From Paramacrobiotus metropolitanus (lineage: Eukaryota > Tardigrada > Eutardigrada > Parachela > Macrobiotidae): 64,000 nucleotides of DNA. The position numbers and the translations under genes are program-made. Location: the NCBI RefSeq assembly GCF_019649055.1, contig NW_026570279.1, positions 62,001 through 126,000 of the forward strand, given 5' to 3'. Shown one piece after another: positions 1 through 64,000 of the stretch. Within the stretch, counting starts at the first letter, position 1; each line of letters begins with the position of its first letter. Below the pieces are notes generated by a model. It ran no database searches, was not told the origin of the DNA, and worked only from the letters and a program-made list of their open reading frames with translations.

Positions 1-3000
1 CGGAATTAATCCCGATCCTAATCTGCATCTTTCGGTCGGGTAATCGAGGAAAGTCCATGTCCATAACCGTCTGCATTATATGCAGCGCTAGACTGGCGGT
101 TTCACTGGCATGCTGGCTTCCATGTCTGTTTGGGATGCCACTAGCGACCTATTCAAAATGTAATCGGACCGGGATCGTCTGTTTGCCTACATATTTTGCT
201 TGGAAAGCTTCAAGCGGTCAACGAGCTTGACTGGTTTGACGTCGTCGTTAACAACATACCATGTACTCTTCACCTCGGTTCTCCACTTTCAGCACATCAT
301 AGCTATCTAAGTATACAGCTGATATTAGCTTAACCAGGAAGCTGACTATGTATACCTTGCAGCAAATAAGAACAATTTCAAACATGGGAGTTTTACAAGA
401 AGTACCAGTTAACGTGTCCAGCGCACTCCAGCATTCACTCACGACTTTGATCACTTCTGTCGGCGGAATTTTTGAACTGTAGAGCAGGGAAAATTGAGAT
501 TATATAAAATGATGGTATGACACATCAGAAGTTGATACAGGGGGCAAAACTAGGCATCTTCCACCGTTCCTTTATACTGCTGCCGTCAGCCGGCTGGAGT
601 TTGACGTTGTGGCTGAACATGGCGCTTAAGGGATCTGGCCCGGTACATTGCACCAAATTCGTGTACATCCACGGGAACCTTCGCTGTCGCGCACTCCCAA
701 ATACCTTTTTGCATTGCTTTATGGCATTTTGTAGCCAAAAGAATTGTATACGTAGTTGTGAAATCCGTTTACGCGCGCAACATCCGGTTGCGGAGTTATG
801 AGGGTAACAAAATTCCAAAAAGTTTAAATGCATTCAGGTGTACCAAAAGTCTCATTATGGCCGATCACTTTCAAATTTTGCACGTAAATGCACGTAACCA
901 TGAAGATTGGTTTGGTTCGGAACCAGACTTCTAAGATTTTTTTTAGATTTTAAAATGAATTTTAAAATTTTTGAAATTCATTTTAAAATTCGAAAAAAAT
1001 TGTAGAAGTCTGGATCCGTACCAAAACAATCTTCATGGTTATGTGCATTTGCGTGCAAAATTTGAAAGGGATCGGTCCATAATAGTTGCTGTCAAATATG
1101 CTACGTATTGGGACTCGGATGCGAATTGTATCTAGGTCAAAACTCTCGAGTGCGCAACAACTCACGCACTGATTTGTGAGTCAGACAGATTCACTGATAA
1201 CGCCGCGCGCATTGGTCAGATGGAGAATCAGTTGCTGAATTAGAAAACCGAGCTGTTGAGCTCGGTTTTATAATTCGCGCTCACATTCATGACCGCTTGT
1301 CAACTCTTTAAAATTATCCTGCGCTGCTAATAAACGTTCGTAGTGATCCAGGCTGCATTAAACTGTATGTAATTACGCTGTACTTACTGTAGTTCGTCAT
1401 TAAGTTTTAAGACAATAAGGTTTAATTAATTAACCTAATAATTAGTAACTGAACGAAAATTTGATGAACTAACTAGAGCCATTCACGCCTAATGAGCACA
1501 TTTAACAGCTAATTAATTAGCGAATCTGCCCTAATTAGTAATTTCGCACCTGGTTTTTTTAGCACCTAATTAGCAAATTTATTACACATGAAAAAAATTA
1601 ATTACATGTCATCAAGCTATGTGAGATCATTTTTCTTAACAAGTTTGCGCTTGTTGTGTTGCGTTGTCCATGGTAGTGAATGGCACTGAAGGCAGATTTA
1701 TTGCAGAATTCACGGTGCTGTCAGATCTGGTGTTTATTTCTACGAGTGTATCCGTTATCAGTGGTGGGAACATGTTTCAATTTTTTCTCTTAGTCATAGC
1801 GGAAAAATGAGTAACCGATACGTGCGCAGCAGTCGTGCCGCAGATACAAGCGGGCTGCTGATATTTGACAGTCCTGAATGAGACTTTTGGTACACCTGAA
1901 TGCATTTAAACTTTTTGGAATTTTGTTGCCCTCATAACTCCGCAACCGGATGTTGCGCGCGCAAAAGGATTTCACAACTACGTATACAATTCTTTTGGCT
2001 ACAAAATACCATAAAGCAATGCAAAAAAGTGTTTGGGAGTGCGCGACAGCGAAAGTTCCCGCCAATGCACACGAATTTAGTGCTATGTACCGGGCCAAAT
2101 CCCTTAAGCACCGCGTCTGGTTTAACCATACGTACTGCCGTAACGTCATACTCGGTGACGAGAGCACAGCAGGGGAGCGCTGGTAGACGCCTAGTTTCGC
2201 CCCTTATATATGGTTTAGATGCGCGAGCAGACGCATGTTTTCCTGTTCCGGTAAGTGGTATGCTGTTTTAAAGAACAAATGAATCTGAGAAAATTTTAAA
2301 AAAACGACATCCTAATTCCTAACTGTAACTGGAAATAAAGGCAATTAGGAAGAAAACCCATCGCAAAACTATGTTGCTTGTTATTGAGCCGGAATGAAAC
2401 TGCATGGGGTGACACAGTGCCGAATGTACTGTAAATACGTCACAATTATCTGGAAGCGCGTTCAACTGTGATTACACATTTGCAATAATCAGGTTAATTT
2501 GTTCTTTCAGGATGCTTGTTGGTGCAAACCAACCCTTAATGAAGAAAGGCTTACCATACCACGTTGAAGCCAAATAATCGGACGAACATAATGGTGACGG
2601 CGTCATATGGCTACAAAAAAAACCTGAAGCTCAAGAACTCCTGGTAAAATACCTTGTTGCTGTTCACCTCACAAAAATACTGTTTTCCGGTGTTCGTCAT
2701 GTTTTCGATTATGTGCCTAGACAGAATCAGACATTTAAGTGATTAACGGTTGACTGTTGATACAGGTGCGTCGGGCACTGCCTTACTCTGGTATCATGGA
2801 CATCAGCAGAGAATCGCCACTCCGCTGCCATTCAGCTAGCTTTCTCAGAGATTCTTCCAGCTGTTTACTATTTTCAACTTCTTTCTGAAAATGACGGAAC
2901 GTTATCTGCTGAGAATGCCATCCACTAGCGGCTAACTCCGCGGAGCCGCTGTGAAGAGGCAGATCACTCAAATAGAAGCCGATGCGCTCCACATCGGATA

Positions 3001-6000
3001 GGTCGTTCAATCTGTAAAAACACAGGAATAACTAACTCACTAATTCATCGGGGTAATTTGACGCATACGTTGGCGTCGAGCTCAGGAATACCACGCGTTG
3101 CGGGGAAAATTGTTTGAATTGTCCTTTGAGCAAGAGTCGATGAGGCGACCGGAAATTCTGTTTGGTGTAAGGATTTTCTACGCGAATAGTGGGCACTGAT
3201 TCCAGCTCTATGACGACATCTTGCAAATGTAGAATCTACAAAGGAACAGTGTTCTATCAGTTAAATTATTCTGCTGCCATATTACCGGCAAAACGAACGT
3301 CGATCTGTTTTAAAGGAAACTGCATGACTGGCACAGCGAGATGATGTTTGTAAATGCCAATACAGGTAAATAATTTAGGAAACCCAAAAATACTGCTACT
3401 GCTGTGTAACCTGTGCAACAACTGTGTTCTATTAATTACGAATAAAAAAACGCACGCATAGCCATAATGTTCTTGTTTTAAACAAAAAACTGTTTGTCGC
3501 ACCTCTTCAAGAGTTAAATCAAAAGTGGGGTGGGCTGGCCGGAAGAACTCTACCAGTGGTCGACCAGCAACTTTTTCTTCAAACAATCGTTGCAGCCGGC
3601 TGCTACACAACCTAACGATCAACTGTTCATCCAGAACTGTAACAAAAAGACACCAGATGTAACTTATATCCCACTGAGAAAACGGATTACAACAACGCGA
3701 CAATAATATTTTGGTCCACTGCAATCATGTGCGCCACAGCACCCCTAGCAGACTAAATCATTCCCAGAATTGATCCAACTCACATAAACTATAGGGAAGG
3801 ATTTTGAAAAACGTCTGCGATTTAAGGCCGGGGAACCGAGGTGTTAGGTGGTGATTGTATCCGGTCATTGATCCCACATATCCATTATTCGGAAAATCCA
3901 ACCGCATTACTGTCAGATAGGATCCCCGCTGTAACAGCTCCCGCTCTTCCATCACACAGACATTGAAATACGACTTGTTGAAGAATTTGGTGTTAGTGGC
4001 TAGTTCTTTCAGCTGTCCGAGAAAAGGAAATGCATAACTATGTGTTGTTCTACGAGTATAATGGTTTTCCACCGTTCGTTTTTCGGTATATATAGGAAAA
4101 CTCCAGATGACCTCTACAATGCACTCCATTTATCGTGCCCCAAACATTTTTCTATACTTGAAACCAGAGCTGGTTCGATAAGTCATCGGAGGCCTCCGCT
4201 AAGTCCGTTGACTCCGATAATTCCGATGTTTTCATTGGAAAAAGCGGCATCGGAAATGTTTTATACGGTATCGCACCGGATCCGAAAAATTATCGGGGAA
4301 GGCTCCGCACAAGACCTTTCACCACCACCAGGCTCCGCACACAGGCTTTTTTATTATTTTTTAATTTTTGTACAAAAACCACCGAAATCTCGTCACAGAC
4401 ACCGTCACCAAAGTCGCCTGGCACCAATATCTTGAAAAAATTAGTTAATTGTAATTACGGGCGGTAAGAAGCAGCTTTTTTGTCTCGCGGTCTGTCTCCT
4501 CTTTTTTGATGCCATTCGGGGGCCTCCGGTTCCGTTATGGTTAGAGAATTCATCGGTTTTACTCGCTCGGCCGCCCGGTCAGGACGGTGTTTGAGTGTTT
4601 ATACGGCCGTAGTGTTTGTACAGTAGTGACTTTGTGCCTCAAAAAAACACGTAACGAATTTATTGAAACGACCTTTAAACAAAGACTACTGTCTTTGTTT
4701 AAAGGTCGTTTCAATAAATTCGCCTGTCTTTCAAAATCGTGAATTAAATTTTGTGGAACGCAGTGGTAAATGTCGACCGGTGCGAATTTTCGCTTACAAA
4801 AATTTTTGATGTTTTTATTGGATGATCGGCTTTATCGTATCGGAAATTTTGAGCAAAATCGTAGCGGTATCCGAATCGTATCGGGTTTATGGTTCGTTGT
4901 ATATTTTCCTTGGTTTAGAATTTGTTGTTATATCGTATAAATAAATCTTATTTTTCACTGAAAGTGACACGCGTGGGATCATTCGACCGAAAGCCACATT
5001 TGTTGGTTTCGTGGTAATTAAGACACGCGATGGGGCGTTATCCATTAGTTCCGTAATGTAACGGCATTAAGTTTTGCATGTGGCGGAAGCAGGCCTTTGC
5101 GGCGTTTCACTCGAAATCTCCCTAATTATGGCAAGCACCAACAATGCATTTTAATTTCGTGGATTACCTGACCGGTAACGTAGGGAGCAAAACCTTGCCG
5201 TATCGACTCGTAATGAAGAATCATACCGGACACATCCTCAGCGACAACCACAAAAGACGGATGGATCATGCGGGGATAACTATAGCGCATGCAGTGATGA
5301 AGGTGATTCATGTTGCGAATTAAATCACGAAAATGGCGGCCAGACACGCGAAGAATCTGCATCACGCTTCTTTAAACATTCCAGAGAATACATACAAAAC
5401 GTTCTGACGTACCTTGTCATGTCCATATGTATGGCAATACTGCAATTAAATTGCGAAAACTTCTATTGTCGTTAACATAATTACATAACTACGATACTTT
5501 CTGTTTCATGGTAAGTCGCATAACTGGTTCTCTAATTTCTATAAATAAACAGACCAAACGGAAAACATAATTAATTCAAAGTATGATTCTACCGGCTTCG
5601 GAATGCGTTTAGACTAGAATATAGGGCAGCTAGGGGTGTCAACGGTTCGACCAGTTCCGATTTATTTCACAATCGGTTCAACTTCACCACATAATCCATA
5701 TTTTCAATCGGCAAAGGACCTTATGTGGTTCCGTTAAAATCACTGAGGCGAGTGACTTTTGAGGAAACGAACCGACCACGATCGAAATTAAAGTGTTATA
5801 AAGATTATCAAAATATACGGTAATTCCTGGTATCACATCGCTTTCGAAAACCAAAATTTCAACAAAACTAGGAAATAAATACTTCACAATTTCTCGTACT
5901 ATTATCAAGACAAGTAACTCACAGGAAATTTAAGACTTTGCTTCGAAATATTTGAAACAATATTACGCTATTTAAAATTTAAAAAAATTCACGAATGTTC

Positions 6001-6887
6001 AAAAAAATAACTACAGAATGACACCCAGTTGTTTAATGGCAGTGGCAGCTAAACTTGAATCATAGCCATAACGATGGGTCATTTCGGATACAAGCTGTCA
6101 GCCAGTACTTTATGCTCAGTGAGCGTGGAGTTGGTGCCGCATAGGCCTCGAATACTGTACGAAAATATTGCAACTTCCGTGGTGCAGAAAGCGGAATCCG
6201 AACCGCTAACCATTTTTTTCACCATCAGATTAAAACGATTAAAACGTCAAAACGGTATCTAGTTTAAACGGTTGGGTTAGAAAACGTTCTGTTAAAAAAT
6301 GCCTGACGCCAAACGGAACCGATCCGGTTTAACCGCGTTTAAAAAGCTTTCGGTTTTTGACTCTTCTAATGGCAACTGGCAAAGGCACTTTTTATACGCG
6401 ATGCACAAGTCACTACTACATCCCGAATCCCATGACGATCGAGACTGTAGACAACACCATACTTAATTACACAGCAGTTGAGTTATTCTTATCAATGAAA
6501 CCATTCGATCAATAATAATCTGTACCATCGATCAGCACCACAAGGCTACTACAACCAGAAATTACAATTTGCCAGCGTTTACATCTCTCGCAGGGAATCA
6601 TACATACATAAAACTGTCGTAATCATACTACGCAATCTGGTGTGTAGCATATTTACCAAGACGAACATCCTCCCGAAAATCTCCAAATAATACTCCGGTT
6701 CTTTTTTCTCCTCCAACACTTCGGCGGCGGTCTGTACCAGAGCCCTCACATATTTATCCGGGTACACTTCGTGTGTGTTGAAGGCAGTCACCGGAATACC
6801 GGCACATTCGATGATCCTTTGATACAGCACATCGCCATAAGTTTGCTGGAGACATGCCGCCATGGACTGGATGACCATGTCGTACAT
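1..6887 (-). CDS. Soluble guanylyl cyclase beta-like subunit, intact copy, 12 exons, C-terminus beyond window
   Basis: Beta-type subunit of the nitric-oxide/gas-sensing cytosolic guanylyl cyclase (GTP to cGMP). Exons in gene order: 6657-6887, 5413-5439, 5168-5356, 3784-4012, 3503-3636, 3069-3235, 2787-3011, 2653-2716, 2555-2610, 406-476, 260-306, 1-148. All joins keep frame with GT-AG sites and give about 529 aa before the window edge. The start is MYDMVIQ, where the family starts MYGFVN. HNOB haem domain is residues 1-180: proximal His106 in NHLHHCM and the YxSxR haem-propionate motif as Y135-S137-R139. HNOBA domain follows (LFLDEQLIV, FYLSDLPLH), then a coiled-coil linker (about 340-395) and the class III cyclase domain from about 423. 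GFNVVCSK matches the beta-subunit signature; guanine-binding Glu473 is kept in KVEN, but the following region reads RGEEYM in place of VGDKYM. The final C-terminal exons are left of position 1. A worn second copy lies at 59.3-64 kb. Confidence 0.93.
540..2203. mobile_element. Foldback DNA element (about 1.66 kb) in the cyclase intron
   Basis: Inserted in the intron between the exons at 406-476 and 2555-2610. The ends are inverted: the left starts GGGGCAAAACTAGGCATCTT at 541 and the right end, read on the minus strand from 2203, is GGGGCGAAACTAGGCGTCTA. The arms stay similar for over 300 bp (about 541-860 against 1880-2203). The second gene copy, near 59815-59830, is an empty site: flanking bases run straight from the CATCAGAAGTT side to the CGCGAGCAGACGCAT side, and the exon offset between copies changes by about 1.67 kb across it. 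A TA-rich target duplication is likely but not exact. No transposase ORF is seen inside, so it is non-autonomous. Related pieces occur at 26946-27080, 54056-54230 and 57626-58212. Confidence 0.85.
858..1083. repeat. Inner palindrome of the foldback element
   Basis: The segment around 858-920 (GATCACTTTCAAATTTTGCA) returns in inverted form at about 1030-1083 (TGCAAAATTTGAAAGGGATC). The centre is AT-rich, near 970, with runs of TTTTAAAAT. The same palindromic core is present in the element at 57626-58212, which suggests it is the core of the family and that the 540-2203 copy has extra sequence on one side of it. Confidence 0.7.
4655..4722. repeat. Perfect 32-bp inverted repeat with 4-nt loop in cyclase intron
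   Basis: The left arm 4655-4686 and right arm 4691-4722 are exact reverse complements, separated by TACT. It lies in the intron between exons 3784-4012 and 5168-5356. The matching intron of the second gene copy (about 62235-62290) keeps only a worn version of one arm, so the perfect hairpin is specific to this copy. The surrounding intron (4130-4920) is repeat-like, rich in TCGGAAAT and ATCGTATCGG words that also recur at 61970-62460. Confidence 0.8.
5413..5439 (-). CDS. 27-nt microexon of the guanylyl cyclase beta-like gene
   Basis: This microexon encodes YCHTYGHDK, which fills exactly the gap between exon 1 (ending RMFVL) and exon 3 (starting ILRVSG) where the family has FCQESGYDT. It is flanked by TTGCAG on the acceptor side and GTACGT on the donor side and is phase 0 at both ends. 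The equivalent 27 nt at 62960-62986 in the second gene copy has the same splice sites and one base change (CAT for TAT at the first codon). It is too short for ordinary ORF or gene prediction. Confidence 0.85.
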
Positions 6888-8094
6888 TGCGAGCGACAGC
6901 TATTGAAATTGCCGGTTGGTCAACGTGACCCAATCTTTACACGCCCCGTACGAATACAGCCAGTTTTCAGGCTGTCATTGTTATACAATGCGCTAAATTT
7001 TGTGATCTGCACTATGTGTTGTTTGATGTAAAGAAAGCTAACCTGAAATTAAGCGTAGTCGCATCAGATAGCCTCTATGAAAGGATCGGCGCCATCGAGG
7101 TATACGTACGCAATGGCTACTACGCTCTAGGGAAATGCCCCACTGTAGTAACGGTGGGTGATGACAGTCACGCAGGTACATGTATGTTCTTTATTGATCT
7201 CTTTTAAGCGCATAGCCACAGTGTGCATTTGACTGGGCGGCATAGCGCGCTCCAAGTTAGGATAAATCTCGTCGACAAATGAAATTTTAATTTCATGCTA
7301 CCATTTCCCTAATGATTCAGTTGCACTGGCAGTGTTCCCCCGTTAAGGCTTGATCAAACAAACAAAATTATGGTTGTTTTAATTGAGTATAATTTAAAAA
7401 GTTTTTAATAAGAAACTCGCCTCTCCACTTACCGGGGACACATAGCAGAGCCTCGTGACGCTAGCGACACAGCCGGTTGTTTTCTGGATCGATAGATTTT
7501 GCTCTTCTTTCGAATTACTGCAGTCGGGCGAGGGTGTACTGCTCTTTTCAAACAAGGAAGTGCAATGATCAACCAGCAACCTCGGCAGATTACTCCACGA
7601 CTGGGACAATGTTGGTAATCAACTGGGTCGCATGGGAGCTATTCCTTGAAATCATCCAGTAGTTTCCTGTAATACAGGAAACTATTGTTGCATTATAACA
7701 CGCCCCAGTGCAATCAACCCACACTGACATGTACGTTCTTCCGTGATATTTCCAATAATTGATGGTGGACAATTTGCACGGTAGTTATTGCAGTCAGGTC
7801 TCTGTCAAAAGGTCAGCGGGGGCAATACGCTGAGCGATCCAAGCGTTCACGGATGCGCAAAAGCATTCACAGCGAGCGGTTGGGAGCGCTCCTCGTCAAT
7901 AACGATCGGTTTAAATGCAATTGAGTGGTCGGCTTACCCAAGTGCTATAGCTGATAAGAAGTGTATAACCTGTATGTTCGTGCAAGCGTTTCAATACGCT
8001 TAATAAGCAAAAATCAGATTTTTATCAAAGTTCGTTAGATACCAAAGTTAATTCTGTTCTAGTTTTGGCATGGCTGGATGAAAATACCGTACTT
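6888..8094. other. Upstream flank of the cyclase gene, no gene seen
   Basis: This is the 5' side of the minus-strand cyclase gene and should hold its promoter. I see no distinctive promoter motif or convincing coding exon. Open frames here are short (about 70 codons) and have no recognisable motifs. Confidence 0.4.
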
Positions 8095-8436
8095 ATCGAA
8101 TTATAGGCCCTCCTACCTACAATTGAAGCCCCCCCTCGCGTAATTGGAGCCCCCGCAAAAGATGGTTCAAAAATTGTAACCCACCCCCTCCCAAGTAGAA
8201 GCCCGGGGCATTAATAAAATTCACGGAAAAATGAAATTTCTGAGCACCGGAAATCGGTATGTACCGGTACCGGTGCATTTATCATGTAGTTTTTACGCCC
8301 TTGCCAATAAAACACATTTGAAATATAATAGCCCCCCCCCCCTGCCGAAATACAAGCCGCTGCCCGTAATTGAAGCCCCTCCGCAGCGTTCTAACATTGG
8401 TAGCCCCGGGCTTATAATTCGATGATAATGACGGTA
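8095..8436. mobile_element. MITE-like element with poly-C/AAGCCCC interior
   Basis: The ends are inverted: TACCGTACTTATCGAATTAT at 8095 against, on the minus strand from 8436, TACCGTCATTATCATCGAAT. The interior is made of AAGCCCCC / GGAGCCCC words with long C runs. A second member with the same ends and interior lies at 55815-56099. No coding capacity. Confidence 0.6.
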
Positions 8437-9984
8437 TGCGGTAGTTCGAAACGCAAATGGTACTGGTCTTTACACGATGTGCGCGCCTGTAGTCGGCAGA
8501 AAGGTTTTCGCGTTTAATCCTTTACGATCAAAGAAGCCGCGTGAACCATAGGAAGGCTACTTGAACCATCCTGCTGGACCGCATTAGGCTTTCTGTAGAT
8601 AGCGTAACCTTTCCGCCGGACTGGTGAATCTTCCTGTTGTAGTACAATAATATGTACGTACTCCTTTAAAGTTAGTACGAGTATCTTGTGAATCTAGATG
8701 ATTGCCCTACGAATAATGCGCCGTAGAAACTGGATAGCAATATCCAGTGTTGTTGGTGAGTTTGGATTTAGTTGTATGTTTGGCTCGTTAGCGAACAGTC
8801 ATATTTATAAAGAAACACCGCCGCGGTTTCTTTGATCGTACATCGTTAACCGGTAAATCTTTCTGTCGCCTACAAGCGCCGGCATTAAAGCCCCACTAAT
8901 TGCATGGTTTCGAATTGCAGTTGCAACAAAGACCATCACTGCCCCGTTCCACGGTTCGGACAGAGCATTCTGTCAATTTGTTTCACAAAACATTTAGCCC
9001 ACAAAAATATATAAAATGTTATCGAAGAGTGGAGTAAGCGATATGCAAGCCCGATTCAACTTTCACGAATAGGTGGTCCTGAAAACCCTGAAATGCCTGA
9101 GCTATTCTAGGTGCTTCACCACGTTACGTTATTGTGCGTTAAGGCTACTACGATGTGACCGTGTGGGGTAGGCAACCCGTAACAGTAAATAAAGTTTGAA
9201 ATAGACTGTGTGCTTTGCTCCAAATGTCGCCACTGCATCCAGCGTGAAAAGTTTTTCCAAACACCTAGAAAAAATATAGCCTTACTGTACGCTACTCACT
9301 GCGTCTCGCCTGAATGCATTGATTACCTCTTTGTGACACAGGCTTGTACATACATCCACTGGCGTGGGAGGAAGCATAATGCTCTGAACACTCATTTTCG
9401 CATGTTGCAAAAGATTTGGAAAGGTGGAAAAGAAAAATGTCAGTTAAGAATTAGCGGAAATTAAATTACCGCGTAATTTTGTGTTTTCCCTGTACTCGCA
9501 TCCCTGTACCTTCCGGCACTGTTTTGGGCCGTGTGCATCTTGCCTGTGCGCATCGCGTATCGCTATCGTTTGCCATAACGGTTTTTCACCTGTTGCTAAC
9601 TGCACATTTTTCGATAACCACCCGCCCGCCCCACTTTAGCAGCGGCATTGGTTGTTCTCATGGTTCATGTTGTACGCTATTATCTCAATAAAGGAGGGCG
9701 AAAAAATCTGGCACAGGCGGAGGGTGCCGGCAGTGAGCAGCCTGTACCGACAGGTAAGACTCTCAGCTGCAATTGTGTACCTCCGACCATGCCGGTGACT
9801 TTTATCTCCACAAACCGCACGTCGCGTCGCCTCACTCATCGGAATGCTGGATCAGAATTCGCGGATAATTTAAGTTAGCGATTTTTCCAGAAGTGTGGCA
9901 GGTCATTTCGTTTCGAGCAAATTTTACTAAAATAGGTAGTAAAATCACGATGGTTGTGTTGAGCTTGAACGACATAGATGCATA
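8437..9984. other. Non-coding stretch, one weak exon-like segment
   Basis: No gene recognised. At about 9640-9761 an open segment with a hydrophobic start (LVVLMVHVVRYYLNKGGRK) lies between a TTTAGCAG acceptor-like site and a CAG-GTAAGA donor-like site. It could be a transmembrane exon of a receptor, but it matches no family I can name and I do not count it as a gene. Confidence 0.2.
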
Positions 9985-10234
9985 CGAGGACAGGCTTAGT
10001 ATTCGCGATCACCTAAAAAACTAGCGAGAATTCGCGATCACCGTGCCTGGGTTGTGCAGAACAGTCAGTCACCAGCCAGCCACCACGAGAAGGCGGTCCA
10101 GTCCAATGGCTGTGTCACTGGACTGCTTTCCCTTGGTGGCTGGATGGTGACTGACTGTTCTGCACAACCCGGGCACGATGATCGCGAATTCTCGCTAATT
10201 TTTTAGGTGATCGCGAATACTAAGCCTGTCCTCG
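9985..10234. mobile_element. 250-bp MITE with long terminal inverted repeats and TA target site
   Basis: The left end CGAGGACAGGCTTAGTATTC and the right end are reverse complements, and the pairing continues with few mismatches over about 110 bp per arm (TTCGCGATCACC, GGTTGTGCAGAACAGTCAGT). TA flanks both ends (9983-9984 and 10235-10236). This is the structure of a non-autonomous Tc1/mariner-type MITE. No ORF. Confidence 0.85.
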
Positions 10235-13200
10235 TACCGATGCAAATTCCAGAAGAATTACAGTCAATGCGCATAATCAATATTTCAATTCAGTATTTTC
10301 ATAAAGATTAATCTACTTACAAAACACACAACGTGCTTGCTTTTATTGATCACTTGCTGCGCGAAATAGTTATTTCACGAGGGAAGAGGACGAGGGCTTA
10401 CGTCTTTCGCAGTTTTCATGGTTTACATGCCTATGATTGTATAAAAATCATCTGGCTGCAGAATGTCTTAAAACAAAGCAAAAAAGTTGAAGTTTTTGGG
10501 CTTATCAAGTAAAGTACGTAATTACGAGTACTTCTAGATGTAAAAAGATGGCTTTGAACGTTCTAAAAGAGATGTATCGAAATTTCAATGATGCCTGAAA
10601 CAGCAGATACTTTTTCGCTAAAAAAACCTGATGGAAAAATAAACCAAATAACACAAAGCTAACGGCGACTCACTAGTTGAACTGGTGTTGATCAAATTTC
10701 GAATGCACGAAATAAAGGGACGGTTCTCGCTAGCTCGGTTCCGACAAAGATTATAGATGCTTTTTCGAATTTAATTCAATGCTCAATTTAGCACACTACA
10801 CACGATTTAACTAACCATATTACCATAAGAAAGAAAGATAAATAGTATTGATTTTGGCTTACCAGTAAACACTAAATGCTAAGTAGAAATCAGGTATATG
10901 GACAGTTACATAGGCGGACAATTTACCGATCCGCAACTATAGCATCTGTCCACCTTCTTATGGTTCTTATTATTAACAAAAACATTCGTAAGCGAAAGAG
11001 TAAAATTCGATTCCACTGCTCCACACAAATTCAGCTTCCCGTCCACACCTTCTTGCTATGTTTTCAAATTTGGGATCATTTTCTGTCATATTGGTAGCAA
11101 ACTCTTTGGTGTCTCTGCACATATCGCAAGAGTGTCAGATTCCATCAATCCGAAAAAATATATATGGATTTCATTCATGTCAGTTTTCTTACATGCAAAC
11201 CTGCAACAAGTAGCTATCCAGCGACTGATTGGCGGTACGGTGCGGCTCGAAGTCTGCGATCATCATATCCGATATGTTCACTTTTTTACGCATCCCTGAA
11301 CAGCAAAATACTCGAGGAGGTCCCCATCTACACAGAAACGCGCTAATGCGGTATATACTGCGCCTTTCGCTGATTTGCCTTGAAAGGAGCTGTTGCCGGT
11401 TCGCATGTGTGGACACTCAGAGGTCATGTTGAACATACACCCTTTGCATTTTTGAAATTCTCAAAATGCATTTACAAAATCTTTGCAGCCTGTTTTTATT
11501 AGGAAAAGCGTCGTGAAGCTGACATTCCGAAAGTTAAGAAACATCGCAACAAAGAAATTAATATCTGCAATTGACAACCGCACAATCAGGCGTGCCGAGG
11601 GTATACGAGGCGTAGCGTGCCTAGCCATTGTCATTTCAGATGAGACAGTATCGTGAGACATATAGGACTTCTTAACAACCATAATGCAAATCTCCATTCT
11701 GAATCCGATCTAACAACTTGTTTCAGCGTCATTTTTCTTTTAATATCAATTAATATAACAATAGTTAATTAAATAAGTTATAATTGAAACTGACATGGTG
11801 CAAATCTGTTTGGGAGTTCAATGTTGGAGTTACAGTATATCTGTACTCTGTAGTTGTGTGGGGCTATGCAGAATTTGAAAGTGAATATAAACGGTAATCA
11901 TATCCCAGTAGTGAATGGTTTTAGATTATGGAATGGTTCTATCAGCAAATGCGATTAATCATTAATGACTGAGATTTTCTAAAAAAACGCGCGTCAAATA
12001 AAAGTTTAGTTTGGATCTCATAGGGCGGGCATACGGTGTCTGAAATATCTTCAGGATATTATATATAAAATTAGTGCCAGTCGTTGATGCTAGTTACTAC
12101 TTTTAGTTATATCTGTTATAGTTTTTGTAATTTAAACGTTACTGCTCTGCAACACTCCCACGATCCGCTTAAACTTTTCAAAATTACACTAGTTCATTTT
12201 TGTGTAAAAGTTAAAAAATGGGTAATAATAAATTGTAGAAAAGTGCTATATGTAACACATACTCTGTAAGTCGTTGCTAAAAACTTGTCATAAATCGCTT
12301 TTCACAATCGAGTAACAACAAGTAAACGGCGCTCACACTTCACAAGTTCTGTACAAGAGTAAATTGAAAGCCATGCAAGTACAGCGAAGTCGCCGCCCTG
12401 GCTACGTGTATATGGCAAGAGCTGTAACTTGGGACATAATTTACTTTTGCATAAAACCGAATGCAATATTTTGCTGGTATAGCTAAAATTGTTAAGATTA
12501 GTTTAATTTTGTACTAATTTTGTGGTGAATAACTTCTCTTTGATTGTACTTAGAAAAAACCAGTAGAAGAGTGTATACACGTTGAAAGGTCGACTGCACG
12601 GGTGTTTTTCCCATAGACGCATATGCTTAACCTTGCGAAGCGTCTCATCTCAAATGACACAATGGAGCCGAAATCACACCTCATTAGCGATTGTGCCGTT
12701 GTCAATTTCTGATGTGCGCGATAATGTTGCAGTTATCATGTTAATTCACTCCCCGGCAGTACTCTTTTGCCAAGGGGTTGGTTGTATCGACTGATATCTT
12801 GGGCGGTTAGGGGCCAAGGTAAAACAAAACGCCCCCGCCGGAAGAATATTCCATACTCCATACTCCGGAAGAATTCCCATACTCCATACATGATTCCTCC
12901 AGTGCCGTGCAGTTATAATATCTGGATGCATCCTCTGTTTCGAATGGTGCACACCGCACTGTGCAGATTAACAGTTATAGCACGGAAAACCACATGAGCA
13001 TTATGAAACCCTGTATTTGCTCATGCTGAGAAAAAAACGGAAAACACTGCAGAAATCTGAGCGATTTGTATCAGTGTTCCGCATGCTGTATCTTCGCGCA
13101 CCATAAGTGTAATACGTTTCTACTGTTTGTTTACTAGCTCAAGCCTTCTGCAACGATTTCTCTTCCACGTAGCTAAATTAATTATCACGCGGTGGTAATC

Positions 13201-14582
13201 TTGCGAGGGAGAAAAAATGCACAGTAACGGAGAAAACGATTGCATGTGAAGTGAAACTATGGACCGTCGGGTAAAGTTGAGTTCTTTTATTGGCAACTTA
13301 TGCATGTTAGCATTGAATGACATTCCGTACACTATCTTTTCCATATTTCTGTTTGGTAAAATTATCAAACAAAATAGAAATCAATAGTCGGCAAATATTG
13401 CGGTTCAAAATATACGAGTAGCAAACCAAAATGCACGAGCGTTTTGCAAAACTATAGTATGTGCCATATGCAGTGATACGGTATTATACTTTGCTTGACG
13501 ATGATGTGAGTTACTGGGACGGGGCACCCGAAAGCCCATGACTGCATCTCGATTCGAAAATTTAATTAATGCATTTTGTATTACTGTGTAAACTGTAGGT
13601 GCGAACTTTTTTACTGGCATTCTATCATGGATATCTGCTTGACTAAAATATGTGATGGCGCACTTCTTTCCGTGTGCCACGTTGGGATGAATGTGCCGAT
13701 GGTATCCATTTTGCGTAAGCACTGTCGCGTCATTTCCCAGATAATGAGGCATTTTTTACAGAGTTGTGAGTGAATTTAAAATAGAAAATCAGACGAATAA
13801 TTCCCTAATTTGACATTTGAATGACACATCGTTCGCCAGGAACTTGGTGATTACCGCTTAACGCCCACTCTTAATTCGCGCGGTGAAGGCTTGTACAGTC
13901 GAAAGTCATCCTGTTTCCCCCAATGTAATTTTTACACTGACTGTTTGCTTAATATATTCCGCGGCCCGACAGCAGCACAAAGATGCCCGAAATCTCGTAT
14001 GAAATCTACCTCAGGCAACACACGGGCCCTGGACATGCTGTTCGAACCACAACCCAGAGTGACCGCCCGAAAACGCTTTCACCACTTCTAGGCGCAGACA
14101 GCTTTCTGTGATATGGTTCGCACCCGGGGAAGAGACTTCAGCAGCAAACTGGCGAAGCACGCTCGCATGAATTTTCAAGACAGCGCTTGTCGATAGAGAT
14201 TCAGCGGGGTAACGCGGCGTCAGTGCTTGGCACGATGGAAGGGCTGGATAAATTAAATGAGATTTTCTTGTTGTAGTATGCATGTTTCTTTCTTTACTTT
14301 GCCCCCAAGTATGATTTGACCAATAAAGTGCGTAAAGTTTACAACCTTGTTTGCCCATTGCAGTAATGGTAAATGTTACTGCTAGAGATTCTTGACATGC
14401 CTCAGTTAAAGTAATAGGATATACGTGTACTTTCCGCAATTGCGATATCGAATACCATTAAAAATTGCAATAACAGAAAGGCATTAGCCAGGGAATTAAA
14501 TTGTGATTTTTGGTATTGATATATCGATGCTCTTTGATCATGGGTTAACTCGAAGTTCTTATTCTGTCGGTAATGTTCGCAG
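10235..14582. other. Long stretch without a supported gene
   Basis: AT-rich and without recognisable exons on either strand. Open frames of 70-140 codons exist (for example minus strand 14011-14439 and 13405-13752) but show no family motif, repeat or signal. The exon carrying TM1 of the downstream TRH-receptor-like gene would be expected somewhere here; I could not find it. Confidence 0.35.
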
Positions 14583-15094
14583 GTGGCGATGGCTTATGCC
14601 GATCTACTGGTCTGTTTAACGGCTATTCCGGAAGCTATTGTTTCGTATCATTATGGAAATCAATGGTTTCTTGGCCAAGTGTGCTGTTCCCTCTTCGTCT
14701 TCCTCAATTTCTTTGGGATTAATGCCGGTGTCGCAAGGTAGTTAGTATTAATATTTACCAGAACAAGTATAAAATATTTGGGATTCCCGAATATGCGTGA
14801 TATACAGTAAAGAGAAGGTCCCGAATCGGGATTTGCTCTTACCAGGGCCCATTTCCCGGGTCTAAGTTCAGAAAATCCTGAATTATCGTAGAGTGGTAGA
14901 ATTCTACCTTAGAATGATTTAAAATAATTTCATTTGCAAATGATCATAGAGCGTGGCCTAGCTGATATAGATAAATACCGTAATATTACAAACTGTTGTT
15001 GACGTTAGTGGATTTTACGCAGCTGTTGCACGCGAATCATTCAGAACACCAATACTTCGAGGTATTCACAGCTACTGAGAATAATTAAAACAAC

Positions 15095-15142
15095 CGTAGC
15101 AGCCTGGCGGATGGTGTATACGCCATCCGCCAGGCTGCTACG
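15095..15142. repeat. 20-bp perfect palindrome in the receptor intron
   Basis: The arms CGTAGCAGCCTGGCGGATGG (15095-15114) and its exact reverse complement (15123-15142) flank an 8-nt loop. It is followed directly by a second short palindromic run of TACGTAAATACG. Confidence 0.75.
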
Positions 15143-15350
15143 TATTTACGTAAATACGTATTTACAGAGGCCTCTGCAGTGGTGATCTAACTGCCGAGTA
15201 CAATTTGACACTGCGATATATCTAGTGTAGGGGCATCATTCTACTCGCTTGAATCCGGAGTACTGTACTTGCTCTCAGCTTTTCCTGTACGTGCTCTGTT
15301 CTTACTCATGTTATTATGTACTTTCAATACCATATTTGTGTAATATGCAC

Positions 15351-17370
15351 GAGAACGTTTGTAGCCGGCAAGAATGTTAACATGTTCCCGGTTCACGGTG
15401 TGAGCATATTTGCCGGGCGAAAATGCTTGTGAGCATTTTTGACGGGAGAAAATGCTCACGAATCAGAACATGCAGGTCAATGCGCGCAGAATCCAGTTCG
15501 AGATATGGCGAAACATAATTTAAAAATTATCAGTAAACGTTTTAGGAAAGTGCAAGGAAACAGGTCAGAATAATTTCTCTAGTCTGTATGTTTTTATTAG
15601 TGCCATTAAAACCACAGAAAGATAGCTTAAAGTTTTATTTTCGGCAAATCGTTAAGGGTTTCACTGTTCTGAAAAAGTATTTTTCGTTTGTTCTATCTGA
15701 CAATGAGCAACGATAGTTGCGCGCGCGAACTGTTATAAGTTTAATACGTGAATCATTTGGCTCAATTAACTTTAACAGAGTATTAACGCAGCAGTTTATA
15801 ATGAGAGCGGTTCAATTACTGTGGTGCCGAGTGAATTCCGCACTTTTTCGTACAGCATGCCTGACAAGCGCTGTATGGATGGCTTTAGAGTTCAGTGGGT
15901 TCAATGTCTACAGGCTTATGAACTGGCTGAACGCGCAATTTGAAATAATTCATATTCAGTAGTATACGCGGGTACGACAAAGCATTCGAACTAGCAGTTA
16001 GATAATACGTGATACAGTTAGTATGTTTGGTAACCATAAATAGTAAAAATTTATTTTGATTAGATTCACATCTGTAAATCTTGGTGGAGAACCGTTTTGA
16101 AGCAGGAACGATTTTTCAAAAGTGAGCAACGCCATTACGCTCTACCCTTTGCTACTGGCAGCCTGACGCTGTTCAGCGCGTTCAGTGAACGCTGAACCCC
16201 ATATACAGCTCTAGTGTATCAGGCTTTACGAAATGGTGCGGAATTTAGTACCACAGTACCATCGTTTACCGATTGCCGTGCACTTACAAGCGTGAACATC
16301 CCGGCCCGGCACGCGTGCTCACAAACGTGAGCATCCCTGCCCGGCGCCCATGTTCACGAATGTAATATGAACCGCCGCCATGTAGAGAAAAAGCGCATCT
16401 GATCTGCATACGAGAGCGGCAAATGTAAGCGGTATCAGATTACCGCATAGATCCTACAACTTAAGCATCCCTTGCCAGAGACCATGAACACAATAATATG
16501 AGAAAACATATACGCTATTCATCGGTCTTCCGAAGTAAAAACAAGCAACATCTGCTTTTTATGTTGTACAGGAGCGCACATTGAAGACAAGCGTGCAGTG
16601 TGCTCTGTATACTTCTGCTTTGCGCTATGATGCTTGTTGGATACAGAATAACATGAAGACTTGGCCACGTGTAAATTACCATGCTGTGTACCTATGTAAA
16701 ACACAGCCGGTAAACGGGTTACCCGCACCGCAATGAAACTTATCTACCCCCAGCGATATGCATAATCGTCTCAAAAACCTCCGCGCGCGCAACATCCGCT
16801 TGTTCAAAATAGAAGTTGGAAATTACTGTATAAGAAAATGTAAACGGTTAAGTGTGTGCCAGAAACAGAGTTTTACTTTGTCCATTACGAGTGATAAATA
16901 TGTACATAGGTGATTCTGAATAAAAATCTGTGCCGTTGTACTTCCTCAAAAATTGCACTGATATTTTTTTTTTAATTGATTTTAAACGAGAAAGTGGACC
17001 TAGTTTTTTTATCCAATGTAAGCATACAAATCAGAACCTGAAAGCAGTACAAAATAGTGTTTCGTTGTGCGCGAAATAGATCAAGTGTCAGCAGATGTAA
17101 ACACACTTAGTACCGTTGCCGGGACACGTACCTTAATTATTGTATTTTCAGCGAAAATGTATTTCAGCGGCGGAAACTCATATTCACAATCATCTCTGAA
17201 ATGTGCTGTCTTAGTCATATTGCAGGAAAAATTTGCACATAATCTGCATAATATCATTCGTGAGCATTTTCGCCCGTCAAAAATGCTCACAAGCATTTTC
17301 GCCCGGCAAATATGCTCACAGCGTGAACCGTGAACATGTTAACATTCTTGCCGGCTACACACGTTCGCTA
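15351..17370. mobile_element. 2-kb foldback element inside the TRH-receptor-like intron
   Basis: The left arm at about 15351-15467 and right arm at about 17259-17370 are nearly identical inverted copies of about 110 bp, with shared words GTAGCCGGCAAGAATGTTAA and GGGCGAAAATGCTTGTGAGC. A related degenerate motif (GTGAGCATCCCTGCCCGGC) lies inside at 16262-16370. No transposase frame is apparent. It accounts for most of the intron between the two receptor exons. Confidence 0.75.
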
Positions 17371-18796
17371 AAACACAATCAGAGTCAGGAGTCATTTGGT
17401 TTTTTTTGACATTGTACCGTCAAACCATTTCGATGTTCTAGCACAAATTCCGTTTGTCGGAATTATTAGTGAAACACGGTTCCATAAGCTTAACTTTAAA
17501 CCGCTTCAGGCGTACTATAAAAGTCTCGCAATAGTACTATAACCTTAAATCTACGCCTGTATGAATACGTAAATAAAATGATGTTCGTTGCACAGCATGT
17601 CTATGATGACCTTTGAGCGTTACGTCGCCATCTGCTGTCCATTGTTAGCACGCAAAGTGTGCACCGTGGAGCGCACGCGCAAAATTATTTTCTACTTATG
17701 GATCGCCGCCGCCGTCTACTGTTCACCGTGGCTTGGTCTGACCGAAGTGAAGACCATCGAAGGCACAGATAGGAAAATCTGTGATTTTCGCTTAACGCAG
17801 GCGTACTACAGTACATGCACATCTCTGGCGCGGATTTGTTAATATTTTACTTAGTCCCGTTGTTGGTGGCGGTGGTAATCTACATAAGGATCGACGTGTC
17901 GCTACGGAAGCGCGAAGCTGCAATTGGTGTATGCGTCAGTGTAGCGGAAGACGGGAAAACCTCAATGGAGTCAACACTCCGGTATAAGGTGAGCAAGGAT
18001 CCACGACCCTTCTGCCTACGATGATTTACGCCTTTAACAGCAGTGCAAACCATTGCGATTTCATCAGGACTGAATCAACAGCCGTCCTACTCCGGGAAAT
18101 TATGCGCAGTGACAGTCCTCTGGCATGGATATTTGTAGTACTTCCGACAGCTGACTAAGTAACCTTCACACAACGACACTGTAAAAAGCCTTAATTCTGT
18201 ATACTGTAAGTTTCAAGACTTGCATAGTTTGTTGATGCTATGTAAACTTCGAGAAATTTTTAAACCGGTATTAGGGATAAGCCGGATGCCGGCTTCGGAT
18301 GCGCTGACTACCCTTGCAGTACGACAATATATTCCCACTTCCGGCAAATTAGCAGTGCTATGCGAGCAACCGCGTTTCTTGGGGATGTACTGACTCCGCC
18401 GACCAGTAGAAGAATTCAAAAAACAGTTGGATCGCATGAAGCTAATAGCTTTCGGTCGCCATTAGCCGGCAGTCGGATAAGCACCGAACTGCAAGGCAGT
18501 CGGGTTTGTAATTTTTTTGAAGTATTACGGTCGAAGACTACAACGTTAGCGTGGGCATGTTAACGTTAACGTTAACGTGGGCACGTGAAACGTTGGCATT
18601 CTGGCCGGGCACACCTGTTAAATGCGCTAACCGTTTACATGTTTACAGTTCTGCCCGCTACAAGCGCTGTTTACGAACTGCATTCGATCTGTCTGCCCCT
18701 GGTCGCGTTACCCCCATAGAAAGAAAAAATTCTCTGGGTTCGCGTGATTATACTAACTGTAGTGGTGCAACTTTTTCTTACGACACAAAATTAATA

Positions 18797-19540
18797 CAGG
18801 GGTGCCGCGCCAAGTTCGGACAGCTGCGAAAAATTTATTTAAAAAAATCACCGTATACATCTGTGTTTTCGTCTTTGTATTTTCTAGTACAACTTTTAAT
18901 TGCGAACCCAAAAATATCGAAGTTGAGTATGTTCGCTATGACAATAAGGGGCGGGGCGAATGTTTAGGGGAAGGGGTAGTGGTCATTTTTCTGGCGCTTA
19001 TAACTGCACCTCTGAAAAATGTAGCAAACGACATTTCTGGGTGAGCGTTTCTGAAAACTGTTAAGCGACCCAGAAGGTGTCCGTCGGGGGCCAGCAGAGC
19101 GAACTAACGCCCTCAGTGCCCGCGGCGAACTGGAAACAAGACTCATCTCCCATAGACTTGTATGTTAAGAAGCACATCCAAAGAAATGCGGTTGCCAAGA
19201 GCACTGTTAGCATCAGATAAGATGTTAGTGATTAAAAGAAAAGAAAGAAGGTTCCACTAGGTGGCCATAATATCGTTTAAAACTTTTCAGCCTCCTCCAA
19301 TTTTTAAATACTTGTCGAATGAACTCGATTATTTCTTAGTAAGCAGTGCGATTTTTGCACCAAAAATTAAATTCGAAATTTGGCTGCCGTTCCTGAGCCT
19401 CATCTTTTTGCATGGAAACAAAATTACTGAAGGTGCTACAGACCAAGCACTATCACGTAAAAGTTTTAAAAAAAATTTAGATTTCACTGATAGGAGTAGA
19501 AGAATTATTTTAACTGTCCGAACTTGGCCCGGCACCCCTG
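18797..19540. mobile_element. 744-bp MITE with CAGGGGTGCC ends and TA target site
   Basis: The left end CAGGGGTGCCGCGCCAAGTT and, on the minus strand, the right end CAGGGGTGCCGGGCCAAGTT match over about 30 bp (continuing CGGACAG). TA flanks both sides (18795-18796, 19541-19542). The interior has no recognisable transposase. A Tc1/mariner-like non-autonomous element is the simplest reading. Confidence 0.75.
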
Positions 19541-19542
19541 TA

Positions 19543-22090
19543 ACTTAAGAAATGTAACTGGTTGCTAGAAAAACAATTGTCAGGGTACACACTCCACAGG
19601 CCGGCTCCAACTCAAAAATTTTTTGATTCTGTTGCGGAAAGGTAGCACACCTGCTCTAGATGGTACACTCAAGAAATAGTTTCAGCTGCTATGTTAGGTT
19701 GCCCGGTTGGTGTGGCAAAATATCAAGTACTATACAAGGCAGTACAGGTTTTATGCGTACATGTCATCTTGAGGACATTGCAGTAGGTCAGTACAGACTG
19801 TAGCCGTGAACTCTTGCAGCTCCCTAGCACCGATGTAAGCGTGCAATAGTCCCCCCTCAATCCCCGTGCAGTAATCCCACCGCCATGCCTCCGCTGTCGA
19901 ACTGCAAATTGTCAAAATAGGCAATTCTGTTTGTCAATTAACGAGAGACAATCTTTTCTCCGGTGGGCGGTCTTTATTGCATAATACTGTAGATTTCTGA
20001 CAGCTGGTGGTTTAATAGCGACTGCTGCGGGTTTCGCTTGCCTTATGATTATTTTTTTGCAGAACGGTAGTATACCTACGTAGTAACCTTAAAAAAATAA
20101 TTTCAGCTGCTACGATCAAGGTGAGGGTGACCAAACACAAATTAAAAGAGTACGTAATACCACAAAGGTACAATCGATAAGTAATACAACGCACTGCACG
20201 GTTTTATTTGTACCGGACCTACGGGCACCGTGGCAGGCAGTAGCCTTGCGCGCTTGCATACTCGGTAGGAGCACTACTCGGTAGGAGCCGGCTTATGTGC
20301 CATGGTTAGGTGGCTTTCTTCTTATTTCACACTTATTACCTGTATCAGCAAAACTTACACGGCATACCCCAATATTACAATGTGTACATACTGTAAACGT
20401 TTTCGCACGGTTAGTTGCGTAATCCACTTAATCCAAACCGTAGCGCATATAAAGCTCGATTTTCGTTCTACCCATTCACCATGTCAGTTTTATTCATTAA
20501 AAAAATACGCAGTTAAAAAAGGAAAACTCTCAATCGCGGGTGGATTGTGAAATATGTCCCTTATCGTGCCCGGAAAAGCTTTTCTTCTGCAAAAATAGAG
20601 TGCCACTTGTGCTGCGTAATGGGCAATCCCTGCAGGTTTGGCACTTTTCGAAAGCCTTCAGTTTTATTCGACCTGCTCAAATTATAATTAAACTAGCGCA
20701 GAAAAATTTTTGTATTGAGAACCAGAAAGTTTGCAAGTAAAAAGTTCTCGGAGGAACTACATGTCGACGATTTAATAGAAGCATCAGCATATCAGTCTAC
20801 GGCAAACTGACAGTTTCCGGGCATGTAAAAGGGCATATGTGTGACAGATCGTAGCTGTGTTCAGCGTTGTAATCGTAGATAGCAACTGTGGAAAACCATT
20901 GGTGATTGCCGAATGCTAATTTGCTTCAATGATCATGAATGCACACAATGGCGCCTTCAGCAGACCGTCAGAGGCTGACATTGTGGCAGCCAGTGATATC
21001 TTGCGATACTGCATTTGAGAAATTTTTTCTTAGCGTCATAAAGCGTTTTCCTCCAACGCTACTTCGTAGCCACTGTGACACTGAATCCCTGGGTTACGAC
21101 TATGACACTAAATTCGTGGGTTCAGATGAGTCACATGTTTAGTTGTTCACTGCAACCTTTTGTTTGATAACACAAAATAATCTTCGTTTGATAACACAAA
21201 ATAACAAGGCCTCAGAATAATATTTGTGCTTCATTTTTTTAAATTTTGAGCGGTAACAATAACTGCAGTTTATTAAAAATTTTTGAGGTGTAGCTCCTCT
21301 TGCGTTCAAATATTTTCTAGCGTGGTACTTCGTTTAGCCACATCCATTTACCTTATGACCATGCAAAGCTCATTTTAACGGAAATTACAGTTATTAGATC
21401 GTGTAACTAGATGCGCTGATTGGGATGTTTTAAGGTGTTACGACATAAGCCTGCATTCTCGGAACTGATAAGTACTTGTATAAGAGCGGCTTTCACATAA
21501 TAGGAAACTGCTATTTATACTATGAAATGTGAGTCACAATTTACCGGAAGCATATGGGGTTAGACGTTTCACGTTTGCACTGTACGTTTGCACTGTACGG
21601 CTTCGCTGCCATGGTCCGTTGTATTCAGTTTGCCTTGCTTTAAGATTATGCTACACGCCTACACGGTGACCGCTGCACTGGGTTAAACGGGAATCTGCGG
21701 GATTAATTCCTATGTCTTCTCGGGCTGATGGCATCTCAACCGAATCAAAATAAAATTACCGAGAGAACGGCTTAAAGTGTAGTGCTGCTGACGATGACAA
21801 ATAACATAACTAACATTTACAGCTACCGTATTACATATCCGTGTATGAAAAAGCTACACTTCTTGCAGTATGCACGCGGCGTGCTCTTCGAAAGTTACCA
21901 GCAAACGTAAACATAGTTATCTGCTGGCTTATCGACACTCCATTTTTTTGTGGAACTCGGTCTAACTCGCACACGCGGTATAATCTTTTTCCTTGTTTTA
22001 AACTTGTTTTTCGCGTCAGATTCCAAAGCGAGGGTGCAAGCAGACTGCGTAATTAATTATTAATTCTGTAGGTAGTTACCTTCAACTGCA
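19543..22090. other. No gene seen; short direct repeats
   Basis: AT-rich spacer between two receptor genes. It contains a direct repeat CTCGGTAGGAGC twice near 20259-20290, TTTGATAACACAAAATAA twice near 21162-21202 and CGTTTGCACTGTACG twice near 21569-21600. I looked for TM6/TM7 codons (CWxP, NPxxY) continuing the upstream receptor and found none. Confidence 0.35.
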
Positions 22091-22954
22091 ATGCGGAATT
22101 ATCGCGCTCCTTCGCCGTTATGGAACAGCACTGTCACCCTGCCCGAGCTGACTGTCTGGATCACTGCACAATTTTTAATCGGCATTGCCGGCGCCTTAAT
22201 GATTGTCTTTCTAATGATGGCCATGTCACGTTTGCGAAAAATCAACACATTCTCTGGTTGGCTAATTCTGCACTCATTGGCCCTCGATCTGATCTTTTGC
22301 GTAATAGCTAACCCAGTCATCAACGTCCCAATCTATCTCACCCAGTTACGTATAGAGTTTCCCTACCACTGCGTTCCAGCCAGTTTTCTGTTGGTTGTAC
22401 TTATTCACGCCAGAAATTGGACAGGGGTGGCACTGTCATTTAACCGCTTCCTCGCCATCGCCGCTCCGTTTTGGTTTAAAAAACTGCAGTCACAGTGGCA
22501 CGCCATGATCATTCCAGTATTAATTTGGCTCATCGCCATTGGCTGTAATATCCCACCGCTATTTTCTGCGGGATTGACACACGGCCGTTTGCAGTCGGGC
22601 GGCTGCGGATGGGTGCGTAAAGATGGCGCCACAGTCCCGCTTCTGGGGACCATCGGCACATATTTGCCCATTGGGATAATGTGTTTAGTGTACATCACTC
22701 TGTTCGCCGTTGTGGAGTGTATGCAGATCTCGAACCGGCGGCAGAGTACGGCGGGCGGTGATCTTCCGCAGAATCGCATGCTGCGACGCCGTCTGCATAC
22801 AACCGAAGCGTTATGCTTGTCGTTCATTTGGTACTGCGCATGCACACTGCCACCGGCAATTTTGACAATGTTTTATGCGGAATGGTGGAGCAAAGAAATC
22901 CGCTGGTTACTGTGTACGAAAATCACCCAGGTGTCGGCTTATGCTGCCAGTCCG
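22091..22954 (+). CDS. Orphan class A GPCR, exon covering N-terminus to start of TM7
   Basis: A 288-codon open exon starting MRNYRAPSP, with one N-glycosylation site (N12). Seven-helix pattern: TM1 about 22-45, TM2 56-83, TM3 96-120 with NRF (118-120) in place of DRY, TM4 138-158, TM5 184-208, TM6 238-261 with CTLP in place of CWxP, and the beginning of TM7 at 272-288. Cys94 and Cys172 are placed for the TM3-ECL2 disulfide. It ends at a GTAAGC donor just before the expected NPxxY, so TM7 must be finished by another exon; if the donor is skipped, the frame stops 11 codons later. It looks closest to melatonin/moody-type orphan receptors, but no ligand can be named. A possible but weak continuation (AATCCC, NPLLLF) is at about 23292. 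A repeat element starts about 75 bp downstream. Confidence 0.85.
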
Positions 22955-23414
22955 GTAAGCCACAGTATAGAAACTCCTGACTACCGTTGATTGACTGTTA
23001 AGAAAAAGTTGATTGTTAAGGAAAAGTTTCAAGCCGGGCGGCCCAGGGACTGAAATAGTGGAAAATCAATGATGGACGCCCCTGGGGGGCTTCGCCCCGG
23101 GGAAGCCTGAAAACGTTTGACCTTTTGTACGAATTAAATATTTAAATTTTGATGAATTTCTGAATGGCTGTTTCGAGATGACGTGACGGTTGTTTGGGGA
23201 AACGACATCTTTATACACAACTGTTTAATCCGACCGGGTAATCAATTCGCGCGGGGAGTAGCTACAAAATCACGATGTAATGAGTGTAATCCCCTGCTTC
23301 TGTTTACCGGCTTCTTTCCTTCTCTCCAGCTCCCAGCTTCCCTATGGCTACGCGACAGGTCGTCGCGGGACATTTGGTTTTACGGACATTTCGTCTAAGG
23401 ACAACTCGTTTTTG

Positions 23415-23518
23415 TGGCAAATAGTCATATGACTGTTGCCATAAACCATATGATTGCCATAAACCATATGATTGCCATATTTGCCATATGGCAAATAGTC
23501 ATATGATTGCCATAAACC
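23415..23518. repeat. Minisatellite of CATATGATTGCCATAAAC units
   Basis: Tandem, partly inverted copies of about 17-18 bp (ATAAACCATATGATTGCC) with interspersed GGCAAATAGTCATATG. It is self-complementary around CATATG. No coding role. Confidence 0.7.
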
Positions 23519-23907
23519 AGTCGATATTTTTTCGATTCCGCGAAAGTCGTGCGACCAAGTGTCACACAATAAAACGGTTTCAAAACAAATTATCCCAAAA
23601 CAAATTAGCCGCTGCGACGAAAAACGTGTGGCGAAATGTCCCACGACGAAATGTCCCGCAACCACTTGGGCTGTCACGGTTGATTTAATGATGGACGCAA
23701 ATGTCTTGAACTGCATGAGCCATGAGGACAGCAGTCGGCCAACCTGTACGCGTTCAAGATAGCGCATTGGGCAAACCCAGTTTCCGGCTTTCATTAAAAC
23801 TGACATAATGCTGTTTTAAAATCGCGCGGAGAGCGAAAAAAGATTATTTTTCAGTGCTTAAGCGGTGCGGTATCGCGTGTCCCTAGTCAGAAAAAGATAA
23901 AATTATC

Positions 23908-23996
23908 ACCCGCCTTATTTGTGACTCATTCCCATAGCATCTTTCTTAGAAAGATGGTATGGGAATGAGTCCCAAATAAGGCGAGTAGCCGCAATT
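23908..23996. repeat. 89-bp palindrome
   Basis: Arms CGCCTTATTTGTGACTCATT and AATGAGTCCCAAATAAGGCG pair with one or two mismatches; the centre CATCTTTCTTAGAAAGATG also pairs. It is the size and shape of a minimal MITE. Confidence 0.75.
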
Positions 23997-24475
23997 TCCA
24001 CCGCTTTTTTTGTTTTACCTTCACTCCCCGCAAACTTTGGCCACTAAACTGTTGCGATTTTCCGTGAAGAAATACTGTACGTATATACTCTGTACGTGTT
24101 TAGTACTTGAGAAGACAGGCCGGCAGACTGCTAGCTGGCTGCCGAAATACACCTTGACCGCTTGACGGGCAAGGTAGCGAACAGCGACAAGGTAATCTGA
24201 CATTATCTGTGTAACGACGAGTACTTATAGAGAGTATAAGCTTAATATGCCTGAAACAAAATATTTCAACTGCTCAAACAGCTAGAACAAAGAAAACCCA
24301 ATTACCGAGAAATTTAATTTTTAATTATTTAAAGACCCCCATTTAAATTTTATAATTTATTTGAATTTTACAAAAATGGACACCTTTGGCAGCAATGATG
24401 GATTAACTATTTTCAATGATGGACACTGTGTCCATTAATGGACACTATTTCAGTCTTTGAGCCGGGCTACAAATT

Positions 24476-26099
24476 CAGCACCCAGAGGTACAATTAGAGC
24501 GAAATGCGTGCCGTCGTGCTTTGAAATTTGAATCATTGGAACGACATTACATTTATCGCAATAACAAGATGCGCTCCGCAGTTAGATCGCAACTTACCGT
24601 ACTGCATGGATTTCAATTTAGCCACCATCCGCCAGGCGACTACGGTTAAACGTATTAAAATATTTGGTGGTCATTGGCAAACTCCCACGCCAAATTCTTG
24701 ATACGGTTTTAAAGAGTGCATCGTAGCGTGCCGTAGTATGAAGTCAGGCGCAACCCGTAATTTTAATTTCTGATCGGCGCCAGAATGGCAACCGCCGTAG
24801 ACGTTGTTTCGCACGTCACCGGTTACAGGAATTACGCAGTGCACCAAAATGGGAACTACGCATACGCTACGTATCACGTAAAGATTGGCCCATGGTAGGC
24901 GCATTGTAATACCGGGGACACTAACTGACCGCAGATTTTACCGAGCACACTTCTCTTTTTTATCATGCATGTGTCTGTCGCTTTGTAGACCTTGGCTTTC
25001 TGTTAATTTTCATGTGCCATCCGTATTTGCAGACAGCAGGGTTTGCAAACGAGCCCTAATTAAAAACTACAGTAGGAGCACGCGTTGCTATGGAGCAGCC
25101 ACGACTTCCCGGCTACTCGAAGGCTACTGACTTCCAACCGCCCTCAGGCGGCGTGGCGGCGCAGATCAGAAATTCTCGCTGTGTTAATTTATGCAAACTT
25201 TGTTGCCCGGCTTGCACTTGGTACTGTACTAGTGTCACATACATACTTGCATATGTTACATTCACTAAACCTTATGCTTTTTCGTATTCGTAAGCACTTT
25301 TTGATATCGCTGTCTGGTTCAATGAACTTATGTTGCCACACAATTTTTAAGAGCGTTTCAAAATGTAAAAATATGTTATTCAATTCACAGAGGTCATTTT
25401 TTAAAACTGAATTAAAATAATTAAACTAAATTGGTTTGGTACAGCACTCGTTGGATTATTAAATTCAGAACATTTGTTGAGTCAAAGCAAAAATTCAATA
25501 ACCACACTGTTGATTATGAGAACGCGTGTAAGCTTTTGTCAGCTTTAATGGAATTTGTTTCCACAGGCCGGATATGTACTGCGCGCGCAACCGACTTAAA
25601 AGCCACGTACTATACTCAAACCCTTTGCATACCTTATACATACAACAACAATTATACGCACTCTAAAAAGTTTTTAAAGTAAAAATCGTGTTAAACGCCA
25701 TTTACCCTAAAGCCATCCTGGGCTGTATAGTACCAGGCCATAACAGCCGCGATATTAACACAAATACCCCTTCCCTCGGTTTTCTCTTATTGATCTTTTG
25801 TTTTAGGTCTTTTTCTTTGCGGTCAACGCTCAGTACAGAACCATGCTCCGCACTGTGTGTTTTAATCGATTGCTTCCCACTCGAGCTCATTATCATCGCA
25901 GGGCCCATGGTAGAAATGATATAACCTTGTCGGAGAACGTTGAACTGAGACTGCTCGGTAGCAGCTGAGAAGAGACTGCTCGGTAGCAGCTGAGAAGAAA
26001 TTCTAAGGATGGAATTTTTTTGGCCCCGACCTGCTGCTACTGTAACGACGTACTGCGGCACAGCGTGCGCAGTAATAAGAAGTATGTACTTTTTACGCC
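24476..26099. other. No supported gene; tandem duplication near 25951
   Basis: One 111-codon plus-strand frame at 25085-25420 has a hydrophobic run but no start context or family motif. Near 25951-25997 the words GACTGCTCGGTAGCAGCTGA repeat twice in tandem with a 24-bp period. Nothing else recognised. Confidence 0.3.
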
Positions 26100-26870
26100 T
26101 GCAGCACAGTCGACGGCATAAAACCAACAGAGCCCACCTGCTCGTCCAGTCGAAACCGGAAGCGGGTATCTGGTTAAATGCTTTGCCGGCAGCGCATATC
26201 AAAAATCCGCTGGATCAAAATACTTTGCCGACAGCGCATATCAAATCTCTGCTGACGATACGCTCAAGATATCAGTTGGACTAAGGCTGGGCGCAGTCAT
26301 TGTGGAACCGCACGCGTGTGCCAAATGCCTCAAGCCAGTACACGTGTACGGCCTGTCATGCTCGTTCTCGGCCGGGAGTCATGCACCTTACGGTGGTTTG
26401 AGTAGCATTTTGTGCCGATCATTGCATTCGACGGGCATTCCAGTTAAATTCGAACCTTGTGGCACGTCCCCTACGTCCGATCGTCGCCTAGACGAATGCA
26501 CGACCTTTGCTTGGAAACGTGGTATGTGTCTGGCAAGGGACGCCACCTGCGTCGACACTGTCGCCCCATCCCATATCAAGTCCACTTCTTTAGCTGTCGA
26601 ATTCGCCGCTGCCCAGGCCGGAGACAATAAAACCAGACTCTACGCGTAACTCGAAGGCAGACACATTTGCTCCACTAGCCTTCGAAACGCTCGGGCCTTG
26701 GGGAAAATTCGGCATATGCTTTAGTAAAGGAAACCGGCAAATGGCTAGAGCAACACACCAGGGAACCAGGCTCACACAGATTGTTACGTCAGCGTCTGCG
26801 GATCGAAATACAACGAGACAACGCGGCTTCCGATCTGGGAACAATGATTGGAGCGGATTCAGAAAAATTT
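26100..26870 (+). mobile_element. Degenerate LINE (non-LTR retrotransposon) ORF2 C-terminal remnant
   Basis: Several frames must be followed to read it, so it is dead. In order: AGIWLNALPA (about 26164), DDTLKISVGLRLGA (about 26250), a cysteine motif in EPHACAKCLKPVHVYGLSC (26303-26360) followed by SAG, then WKRGMCLARDATCVDT (about 26515-26560), FAPLAFETLGPWG (about 26668) and LRQRLRIEIQRDNAASDLGT (about 26790-26848). This order is that of the region after the reverse transcriptase domain of an invertebrate LINE family (W-L-N-ALP, C-x-C-x-H-C, W-D-x-T-x-x-DT, ETLGP, QRGNA). The reverse transcriptase itself is missing, consistent with 5' truncation. It has no bearing on neighbouring genes. Confidence 0.75.
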
Positions 26871-26945
26871 TGCTGTAGTAATTCTGCTTTTGCTGCAAAT
26901 TTATTTATTCTAACTGGCTTATGCTAATACAAATATACTAGTAAA

Positions 26946-27080
26946 CGAATTTAAGGGATCTGGCCCGGCTCATGGTGCTTAATTCGTGTACATGCACGAA
27001 AGCTTTGGCTTTCGCGTCTCCGAAACACTTCTTGCTTCGTTTTATGACTTTCTGTAGATAGATGATTTGTATACGTGCAC
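26946..27080. repeat. Solo arm fragment of the 540-2203 foldback family
   Basis: AAGGGATCTGGCCCGG at 26951, then TTCGTGTACATGCACG and a region ending TTGTATACG parallel the arm at 629-751 (GGGATCTGGCCCGGTAC, TTGTATACG). It is diverged and lacks a partner arm. Confidence 0.6.
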
Positions 27081-27094
27081 AGGCGTAGAACAGT

Positions 27095-27890
27095 GATGTG
27101 CTACTAAATAAATTTAAGTAAATGCTATTTAATTAGTAAAAGCTTCCCTAAAATTACATGTTTAGTAAACAGTAAAGTTTTACAGGCGAAATTAGTAAAA
27201 ATAAGTAAATATTCAGAAACAATAGCAAATAGTAAGTAAATAGTAAGATTTATCGTTCGCTAACTAACTAAACGTTTTTTATTAATTTATTTACTAATAG
27301 AATTTAGCGAAAAACCAGATGAGTTGGAATCATTGATGCGTTGGCTCGCTGCTGTTCATTCATTCATTCATGTGTGAGGAGCAGACAACCCGTTTAACTG
27401 GACTTCAATGTCTGTTCTGTGGCAGTTGCATCATTATTTTAAGTAGGTGCCTTAACAGACGGTGGTATGCTTGTTCACATAAACGCAATATCCTGCCAAA
27501 CTGAAACTGCGGCTCCTTTACGTATACAGGAATTTAAAACACTGCAACGCAGCAGCAGCCTGTCAAGCGGATTATGCAGCACGGTTATACTGCTGGATTT
27601 TGCCTTTACAGGATATGGATTCGCATAAAGTTCAGTTATTCTGATAATGAAATCCACAACCGTATAAATCTCATAATAACACTGAGTTAAAAATCAAAAC
27701 AATTCTGTTAAGCATAATTAATAATAATAAATAATTGCATAATAAATAAGCATAATTAATAATTAAGCATAATAAATAATTGGTTCGGAAACATTGGAAT
27801 ACCAAGTAATAGTAAGTATTTGAAAAATTTTGGGGTCAGTAGTAAGTAATAGTAAGTAAAAGTGGTAACTGTTAGTGGTAACTGCTAGTT
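27095..27890. repeat. AGTAA-rich low-complexity tracts
   Basis: Runs of AGTAAGTAAATAGTAAG at about 27165-27260 and again at 27800-27885, plus a TAATAAATAAGCATAATTAA tract at 27715-27785. The two AGTAA blocks bracket about 500 bp of ordinary sequence. No coding function. Confidence 0.5.
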
Positions 27891-28696
27891 GTCCCCTTAA
27901 CTGAGATTTCGCCCTGAACTTCAGATGTGCTCAGCAAGAGCCAATACGTACATACCGGTATATATTTTTGCGCAGGTCAAAAGTCTCCACTGAGAGAATG
28001 TCTGAGTTAGGACATCAGCGATAACTCGGTTTAAACCAATAGAACCACCGATGAACCAAAGATGAGCCAACATATATCATATACCGCACCTTTCTATCGG
28101 CGCTCACCCGACTTTGGTTGGACCCAGTAAACCAAGTGAACCACGGTGACCACCATTGAACCACCGATGAACCAAATTATTTTATATACCGCACATCTCT
28201 CCCTGCGCTCACCCTACATTGGTTGAACCCAGTAAACCAAGTCAACGAAAGTGAACCACTATTGAACCAGTATACACAAAACCAAATACCGGATATCTGG
28301 ATCTCTGCAATCTTGCTGAATATGATTGTTGGCAGCTTTATGGCTGATGCTGATGTTGCGGATGCTGAGAGCTCTCTGGTTGCAGTACCATGGTTCAATA
28401 CCTTGTGATGTGCACTCAGAGTAGAGCACATCAAACTTATTGAGCACTTCGGTTAAACAACTATACAAATTAAAGGGCCTCAGTTGTTCTTAGACTTCGG
28501 TGGCTGTCAAACTTTTATGTGTAATGATGTTCTGACCGACGAAACTAGCAAGAGTTGCCAACTGCCAAGTACGTGCTGTGCAACTTAGTACCACAGCAAA
28601 CAATCGTGTCAGGTAGTACGAAAAAATTTAAACAGGCGGAGCGTTTAGTTAGGCAGTTGTTTTTTAAAAATTTGTTTGCGCAATTTAATCTTCTGA

Positions 28697-29050
28697 CCAC
28701 TACTACACGCTGGGCATGAGCATGTCGTTAACGGTTGTTGCTACCGGCGACAACGCACAGAGTTTGTGCGTGAAGTCTGGACCCGACCGTGGATCGAGAC
28801 CGTGTGCTATGTCTATGAGAAAAACAAATGGTGATAACTTTTCTCTGTCATCCTTAATATTAGGTCATTTGGTATCGAAAATCTTATTAATTTTTCTTAT
28901 TGTTTTGAATTGTAGGTTGAATGGTCTGATTTCGAAAGGTGCAAGACACAAGTCACACATCTGACGGATAAGGAGTTCTGTTACCCCTTGCTCGGGCGCA
29001 TCGAGCTCATTAATTTCATCCCCCTCGTAGAGTGTGGTGATAAATCATAA
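28697..29050 (+). CDS. Two unassigned open segments inside the composite element
   Basis: Segment one (about 28697-28831) reads LLHAGHEHVVNG then RRQRTEFVREVWTRPWIETV and ends at TGG-TGA. Segment two (28916-29050), after an acceptor-like TTGTAG, reads VEWSDFERCKTQ, then HLTDKEFCYPLLGRIELINF and stops at TAA after ECGDKS. Composition looks protein-like rather than random, and the VWTRPWI run recalls the N-terminal part of PIF/Harbinger transposases, but the rest does not fit. The phase between the two only agrees if a GTCTAT donor near 28809 is used. No start methionine or upstream exon is clear. Function unknown. Confidence 0.25.
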
Positions 29051-30466
29051 CAAGTATTGTAGAGTTGTAGGTATTTGTGCCAACCTGAGTATGCTACTTT
29101 AATTACGGGCATATTCGAAATACATATGTTGTACATCTTCTCGATGCTTCGGTTAACGATAGCAGGTTTTGGAAAACATAAAAAAATGATTTGACTATTG
29201 ATGGTCACCTTCACTCAGGCCGCAATAGCTGCTTAATTACCTACAAAATAAGCTACATAGAAATTCTCAACGACTGACAACGAACCGGAAATTTTGCCGT
29301 ATAAACCAACGATTCGTTGCTCCTAAAATGGAGCGTTCGATTCCAAAAGTGTTCGGTTCGCTCAGAATGCCGTAGTACAAACTAAGTAAGGATGCAAAAA
29401 GTCTGGTGCTACGGGTTCAGAGGGCGATTAACGAACAATAGTGCGCAATGGCTTTAAAATTAGAATGGCACATTGTATTTTCGCTATTCAGTTTACGCAA
29501 GTGACCGGTCGATTCACTAACCGGTGGAACATGGGCGATTCACGAACCTTTCCCGTACACCATTATTGTATAGAAGTGCACGTGTTTCACTTAATACGGT
29601 AATCATTCATTTATAAAAATTCATTTACAGCAATTTACTTATGAATAGCATCTCCATTCTTCCGGTAGCATCTCCACTGAGAATAAATTTTTTCCGTAAC
29701 TTCGCAGCCAGGTGCCACCGTAGTACCTAGCCAGCTGCCGTTCCTGACTTCCAGTCACTCCCGAACATAATTATGTCAAACGTGGGCTCGATTCTAGCTT
29801 GCGGAACTGCAAGAACTTGCCCTTTTCTTATGAAGAACCGAACACATAATGCTCACAAGCATTAAAAAGTATAAAATTTTCCAAATATACCAAAAAATTT
29901 TCCAATAGCCTGGTAAGATATCTTCATCAGATTATGCTGAATAAGTTGGCTACTGCAGGGAAAATATTAATAAGAATAATAAAATGATAATAACGATGGA
30001 TCGCTTGGCAATGAATACCTTTTGTTGAAACACAAGGTCTTCCATTGTTTAAGCGAACTTGCAGTGTAGAAATTGTACACAGCTAATTTTTATGTATAAC
30101 ACCACTGATTAGTGGTTAAAATTAAAAGTTTCGTGAATCGTTCCTACGGGTTAGTGAATCGCCCGGTGAATTACAATAGCAACGGATCTAACGTTGCACA
30201 ACCCGGATCCAGCAATGGATCCGGGTTAGTGAATCGCCCATGATAACGGTGCGACGTTTCCTGTCATTTTCATGCAGTGTTTCCGCCCGAGCAACCTAAA
30301 TGACAGAATTAATAAACTGCTCAAAACAGAGCCCTCAAACAGGACAGTGTAACGTACTCCCGCGTACGGCGTTCCCTACGGCACGACTGAGCGTAAGCGT
30401 TGCAAACCATGGTACTGCACCGAAGTGCAGCAGGTAACCCTGCCGAAATTTGCAACGTTAACGGCA

Positions 30467-30550
30467 GTAACCGTATAAATGGGAATCTGCTTACTACGCC
30501 GGCAAATAGTATTTGCCGGCGCAGTTAGCAGATTCCCCTTATACGGTTAC
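30467..30550. repeat. 84-bp palindrome
   Basis: GTAACCGTATAAATGGGAATCTGC at the left and GCAGATTCCCCTTATACGGTTAC at the right are inverted copies, and the centre CGCCGGCAAATAGTATTTGCCGGCG pairs perfectly. A minimal MITE or hairpin. Confidence 0.75.
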
Positions 30551-30654
30551 TTATATTAAGCAGATACCCATCTATACGGATATATATACGTATAATGTCT
30601 GCCCACTTCATCCCGATTGGTTCAATAGAGGTTCACCTGGTTTACTGGGTTCAA

Positions 30655-32105
30655 GCAAAGGGCAGGGGATAAAAGGTGGCAGTGGCACCTGCCACTGGCA
30701 ACTGCCACCGGCAGTGGCACTTGCCACTACGCGTTCTGGAAAGCAATAAAACGTGGTAACTTTTAAAAATTCAGAATCAGCTTGAGACAATTTTCCCATC
30801 CAACGATAAGTTCTAGGGAGAGCATTTTCGTGTTTTGGCAGATGGACTCTGTAGAACTTGTCTATGGACGCACACCCCAGCTGAGTCTTGTATCCGCGCC
30901 TTCCAATGCAGTAGTAAATGAGTGCTGCAACGCTGTTTAGCAGACGAAGCTGTCACAGATTACAATCCAAGTGCGGTAATGTGAAGTACTGTAAAAGCGT
31001 TCCATTCCTGCATTCAACTAATAGCTGGCGATCTCCAGAAATCGCTTGATTTTGAATAACACAATGCCATGACACATACCGACTATTCTGTCACTCATGA
31101 TAAGCGTGGCGTATAACAAGCGTGTTGGACGAAGGTCCAGTATGTGTCATAAAAACAACGAAAATTCAAAATTCGTTGTGTATCGTTCAGGTTTTCGTTT
31201 CAGTTGTGAGTATTCGTACTGCAAAAAACTAGTGTGGCAAAAGACTTTAAAGCTGGGGGGGCCTACAGGCCCGCGGCCGTAGGGCTGAGTCTGACTCTGA
31301 CTATTTAAAGCCAGAGACAGACTATCAAAATTCGGGTCTTGCTCATTTTTTATCGTTGTGTTAGAGTCTTCTTAATTTTAGATTTCTTAGTTTCTTGGAT
31401 TTCTTGGGCTTTTTAAAAATGAACAAATCACCCTAAGAATTCTAAGGAACGCAAAAAGCGCAAGAATATTTTAAAAAAATAAGTCTTAAAAGGCTAAAAA
31501 AATGTTTTGTCTGTACAAGTCACACTGCAATGCCACGGGGGACGCAATGCAAGCCGAATTGCAGGCGCCTTTGTCCACTGACGGATGTGGCGAATGTGAC
31601 GGTGGCCGCATTCATGTGCCAAACACCGGATTAAAGTCCTCAAAGGCTTCAATTGCGCCCAACAAACTTGTAAGACAACGAAAAGGTAAAAAACCTGCAC
31701 TTGATTCTGGCAAACAAATAGCGCTTCTGGTTGTAATTTTTTTTGTATCTGTGCTGTAGATACTACAGATGTAAATCCGTGTGCAGTATTTTTTATTCTG
31801 TTTGTTTTCGTGTTCATCTTTTTTGGACAAACCGTGAGCGAACAATCGGTACGCATTCGGTTCGGTATCAGTCGTACTTAGTCGCGCTAAGAATGTTTTT
31901 TTATAATCAGGGTTCATCGTACTTGAGGCGGTCCATGCATATGCACGCCTTCAAGAGTTTAAGGTTTTTTGAGTTGTTAATAACGAGAAACGTGGTGCCT
32001 TCCTGCAGTATTTTGATTCTGAATTTTTAAAAGTTGCCACGTTTTATCGCTTGCCAGAACGCGTAGTGGCAAGTGCAGGTGCCACTGCCACCATTTATCC
32101 CCGGC
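30655..32105. mobile_element. Inner inverted-repeat unit with GGCAGTGGCACCTGCC arms
   Basis: The left arm (about 30655-30780) contains GGCAGTGGCACCTGCCACTG and CTGGAAAGCAATAAAACGTGG; the right arm (about 32016-32105) contains the same words inverted (CCACGTTTTATCGCTTGCCAG and GGTGCCACTGCC). Similar arms occur at 44300-44430 and 47700-47830, so these define a repeat family. The 1.2 kb between the arms holds no recognised gene; near 31250-31290 there is a GC-rich hairpin-like GGGGGGGCCTACAGGCCCGCGGCC run. Confidence 0.5.
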
Positions 32106-32689
32106 CCAAGCAAAGTGGGGTGAGCGCAGGAAGAGATGTGCGGTGCATGAAATATTTTGGTTCTTCGGTGATTCACTGGTGGTTTAGTGGTGGTTCACCG
32201 TGGTTCTCTTGGTTTACTGGGTTCAACCAAAGTGGGGTAAGCGCAGGAAGAGATGTGCGGTACATAAAATATTTTGGTTCATCAGTGGTTAACTTGTGGT
32301 TTACTGGTGGTTCAATTGGTTTACTGGGTTCAACCAAAGTGGGGTGAGCGCAGGAAGAGATGTGCGGTACACGAAATATTTTGGTTCATCGGTGGTTCAC
32401 TGGTGGTTCAATGGAGGTTCACCGGTGGTTCAGTTGGTTTACTTGGTTTATACAAAGAGGTTTTAGACATCGGAGAGGCGCGCGGCGTTTCGATTGTGTT
32501 AGACCATTGGTTTGACGTGCTCTGGTGCTTCTGGTGCAGCGAGTTGGGTTCGGGCCACTGTCACGTGAGTGGTTAAAGGGGAGCTTGCCGTCTTTGCTTG
32601 GTTTACTTTGTTTAAACCAAGTAAACCAGTCATGGACTAAGTACTGGTTTAAACACATTGAACCCTTAATGTCCTAACTTAGACATTCT

Positions 32690-33675
32690 AGTGAATATGT
32701 AATTAAGACATATGTAATATATTTCAGTTGCATTTCCTTGTAAGTTAAGACGGAGAAAATTGTAACATTTCACCGCTAAATACTTTGCGGCCATCTTTCA
32801 AGATCTGGTTTAAAAAACTGGTTTAGCAAAAGAACATCGAATTGCCGTTCTCTGGTGTATGCCTAGCGCAAAGGTGCAAGTAACCTGAAACAGGTATCTT
32901 CTGCGGGCGACCAGTTGACATGGCCTGCATTAGCCAGTTTTAATGTTTATACGGAAAACTGGCTACACAAATGAAGCTGAATTCTGCCAAATAAATTGAA
33001 GAAAAAAACCTTTTTCATTGCGGTATTCTGAGGCGCAGAATTCAACTGTCGACCAAAGTGATTGGTTTATTACGCCTCGGGTTTTGCTTCCATGCCGTTC
33101 GTAAAATAAACTTGTCAAATTGAAATATTTTAGTTGATTGCGATGGGTGGGCTGTGCAGTGCGTGGGATGGATGATGCCAGCCAGTTGGTCTATACAACA
33201 GGATACACTGATGGAGAGGAACGACTGCTTCAAACAAACTGTCACATCCCACAACAGTTCCCATATGTCGATCTGCAGCAAACACGCAACTCCAAGTGAA
33301 CGCTGCAATCCAAGCAGCCGGCACAGCACACTTAATTTTCCTTCTGCTATTAGGTAGCATGCACATCATTCCTTGCTTGTGTATTCTTAGCCTCAAGATT
33401 TCTTTCAGACGGTCAGACCACAGCAAACTTAGTTAATTTTCATGTCTGCCATTTTTATGGCGTTTGCAGTGCATAGCGTAGGCTGATGTATTCCGGCCTG
33501 AGAGGAATCGTAATACGGATATTCACTTATTCAGTGGTATAACCTCCACAATACACTCCTATGAACCGACATCGCCAAGTTAGTCCGCTCTGGGCAGGTT
33601 TTCACTACTCCTTCGAGAGAATCTGGTACACCTTTTTTCGCAGTTCGGTTGCCACATCGGTAATTGTCATAGGAT
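32690..33675. other. 5' flank of the GnRH/AKH-type receptor, no gene seen
   Basis: Upstream region of the receptor gene. A minus-strand open frame of about 95 codons at 33042-33426 has no recognisable motif. No promoter element can be picked out with confidence. Confidence 0.3.
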
Positions 33676-36600
33676 ATGGACCCTACAGAAGAAGACGCCG
33701 CCTTTTATGCTCGTTTGAACTGCACAACAAACAGCTCGGCGGATGTGCTGATGTTTGTGAATCAGAGTGATCCCGGCTACCTGGCCCAGAGATATAACTA
33801 CATCAGCATTCTGCTCATCTTGGCCGGTTTCGGTGTGGTGCTTAATGCCAGCATGATTGCGCTCCTACTGAAGGGTGCCTTGTATCGTCATTCGACCCTG
33901 AGCATACTGGTAGGTAGACTTCATCAGCATTCCTGGGAACTTTCGAGAAAAAGAACAGCATGGGTAATTTACGAAAAAATCAGGATGTGTACCGCTTTCC
34001 AGGTTTGGTTTTTTCACTGCCATTCCTGTTAATACTGGCCTTATTCTGAACTGCCAACAGGCGCGTATGGTCGTTTCAAGATAATAATAACGCAAACGAG
34101 CTTTTTTCTTTCTGCATGTATGTGCTCCTGCGGAAACATGTTTCTAGAATGTGACTGAAATTTAGCTGAAAACTGTATGCTGAAAATTTAAAAAGCAAGA
34201 AAACCGATTTTTTCAAAAATCAAAAAAATGCGGTTTTGATTTGGAAAAATTTTCCAGAACTGTCTCATTTTCCTTTTCGATTTTCGTTACGAGAAGTAGC
34301 AATAAAGCAAAAGAAAGCAAAGAAAGAATTTTTTAATGCGTTGTTCGGAAACATACTGATACGGAATCAGTCTATCTGCCTTAGTGATGCACAGCAATAC
34401 ACGCAGCGTTAATCGAACGTGATGTGAGGCGAGTGTTAACGAGCGTACATTAAGCCCTTTAACCACGGTGTAATCGTGCGTATCAGCGTATACAATAATT
34501 ATACAGATACGTAAGCGCGTGCATTTGCCGTATCGGCTATGAGGAGAGGACGCGGTAGAACATAATATGTAACATCTGCACATGAGCACTTCGATGTCAC
34601 ATGAACATAATGACATTGATAATTTAGAAATGAGGCGGCGTCTCGGTAATCGTCGACATGTCACGGGATACAGTTAATGGGCTTTCTTGAATGCAGGGAA
34701 TGAGTTTTGTTGTAATTATCAGTTAGGTATTTGCATCATGCGTAAATGTTTCAGTTAATGACATCGTTGTATTGCATAACAATGCAGGTTTTAATACAAG
34801 TATCATCAAGAAGTATGTTCAAGATATCTGTGGTTTCTTCAAATGGTTCATTTTAAATCTAGGTCATACTAGTGTTTAGGTTTAACAGTATCGTCTACCA
34901 TTCGCCCCGCTTCTGTATTGGGGTCTTTGCTCGAAAAATTAAGTGTACTAGCTCGCTAACCGACTAACGATATTAAATATTATTTGTACTGCTTTGCAGT
35001 GGCGTAATTTTGTTTGTTTTTTTTTGCAGTCAATGCAGCTGTTTGCGGCTAATCTGTTGGTGTCGGTGTTTTGTCTGCTGGCTGACGGGATTTGGAACAT
35101 CACCATGCAGTGGTTCGGCGGGGATTTTCTTTGCAGAATCATCAAGTTTTGCCAGATGTTCAGGTGCGTTCTTCAACTACATATCTCACCAGTACACTGC
35201 ACGTTTCCGCAGACCGCACCCTCATCGAGCAACTTAGCTGTGTGTTGATCTGGACTTCCGTATCGTGCCGCACGATACGGAATTCAAAATCAACAGATAG
35301 TTTGTGCAATGCAGCTGGCAGGACCCGGACGTAATGATCCGGCGCGCGACGAGCGGAGTAATTGACTGTGTGCACGCACGCCGATGGTCCGCTACAGCTC
35401 AGCTGGAAAACACGCGGGCCTTTTGACGGCACGGCGAGAATCTGCTATTTGAACTTCTACACACGGCATAATTAGGGTCGGCTGGGACTTTGCATGCCAC
35501 TGTACACGCTGGTCTACGCTGCAAGCGTTGACAAAGCTAATCGGCCAGATAAATTCTTCGCATGAGACCCCAGCGCTAAATGCCCGCATTCATTATTACA
35601 GCCAGCTTCTAATTTCAGTTAGTGGTACCGACGAAATCGAGATCACATCCCAGCGGAAAACGCGTCTCTTAATTTGGAAATCACAAAAACAATTTAAAAC
35701 ATTTCAGAAAAAATTAGGGATAAAAAATACACCAACGATAGCTGGTGTGTCCAGTTCAAAATACGCTTCTACTGCAGCTGATATTTGAAAAGCCAACAAT
35801 GCTTCACGACGTGAAGTGTTGTTGTCTTTTCCATATTTTACCGTACAGTGGAACCTCCCGACCCTGAACACTCTCGGTACGGGGTTTCTTGTTCAAGGTT
35901 CGGGGGTGTTCAGGGTTCAGAAGTGCTGCCCCTGGGGGCACCGACGCCCCTGGGGGGCGCATAAAATTCCAGACGGAGTAATATGCATTATATAAGTGCG
36001 TACAATAATAAACAAAAGGATATATACCGTTCTTACATATATTTCCCGGCGGAAGTTAATAGTTAAGTTGATTTTACGTTATTCTTATGCTATTTTTTTC
36101 CGTCGTTATGTCTAATATTCAAATTCATTTACTGAAACTAAGGCTACTAATCGGTAAAGTATGAACTAAACGTTATTCTCGGCTATATAATTGGCTTGCG
36201 ATGAAATCCGTGATCACATTCAACACTTCCCGGATGCTTTCGCTGCTTCGCACACAACGCAAAGCAGCTCTCTGTTCACGGTTGGAGGTCCATTTTACTA
36301 AGTAAACGTGTCACGGTACGCAGCCAAGTGTTCAAGGTTCAGGATTCAGAGGTGTTCAGGGTTCAGAGGTCCCCCCAATGTTATAGCTTACGAGAGCTGC
36401 GCGTACGAAAAATATTGTTCAAGGTTCGGGGTTGTTCAGGGTTCAGAGGTGTTCAAGATGGGAGGTTCCACTGTATATCATCTGCTACAGTACACTGATT
36501 TACGTATAATAACGATGTTTCAGTTTATACGCCACCAACCTAATCCTCACCGGGATGAGCATTGAGACCTGCATTACTGTGACCTTTCCGCTGAGTAAAT

Positions 36601-39600
36601 CCAGTAAGGTGGAGAGTCAGTCGCGGGTAAAAGTCATCAGCGGATTCGCCTGGATCGTCTCGTCGGTGTGCAGCGTACCGCAGGTAGATTAATTAGCGGT
36701 TGCGGAATCATCTGTACAGCCGTTGTCGCTGGTGAATTAGCAATCAAGGGGGTCAAATTTAAGCGCGCTACTCTTCATCAGTCTGACGCTAGACTGACGT
36801 GTCGGATTGTTGAAGACATGGTCATCGTAGAAAAATATTCGCATCTTCTAAGTGGATCAAAATTTGTAGCGATTAAAAATGATGTGAAAATGGTCGATTT
36901 TTATTAGAGCCTAGCCCAGTTGCATTATCTTTATTTTTTTTGTTATTTTTTCGTGAAAAAACACACCCGCCTTGAAACATTTCCCGGAAAGGTATCCTAC
37001 ATTGCAGTCGTACATAATCTACGTGGCTTGCCAGGGCCGCGTCACCGGCTGTTAATTCAGAGAAATTGTGAATTTTGCGGGAAGACAGAGGAACATCCCA
37101 ATTTGCAAAAAAATTTTAATTTCATATTTCATCTGTCATGGCCAAGAGACGTGGCCAGAACAAAAATTAAAGCGAAGTCTGTTTTGAACTGTGCTATAGC
37201 CAATGGGCAATTCACCGCATCATAGCTTTATAAGGGATTACGTTATCGAACGATCTGTACGAAACCATGTTAACTTCGGTCGTTTGAATTTTATTCTGTG
37301 CTGTCTGCTTACAATAATTATTCACCATTTCTGGAGACGGTAGAGTTTACAATTAAGTATTTCTCTAAGTAGAAATGAATCGGGCGTATTTGCTTCTTAC
37401 AGACAACAGAGTACTTCCCGTTGAGTTCACAATTTTCCAATCTTTACAACATCAAAGTAACAAGCGCGTACCGATGTACAGCCCTTCTACACCAAGTTCT
37501 ATGCAGTAACAAAAATTTCTCCTCTACGACCGTTGAAATAAAAAATTTTATGTAATTTTTTATGATTGATTTTGATAATCAGCAACTTTCTAAATTATTT
37601 TGCTATGCAAAAAGCTAGCCTAGCGCACTGATCGCGTAAAACTGTTTTGTTAACCCGTCCTCGAAACCTTGTCGGTCACTAAAAATATTTTGAAAAAGTT
37701 CACGCAAAAACCCTGACTGGGGATTTTACGAGAGTTGCCGATATAAGCGGTCCGATTTATCCCCTACCCCATGCCCTTAATTTGCCCCTGTCTCTCTACC
37801 GACGTAGCAAAAGATTCGGATTTTGATATTGCCAGATGCATAACAACAAGTTATACCAGAAAAGTGCAAACAGCGACAGAAGACGACAAAAAAGAATGTT
37901 TGATAATTTGTTTTCAGAAGTGTCCCATCTTGGCGGCGCAGGGCTGTATGTACTTATCTCGGCAGAACAAGTTTAATCCTGAGCATTTTCAAATGCGCTT
38001 CACAGGCGGCTGAATTGTAAAATACTTATGTGTGTACTGTCACTTACAGTTTTACACATACGACTCGGTACGAGTATAAAGTAGTATACCGCCGTAAGTG
38101 AGCAACACAGATAAAATTTTGGAATAAGTGAATTGCCATGGCCGGTTACAGGCTGTTAATTAACTTTATTACGCATGATGCACTGCATTGCCCGCAGCCC
38201 GCCACAGGTTACAATACAGTGTAGAATTATCAACATTTAAATTTTATTCTGGGCACGCCCGTTGACGATGGCAGATGAAATCATTTTTATGCTTAGTCTA
38301 ACGTTCCTCTGTCTTTCTAGACAATACGAAAATTTATTTTTTCTGAACTCATAGCCGGCGAGGGGGCCATGGTTAAATCCAGAGGTACATATGGTTTGTT
38401 CTTACTTATATTACTTTTACGTTATTTATTAGTTATTCCTATGTGTCGTACGTTTCTTACGGTCTACATATGTAGCGGCTATGTTTTCTGATATTATGCA
38501 TATAACATTTTTTGCTTCGTGTTCTTATATTGCTTTTATATGTACGAGTATTTCGTATTTCGTATTTCGTATTTTATATGTACGAGTATTTCGTATTTCT
38601 CGAGTTATTCAGCCAAATATCAAAGAAACAAGAAGAGTATAATTTGCAATAAGAAAACCTAAGAACAACATCAGTTTGACAAAAAAAACAGAAAAAGATA
38701 CGAAAAGCATAAAAAGCAAAATTCGAGAAAGCAGTGGTAGGGACCGATAGATAAAAATTAATAGCATTACATACCGTTATGAAACAACATGCGTATATCC
38801 TTAGTAGTACCAAACCTTAAGGTTTAAACCTTAAACTTAAAATTTAACCCTAAGGCTTAGTCATATTATGATACACTGTAAAGTGTAAGAGGACCGAATG
38901 CACAAGGCGTCCGGCGACACAAGGAGCGTTTAGGTAACATGAGGCATAAGATAAACAATCGAGCATAAGATAACAGTTGCCTTATAAGGCACCTCTTGTC
39001 ATATGGTGGATTGTTTTTTGCATTCTTATGTTGTATAAAAATATAAGAAACAGACGGAGACTGCAAAAGGTCACAACGCCTTTTGCTGGGCTTGGGTCGA
39101 GTCAACGTGACATGGGTCACCACTCTTACATACACTCGTTAAATAAATTTTCAAAAGCGGCAACTTGGATGACGCCTAAATGTGTCGAATAAAACCCACA
39201 CTCGGGTAATAATTATGTTATTGTATTTCTTGGTTAGAATTCCGTGGGAAAGAATGACAAGAATGTCCTTCATCCGGCGTTTTTGCAGGCGGTGATTTTT
39301 CATACGGAGCGCGCGCCTATTTGCGTCAAATTCTATCAGTGCGTTACGCACGGCTTCTACTCGAGAGCCGATCAAGAGCTAGCCTACGCCTTAGCTACTC
39401 TCATCGTCATGTGCTTGGTTCCATTATGCATTATTATTGTCTGCTATTTGGTCATTTCCGTGGCTATTACCAAAGAATCAAGGATTGCGGCCGGGAGTCC
39501 TGGTAGGTCAATTTTAACTGAAGAAACAGATCCACACTATTTTCCGGTTACGATTCCGGGATGCTTGAATTACTGTCCTCAAGGTCCATTAGATTTCGGT

Positions 39601-41660
39601 TACTGTCAACTGAGAAATGCTGGTTACTGTCCTGCTTAGAAACTAGCACGTACTTTGTGGGCATTGCTGTTATTAATGCAAGATACATAATCCAGTTGAT
39701 TTCAACCGAGACAAATATTAATTCAACTTCAGTGATATAATATTATCTATTAATTATTAATATTACTAATATAATGTCGGCTTATTATGTTTATCTAAAC
39801 GGAAGCGGAAAAGGTTCGCCAGTTTCGTGATCCACACACAGACACCGGTCGGTCCCTGAGTACTGCGCATCTTCACAGTTTTCACCCGATCAGAATTAAA
39901 AAAATAATTCTTTCTGTGCACCTCCTTTTACCGTCGCTAATTACATAGACGCCTCTGTTCGGACCCTCTTTGTTACAGACACCCTATCTTACAATAACAA
40001 TAATAATATACAATATTATTCTGGAAATTACTAAAGCCACCCTTTTCGCACCCTGTTTTTTATAGCCACACTTTTCTGCTATTAATTAAATAAAGACACC
40101 CCATTGTGCTTCTTCATAGACACCCATTTAATTCGTCATTTTTAAGATTTCTGATTTATTTAGGACAACGCGTGATCTTCGTGATATTTCTAAGAATTTT
40201 GATTCTGCACCAATTCACACGTTTGCGTGGTCCTTGCGTGCTTTGCAGAGAGTGCGAGCAGTCTTGACTGGCCGAGCAGGCACAGTGCTTCCGGTATCTG
40301 GCTTACTCTTTCCTTGGTTTCCTCAGCTGGCTGTGTGTTATTGAAGGTTTTTTCGGCGCATTCCAGATGTAATTCGTCTTCCAGCGATGCAGTGAACGCG
40401 TATCAAGGTGCTGATTTCTATAGTCAAGCGACCATGGCAATAAGCCGAATTTAACGTGTTAAGTTCTCGTACAAATTTGCACTTACTTAAGGGTGGCTAT
40501 GAAACACGGGGGTGCTGGGGGTGGCTAGAGTGTCACCCTAATATTATTATCCTATATAAATTATGTGAGCTTGATATCATCCACAGATTCCAACGTCAGT
40601 TTCGTTACTGTGACAGATATTTGCGCAAATGCTGCTGCTACTGCTGAAAAGGGTCAGTCGAATCTGATAGACAGCCGCATTAGAACTGTGCCGATAATTG
40701 TGTGTTGAAATTCCGGTAAAAATCAGTAAAGATTTAGGCAACCCTACGGGGTAATTAGAAAGAACTATATTGGAGTTAGTTTTTTAAAATATCGGTTAAT
40801 TATATAAGGCACAACGAATGCATTTCTGTCAGTTTTTACTGAAATTCTTTGGCAAAGTGGAAAATTTTAGTTAATTTTTCGTCTCTAGATTTTGCCGTTA
40901 ATTCGAGAATGTGCCCCTGTCATCCAGAAGAAACCAGCACGTCCCTGTCTAGTGAGCAAAATAGCGCGGTGCTGCGTCCGAGCAGTACGAGAAAGGGTAA
41001 ACGGCTGTACCAGAAAACCCGGAAGATATCATTGTGGATGACTTTCATTACGGCTGCCAGCTTCGTTATCTGCTGGAGTAAGTTTGGGTAGTAGGTATCT
41101 CAATCGGAGAGCATTAATAGTACTTGGCGCTGCAAAATATTACAAACTACACTTCACCTACGACGTAATGATCAGATCAAACTTCTTATTTGGTTGACTT
41201 TAACACATACCGTCTTCCCCGAAGTATTCCTTACAAGCAGTTCTCCTGGTAACATTAGCATACTTAACCGTGTTCTCGTGCACTGTAGTCCCGTACTATG
41301 TGGGAATGTTGGGGTATTTGTTCCAGTGGAGCATTTCCACTCAAACAATGACCATTATTTTTTGTCTCGGTAAGCGCTGCTCTCATGCAAATGAGAAAAC
41401 TTACACATAAACGAAGTACGATTGCTGAAAAAACTTAAAAGCATGCAATAAGATAAAGTGAATTAAATCGAATTTGATATAAGCCAGGAAAAACAGGTTA
41501 ACGAGATACCATTGGTTTTTTATGAATTTTCTTACCCTTGGATACTCTAGTAAAACCAGCAAATGAACTACGAAAAGGAAAATAAATTGCAGGAATGAGT
41601 TTTTCGGTGGTCAATCCGATTATTTTTGGTGGATTCCTGCTGACCCGTCACTCCACCTAG
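33676..41660 (+). CDS. GnRH/AKH/corazonin-family neuropeptide GPCR, complete, seven exons, 359 aa
   Basis: Exons: 33676-33909, 35030-35163, 36524-36683, 39289-39502, 40889-41077, 41289-41369, 41593-41660, all GT-AG and in phase. It starts MDPTEEDAAFY, with N-glycosylation sites N15, N19 and N29. TM1 ISILLILAGFGVVLNASMI; TM2-ECL1 FCLLADGIWNITMQWFGGDF; TM3 SLYATNLILTGMS; TM4 FAWIVSSVCSVPQ; ECL2 with YQCVTHGFYS; TM5 QELAYALATLIVMCLVPLC; TM6 SFVICWIPYYVGML; TM7 SVVNPIIFGGF. CSVPQ-AVIFH, QCVT and ELAY are family hallmarks of gonadotropin-releasing/adipokinetic hormone and corazonin receptors, class A, plasma membrane. Odd points: the DRY motif is ETC (137-139), NPxxY is NPIIF, and translation stops eight residues after GGF, leaving essentially no cytoplasmic tail. 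The introns carry a pogo-like MITE (35846-36473) and other AT-rich repeats. Confidence 0.93.
35846..36473. mobile_element. Pogo/Tigger-like MITE, 628 bp, TA target site, in receptor intron 2
   Basis: The ends are CAGTGGAACCTCCC and its exact inverse GGGAGGTTCCACTG, with TA on both sides (35844-35845, 36474-36475). The subterminal words TGTTCAGGGTTCAGAGGTGT and TTCAAGGTTCGGGG occur at both ends. CAGTGGAACCTC is the classic terminus of pogo/Tc1-group elements. No transposase remains. Confidence 0.85.
38545..38605. repeat. CGTATTT / TATATGTACGAGTATTTCG short tandem repeat
   Basis: The word TATATGTACGAGTATTTCGTATTTC occurs twice about 40 bp apart with extra CGTATTT units between. It lies in intron 3 of the GnRH/AKH-type receptor. 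Confidence 0.6.
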
Positions 41661-42000
41661 AGCAACCAACAATGGCACTGTCCAGTTAGACGACCTTTGT
41701 TTTTCTCCTCCATTTTCTAGCGTAGCACGCACCGCTTTTTGCATTAATATTTTGTTGATTTATCTTGTCATGATCTGAGTGTTAAGCGCCAATTTTACTA
41801 GATAACTTTCATTGTTTTTGGTAGCAAAATGACTGCGGCAGGAATATTTGGTGTTCGAACCGTTTGGTCAAGAATGACTTTTGTGATATTGCGGATTTTG
41901 TGCTGTTAGTATGCTTTTTGTACGGAATTGGTGCTATTGGGTTAGCCTGTTTAAATGAATTTATTGTCCTCTGCACCTAAAAAATCTGGAGGGCGAATGA

Positions 42001-42006
42001 AATAAA
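42001..42006 (+). terminator. Possible polyadenylation signal AATAAA
   Basis: First canonical AATAAA downstream of the receptor stop codon (340 bp after 41660). Plausible for that gene, but no transcript evidence. Confidence 0.25.
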
Positions 42007-42745
42007 ACTGACTTACCATCTCGTTTACCGCAAGCTTTCACCAGTTGACCGCTAATGCAGATTATTGCAGAGGTCATGCCCGCATCAACAACAACTGTGT
42101 GGATGTATCGACATTCTAGAGATGCGGCTGAAGAAGCCACAAAACCACTCGCGTTTGGATTAACGGCCGAGTGGTGTTCGACAGTTGAAGTAGGTAATTC
42201 AAAATTTAAGCTATACAAGCGTATTTATAAAGCAAGTATGATCCGCCATACAAATTTTAGTGTTAGTGTATACCTTAGCATATCTGGGATGGCAGCGCAA
42301 CTGCTCTCCTGAAAAGCGCAACTGCTCTCCTGAAAATGGCTTCCATGTGAAAGCAAATCATCAGATTCTCGTCTGAACTTCAACAAAATTCGTAGGGTTG
42401 TCCAGGTGGACGTGTGGTGGGAATGGGAACAGGAAGTGATGTGATTGGTGTTAGAAATACTGGTTGCAGTTTATGTTTGTAGATATACCTACTTTAAGCC
42501 AATCGTAGCCTATGAAAACACGTTCCTAGCACAACATTGTTCCTTTAGTTCTTCTCAAATAACACATTCATTTCTAAAATGTGATATTCCAAAGGTCACG
42601 CGTAACGTCCCGCCGAACCGCACTTGTACAACAAAGAAGTCTGCTTTGACGCATGTAGTATACTTGTTAAGTAGTATATGTCAGTAAGTACCGTTACGAG
42701 TGAATTACACCAGGAGTCCGAAATCAAAACTGCACGCAACGAAAC
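42007..42745. other. Spacer between convergent genes, no gene seen
   Basis: Contains a short tandem duplication of GCGCAACTGCTCTCCTGAAAA near 42294-42336. No coding exon recognised. Confidence 0.3.
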
Positions 42746-43305
42746 CTAATGGGTTCCGCAGTTATTTTCATTAACAGGCTCGTCTTCCAGTTCCTCGAAG
42801 TCGGAAGAAAAATTCAAGGACAAGGAGTAGTCGTCCTGATGAGCTGCAGATGGCTCACCGTTTATCGGCACTTCTTCCTCACCGTGTTCTGCACTTCCCG
42901 TTGTTTCCTTTGCTGTAGAGACCATTGGCTCGGCATGCTTTTTTACAGCATTCAGTTTCCGTTCGCGCTGTATGTGCAACTTTACTTTAGCCAGATCGAC
43001 TGTCAAGCCGCTTTCCTGGCTTTTTAAGAATATTTCCCATGAGCAGTATATTCTCTCCAGTCCGACGGCATTCGGCAACAACTGCTGATAAAGTTCGCTA
43101 CTCGGCACTGCACCTCGGCACTGCACCTTTCGCAAAGCAGTGTATGTTCTGGCCGGAAGCGGTCCGCTGTACTGCACCCGTCGCCAAGCACTGCCGGCTG
43201 TTCTCGGAAGCACTCGGCGGTACTGCTCCTCTTGGTGGAAACGTTCTCGCTTAAATACACTACGAGAACCAAAAAGGCCAACCGTATACGTTGGCAGTAA
43301 CGTGA
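42746..43305 (-). CDS. Possible terminal exon of an unknown protein with acidic C-terminus
   Basis: A minus-strand frame stays open for about 185 codons from an acceptor-like ATAG at 43306 to a stop at 42746. It has a basic, glutamine-rich start (VFKRERFHQEEQYRRVL), a central SELYQQLLP...LERIYCSWEIFL part, a charged helix-like QRERKLNAVKKHAE part and an acidic end (SSDFEELEDEPVNEN). This looks like protein rather than chance, but no family is recognised and there is no in-frame ATG near the start, so it would be a last exon. A different frame of the same stretch starts MSRYCQRIRLAFLVLVVYL, resembling a signal peptide; one of the two is a shadow. Part of the DNA (43080-43220) is a GC-rich tandem repeat of GGCACTGCACC-like units, which weakens both. 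Confidence 0.3.
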
Positions 43306-44149
43306 CATCTATTCAGTAGAGGTCTGGCGTTTTTTGCGGAACGCAACCTTACAGCAGGAGTATTTCCACAAATTTTACAAGGGATGAAAGATTCATATTG
43401 CGCGGCGACCGGCAGTGGCGGCTGGGGTTTGTCTGAACAATATTACCTTAGTTTCCTTAACATGGTTACCTTTAGTTATCTTCGGAACCGCTTTCACTGA
43501 TTGATTACTTGCTTATTTATAGCTTTTTGTAATCTGGATATTGCGCCCGACCTAACGAACACACTCTTTATTTTAAAACAGTTTGAGTAGCATAGAAAGT
43601 AAAATCAAGGATTCTGGAGAAAGTAAACTGGACCTAAAGAAGGCTTATACAGATCTTTAGTCATAAAAATCACGTGATCTTTTTGAAAAACACCGCCTGA
43701 TGAGATATTACTGAGTAAAAGTATAGTTTCCGTTTCCGGTGGTAGCTTGCATACTGGTAAAATTCTCCCGGGAAAGCAAAAACACCTCAAAACGACAGCT
43801 AAATATATGATCACACCCCGAAAACCAGCAATGCGAGGGTTGAAAGAGACGAATTAGTAATAACAGTGGTGTTGTCTCTTTAGCGGAACATATTGAGTGT
43901 TTTGTGTCTGTTGCTTGATGTGAAGTGCCGGCAACTCGTACCCGACGTTGTTTAGTTGTATTCCATAACAATACAGATACGCCCCGACAGTGGTGAGAAT
44001 CGGGAAAGCGAAGCCAGTCAAAATCAGAGTTCGCGCATGACTTCGAACCACTTCAACATGGTGGGGAAAGGTTGCCCAAAAACTCGCATAACCCATACAG
44101 GTTGGAGATACACCTATGGCACAAATAGTACACGTTTAAATTTTTCGGG

Positions 44150-47100
44150 CATGTGTTTTAAGTTGTATCCACAGTATCTACAGTATCCTCCGCGGATCCT
44201 TCATGTATCCCCCAAATTGTGCACTTTGTTTTAGCTGCTGCTGTATTCCACCGTATCTCTGCAGTATCCTTATGTGCATCCCGAATGTAAGACTTGGTGT
44301 TATCCGGGGCAGGGGGTAAAACGTGGCAGTGGCACCTGCCAATGGCACTGCCAAAGGCATGGCAATCGATAAAACCTGGAGTATCTGGCAGCTGGCACGC
44401 GATATAACGTGGCAGATGCCACATAAAATGTGGCACCACGTATAAGCGGGCTCGGTGTGTTTCGTGAATTGTGTATACTTAAAACTCTTATCAGAACACA
44501 GTCAATTTTCCTGAAAAGTGCTACCTTCATGTGCCGTGCACTAAATGCGTAAGTGTGCAGACGGTATTTCATAACATTTCAAAAGGTCAACTTTGCATCT
44601 TGCTATTTGCACGAAGTACCGTAACAAAAGAACGAAAAGCCGCGTTAAAAATACAACCTCGATACACCCTTTAGGCACAATGCTGGAATAAAAGCATTTT
44701 ATCGTGGCACTTTATACCGATAATTACCTAAGTGCGGTAGAGTATTAAATACAGTCATTGCCGCTCTACAATAGTTCCGACTGAACAGTCAGAATTACTG
44801 TAGGCGGCAATGGTACAGTACCAGCATGATACACGATGCGTCAGGCTGTAATCTGGGTTCTACCCTCTGTAGAACCCCCTAAGTCATAAAAAACGGTGTT
44901 ACAATTATAACTGCAAGATATTTACCGGTGCCGGTGTGACAATAGTAGCAAAACTCAGGTTGTGTTATGGCTTTGAACTTCGAAGTACGCAACGCAACCT
45001 GCCACGGAGGCTTTTGTATGATGTTTGGCATCCGGTAGCAAAACTCTCAGACTAAAAATATACGTACGATCTCAGAAAGAAACCAACTTGCGCTGCTCAT
45101 ATCAAAACGCTATTCTTATGTTGCACGTGTTATATTCTTCATACGTCTAAATGTTTACATATTTTTAGTGTGTTCCCAAGTTTAGACTTTAAATACTATG
45201 TACATATAAACAGCATGAATGCTTGTAGTACAAAAGTATTTGTATAATAATAGGTATAAGTCACGGGCGGTGGTTAAACCACAGCATCTCCTTAAATGTT
45301 ATGCAGCGCTCAGCGCTGCGACAAACTCATTACCACCTTAGCTAACTTAAAATAATACCTACAGCACACAGTTACGCTGATAATTTATTAATCTAGTCCT
45401 CGTTTTGAACTTGACGCTTGTAATGTGCAAGTACTGAATATGCAAGCATATCTGTACGAAATTTGTTGGTAATACATGTATGACCTTTTTAAATTAACGT
45501 GTAAACCATCAAAATTTTATATTTAAGCATAATAAAAGTACACAATGTATAGTACAGAGTAGTGTTTTCAGACTTATTAGAAGCTTTAAAGAAAAATCTG
45601 CCAAATGTCAATAATAATTAAAGCAAAAAGTGGTGGAACAACAAATTAAACTACACAACTTACCCAAACCGGCATCATAGTCGCAAATACCGTGAACGCA
45701 GATACAGGCTAGTTCGAGTTTATTTTGACGTCGCGCGTCACTATGATACTGTAATTCCTAGCCAATTTAATAGAGTCCACATTTCATGAACGTGACAGCA
45801 GCGGCAGGTGCCGGTATTGTTAGCCACTCTAAAACTAGCGCCAGAAATTAGAATCACAATGCTCATTTTAGCATACGCACACCGCACAGCAGGATATACC
45901 GTATTTTGCGTACCTCTCGGGTTCATCTGCTTGTGTCACACGCTTATTTTCGCCGCTCTATGCAACGGGCAAAATAATCAATTAGCAAAACAAGAAGATA
46001 AGGTTAGCTGTTTGTGGAGTTACACTGTAAATGTAAAAGCGCGCTTGTACTTGGCACCGGTTTTTTGTAACAACAGTGAAGTTCACGTGCAAGTATGCAT
46101 GCAAGATACCGAGCAGATGGGACTAGCCGGAATTGTAGTGAACTAGATAAAAAATTAAAACATGACACACTGTTTACATTTGTTAGTGTTTGCCACCTTA
46201 CTGGCATTTGCCCGTAGTCTGTAGTCGAAACACTCGCAAAAACGCGGCTTCACTCAACAGTCTTTTTCCTTGCAGACATGTTCTCGTAATGTTGACAAAC
46301 GATTATAGCACTGGAGTTTCCTTCCCGGTCCGAAACTGTTTGTGTATAATACTGATGGCCTGCCGTAGAGTGTTACTGGGTATGTTTAATTAGCATTTAT
46401 ACTGCTCAATTTTTTTAAATTTTTCACTTAAGGATTGCAAAAGTATGAGCACTAGCACCATTACCATTAATTGCTGTTTTAACATTACGAGTATTGTTTC
46501 TATTTTTAAGCATGCAGTATTAGTATCGCAGTAAGTTTGTTGTTATCAAACAGCAGAAACGACTGGCCTAATCACAGAAAAAATCGATCTATATTAGGCG
46601 AAATACAGTAAGCAACGTAATGCATACAGTGCAAAAATATTATTATCGCTATACTGTATCCTCAGTACATAATTTAATTGCATTATGTGCAAAAAATTAC
46701 TAATGCAGTTTTGGGGATAATCATTGCCACTTTCTAGTACAACGTGAGCGTTATACAGCATGAACTCATTTCCGAATTATTACTGCAGTTTACAGGAGAG
46801 TGGCAGTGGTATAAAATTAAATTTGGGATTAGGATGGGATTAGTCTTCGCGACCCGCTCGCCATTTCGACGATGAAAATTCGTCGACCATCGCTTTGTCG
46901 AACAGATACGGCGTCGAGCTGGTGTTTAGCTAAACCGTCCTAGTTTTCTTAAATTTTCTTATACACATACGAGTATTTCTATGTTTCCGTCTCTTTTTTT
47001 TTATCCTTTCTTATATTTCCTTTCTTATGTTTTATGATATTTTCTCGTTTTCATATTAGTCGCGTTTTCATATGCTCTTGGGACGGTCGACGTAGTGCGG

Positions 47101-47975
47101 TCGACGTTGTGTCGGTCGACAAAGTGTTAGTCGACGAATCGATGAAATGTCGGTGGGCCATTTGTGTGCGCGCATAATTTTACATATTATGGTGCGCTAA
47201 ACTGCTGAAGTACGGCTCCTTAAAAAGTGCTAAAATAGCTTAAAAACCAGTAAAACTGTTTTGAACTTTTATATTAACAATTTTCGAAACAAACGTGTCA
47301 GTTTGCTCCGGGCTGGACGAAGCTTTGACTACTTCGTGACTTGGTGTTAGTTACGATGCAAACTGACAGTGAGACTTGTCGATCAGCTGCATTTAATTAA
47401 TCGATTAAAACTTCATGATGAACCGCGAGGCATATTCCAGCCGTGTGCTTGCTAGATCCGGAAGTGTCTCAATTGCATTTAAATGCCCTTTCTTAACCTT
47501 TGTATTGCATTAGTGGTACGTTGAGCAGACAGCAAATTGCATGACCTTTTGAAATCATATATGCCGGAGCTTGTTTACGAACTTTGTGCATGTGCCAGCA
47601 TGGCCAATACTTGCTAACTTTTTGAAGGAAAAATTGAATATTTACTGTTAAGGGTTTCAAGAATATACGGTAACAAAAGATCTCCGATCCGCTTATGCAT
47701 GGTGCCACATTTTATGTGGCATCTGCCGCATTTTATCGCCTGCCAGTTGCCAAAGCCTCCAGGCTTTATCGCTTGCCATGCCATTGGCAGTGCCACTGGC
47801 AGGGGCCACTGCCACGTTTTACCCCCTGCCGTTATCCGGTCCGGATACTCGACGGATAAAGTAAGGATACGTTAAGATACGTTGGGATAATGCAGTTACT
47901 GATGCCCCTTAAACCCGCATTCAGCAGGACACATGAAGGAAAGGATACTGTGGGATACGGTGGGATACTGGCTAC
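44150..47975. mobile_element. 3.8-kb inverted-repeat element with GTATCC ends and GGCAGTGGCA arms
   Basis: The left arm (about 44150-44450) runs from GTATCC-rich sequence (CCACAGTATCTACAGTATCC) into GGTAAAACGTGGCAGTGGCA and ATGCCACATAAAATGTGGCA. The right arm (about 47700-47975) is the inverted counterpart: TGCCACATTTTATGTGGCAT, CCACTGCCACGTTTTACCCC, then GGATACTGTGGGATACGGTG. Interior 44450-47700 has no frame above 112 codons and no recognised gene. Arms of the same family are found at 30655 and 32016. Confidence 0.55.
46853..47162. repeat. Foldback of GTCGAC-rich repeats
   Basis: CGCCATTTCGACGATGAAAA with TTCGTCGACCATCGCTTTGT on the left (46859-46910) is answered on the right (47088-47162) by inverted GGTCGACAAAGTGTTAGTCG and ACGAATCGATGAAATGTCGG. 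The right side also holds three GGTCGACGT-like units in tandem. Same style as the arrays at 23360-23660 and 50438-50831. Confidence 0.55.
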
Positions 47976-47982
47976 ATCACTT

Positions 47983-48675
47983 ACCAGGGAACATTTTCGT
48001 CCTCCAAATTCAAAAAATTCTCGTGTTTTGTAAAATGATAGTGTACTATTGTTGTATGCTTAAAAAAATATTTTTATCTGCCATCGGCCAGACAGCAATT
48101 AAAAGTTTGCATGCTATCACATACTGTGTAATGCATTGCAGTATAGGTAAGTTATTCGTAATTGCTACGTTAACTTTTTCCTGCAGCACAGTGGACTTTT
48201 GCAGCTGTCGAGTAATGATGTAAAAGAAGCCCACGTGCGTCGGCAGGCGCAACTGCTGCCTGAGTACACTTTTTCGAAAATTTGTTATGAAGCACATAAC
48301 TGTTTATTAGACGAAAGAGTTTTGTTGCACGACTTATTGTTTACAACACAAATCGATGATAAATTTTTGAAAATGAGTACTCAGGCAGCAATGGCGCGAG
48401 CCAACGCACGTGGGGTACTTTTACATCATTACTCGACAGCTGCAAAAGTTTGCGGTGCTGCAGTAAAAAGTTAACACAATAATAAAATTACGAGTAATAC
48501 TTGTTCTGCATTGCATTACACAGTATGTGAGAGCATGCAAACTTTTAACTGTTGTCTGGCCACGCCCCTTGACGATGGCAGATGAAATATTTTTTTAAGC
48601 ATACTACAATAGTACACTATCATTTTAAAATACATGAGAATTTTTTGAATTTGGAGGACGAAAATGTTCCCTGGT
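47983..48675. mobile_element. 693-bp near-perfect palindromic foldback
   Basis: The left end ACCAGGGAACATTTTCGTCC and the right end, on the minus strand, is identical. The arms pair almost along their full length: CTATCACATACTGTGTAATG with CATTACACAGTATGTGAGAG, TTTGCAGCTGTCGAGTAATG with CATTACTCGACAGCTGCAAA. The fragment TTGACGATGGCAGATGAAAT at 48561 also occurs at 38260, pointing to another copy there. It lies against the GTATCC-rich end of the preceding element. Confidence 0.8.
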
Positions 48676-50437
48676 TAGTGGGTATTCTGCACGTGTTGCA
48701 AATATTGTTGATGTGGTCATTCTTTTCAATTAGCGTATCCCGCAGTATCTCCACGATATCCTTTGCGTATTCTCAGTGCATCCCGTAATTAGGTTTTCTT
48801 AGTGTTCATAGCTTTTCTTAGATTCCTTATTAGGTTTTTTAAGAGGTTCATGTGGGATACATTTGAACTGCAGAGATACGGCAGCAATCGAACAGATGTG
48901 AGAAAATTGTAAGGATACCGTGGGAAACGACGGGATACCGTCGGTACAAGCAAAAAAACATGTCTCAAAAATTATACGTGTACGAAGTCATCCATATCTA
49001 TGGTGATACACCGTTATCGTAAAGGAAGACATCATAGATCACGTAAAACTGGTGGATCATAGCCCACCAGTTTTAGGTTCTAGTCAAACAATGGAATTGT
49101 AATATTTGATGAGGAGTAGGTACATAATAATTGTTGCGACTGAAAACTGATCAGGTGAAAACTGAAAACATTATACCGCGTTTTTATGCCAATGTAGTTC
49201 AGACTTGTGCATGCGGGCACTGCAGTGCACATGTGCACCTAATATTTCGGAGTCAATGATTGCATGGGCTCTAATGCCGGAGTTAATTTTGCGTTTGTTA
49301 TACCGCGTTGCGAAGTGGTTATGACTGTCAGACAGAGAGTTGCATTTAGAGGATTAATTTCTCTACGTTCTGGTATGTACGTAATGAGTCAAGTCTAATC
49401 TTATGAACGTTTTAAAATGCGTTTGAAGGAAATAGTCTTGTTTTGCTCTACGGCATCGTACTGCCAAACGAGGGTGGTGGCAGTATAACAGGAGATTTGG
49501 AATTTGGATCGTTTCGGTGAAGCTCTCCTTGAAACGCTTGCCTCAGCTTTTCTTGGACACTTTTAATAACAATTTGTAGAGAAATGAATTTTCCACATTT
49601 TGATACGAAGTGAGCAGGTAAATTGTCTGAGAAAACGCAGCAGGAGCTCAAAAGGCTTGTACCACTACATACGCCTATGTAAAATCTGACTCGGAAATAT
49701 CACCCGCGCAAGTGTCGTACACGGAATTTGCCAGGCCCGTCTGCACAAGACTAAAGCTCATTTGGAAGGTACCAACAGATGATTTCATCAGAAACGTGGT
49801 GATGTTCGTAATTACTGTGAAAGCAGTAAGGAAATTTTACGATGTGCCAGTAAAAGAAGTGTCAAGTTTAAGGACGGCTGCGTTGGTGTAATTTGAAGTA
49901 ATACTGTGAAATTCCGATATTCTTTTGTGGATGCGATATCCGGCTGACTCGAGCAATGAACTCAAATCTCTGGAAAGAAAGCTCTTTCTCTGCAGCACCC
50001 AGCACTTGCCTATTAATGAGTCGTTCTTGTTTTTTCGAGTTTAGGTGTCACTGAATGTTACATTAACAGCCACGTAATCTGCGATAAGGATTAAAACACC
50101 CGACGCCCGGAGAGTCCCACTGGTCAGAAATTAGATCCTTGTGGGCACAGCATCCACATCCTTACCTTGATGAAACATCAACAATACTGTAATTTTCATA
50201 GCTTTCCCTTTTATTAAACATACACTACATACAACAGCTATGTTTTATTATTCAGGTTGAGGTTCTCCTGTGGGTACCCTCGAGCCAGCATTCTGAACGT
50301 GATTGAATATCCACTATGGTTCATTACACCATTTTCTTTTAAATGAAATTTACTTGCGTCTAGCTCAGCGCTAAAGATATCATTGGGCTTTTTTTCCAGA
50401 GTAAAGAGTTTATCTGCCGCCTCAAAGAGCGTCGCGT
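48676..50437. other. Non-coding spacer, no gene seen
   Basis: Begins with GTATCC/GGATAC-rich sequence (48720-48950) related to the element at 44150-47975, then AT-rich sequence with a short inverted repeat AAAACTGGTGG...CCACCAGTTTT at 49046-49075. No recognised exon on either strand. Confidence 0.35.
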
Positions 50438-50831
50438 CCGCGGGTTGGGCACACCGACAACTCGCTGACGGTCATCTTGCTGACCGACAACTTGATGACG
50501 ACTATTTGCTGACCGACAAAATGTTGACCCGACAGTTTGTTGAAACAACAAATCGCTGAACGACATTTTGCTGAACGAAAGTTTGCTGACACCGACAATT
50601 TGCTGACGACATTTTGTTGACTGACAGAATGTTTACCCGACAACTTGCTTACTTACTAAATTGTTGACCGACATTTAGTTTTAGCAAGATGTCGGTCAGC
50701 CAGTTTGTAAAACAGCGAACTGTCGGTCAGCGATTTGTCGGTCAGCAAGCTGTGGTAGTCAGCAACAAGTTGGTCATCAAACTGTCGGTCAGCGAAATGA
50801 AGGTCATAGAGTTGTCGTGCTACCCGCGGGT
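50438..50831. repeat. Foldback built from tandem GCTGACCGACAA units
   Basis: The left half (50450-50690) carries about ten variants of GCTGACCGACAACTTGATGA on the plus strand. The right half (50690-50825) carries the inverted form (TGTCGGTCAGCGA). Ends CGCGGGTTGGGCACACCGAC at 50438 and inverted CGCGGGTAGCACGACAACTC at the right correspond. Small open frames through it are repeat artefacts. Confidence 0.7.
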
Positions 50832-51277
50832 TGCTCTAATCAACGATCACCAGCCGCAAGTATGCATGCGCTACAGATACGTATAAGAGTTCGGTACGAT
50901 TACTTTTGACATAACACCGAACCGTTTCTGTGTGATCTCGCACTGAGCAGCAGCATTCCGAAATATTTAAGTAACCTATTCAACCGCTTAGACTGCTAGG
51001 TTTCGACCTCAGACAGACTGTTAGAAAGCTGCCCGGCACATAGTAACAAACTCAGGTGATCTGGCAATCACCTGAGTTGGTTGCTGTGAAAAAGAAAATT
51101 TTTAGAAGTGAATGAAAATGGAAATTTTAAGTATTGCATGAACGAAAATTAAAATGAAAATTTTTAGTACTGCATGGCGCCCGATGGATCCGATTCTCTA
51201 AGGAAACAAATTCACAAGCCTTGGCCAATAAAACTCTTGAAAAGGTCTCTTAGATCGAGACATCTTAGATCGATCTG

Positions 51278-52339
51278 CTATGTTGCACCAGATCTTTCAG
51301 CGTCACGCGTGGACGGACGAGGATGCTGTACGGTATCCGTTACCTGTCGCGACCTCCCGCTGTTACCGTTCTTCTGCAGTCCTACGAGGGTCAGACAGAA
51401 ATTGCGCAATTCCTTCACGCTTATGAAGAGGATGATCGCATCGACAGCTGCCTGGGACTCCACAATCCAGTTTGCATAATGGTAAAATTCGTCAGGAAAA
51501 TAGAACCCCCCGAAATCAGCTGCCAGAAACCCAATAGAAGAAGGTGTCCAGCTGACACCAACAGTAACGGTCAGCAGCGTTAAAACCATAAACGCTGTCC
51601 TGTTCTCTTTGCTCAAAGCGTTTCGGCTGCTGATTGTATCTCTTCCGGTTATTTCCCAACCTGCTGGTTTAGTGCGTCTTAATTTGAGTGTTCTCCAAAG
51701 CAGGTACGGGTAACCTCCAAGAACAATCACAATCGGCAAATCGAATATACAGATCTCGACAGTCTGGGCGTACGTTGCCTGCGCCGCAAAATTCCAGTTG
51801 CATCCATACTTTTCGCCGGAACAGCGATAATAAAGCGAATCATTAATCATTAAAGGCAGATTTACCACGTGGAGCAGTATCCACATCCAAGCACATAACG
51901 CACCGGCCAAGAACGTCGAGTGATACATACGGTAATAGTGCGGTAAGGTCACAGCTGCTATTCGGTTACAGGTGATGAGAACTTGCGTCCAGATCATACA
52001 CGGGTTTATAGTTCCTATAGCGTAATAGTAAACGTTACAGACCGCATTTCCCGACCACCAATTTGGCTTGAGCCAGTGAATTATATCAGAAAATTCGGTT
52101 AGAATCAAGTAGAGAATATTGGACGCAAGCAGGCTGATAAGGTAAATGAAAAACGAGCGGTGCTGATTTGTTTTCAGAATCAGCACACTGCAAGCAGTTA
52201 TATTCAGCATAAAGGTGGAAATGCTGGTAAATACTCTGAAACCGGCTGGAAAGTTCCACGTAATGTTGGTTAGATTGCTGTCAAATTTCGGGGTGGTCAC
52301 GTTAGCTTCAGTCAGATTGCCAACTATGAAACTATTCAT
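51278..52339 (-). CDS. Orphan class A GPCR, complete single exon, 353 aa
   Basis: Starts MNSFIVGNLTEANVT with four N-glycosylation sites (N8, N13, N22, N25). Helices: TM1 about 33-55, TM2 63-87, TM3 100-127, TM4 142-165, TM5 192-215, TM6 249-273, TM7 286-307, then a 45-residue Ser/Arg-rich tail ending RDAERSGAT. Cys101 and Cys173 or Cys180 suit the TM3-ECL2 disulfide. TM3 ends CNRIAAV, so DRY is NRI (125-127); TM6 has SWTP (263-266) for CWxP; TM7 has DAIILF where NPxxY is expected. The whole frame is intact and intronless, as in lineage-expanded orphan receptors of small invertebrates. Ligand cannot be named. No clear promoter or polyA site picked out. Confidence 0.88.
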   Translation of the reverse strand: MNSFIVGNLTEANVTTPKFDSNLTNITWNFPAGFRVFTSISTFMLNITACSVLILKTNQHRSFFIYLISLLASNILYLILTEFSDIIHWLKPNWWSGNAVCNVYYYAIGTINPCMIWTQVLITCNRIAAVTLPHYYRMYHSTFLAGALCAWMWILLHVVNLPLMINDSLYYRCSGEKYGCNWNFAAQATYAQTVEICIFDLPIVIVLGGYPYLLWRTLKLRRTKPAGWEITGRDTISSRNALSKENRTAFMVLTLLTVTVGVSWTPSSIGFLAADFGGFYFPDEFYHYANWIVESQAAVDAIILFISVKELRNFCLTLVGLQKNGNSGRSRQVTDTVQHPRPSTRDAERSGAT

Positions 52340-53570
52340 GCTGGCTTAAATTGCTGGAAACATGTTCTATTCGATTTATCAGTTTTTTGGGCACTAATAA
52401 CTTAAAGTTTGGAATATATCCACACTGTGCAGAAGGTTTAATGGACATTGTGATCACTTTCTGCCCGGTGAGGATGTTTACAGCACAACGCACTCCGGAA
52501 GTCCGTGTGTGTAATCCAATTAATTCCGCTTTCTCTGCTTAAGTCGCAGATGGTCTTCGCGAGCATCTGCATTTATATATGGTAAGACCGTAAGTGCCCT
52601 CGACAGCACAAGGGGCGCAGAAAAGGAAAATCCATAAAGGAAGGAATATCTCAGTATCATAAAAACGCAATACTACGACTTCGCTCGTAGATTGGTCAAA
52701 CTTACTGTACGGGTCAGTACTTTGATCACCCATGTATTATGATTTTTCAACTTCACTGAGATTTTAAAAAGTTATTTTCTATCCCTTTCACGTATTCAAC
52801 TTTTATTCTCTTTGCCAAGACACAGTATACGCTATGATAATTACCAATCTAAGTACCATTACTTGTATAACAAGTAATAACCAACATGATCACCAATCGC
52901 ACAAACGTCACAGAAACCTCGGAATCTCGCTTATTTTTACCTTACGCCGGACTTTCAGTTTATTCATTATCACTTAAAATGCAATATAGAAATTAAAAGT
53001 GTAAGTTGGAAACTTGTAACACAAGATTTAGGATAACGGATCATGTAACACGCCGCATGAGGGGCTGGTGATCAATGTACTGACCCGTACAGAAGGTTTG
53101 ACCAGTCTACGAGCGGAGTCGTAGTACACGTGGCAGTTAAAATTTTAAAGGTTGGCCTTTTCAACTGGTATAAACTTGGAAAGCGCACTATTGCGTGCAT
53201 TGGTTGAGGAACAAAGGTTGTTCGCCATCGGTTTTTTTACGGGTACTTGATTAATAAACAAACTACAACGAACAAATCTGCATTCGGTCTCGTTCCTGTT
53301 AATCATTTGCCATAGGAAAACGTATGCTTAAAGCGACCAGATTATTCGGCAAACCGAAGTACAATGGAAGACAAAATTTACTTAACTCCGGACCGTTAGC
53401 CGCTGTCGGCTTACAGCGCACACGATGAATTAGCGCCGCATATCCGTCGCTACAGCAGCTCACTGAGCAGAAGCGCGGCAGCCGTGTTCTCTCTGTTCTC
53501 TGTCTAAAGCTAAAGCCGCAAAACCGGTTCCGAGGTTAAGCAAATTTTGTCGTCCATTATATAAACAGTA
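52340..53570. other. 5' flank of the single-exon GPCR, no gene seen
   Basis: Should contain the promoter of the minus-strand receptor. The words GTACTGACCCGTACAG and TTGGTCAAACTTACTGTACGGGTCAG (52694-52720) recur inverted at 53075-53105, suggesting a small inverted-repeat insertion about 400-500 bp long (roughly 52555-53125). Confidence 0.35.
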
Positions 53571-53722
53571 GTGACGTTGCGCAGCGCGCATCTGGTGGCA
53601 GTTGCTTGCCGCTCGTCGCTTTTATCCAGTCTGTGCTCTGTCTATCAGAGATAGAGCGCAGACTGGATAAAAGCGACGAGCGACAAGCAACTGCCACCAG
53701 AAGCGCGTTTTCGCAACGTCAC
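53571..53722. mobile_element. 152-bp MITE, TA target site, near-full palindrome
   Basis: The ends GTGACGTTGCG and inverted CGCAACGTCAC are flanked by TA (53569-53570, 53723-53724). Arms continue through CAGTTGCTTGCCGCTCGTCG and CGCTTTTATCCAGTCTG to a centre at CTATCAGAGATAG. No coding capacity. Confidence 0.85.
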
Positions 53723-54055
53723 TAGTAAAGCACCAGCTGGCCGTATCGGGTCATCTATTCGCCGTTCCAAAAGCGGAAACGTCTCAGTTTAAATCGCTTT
53801 TAAATCGCGGATCAGTATCTGGTTGTGTGTTGTAGGTGTAATAACTTTTACCGGCACCAGTGCAGCTAGGTTTTCGATACAAATTCAGTTTACTGGGAAA
53901 GACTTTAAAACATGATTACAAAATGCACAACCTTCCGACATACTGTCAGAGCAGCGTTACATCAACGAAATTAAATTAAATCCTTCCTGTTTCCGTGCAC
54001 TAACAATACCTCAGTTACGGCACAGGTGTAGCTGCAATACGAGGGTATGACGGTA

Positions 54056-54230
54056 GCGCATGCCAGCAATCCCCTGTACTGGTGCTGTCACCCGCCTGGA
54101 GTGTGACGTTACGGCACTACACATGGCTGAATCTGGTGCGGTACATAAGCACCATGTTTAGCCACAACGTAAAGCTCCAGCCGGTTCACGGCAGCAAGGA
54201 CAGGGAGTGCTGGCATGCGCTACTGACATC
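54056..54230. mobile_element. 175-bp foldback related to the 540-2203 family
   Basis: AGCGCATGCCAGCAATCCCC at the left is answered inverted at the right (AGCGCATGCCAGCACTCCCT on the minus strand). Inner words GGAGTGTGACGTTACGGCA and inverted TGGAGCTTTACGTTGTGGC match the arm starts at about 595-615 and 2130-2150. It contains two arm ends joined head to head, with the middle of the element lost. Confidence 0.65.
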
Positions 54231-55814
54231 CCCTCGTATACATACTTGTATACCAGCGCGCTGTATTCTACCGGATCCAGATGTTGGGACCCGAAAAGTG
54301 ATTGCGGGTCCTCACCAGAGTACTGTATCCTTACTGTACCCTATTCTGTACCGCTGTATCAGTACCGCAGCTGTGCTGAATCGCTGTACATGTACTGTAT
54401 GCTATGCTGTAATCTTATCAAGGTAAAGATCTATATTATAACGTAAAACCCCGTACGATCTGGTCAGAACAAACCAAAAAATTAATCGAAAAACCGATAA
54501 CGCCATTCGATTCCGCATGTCTGGAAACTGTGTCACATGCATTTTGTTTTAAAAATTATTCGCTCCGGCTCCCGTGCCCCGTGCCGGTGCCGGTAGAACT
54601 GAAAGCTCAAGGTGACTTTGAAAATAATTTCGAAGTCCGGTTGCATGGAGAAAAAATCAGTAAATGTAAACTGGTACCTTTTTAGATCAGCAAATAAAAA
54701 ATATTTAAAATTTTGCTCCTATAAAACTAGAAAACCAGTAATATTAGCAGTAACACAAACGATGCTGCTAGAGGATTGGTTCGTTTCAATAAATCGTTAA
54801 CAATTTAAAGCGCTCAAAAACATGAGTTAAGAATAAGAACGCTCGTTAAAAGCCACCTGAAGGCAGCTGTAAAAGAAGCTGACCATCGCAATCGTTCAAA
54901 CGGGCTGACCTTTCACTGCAGTCCGAGCAAAACTAAGGACAGTAATTAATTAATCAGCATATACAGACCGTAAATTATTCCGTATAACGGAATAGTAATA
55001 CGGTATCCACATTCGAGATCTCTGTTATTACAAAAAAAGGGATACACGAACCCAGCTTTCCCGTGTAGAATCAGCGAAAACCGTTTCCATCATCTGAGCA
55101 CAGGTGAACGAGTGACCGAACTATCGCTGCTGTCCAGAGCACACGCCACACGGCCCGCTAGGTGAACGAGTAACCGAACTACCACTAGCATCTATTGCAA
55201 TCGTTCTTTACGTTGAAATTTTCTACCTCGTAGACTCAGAGTCGGGATGGAAAAGTTAACATAGATTCCTTTCTGAGTCAATGTGAATGCGTCAAGTTTA
55301 ATGTAAATGAGTGCACAAAGCCGTAAATTCACTTATTATCCTGTCTGCGTTTTAGCGCTACTTTCGGACCGTTTTGTTTTGCTGAAGGAATAAGATGTTA
55401 ACTAAACAGCTGATCGAAATCATTTGAATAAACCGGCCGTAGACTCGGACCACAAGAAACGCTGAGGCGAAGCCGAGGCTGTTTCTTGTAGTATCCTATG
55501 ATGTATCGCTGTATTCTCATAGTACAGTATCCTATATATCGCTCCGAGGCATAAGGTAGGGCTAATCTATCTTCGCTGGAATATTGTGTCCATTAATTTT
55601 GTTTTTATTGTAAGGATTTAAATTCAGCGTGGATGCTACAGTGGCCAGAATCCCTTACGATGTTGCCGCAATGGTTGATCCGATCTAGAATCTTGCCCAG
55701 TCTCCTTGCTGAAGTTGTTTCCCTACATTTGGATGCCGCACTGGTTCTGCTGTCAAGCGATCGGTGCTGCGCTTTTACAGTGTTACGCACAATGCACATC
55801 GTACAATGCTTACT
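54231..55814. other. Non-coding spacer, no gene seen
   Basis: Contains short GTACTGTATCC-like repeats (54310-54420) and a GTGAACGAGTGACCGAACTA / GTGAACGAGTAACCGAACTA direct repeat near 55103-55182. No recognised exon. Confidence 0.35.
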
Positions 55815-56099
55815 TACCGTAATTATCGAATTTGAAGCCCCCCCCCAAATACAAGCCCCCCCCGTAATTAGAGCCCACCCCAAGGTCGTTTGAAAGTTAT
55901 AAGCCCCCCCCCCCGAAATAGAGGCCCATGGGCTTAATTAAATACCATAAACCCCATATTAAAAAATGCCAAAAAGCTGGTTTGAAAAATTGAAGCCCCC
56001 CCCCCCCATAAATACAAGCCCATGCCCGTAATTGGAGCCCACCCCGTGGGTCATTTGAAATATTTGTGACACTGGGCTTCTAATTCGATAAATACGGTA
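55815..56099. mobile_element. MITE-like element with poly-C interior, second copy
   Basis: TACCGTAATTATCGAATTTG at the left and, on the minus strand from 56099, TACCGTATTTATCGAATTAG at the right. The interior consists of AAGCCCCCC and GTAATTGGAGCCCACCCC words, as in the member at 8095-8436. Confidence 0.65.
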
Positions 56100-56388
56100 T
56101 GTACAGTTTCAGATTATCTGAAGCCGTGACCAATGTTCGTCCTTTAACTGCACTACCGGAAAAAATTTGGAAAATGTATGTATATATGTACGAGATGGTA
56201 TATACGACGATTTTATGCACGAACGCGGACCGACAGATCAATTTTTGGCATACAAAATAAGTTAACTTTTGTATTTAATTGGCGCTTTTGAGATTCTGTT
56301 TCCTCTTTCGTTTCCAAGCATTTTTTCCAGGGTTAGTTTTCCTACGTTTAACCTGGTTTTAAACACTTCCCGAACCAGAGGTAGCTTA

Positions 56389-57000
56389 AATTATAGGCAT
56401 ACCGTACGATGTCTCGAAAAAAAACAGAGGCACTGGTACCGGCGGTCGGTATACCCACAAGACGGATGAAACTGGCGTGCGTATGTATACTGCAGGATAA
56501 GAAACGGTCACAGCGGGGTCCTTCAGAACAACCGTGGAGATACAGAAACGGCGCTTATGGGATACAAGTGGTATATGTACGCATACTGTGGGATACGGAG
56601 CGGGTACAGCGGGGTCTCTAAAGTGAACGATAGGGATACATAAAGGTCGCTTACGGGATACAGGTGGCATACGTAAGCATACTGTGGGATACGGAGCGGG
56701 TACAGCGGGGTCTCTAAAGTGAACGGCAGAGATACATAAAGGTCGCTTACGGGATACAGGTGGCATACGTAAGCATACTGTGGGATACGGAGCGGGTGCA
56801 GCGGGGTTTCTAAAGTGAACGGCAGGGATACACAAAGGTCGCTTACGGGATACAGGTAGCATACGTACGCATACTGTGGGATACGGGGCGGGTACAGCGG
56901 GGTCTCTAAACTGAATGGTAGGGATACATAAAGGTCGCTTACGGGATACAGGTGGCATACGTAAGCATACTGTGGGATACTATGGATACATCCGTTAGAG
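56389..57000. repeat. 96-bp minisatellite, about six copies
   Basis: The anchor GCATACTGTG recurs at 56581, 56677, 56773, 56869 and 56965, exactly 96 bp apart; a diverged unit starts at 56485 and a weaker one before it. A unit holds GATACGGAGCGGGTACAGCG, GGTCTCTAAAGTGAACGGCA and GGTCGCTTACGGGATACAGG. Because 96 is a multiple of three and units lack stops, two different minus-strand frames stay open across the array (190 and 171 codons). That is a property of the repeat rather than evidence of coding. Confidence 0.9.
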
Positions 57001-57625
57001 AGTGTCCTGAAAAATTTATCGTGTACTAACCGTGCCATAGGTGTAGATTAGATTGATTTGGCGTTTAACCAATGTTCATTTGTGTAACCAATTAAAAAAA
57101 CTCGCTTGCCTGTCCAGTAGGCCGTTATAAGGTTATTTCCCGCATAAAAGCAATCGTAAAGTTATTAAAAGTTCAGAATTATACCCGTATGACTGACTAA
57201 AGCCATTCTTCATTGCATTTTTATGGGGAAACACTGTTGCCTGCGCAAAAAGTGCACGCTTCAAACAAATTTTGTATCGCGTTAAAGTCGCCACAAAGAG
57301 TCGAAAACAGCGTTTAGTCTTCAGTTTCAATACTGAAATCCGATCCATATTCACTAATGAGCCAGTACACTCTCATATCACCTTTTCCCTGCAACCAGAT
57401 GCCAAATACAACCAATTATAATTATTGCGTGTATTACTACAGAAAAACATCGCACGGATAATTACTTTGATTTTCATTATCCCACGTATCTTCAGCTCAA
57501 AGTTCCCGGTTGTTACGAGATTGTTTCGTGTTCTCTCACTGCATTGAATCCGGAAAGCTACGAAAAGTGGAATCATTTCATAAAGACGGAAACACTTCAT
57601 AGAGCACGGTTCAAAATGATAGCTT

Positions 57626-58212
57626 TAAGGGATTAGGCCCGGTACATAGCCCAAACTTTGTGTGAAATAAAGTTTGCGCGTGCAACACCCGACTGCAAAG
57701 TTATGAGAGTAACAAAATTCTGAAAAGTTTAAACGCATTTCGGTGTACCAAAAGTCTCATCATGAACCGATCTCCTTCATATTTTGCATGTAAGTGCGCA
57801 TAGCCGTGCAGATCGTTCTTACACGGATCCAAAGTTCTAGCGTGTTGTTCACATTTTAAAATGAACGTCAAACTTTTAAAACTAATTTTAAAATTGGAAA
57901 AAAATCGTGGGTGTCCGAATCAGTTTATGAACTATCTTCATGGTTATGCATTTACGTGCAAAATTTGAAAGGGATCGTTTTAAAAGGTGACTTTTGGAGC
58001 ACCCGAACGCATACAACCTCGAATTCAGTTACCCTCATACCTCTGCAACCGGATGTTGCGCGCAAAAACACATTTCAGCCTCTGTGTTCAATCATTTGGC
58101 TACAAAATACCATAAAGCAATGCAAAATAGCGTTTGGGAGTGCGCGACAGCGAACATCCACGTCAATGCACACGAACATAGTGCTAATATGTACTGGGCC
58201 GAATCCCTTAAT
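57626..58212. mobile_element. 587-bp foldback, complete palindromic member of the 540-2203 family
   Basis: TTAAGGGATTAGGCCCGGTA at the left and inverted TTAAGGGATTCGGCCCAGTA at the right (minus strand). The arms continue through GCAACACCCGACTGCAAAGT with inverted GCAACATCCGGTTGCAGAGG, to an AT-rich centre near 57885 with TTTTAAAAT runs. It shows the palindromic layout of which 540-2203 is a larger version. Confidence 0.7.
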
Positions 58213-59287
58213 ATGTATTAGAGCTCGAGAGCGTAAATCTGACTCAACGAAGACGGACCAGAACACAAATTCTGTTTTGTTTATGAATGCTATCGCACTA
58301 TTCGTTTCGTAAAACTTCCGTACACAAAAAAAAATTTATCTTTTGAAAAGCGTCGCGTTCTGGGATTGTCGGTTCTGTCGGTTCTTCCTATCGTGTTAGG
58401 ATTTGTTGCTTTTGAAATTTAAGTAAATAAATTTTTTTCCTGGTATTCCATGATATTATATTAAGAAATCAACGTTGTAGGAGTCGAAATGACTTGTACT
58501 GTACATGGCGCTACGCGGGCGCTGACCAACAGAAAATTCGAGAAGCAGTTGAATCAAATGCAGCTAATAATACGCAACCGTTGCACTTCTGGTCTGGAAA
58601 CTTTCGAGCATCGTCTGGAAAAGCTTACATGCCGGATGCGCTTAGGATTTACGAACACAACTACACTCCTTGTTGGTCTTAAAAGCTGTACTTAAACTGC
58701 GCTGTATTATTTAGCTAAGGATGACTTACGAATGCCGGATGATTCCATTCTCGATGCCGTATTCACTGCAACAGGCAATAAGTCCCATCGTTGATACAAT
58801 ATTTACATGTAAAGTCAGTACAGGTACTCGTACCAGAAACAAGCAATCTGGAAAACTGATGTAGAGGAACCACGTTGCTACGAGCTATTCGAGATTTTAT
58901 GCTGGGAAAATTAATCCCAATGTGGCAAGAATGGCAGATCCTGAGATTTACACACCTGTACATAATCGACAGTTTACAGTTTTCCCGCTAAACTTGTATG
59001 TACTATGTACCCGAGCATGTTTGTAACGTATCGTTGTTTTCTTACCAGTATCGCCAAATCTGCAGAATCGAGGCAAGTGCAGTCCAACAACACCCCCAAC
59101 CACAGGCCCTGTTAGCACTGATCTTCAACTCCAAGCATTGATTTTTGTGCTAAATATTGTATACGTGAACTTGGATACAGACGCATATATTGTCGCATCA
59201 TGCATGTAACTGATGTGAGCAACTAAAAAGCCCTTAAAGTACAGCTTCGGCATAGCCTCCAACTGCTTTCTAAAAAGACGGGTTTAC
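58213..59287. other. Region 3' of the second cyclase copy, missing last exons
   Basis: The last cyclase exons (PRYCLFG region and C-terminus) should lie left of 59288, but I do not find them here. A plus-strand frame at 58494-58682 (KIREAVESNAANN, YMPDALRIYEHN) is open for 62 codons and looks moderately protein-like, but matches no family I know. Confidence 0.3.
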
Positions 59288-62200
59288 CGGAATTAATCCC
59301 GATCCGGATCTGCAGCTTTCGGTCGGGTAATCGGGGAAAGTCCATGTCCATAACCGTCTGCATTATATGCAGCGCAAGACTGGCGGTTTCACTGGCATGC
59401 TGGTTGCCATGTCTGTTTGGGATGCCACTAGGACCTATTCAAAAAGTAATCGGGCCGGGATTGTCCATCTGCTGACACAGGTTGCTTAGAAAGCTGCAAG
59501 CGGTCAACGAGCTTGATTGGTGTGACGTCACCGTTAACAACATACCATGTACTCTTCACCTCGGTTTTCCACTTTCAACACGTCGTAGCTATCTGATTAA
59601 ACAGCTAATATTACTCAATCAGAAAGCTAAATATGTGTTCCTTGCAGCAAATAAAAAATTTCAAACATCGGAGTCGGAGAAGAAGTACAAGTTACCGTGT
59701 CCAGCGCACTCCAGCATTCACTCACAACTTTGATCACTTCTGTCGGCGGAATTTTGAACTGCAGCGCAGGGAAAATTTAGATTATAATTATAAAATGTTG
59801 CTATAACACATCAGAAGTTAATATATGTTATATACGCGAGCAGACGCATATTTTCTTGTTCCGTCGAGTGGTTTGGGTTTGCGTTTTTAAGAACAAATGG
59901 ACTAAGAAAATTTTAAAAATGACATCCTGACTATATTTGGGAATGAAGGCATTTAGAAAGAAAACCCATCGCAAAACTATTTTCTTTTTTATTGCGGCGG
60001 AATGAAACTGCAGGGGGGGGGCACTGTGCTGAGTACACTGTAAATACGTCACAATTATCTGGATGCACGTGCGACTGCGATTACGTATTTGAAGAAATTT
60101 GATTGGTGTTTTGCTTTTAAGATGCTTGTTTACGCAAACCAACGCTGGATGAAGAATGCTTACCAAACCACGTTGAAGGCAAACAATCGGACGAACATAA
60201 TGGTGACGGCGTCGTACGGCTACAAAAACCAAGACAAAAGGCAAGCACTCTTAATAACATACCTTGTTGCTCTCTAGCTCACCTCACAAAAATATTGTTT
60301 TCCGGTGTTCGTCATTTTTTCGATTATGTGCCTAGGCAGAATCATTATTTTAGCTGATCAACCGGTTGACTGTAGGTACAAATACGTACTTCTTTCTGAA
60401 ATGACGGAACGTTATCTGCTGAGAATGCCATACACTAGCGGCTAACTCCGCGGAGCAGCTGTGAAGAGGCAGATCACTCAAATAAAAGCCGATGCGCTCT
60501 ACATCGGATAGGTCGTTCAATCTGTAAAAACACACCAATAACTCACTAATTCATCGGGGTAATTTGACGCATACGTTGGCGTCGAGCTCAAGAATACGCC
60601 CCATTGCGGGGAAAATTGTTTGAATTGTCCTTTGAGCAAGAGTCGATGAGGCGACCGGAAATTCTGTTTGGTGTAAGGATTTTCTACGCGAATAGTAGGC
60701 ACTGATTCCAGCTCTAGACGACATCTTGCAAATGTAGAATCTACAAAGAAACAGTGTTCTATCGACTAAATTATTCTGCTGCATATTACCGGCAAAACGA
60801 AAGTCGATCTGCTTTAAAGGGAAGTGCAGCAACTGGTAGAGCGAGATGACGTTTCTTTTTAAATGCCAATACAGGTAACTACATAATTTAGGAAATCCGA
60901 AATATTGCTACTACTGTAGAACCTCTGTAGCAACTGTGTTCTGTTAATTACGAACAACAAAAACGCTCGTATAGCCAATGGTAATAGCTGATAAAAAATG
61001 GGCGGAAAATGGGGGAAAAAGGAAAGAAAAAATGGAAAGGGGAATGGGGATGGGAAACTCAGAAATGGGGCAACTCTGATAGCCATGCAGCTTAGGACGA
61101 AATGGTCGCATAACCCCATACCCATGCGGTGCAGTGCACTTGTGCGAACCGGATATTTTGAACTCGGTTGTACATACAGTGAACTGCGCTGCATGCGTAC
61201 TGAATATGGATGTGTTGGGTATGCCACCATTTCATCCTAAGCTGTAATGCCCTTGTTTTGAATAAAAAGTTATTTGTCGCACCTCTTCAAAAGTTAAATC
61301 AAAAGTTGGTTGTGCTGGCCGGAAGAACTCCACCAATGGTCGACCTGCAACTTTTTCTTCAAACAATCGTTGCAGCCGGCTGCTACACATCCTAACGATC
61401 AACTGTTCATCCAGAACTGTAACAAAAAGACACCAAATGCAATTTGTACTCCCTGAAAAAAACGGATTAAACCGACGGGACAATAATGTGTTGGCCCTGT
61501 GAAATCTTGTGCGCCACAGCAACTCTAGCAGACTAATTTATTCCCAGAACTGATACAACTCACACAAACTATAGGGTAGGATTTTGAAAAACGTCTGCGA
61601 TTTAAGGCCAGAGAACCGGGGTGTCAGGTGGTGATTGTATCCGGTCACTGAGCCCACATATCCATTATTAGGAAAATCTAACCGCATTACTGTCAGATAA
61701 GATCCACGCTGTAACAGCTCCCGCTCTTCCATCACACAGACATTGAAATACGATTTGTTGAAGAATTTGCTGTTAGTGGCTAGTTCTTTCAGCTGTCCGA
61801 GAAAAGATATGCATAATTACTTGTATGTGTTTTGCCATAATTGTATGTGTGTGGTGTGCTGTAATTGCTTTCCCACCGTTCTTTCTTCGGTATACGAAAA
61901 TTCTAGATGAGATGACCTTGTACTCTACATAATTATATCGTGCACCACACATCTTTCTGTACTTGAACTAGAGCTGATAAAACATCGGAGGCCTCCGCTA
62001 TGTCCGATAACTCCGATAATTCCAGTGTTTCCATCGGAAAAAGCGGCATCGGAAATATTTTACTTCGTATCGTAGCGGATCGGAAAAAGTGCTGATCGGG
62101 CGTAGCGGTCAACATCTTTAGCACAGCGGAAATTTCGCCCGATAAATGCAAAAATTCGATATTTTTAAAGTTTTCAGAAGAATTTTTTAAAGGAAAACGT

Positions 62201-64000
62201 GAGTCAGAAGCCGAATTGTTATGCTGGTGCCTCACTTAATGACTTAACGAAATTACTGAAACGCCCTTCAGCCAAAAGACAGCAGCCTGCTTCTTAAAAT
62301 AGTAAAATCAGTCTTGTAGAATGCCCCGGTAGGCGAATTTTCACTTAAAAATTCTAGATTTTTTTATCGAACCGGAAATTTCGTATCGGAAATCGGAAAT
62401 TTATCGTATCGGAAATTTTGAGCAAAATCGTAGCGTTATCGGAATCGTATCGGGTTAATAGTTCGTTGTTAAATCGTATACATAAATATTATTTTTCAAT
62501 GAAAGTGACTTCGATGGGGTCACTGCGACCTACAGCCACTCATTTTGCTGGTTTCATGGTAATCAAGTTACCCGATGTAATTTTATCCACTGTTCCGTAA
62601 TATACCGTCATTAATTTTTGCATATGACGGAAACAGAACGCCTTTTCGGAGTTCCAATCGAAAACTTCGTAGTTGTGTCAAGCAACGGCAATGAATTTAA
62701 TTTTCTTTGATTACCTGACCGGTAACGTAAGGAGCAAAGCCTTGCCGTATCGACTCATAATGGAGAACCATACCGGACACATCCTCAGCGACAACCACAA
62801 AAGATGGATGGGTCATTCGGGGATAACTATAGCGCATGCAGTGATGAAGATGGTTCATGTTGCGAATTAAATCCCGAAAATGGCGGCCAGACACGCGAAG
62901 AATCTGCATCACGCTTGTTGAAACATTCCTGAGAATACATTCAAAACGTTCTGACGTACCTTGTCATGTCCATATGTATGGCAATGCTGCAATTAAATCA
63001 CGAAAACTTTTATTACTGTTATTAACATGTTTACATAAGTACGATACTTTCTGTTTCATGGTAAGTCCCATAACTGATTTCCCTAAATCGTATAAAATTA
63101 TTTGACCAAACAGAAAACATAATAAATTCAAAGGATGAGTTTCGGAAAGCGCTTCGACTAGAATATGGGGCAGCTAAAGGTGTCCACGAATCGACCAATT
63201 CTGATTTGTTGCAGAAGCGGTTCAACTTCAACACATAATCAATATTTCTCAAAAGGCAAATGACTTTAACTTTCGGGTAAAAATCGCTGAGGCTAGTGAC
63301 TTTTTGCCGAAACCAACCGACTACAACCGGAATTAAAAGGAAAAGGTTGTAAAGATTATCATGATATACGGAAAAATAAATGGTAATACTTAGTATCACA
63401 TCGCTGTTGAAAACCAAAATTTCAACAAAACTAAGAAATAAGTACTTCATAATTTCTCGTACTACAGAGTAATCTCCAAACAACTCAAAGGAAATCTAAG
63501 ACTTTGCTTTTAAATATTCTGAAACGATACTACGCTTTTTAAAAATTTAAAAAAATTCACGATTTTTTAAAAATAAATGCAGAATGACACGCGGTTATTT
63601 GCTGGCAGTGGCAGCTAAACTTGAATCTTAGCCAGTCCGATGGGTCACTTCGGATACAAGTTGTCAGCCAATATATTATGCTCTGTGAGCGTGGAGTGGG
63701 TGCATTCTCTATAGGCCTCGAATACTGTACGAAAATATGGCAACTTAATCCTCGACTATACGTAGAAGGCGGAACGCGAACCGCTAACCGTTTTTTTCCC
63801 AATCAAATTAACGTTTAGTTAATCTAAACGGTTCGGTTAGAAAAACGTTCTGTTACGGAAAGGCTGGCGCCAAACGGAACCGAACCGGTTTAACCGCGCT
63901 TACAAGTAGGTATATCGGTTTTTGACACATATTACGGCAACTGGGGAAGGCACTTTTATACGCGATGAACAAGTCACTACATAACGAATCCCATGACGAT
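59288..64000 (-). pseudogene. Soluble guanylyl cyclase beta-like gene, second copy, broken; first exon beyond window
   Basis: Exon equivalents: 62960-62986, 62715-62903, 61564-61792, 61283-61416, 60575-60740, about 60389-60521, 60263-60331, 60164-60219, 59689-59758, 59546-59592, 59288-59434. The haem-domain exons are still clean (same His and YESIR motif). The rest carries lesions relative to the intact copy: a one-base loss in 60575-60740 creates an immediate TAG after LHLQDVV; the linker exon near 60389 has lost about 110 bp including its coiled-coil end and donor site; 60263-60331 has five extra bases with a TAG; 59689-59758 and 59288-59434 each lack one base. It also lacks the foldback found in the first copy and has about 275 extra bases at 60975-61255. 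It is most likely a decayed tandem duplicate; the N-terminal half could still be transcribed. Confidence 0.9.
60975..61255. repeat. Insertion of about 275 bp in an intron of the second cyclase copy
   Basis: The distance between exons 60575-60740 and 61283-61416 is about 275 bp longer than in the first copy. The extra part includes a purine-rich GGGGGAAAAAGGAAAGAAAA stretch (61013-61032). The flanks ATAGCC and CTTGTTTT match the first copy at about 3460 and 3472. No ORF or inverted ends seen. Confidence 0.6.

Follow-up and report, generated by a model that had tools for sequence, protein, structure and literature searches.

A predicted GnRH/AKH-type receptor of the tardigrade Paramacrobiotus metropolitanus with ETC in place of DRY and no cytoplasmic tail

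The Arg of the DRY triplet normally switches on the partner G protein of a receptor, and the inner tail normally helps to switch the receptor off. A 64,000-nucleotide stretch of DNA from Paramacrobiotus metropolitanus (contig NW_026570279.1, positions 62,001 to 126,000; hereafter the window) holds a gene for what appears to be a receptor of the GnRH/AKH type that has neither. We asked whether such a gene is intact and what its product could still do. Our analysis suggests a receptor that may still bind its hormone yet fail to relay the usual signal.

Gene structure and family placement

Splicing and translation of seven exons between 33676 and 41660 on the plus strand gave 1080 nt, divisible by three, and a protein of 359 residues. 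The exons join cleanly, as the preliminary description of this DNA had stated: all six introns are GT-AG, and the terminal stop is the only one in the single open frame, which has an in-frame TAG at the second codon upstream of the ATG. At the stop-triplet frequency of the receptor's own introns (0.052), the chance of 359 open codons is about 5e-9. The features are listed below; Ballesteros-Weinstein positions were assigned by counting from anchor residues.

33676..33909, plus strand: exon 1, with the start codon, the N-terminus with three sequons (N15, N19 and N29) and TM1 with N1.50 (N57), from splicing, translation and numbering
35030..35163, plus strand: exon 2, with TM2 (D2.61, W2.64, N2.65), ECL1, C3.25 and Q3.32
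35051-35053, plus strand: codon of N2.50 (N86), in exon 2
36524..36683, plus strand: exon 3, with the remaining TM3 (ETC for DRY), ICL2 and TM4 with W4.50; ends in phase 0 after Q176
36564..36572, plus strand: GAG ACC TGC, coding for E3.49, T3.50 and C3.51
39289..39502, plus strand: exon 4, with ECL2 and its disulfide Cys (C194), and TM5 with P5.50 and Y5.58; ends in phase 1 within ICL3
40889..41077, plus strand: exon 5, with ICL3, rich in Ser/Thr (segment EETSTSLSSEQNS, residues 261-273), then TM6 as far as CW
41289..41369, plus strand: exon 6, with the remaining TM6 (IPYYV, Y6.58), ECL3 and the start of TM7
41593..41660, plus strand: exon 7, with NPIIF (N7.49, F7.53), GGFLLTRHST and the stop
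42001..42006, plus strand: AATAAA, 341 bases after the stop and the sole AATAAA or ATTAAA between 41600 and 43500

A scan of the window gave no tRNA and no Rfam match. The same window has a receptor-like stretch at 17582-18021 that changes frame, and weak stretches elsewhere in it resemble relics of the window's other receptor.

The 359-residue protein matches Pfam 7tm_1 with an E value of 2.5e-30. Among the best 60 of 326 PDB matches, its closest relatives are three GnRH receptors (108.7, 108.2 and 99.4 bits; top E value 2.9e-30), followed by the oxytocin receptor (74.4 bits, 7.9e-20), and there is no AKHR, CRZR or ACPR chain among these 60. The class A landmarks N1.50, C3.25 with the ECL2 Cys, W4.50, P5.50, CWxP and P7.50 are present. 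Shared with all three GnRH receptors compared are C3.25, the ECL2 Cys, CWxPYY, W4.50, P5.50, D2.61, W2.64, N2.65, Y6.58 and F7.39, several of them pocket residues.

The intron positions point the same way. Intron 3 matches intron 1 of human GNRHR in codon (human Q174, here Q176) and in phase (0), so that exon 3 ends at the site of human exon 1; a common end point has been reported for human exon 1 and exon 3 of the Drosophila AKHR (PMC1762030). Intron 4 lies in ICL3 in phase 1, like the second human intron, and is two residues off it, in the loop. As human GNRHR has two introns, the other four have no human counterpart. Taken together, the 7tm_1 match, the GnRH receptors as top PDB matches and the common introns support membership of the GnRH/AKH/corazonin/ACP superfamily of class A, and the family placement made in the preliminary description is retained. 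Searched with an alignment of the receptor and the three PDB GnRH receptors, viral_contigs gave 34 matching stretches and genome_contigs 15; tblastn confirmed none of them. A 25-base repeat probe for stray DNA of the same organism had no match in viral_contigs.

The ETC triplet, other switch residues and the missing tail

The residues E137-T138-C139 lie 24 to 26 residues past C113 (3.25), which puts them at 3.49-3.51, and they align with the DRS, DRS and DRQ of the three GnRH receptors; on both grounds the earlier reading of DRY as ETC stands. None of the six Arg codons can be reached from the Thr3.50 codon, ACC, with fewer than two substitutions. N2.50 (N86) and F7.53 (F349) also differ from the class A consensus. 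The three GnRH receptors all have K3.32 and N5.39, which are replaced by Gln and Ala in the tardigrade receptor. At 7.49 the class A norm is Asn, which the receptor has (N345), whereas the three GnRH receptors have Asp. Observations that go beyond the preliminary description are N2.50, F7.53, N7.49, Q3.32, the AATAAA at 42001 and the introns common with human GNRHR.

Arg3.50 is conserved in 96% of class A receptors (PMC3414077) and occurs in 52 of 52 table rows of crustacean receptors of the superfamily and its neighbours (PMC10912298). The arthropod AKH/RPCH, ACP and corazonin receptors, which belong to the same superfamily, were compared by published descriptions: all 23 rows for CrzR, RPCHR, ACPR1 and ACPR2 have Arg3.50 (PMC10912298 Table 3), where the tardigrade receptor has Thr. 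At the junction of TM3 and ICL2 it reads ETCITV instead of the DRxxxI/V reported in most GnRH receptors (PMC4964986); we treat this motif as a usual mark of signalling and not of descent.

The protein had been described as ending eight residues after NPIIFGGF. The abrupt end is correct, but we counted seven residues (LLTRHST) before the stop. Exon 7 is too short to encode a complete helix 8 or any tail, and the genomic model supports a receptor predicted to be tailless. A C-terminal tail is stated for other invertebrate receptors of the superfamily (PMC4964986). Among the matches listed in a literature search, which held one review of truncated receptors, no tailless or dominant-negative AKH receptor was found. 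An arrestin phosphocode pattern matched ICL3 three times against a shuffle average of 2.0; since 33% of 5000 shuffles did equally well or better, only the Ser/Thr-rich composition of the loop stands.

We compared the receptor with human GNRHR (type I), to which it is about 32% identical across the aligned part. Both lack a cytoplasmic tail and have Asn2.50, the DGxWNITxQW stretch, CWxPYY and Y6.58. They differ at the switch (DRS in human, ETC here), at 7.49 (Asp, Asn), 7.53 (Tyr, Phe), 2.53 (Glu, Val) and 3.32 (Lys, Gln), and the tardigrade receptor, unlike the human one, has a long Ser/Thr-rich ICL3 and ends 10 residues past 7.53 rather than 5. The parallel with type I receptors drawn in the preliminary description thus holds for taillessness and Asn2.50 and fails for Asp7.49, Glu2.53 and DRS (here N345, V89 and ETC). 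As it lacks Asp7.49 and Glu2.53, we do not file the receptor as a type I GnRH receptor, and for its taillessness convergence seems more likely than membership. Because type I receptors have no tail either, the tail is not a mark of descent.

Coupling and ligand binding

In human GnRHR, all five tabulated substitutions of Arg3.50 are detrimental: R3.50Q is expressed and uncoupled, R3.50A and R3.50C are reduced, and with R3.50H and R3.50K the receptor is undetectable (PMC5662886). The last two indicate that loss of the Arg may cost expression, and not coupling alone. From this series, altered G-protein coupling, as put forward in the preliminary description, is a good inference. Replacement of K3.32 by Gln lowers the GnRH affinity and the signalling of GnRHR.

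Natural receptors without Arg3.50 point both ways. C5L2 (C5aR2), a C5a receptor reported to lack G-protein coupling (PMC2697321; PMC3414077), resembles the tardigrade receptor in the absence of Arg3.50, in Cys3.51 (DLC) and in Phe7.53 (NPxxF) (PMC2697321); it differs in family and ligand, in its short ICL3 and in having Leu at 3.50 in place of Thr. The lack of a positive residue at 3.50, here T138, is a feature of decoy or atypical receptors such as C5L2 and D6 (PMC3414077). EHV2 ORF74 (DTW) is a natural receptor with the same Thr at 3.50 (PMC3414077), but it is a viral chemokine receptor and signals constitutively through Gi.

If the receptor were a sink, its ligand half could be expected to be preferentially conserved. 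We observed no such preference: invariant GnRH-receptor positions were kept in 19 of 54 extracellular-half and 20 of 38 cytoplasmic-half TM columns, a reversed trend (Fisher p 0.13). The columns used were those in which the three GnRH receptors are unanimous and the tardigrade receptor is ungapped, with assumed helix ranges for the two halves; as two of the three are near-identical, the comparison has in effect two references. The ligand-sink role suggested earlier is possible but is not borne out, given this result and the signalling of ORF74 with Thr3.50.

Alternative explanations and significance

One alternative is that the receptor signals through a non-standard switch, in which Thr3.50 is tolerated and the network is reshaped by Y5.58, F7.53 and N7.49. 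Signalling through the G protein would then be ordinary, constitutive or biased, and taillessness would slow desensitisation as in type I GnRH receptors. The ORF74 precedent, constitutive through Gi and also ligand-responsive (PMC3414077), speaks for this, as does Y7.53F in mouse GnRHR, which made coupling better, not worse (PMC5662886); in addition, the receptor has the active-state partner Y5.58, a position occupied by Asn in human GnRHR. Against it, D7.49N lowers coupling of mouse GnRHR (PMC5662886), and Arg3.50 substitutions removed or lowered coupling or function in CCR5, H4R and M33 as well as in the human GnRHR series (PMC5662886, PMC3414077), whereas Arg3.50 mutants of H2R retained an agonist response with lower efficacy (PMC3414077). 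We regard this reading as possible and lean against it. It is unlikely that the gene model is incomplete and that some transcripts, through RNA editing, another TM3 exon or an additional exon for a tail, encode a protein closer to the canonical form. A candidate donor (TTG|GTGGAT) does follow 41628, one base beyond the Phe codon of NPIIF; it scores 6.1, against 6.8-11.9 for the gene's own six donors, from which the matrix was built. However, none of 23 acceptor candidates between 41640 and 47000 (cut-off 1.5 below the weakest acceptor of the gene) continues by eye like helix 8 or a tail, and all 23 lie past the AATAAA, so that the genomic sequence to 47000 offers no convincing tail exon downstream of 41660. 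Likewise, a tblastn search of the window with the receptor gave no second TM3 exon, the TM3 exons of other receptors aside, and the plus-strand [DE]R[YFWCHLM] triplets (four in intron 3, none in intron 2) have no TM3 context by eye; a TM3 exon carrying DRY was thus not found in the genomic sequence.

A recently dead gene, its frame still unbroken, is improbable. Several switch residues are unlike those of the GnRH receptors compared, and the frame-changing and relic-like stretches in the same window would fit such a history. The receptor itself has no broken frame or splice site, and in a neutral-decay simulation with an assumed indel rate the probability of an intact gene fell from 0.20 at 1% divergence to 0.046 (4.6% of 2000 runs) at 2%, and was 0/2000 at 5% or more. 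At 2% divergence a change of Arg to Thr occurred in 0.5% of the runs that started from AGA and in 0/20000 of those from CGC, the only Arg codons tried. GC at third codon positions is 0.625, compared with 0.33-0.46 in the six introns, and exceeds that of two long receptor ORFs nearby (0.579 and 0.516). The simulation and the third-position GC together argue against an old pseudogene, and the gene is intact and probably under selection. That ETC or the early stop is a sequencing or assembly error is very improbable: the receptor is known from a single assembly, but Thr at 3.50 would require two wrong bases within one codon, positions 2.50, 3.49-3.51 and 7.53 are all off the class A consensus, and the seven exons have no frame break.

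Our preferred reading, to which we give an even chance, is that selection maintains a receptor in which peptide binding persists while G-protein coupling is weak or nil. The transduction end of a GnRH/AKH/corazonin/ACP-type receptor would have been rebuilt; we infer that the product is displayed at the cell surface, where it can bind a GnRH/AKH-like peptide, with coupling weak or absent. Such a silent or low-efficacy binder could hold a canonical sister receptor in check, either as a competitor for its peptide or as a partner in a receptor pair, and the lack of a tail would make its clearance slow. In humans, a dominant-negative effect has been reported for a truncated GnRHR isoform (PMC10650312). 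Against this reading count the possible cost of Arg loss to expression, the signalling of ORF74 and of the H2R mutants, the mouse Y7.53F result, the conservation pattern of the two receptor halves, and Gln3.32 and Ala5.39. A stronger form, in which coupling was given up and selection kept a peptide binder that serves as silent partner or sink for the canonical sister, or that acts via arrestin with its Ser/Thr-rich ICL3, is doubtful; ETC and NPIIF would then parallel DLC and NPxxF of C5L2.

A single genomic prediction is a lead and no functional finding yet. No natural decoy-type receptor of the GnRH/AKH hormone family was found among the matches listed in the literature search; if the stronger form is true, this would be one. 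A natural receptor of this type without Arg3.50 and tail would serve as a test of which signalling parts are dispensable, and would suggest that the tail was lost more than once in the evolution of the superfamily.

The receptor gene and its relatives

The seven exons of the predicted GnRH/AKH-family receptor join cleanly, as had been described, and the gene is real as a prediction.

Receptor gene and its ICL3 cluster
33676-41660, plus strand: receptor gene, seven exons and six GT-AG introns; joined CDS 1080 nt, 359 residues
40889-41077, plus strand: exon with the dense ICL3 Ser/Thr cluster (EETSTSLSSEQNS, spliced translation)

Two codons upstream of the ATG lies an in-frame TAG. If stop triplets were as frequent as in the introns of this gene, 359 codons would stay open with a probability of ~5e-9. 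The sole Pfam domain above the cut-off is 7tm_1 (E 2.5e-30). Just upstream (32083-32413), a 107-base repeat occurs three times (75-100% identical); a 25-base probe from it had no match in viral_contigs.

Among the best 60 of 326 PDB matches, the top three are GnRH receptors (7br3, 9u4w and 9u4y; 108.7, 108.2 and 99.4 bits), oxytocin receptors rank next (≤74.4 bits) and AKH, ACP and corazonin receptors do not appear. Aligned with the GnRH-receptor segments from the search output (29-32% identity), the receptor keeps D2.61, W2.64, N2.65, C3.25, the ECL2 Cys, W4.50, P5.50, CWxPYY, Y6.58 and F7.39. The family hallmarks noticed earlier are borne out. Scans of contig collections yielded no confirmed relative.

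The coding lengths of human GNRHR exons 1 and 2 (522 and 220 nt) place intron 1 after codon 174 (Gln) and intron 2 in phase 1 at codon 248 (PMC10650312). In the PDB search alignment this Q174 pairs with receptor Q176, directly after which intron 3 lies in phase 0; by this pairing the two introns occupy the same site. Intron 4 (ICL3, phase 1, codon 248) lies ten residues past K238, and human intron 2 lies eight residues past R240, which aligns with K238; these are probably the same intron. The remaining four introns have no human counterpart. Exon 3 of Drosophila AKHR has been reported to end at the same point as exon 1 of human GNRHR, the overall gene structures differing widely (PMC1762030).

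Switch residues, C-terminus and alternative exons

Counting from C113 (3.25), we located E137, T138 and C139 at 3.49-3.51 (codons GAG ACC TGC, 36564-36572, plus strand), confirming that DRY is replaced by ETC. None of the six Arg codons can be reached from ACC with fewer than two base changes. Compared with the three GnRH receptors, the receptor has Phe instead of Tyr at 7.53, Gln instead of Lys at 3.32 and Asn, the class A norm, instead of Asp at 7.49 (all three in each case). At 2.50 it shares Asn with two of them, 9u4y having Asp, whereas at 5.58 it shares Tyr with 9u4y and the other two have Asn.

The protein does stop shortly after NPIIFGGF, though we counted seven further residues rather than the eight first given. 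Ten residues (GGFLLTRHST) lead from F7.53 to the C-terminus, compared with five after 7.53 in human GnRHR (328 aa, PMC3367945; Tyr323, PMC5662886). Tailless type I GnRH receptors are described as ancient in jawed vertebrates (PMC4232701), and a C-terminal tail is stated for Aplysia GnRHR, as for other invertebrate superfamily receptors (PMC4964986).

Table 3 of PMC10912298 (crustaceans, one of them Daphnia; 8 GnRHR, 5 CrzR, 6 RPCHR, 5 ACPR1, 7 ACPR2, 5 VR1, 6 VR2, 9 CCAPR and 1 outgroup) has Arg at 3.50 in 52/52 rows and Phe7.53 in five, all VR2. The literature matches listed, with most subscription papers outside coverage, contained no report of a superfamily member without Arg3.50 or of one acting as a decoy.

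A different TM3 exon or a downstream tail exon was looked for in the genomic sequence, and neither was found. On the plus strand, [DE]R[YFWCHLM] triplets number zero in intron 2 and four in intron 3, none of the four having a TM3 context by eye, and the only further TM3 exons that tblastn detected in the window belong to other receptors. A candidate donor one base after the F349 codon scored 6.1 on a matrix built from the gene's own donors, which themselves score 6.8-11.9. None of 23 downstream acceptor candidates, all beyond the AATAAA at 42001, opened a tail-like continuation by eye. These scans suggest that no better exon was overlooked in the genomic sequence, a view that RNA data could change.

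Other receptors in the window

Unlike the receptor gene, all three of its neighbours carry the 3.50 arginine.

Other receptor sequences
22076-22990, plus strand: class A receptor long open frame, 304 aa; 7tm_1 E 2.3e-16, chemoreceptor family Srx E 1.6e-08; NRF at 3.49-3.51
51278-52345, minus strand: class A receptor long open frame, 355 aa; 7tm_1 E 1.5e-16; NRI at 3.49-3.51
17582-18021, plus strand: receptor-like stretch with ERY; 7tm_1 E 1.3e-10 in 17582-17839, then a frame switch; 17785-18021 without its own Pfam match

Because the 22076-22990 frame ends without NPxxY, a further exon is possible. The 17582-18021 stretch may be a fragment, a decayed gene or a gene with an unseen intron. Two weak tblastn matches to the minus-strand receptor, one at 43742-43983 (minus, E 0.002) and the other at 49786-49902 (minus, E 0.009), look like relics; a Pfam scan of 43711-44052 (minus) turned up no receptor domain.

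The window ends (1-6137 and 57672-63703) are alike, with blocks 80-97% identical and 56-59 kb apart (best 20 of 24 repeat families). They hold guanylyl-cyclase-like exons: HNOB (E 2.8e-18, 62700-62963, minus) and a sub-threshold HNOBA (E 7.4e-05, 61235-61537, minus). A 96-base unit forms a head-to-tail array at 56464-56980, where the minus strand is open in two frames (56386-56979 and 56523-57047).

Selection, coupling and possible roles

Third-position GC is 0.625 in the receptor gene, against 0.33-0.46 in its introns; the two nearby long receptor ORFs have 0.579 and 0.516. A simple neutral-decay simulation with assumed indel rate and splice-site counts was run 2000 times per divergence level: 20% of runs kept the gene intact when divergence was 1% and 4.6% when it was 2%, and no run did so from 5% upwards. 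At 2%, 0.5% of 20000 trials that started from AGA turned Arg into Thr; starting from CGC, no trial did. Under this model, the simulated decay and the rarity of the change make it more likely that Thr3.50 arose in a gene still under selection.

Loss of this arginine had been taken to suggest altered coupling or a ligand sink. In human GnRHR, R3.50H and R3.50K are reported as undetectable, R3.50Q as expressed and uncoupled, and R3.50A and R3.50C as reduced; in the mouse receptor D7.49N lowers coupling efficiency and Y7.53F raises it (PMC5662886). Replacing Lys3.32 with Gln in GnRHR lowers GnRH affinity and signalling (PMC5662886). For C5L2, which has DLC and NPxxF, no G-protein coupling but other forms of signalling are reported (PMC2697321). 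Against a silent receptor, however, EHV2 ORF74 is reported to signal despite its DTW (PMC3414077).

The sink is not specifically supported by the conservation pattern, since, of the columns where the three GnRH receptors agree, this receptor matches 19/54 in the outer half and 20/38 in the inner half (Fisher p 0.13); in the loops it matches 11/17. A dominant-negative partner role would have a precedent in the truncated human GnRHR isoform (PMC10650312). ICL3 is Ser/Thr-rich (14/53 residues), its arrestin-code matches being no more than expected from composition, and the cluster could substitute for phosphorylation of the missing tail. The most likely reading, to which we give about an even chance, is that G-protein coupling of this receptor is reduced or absent.
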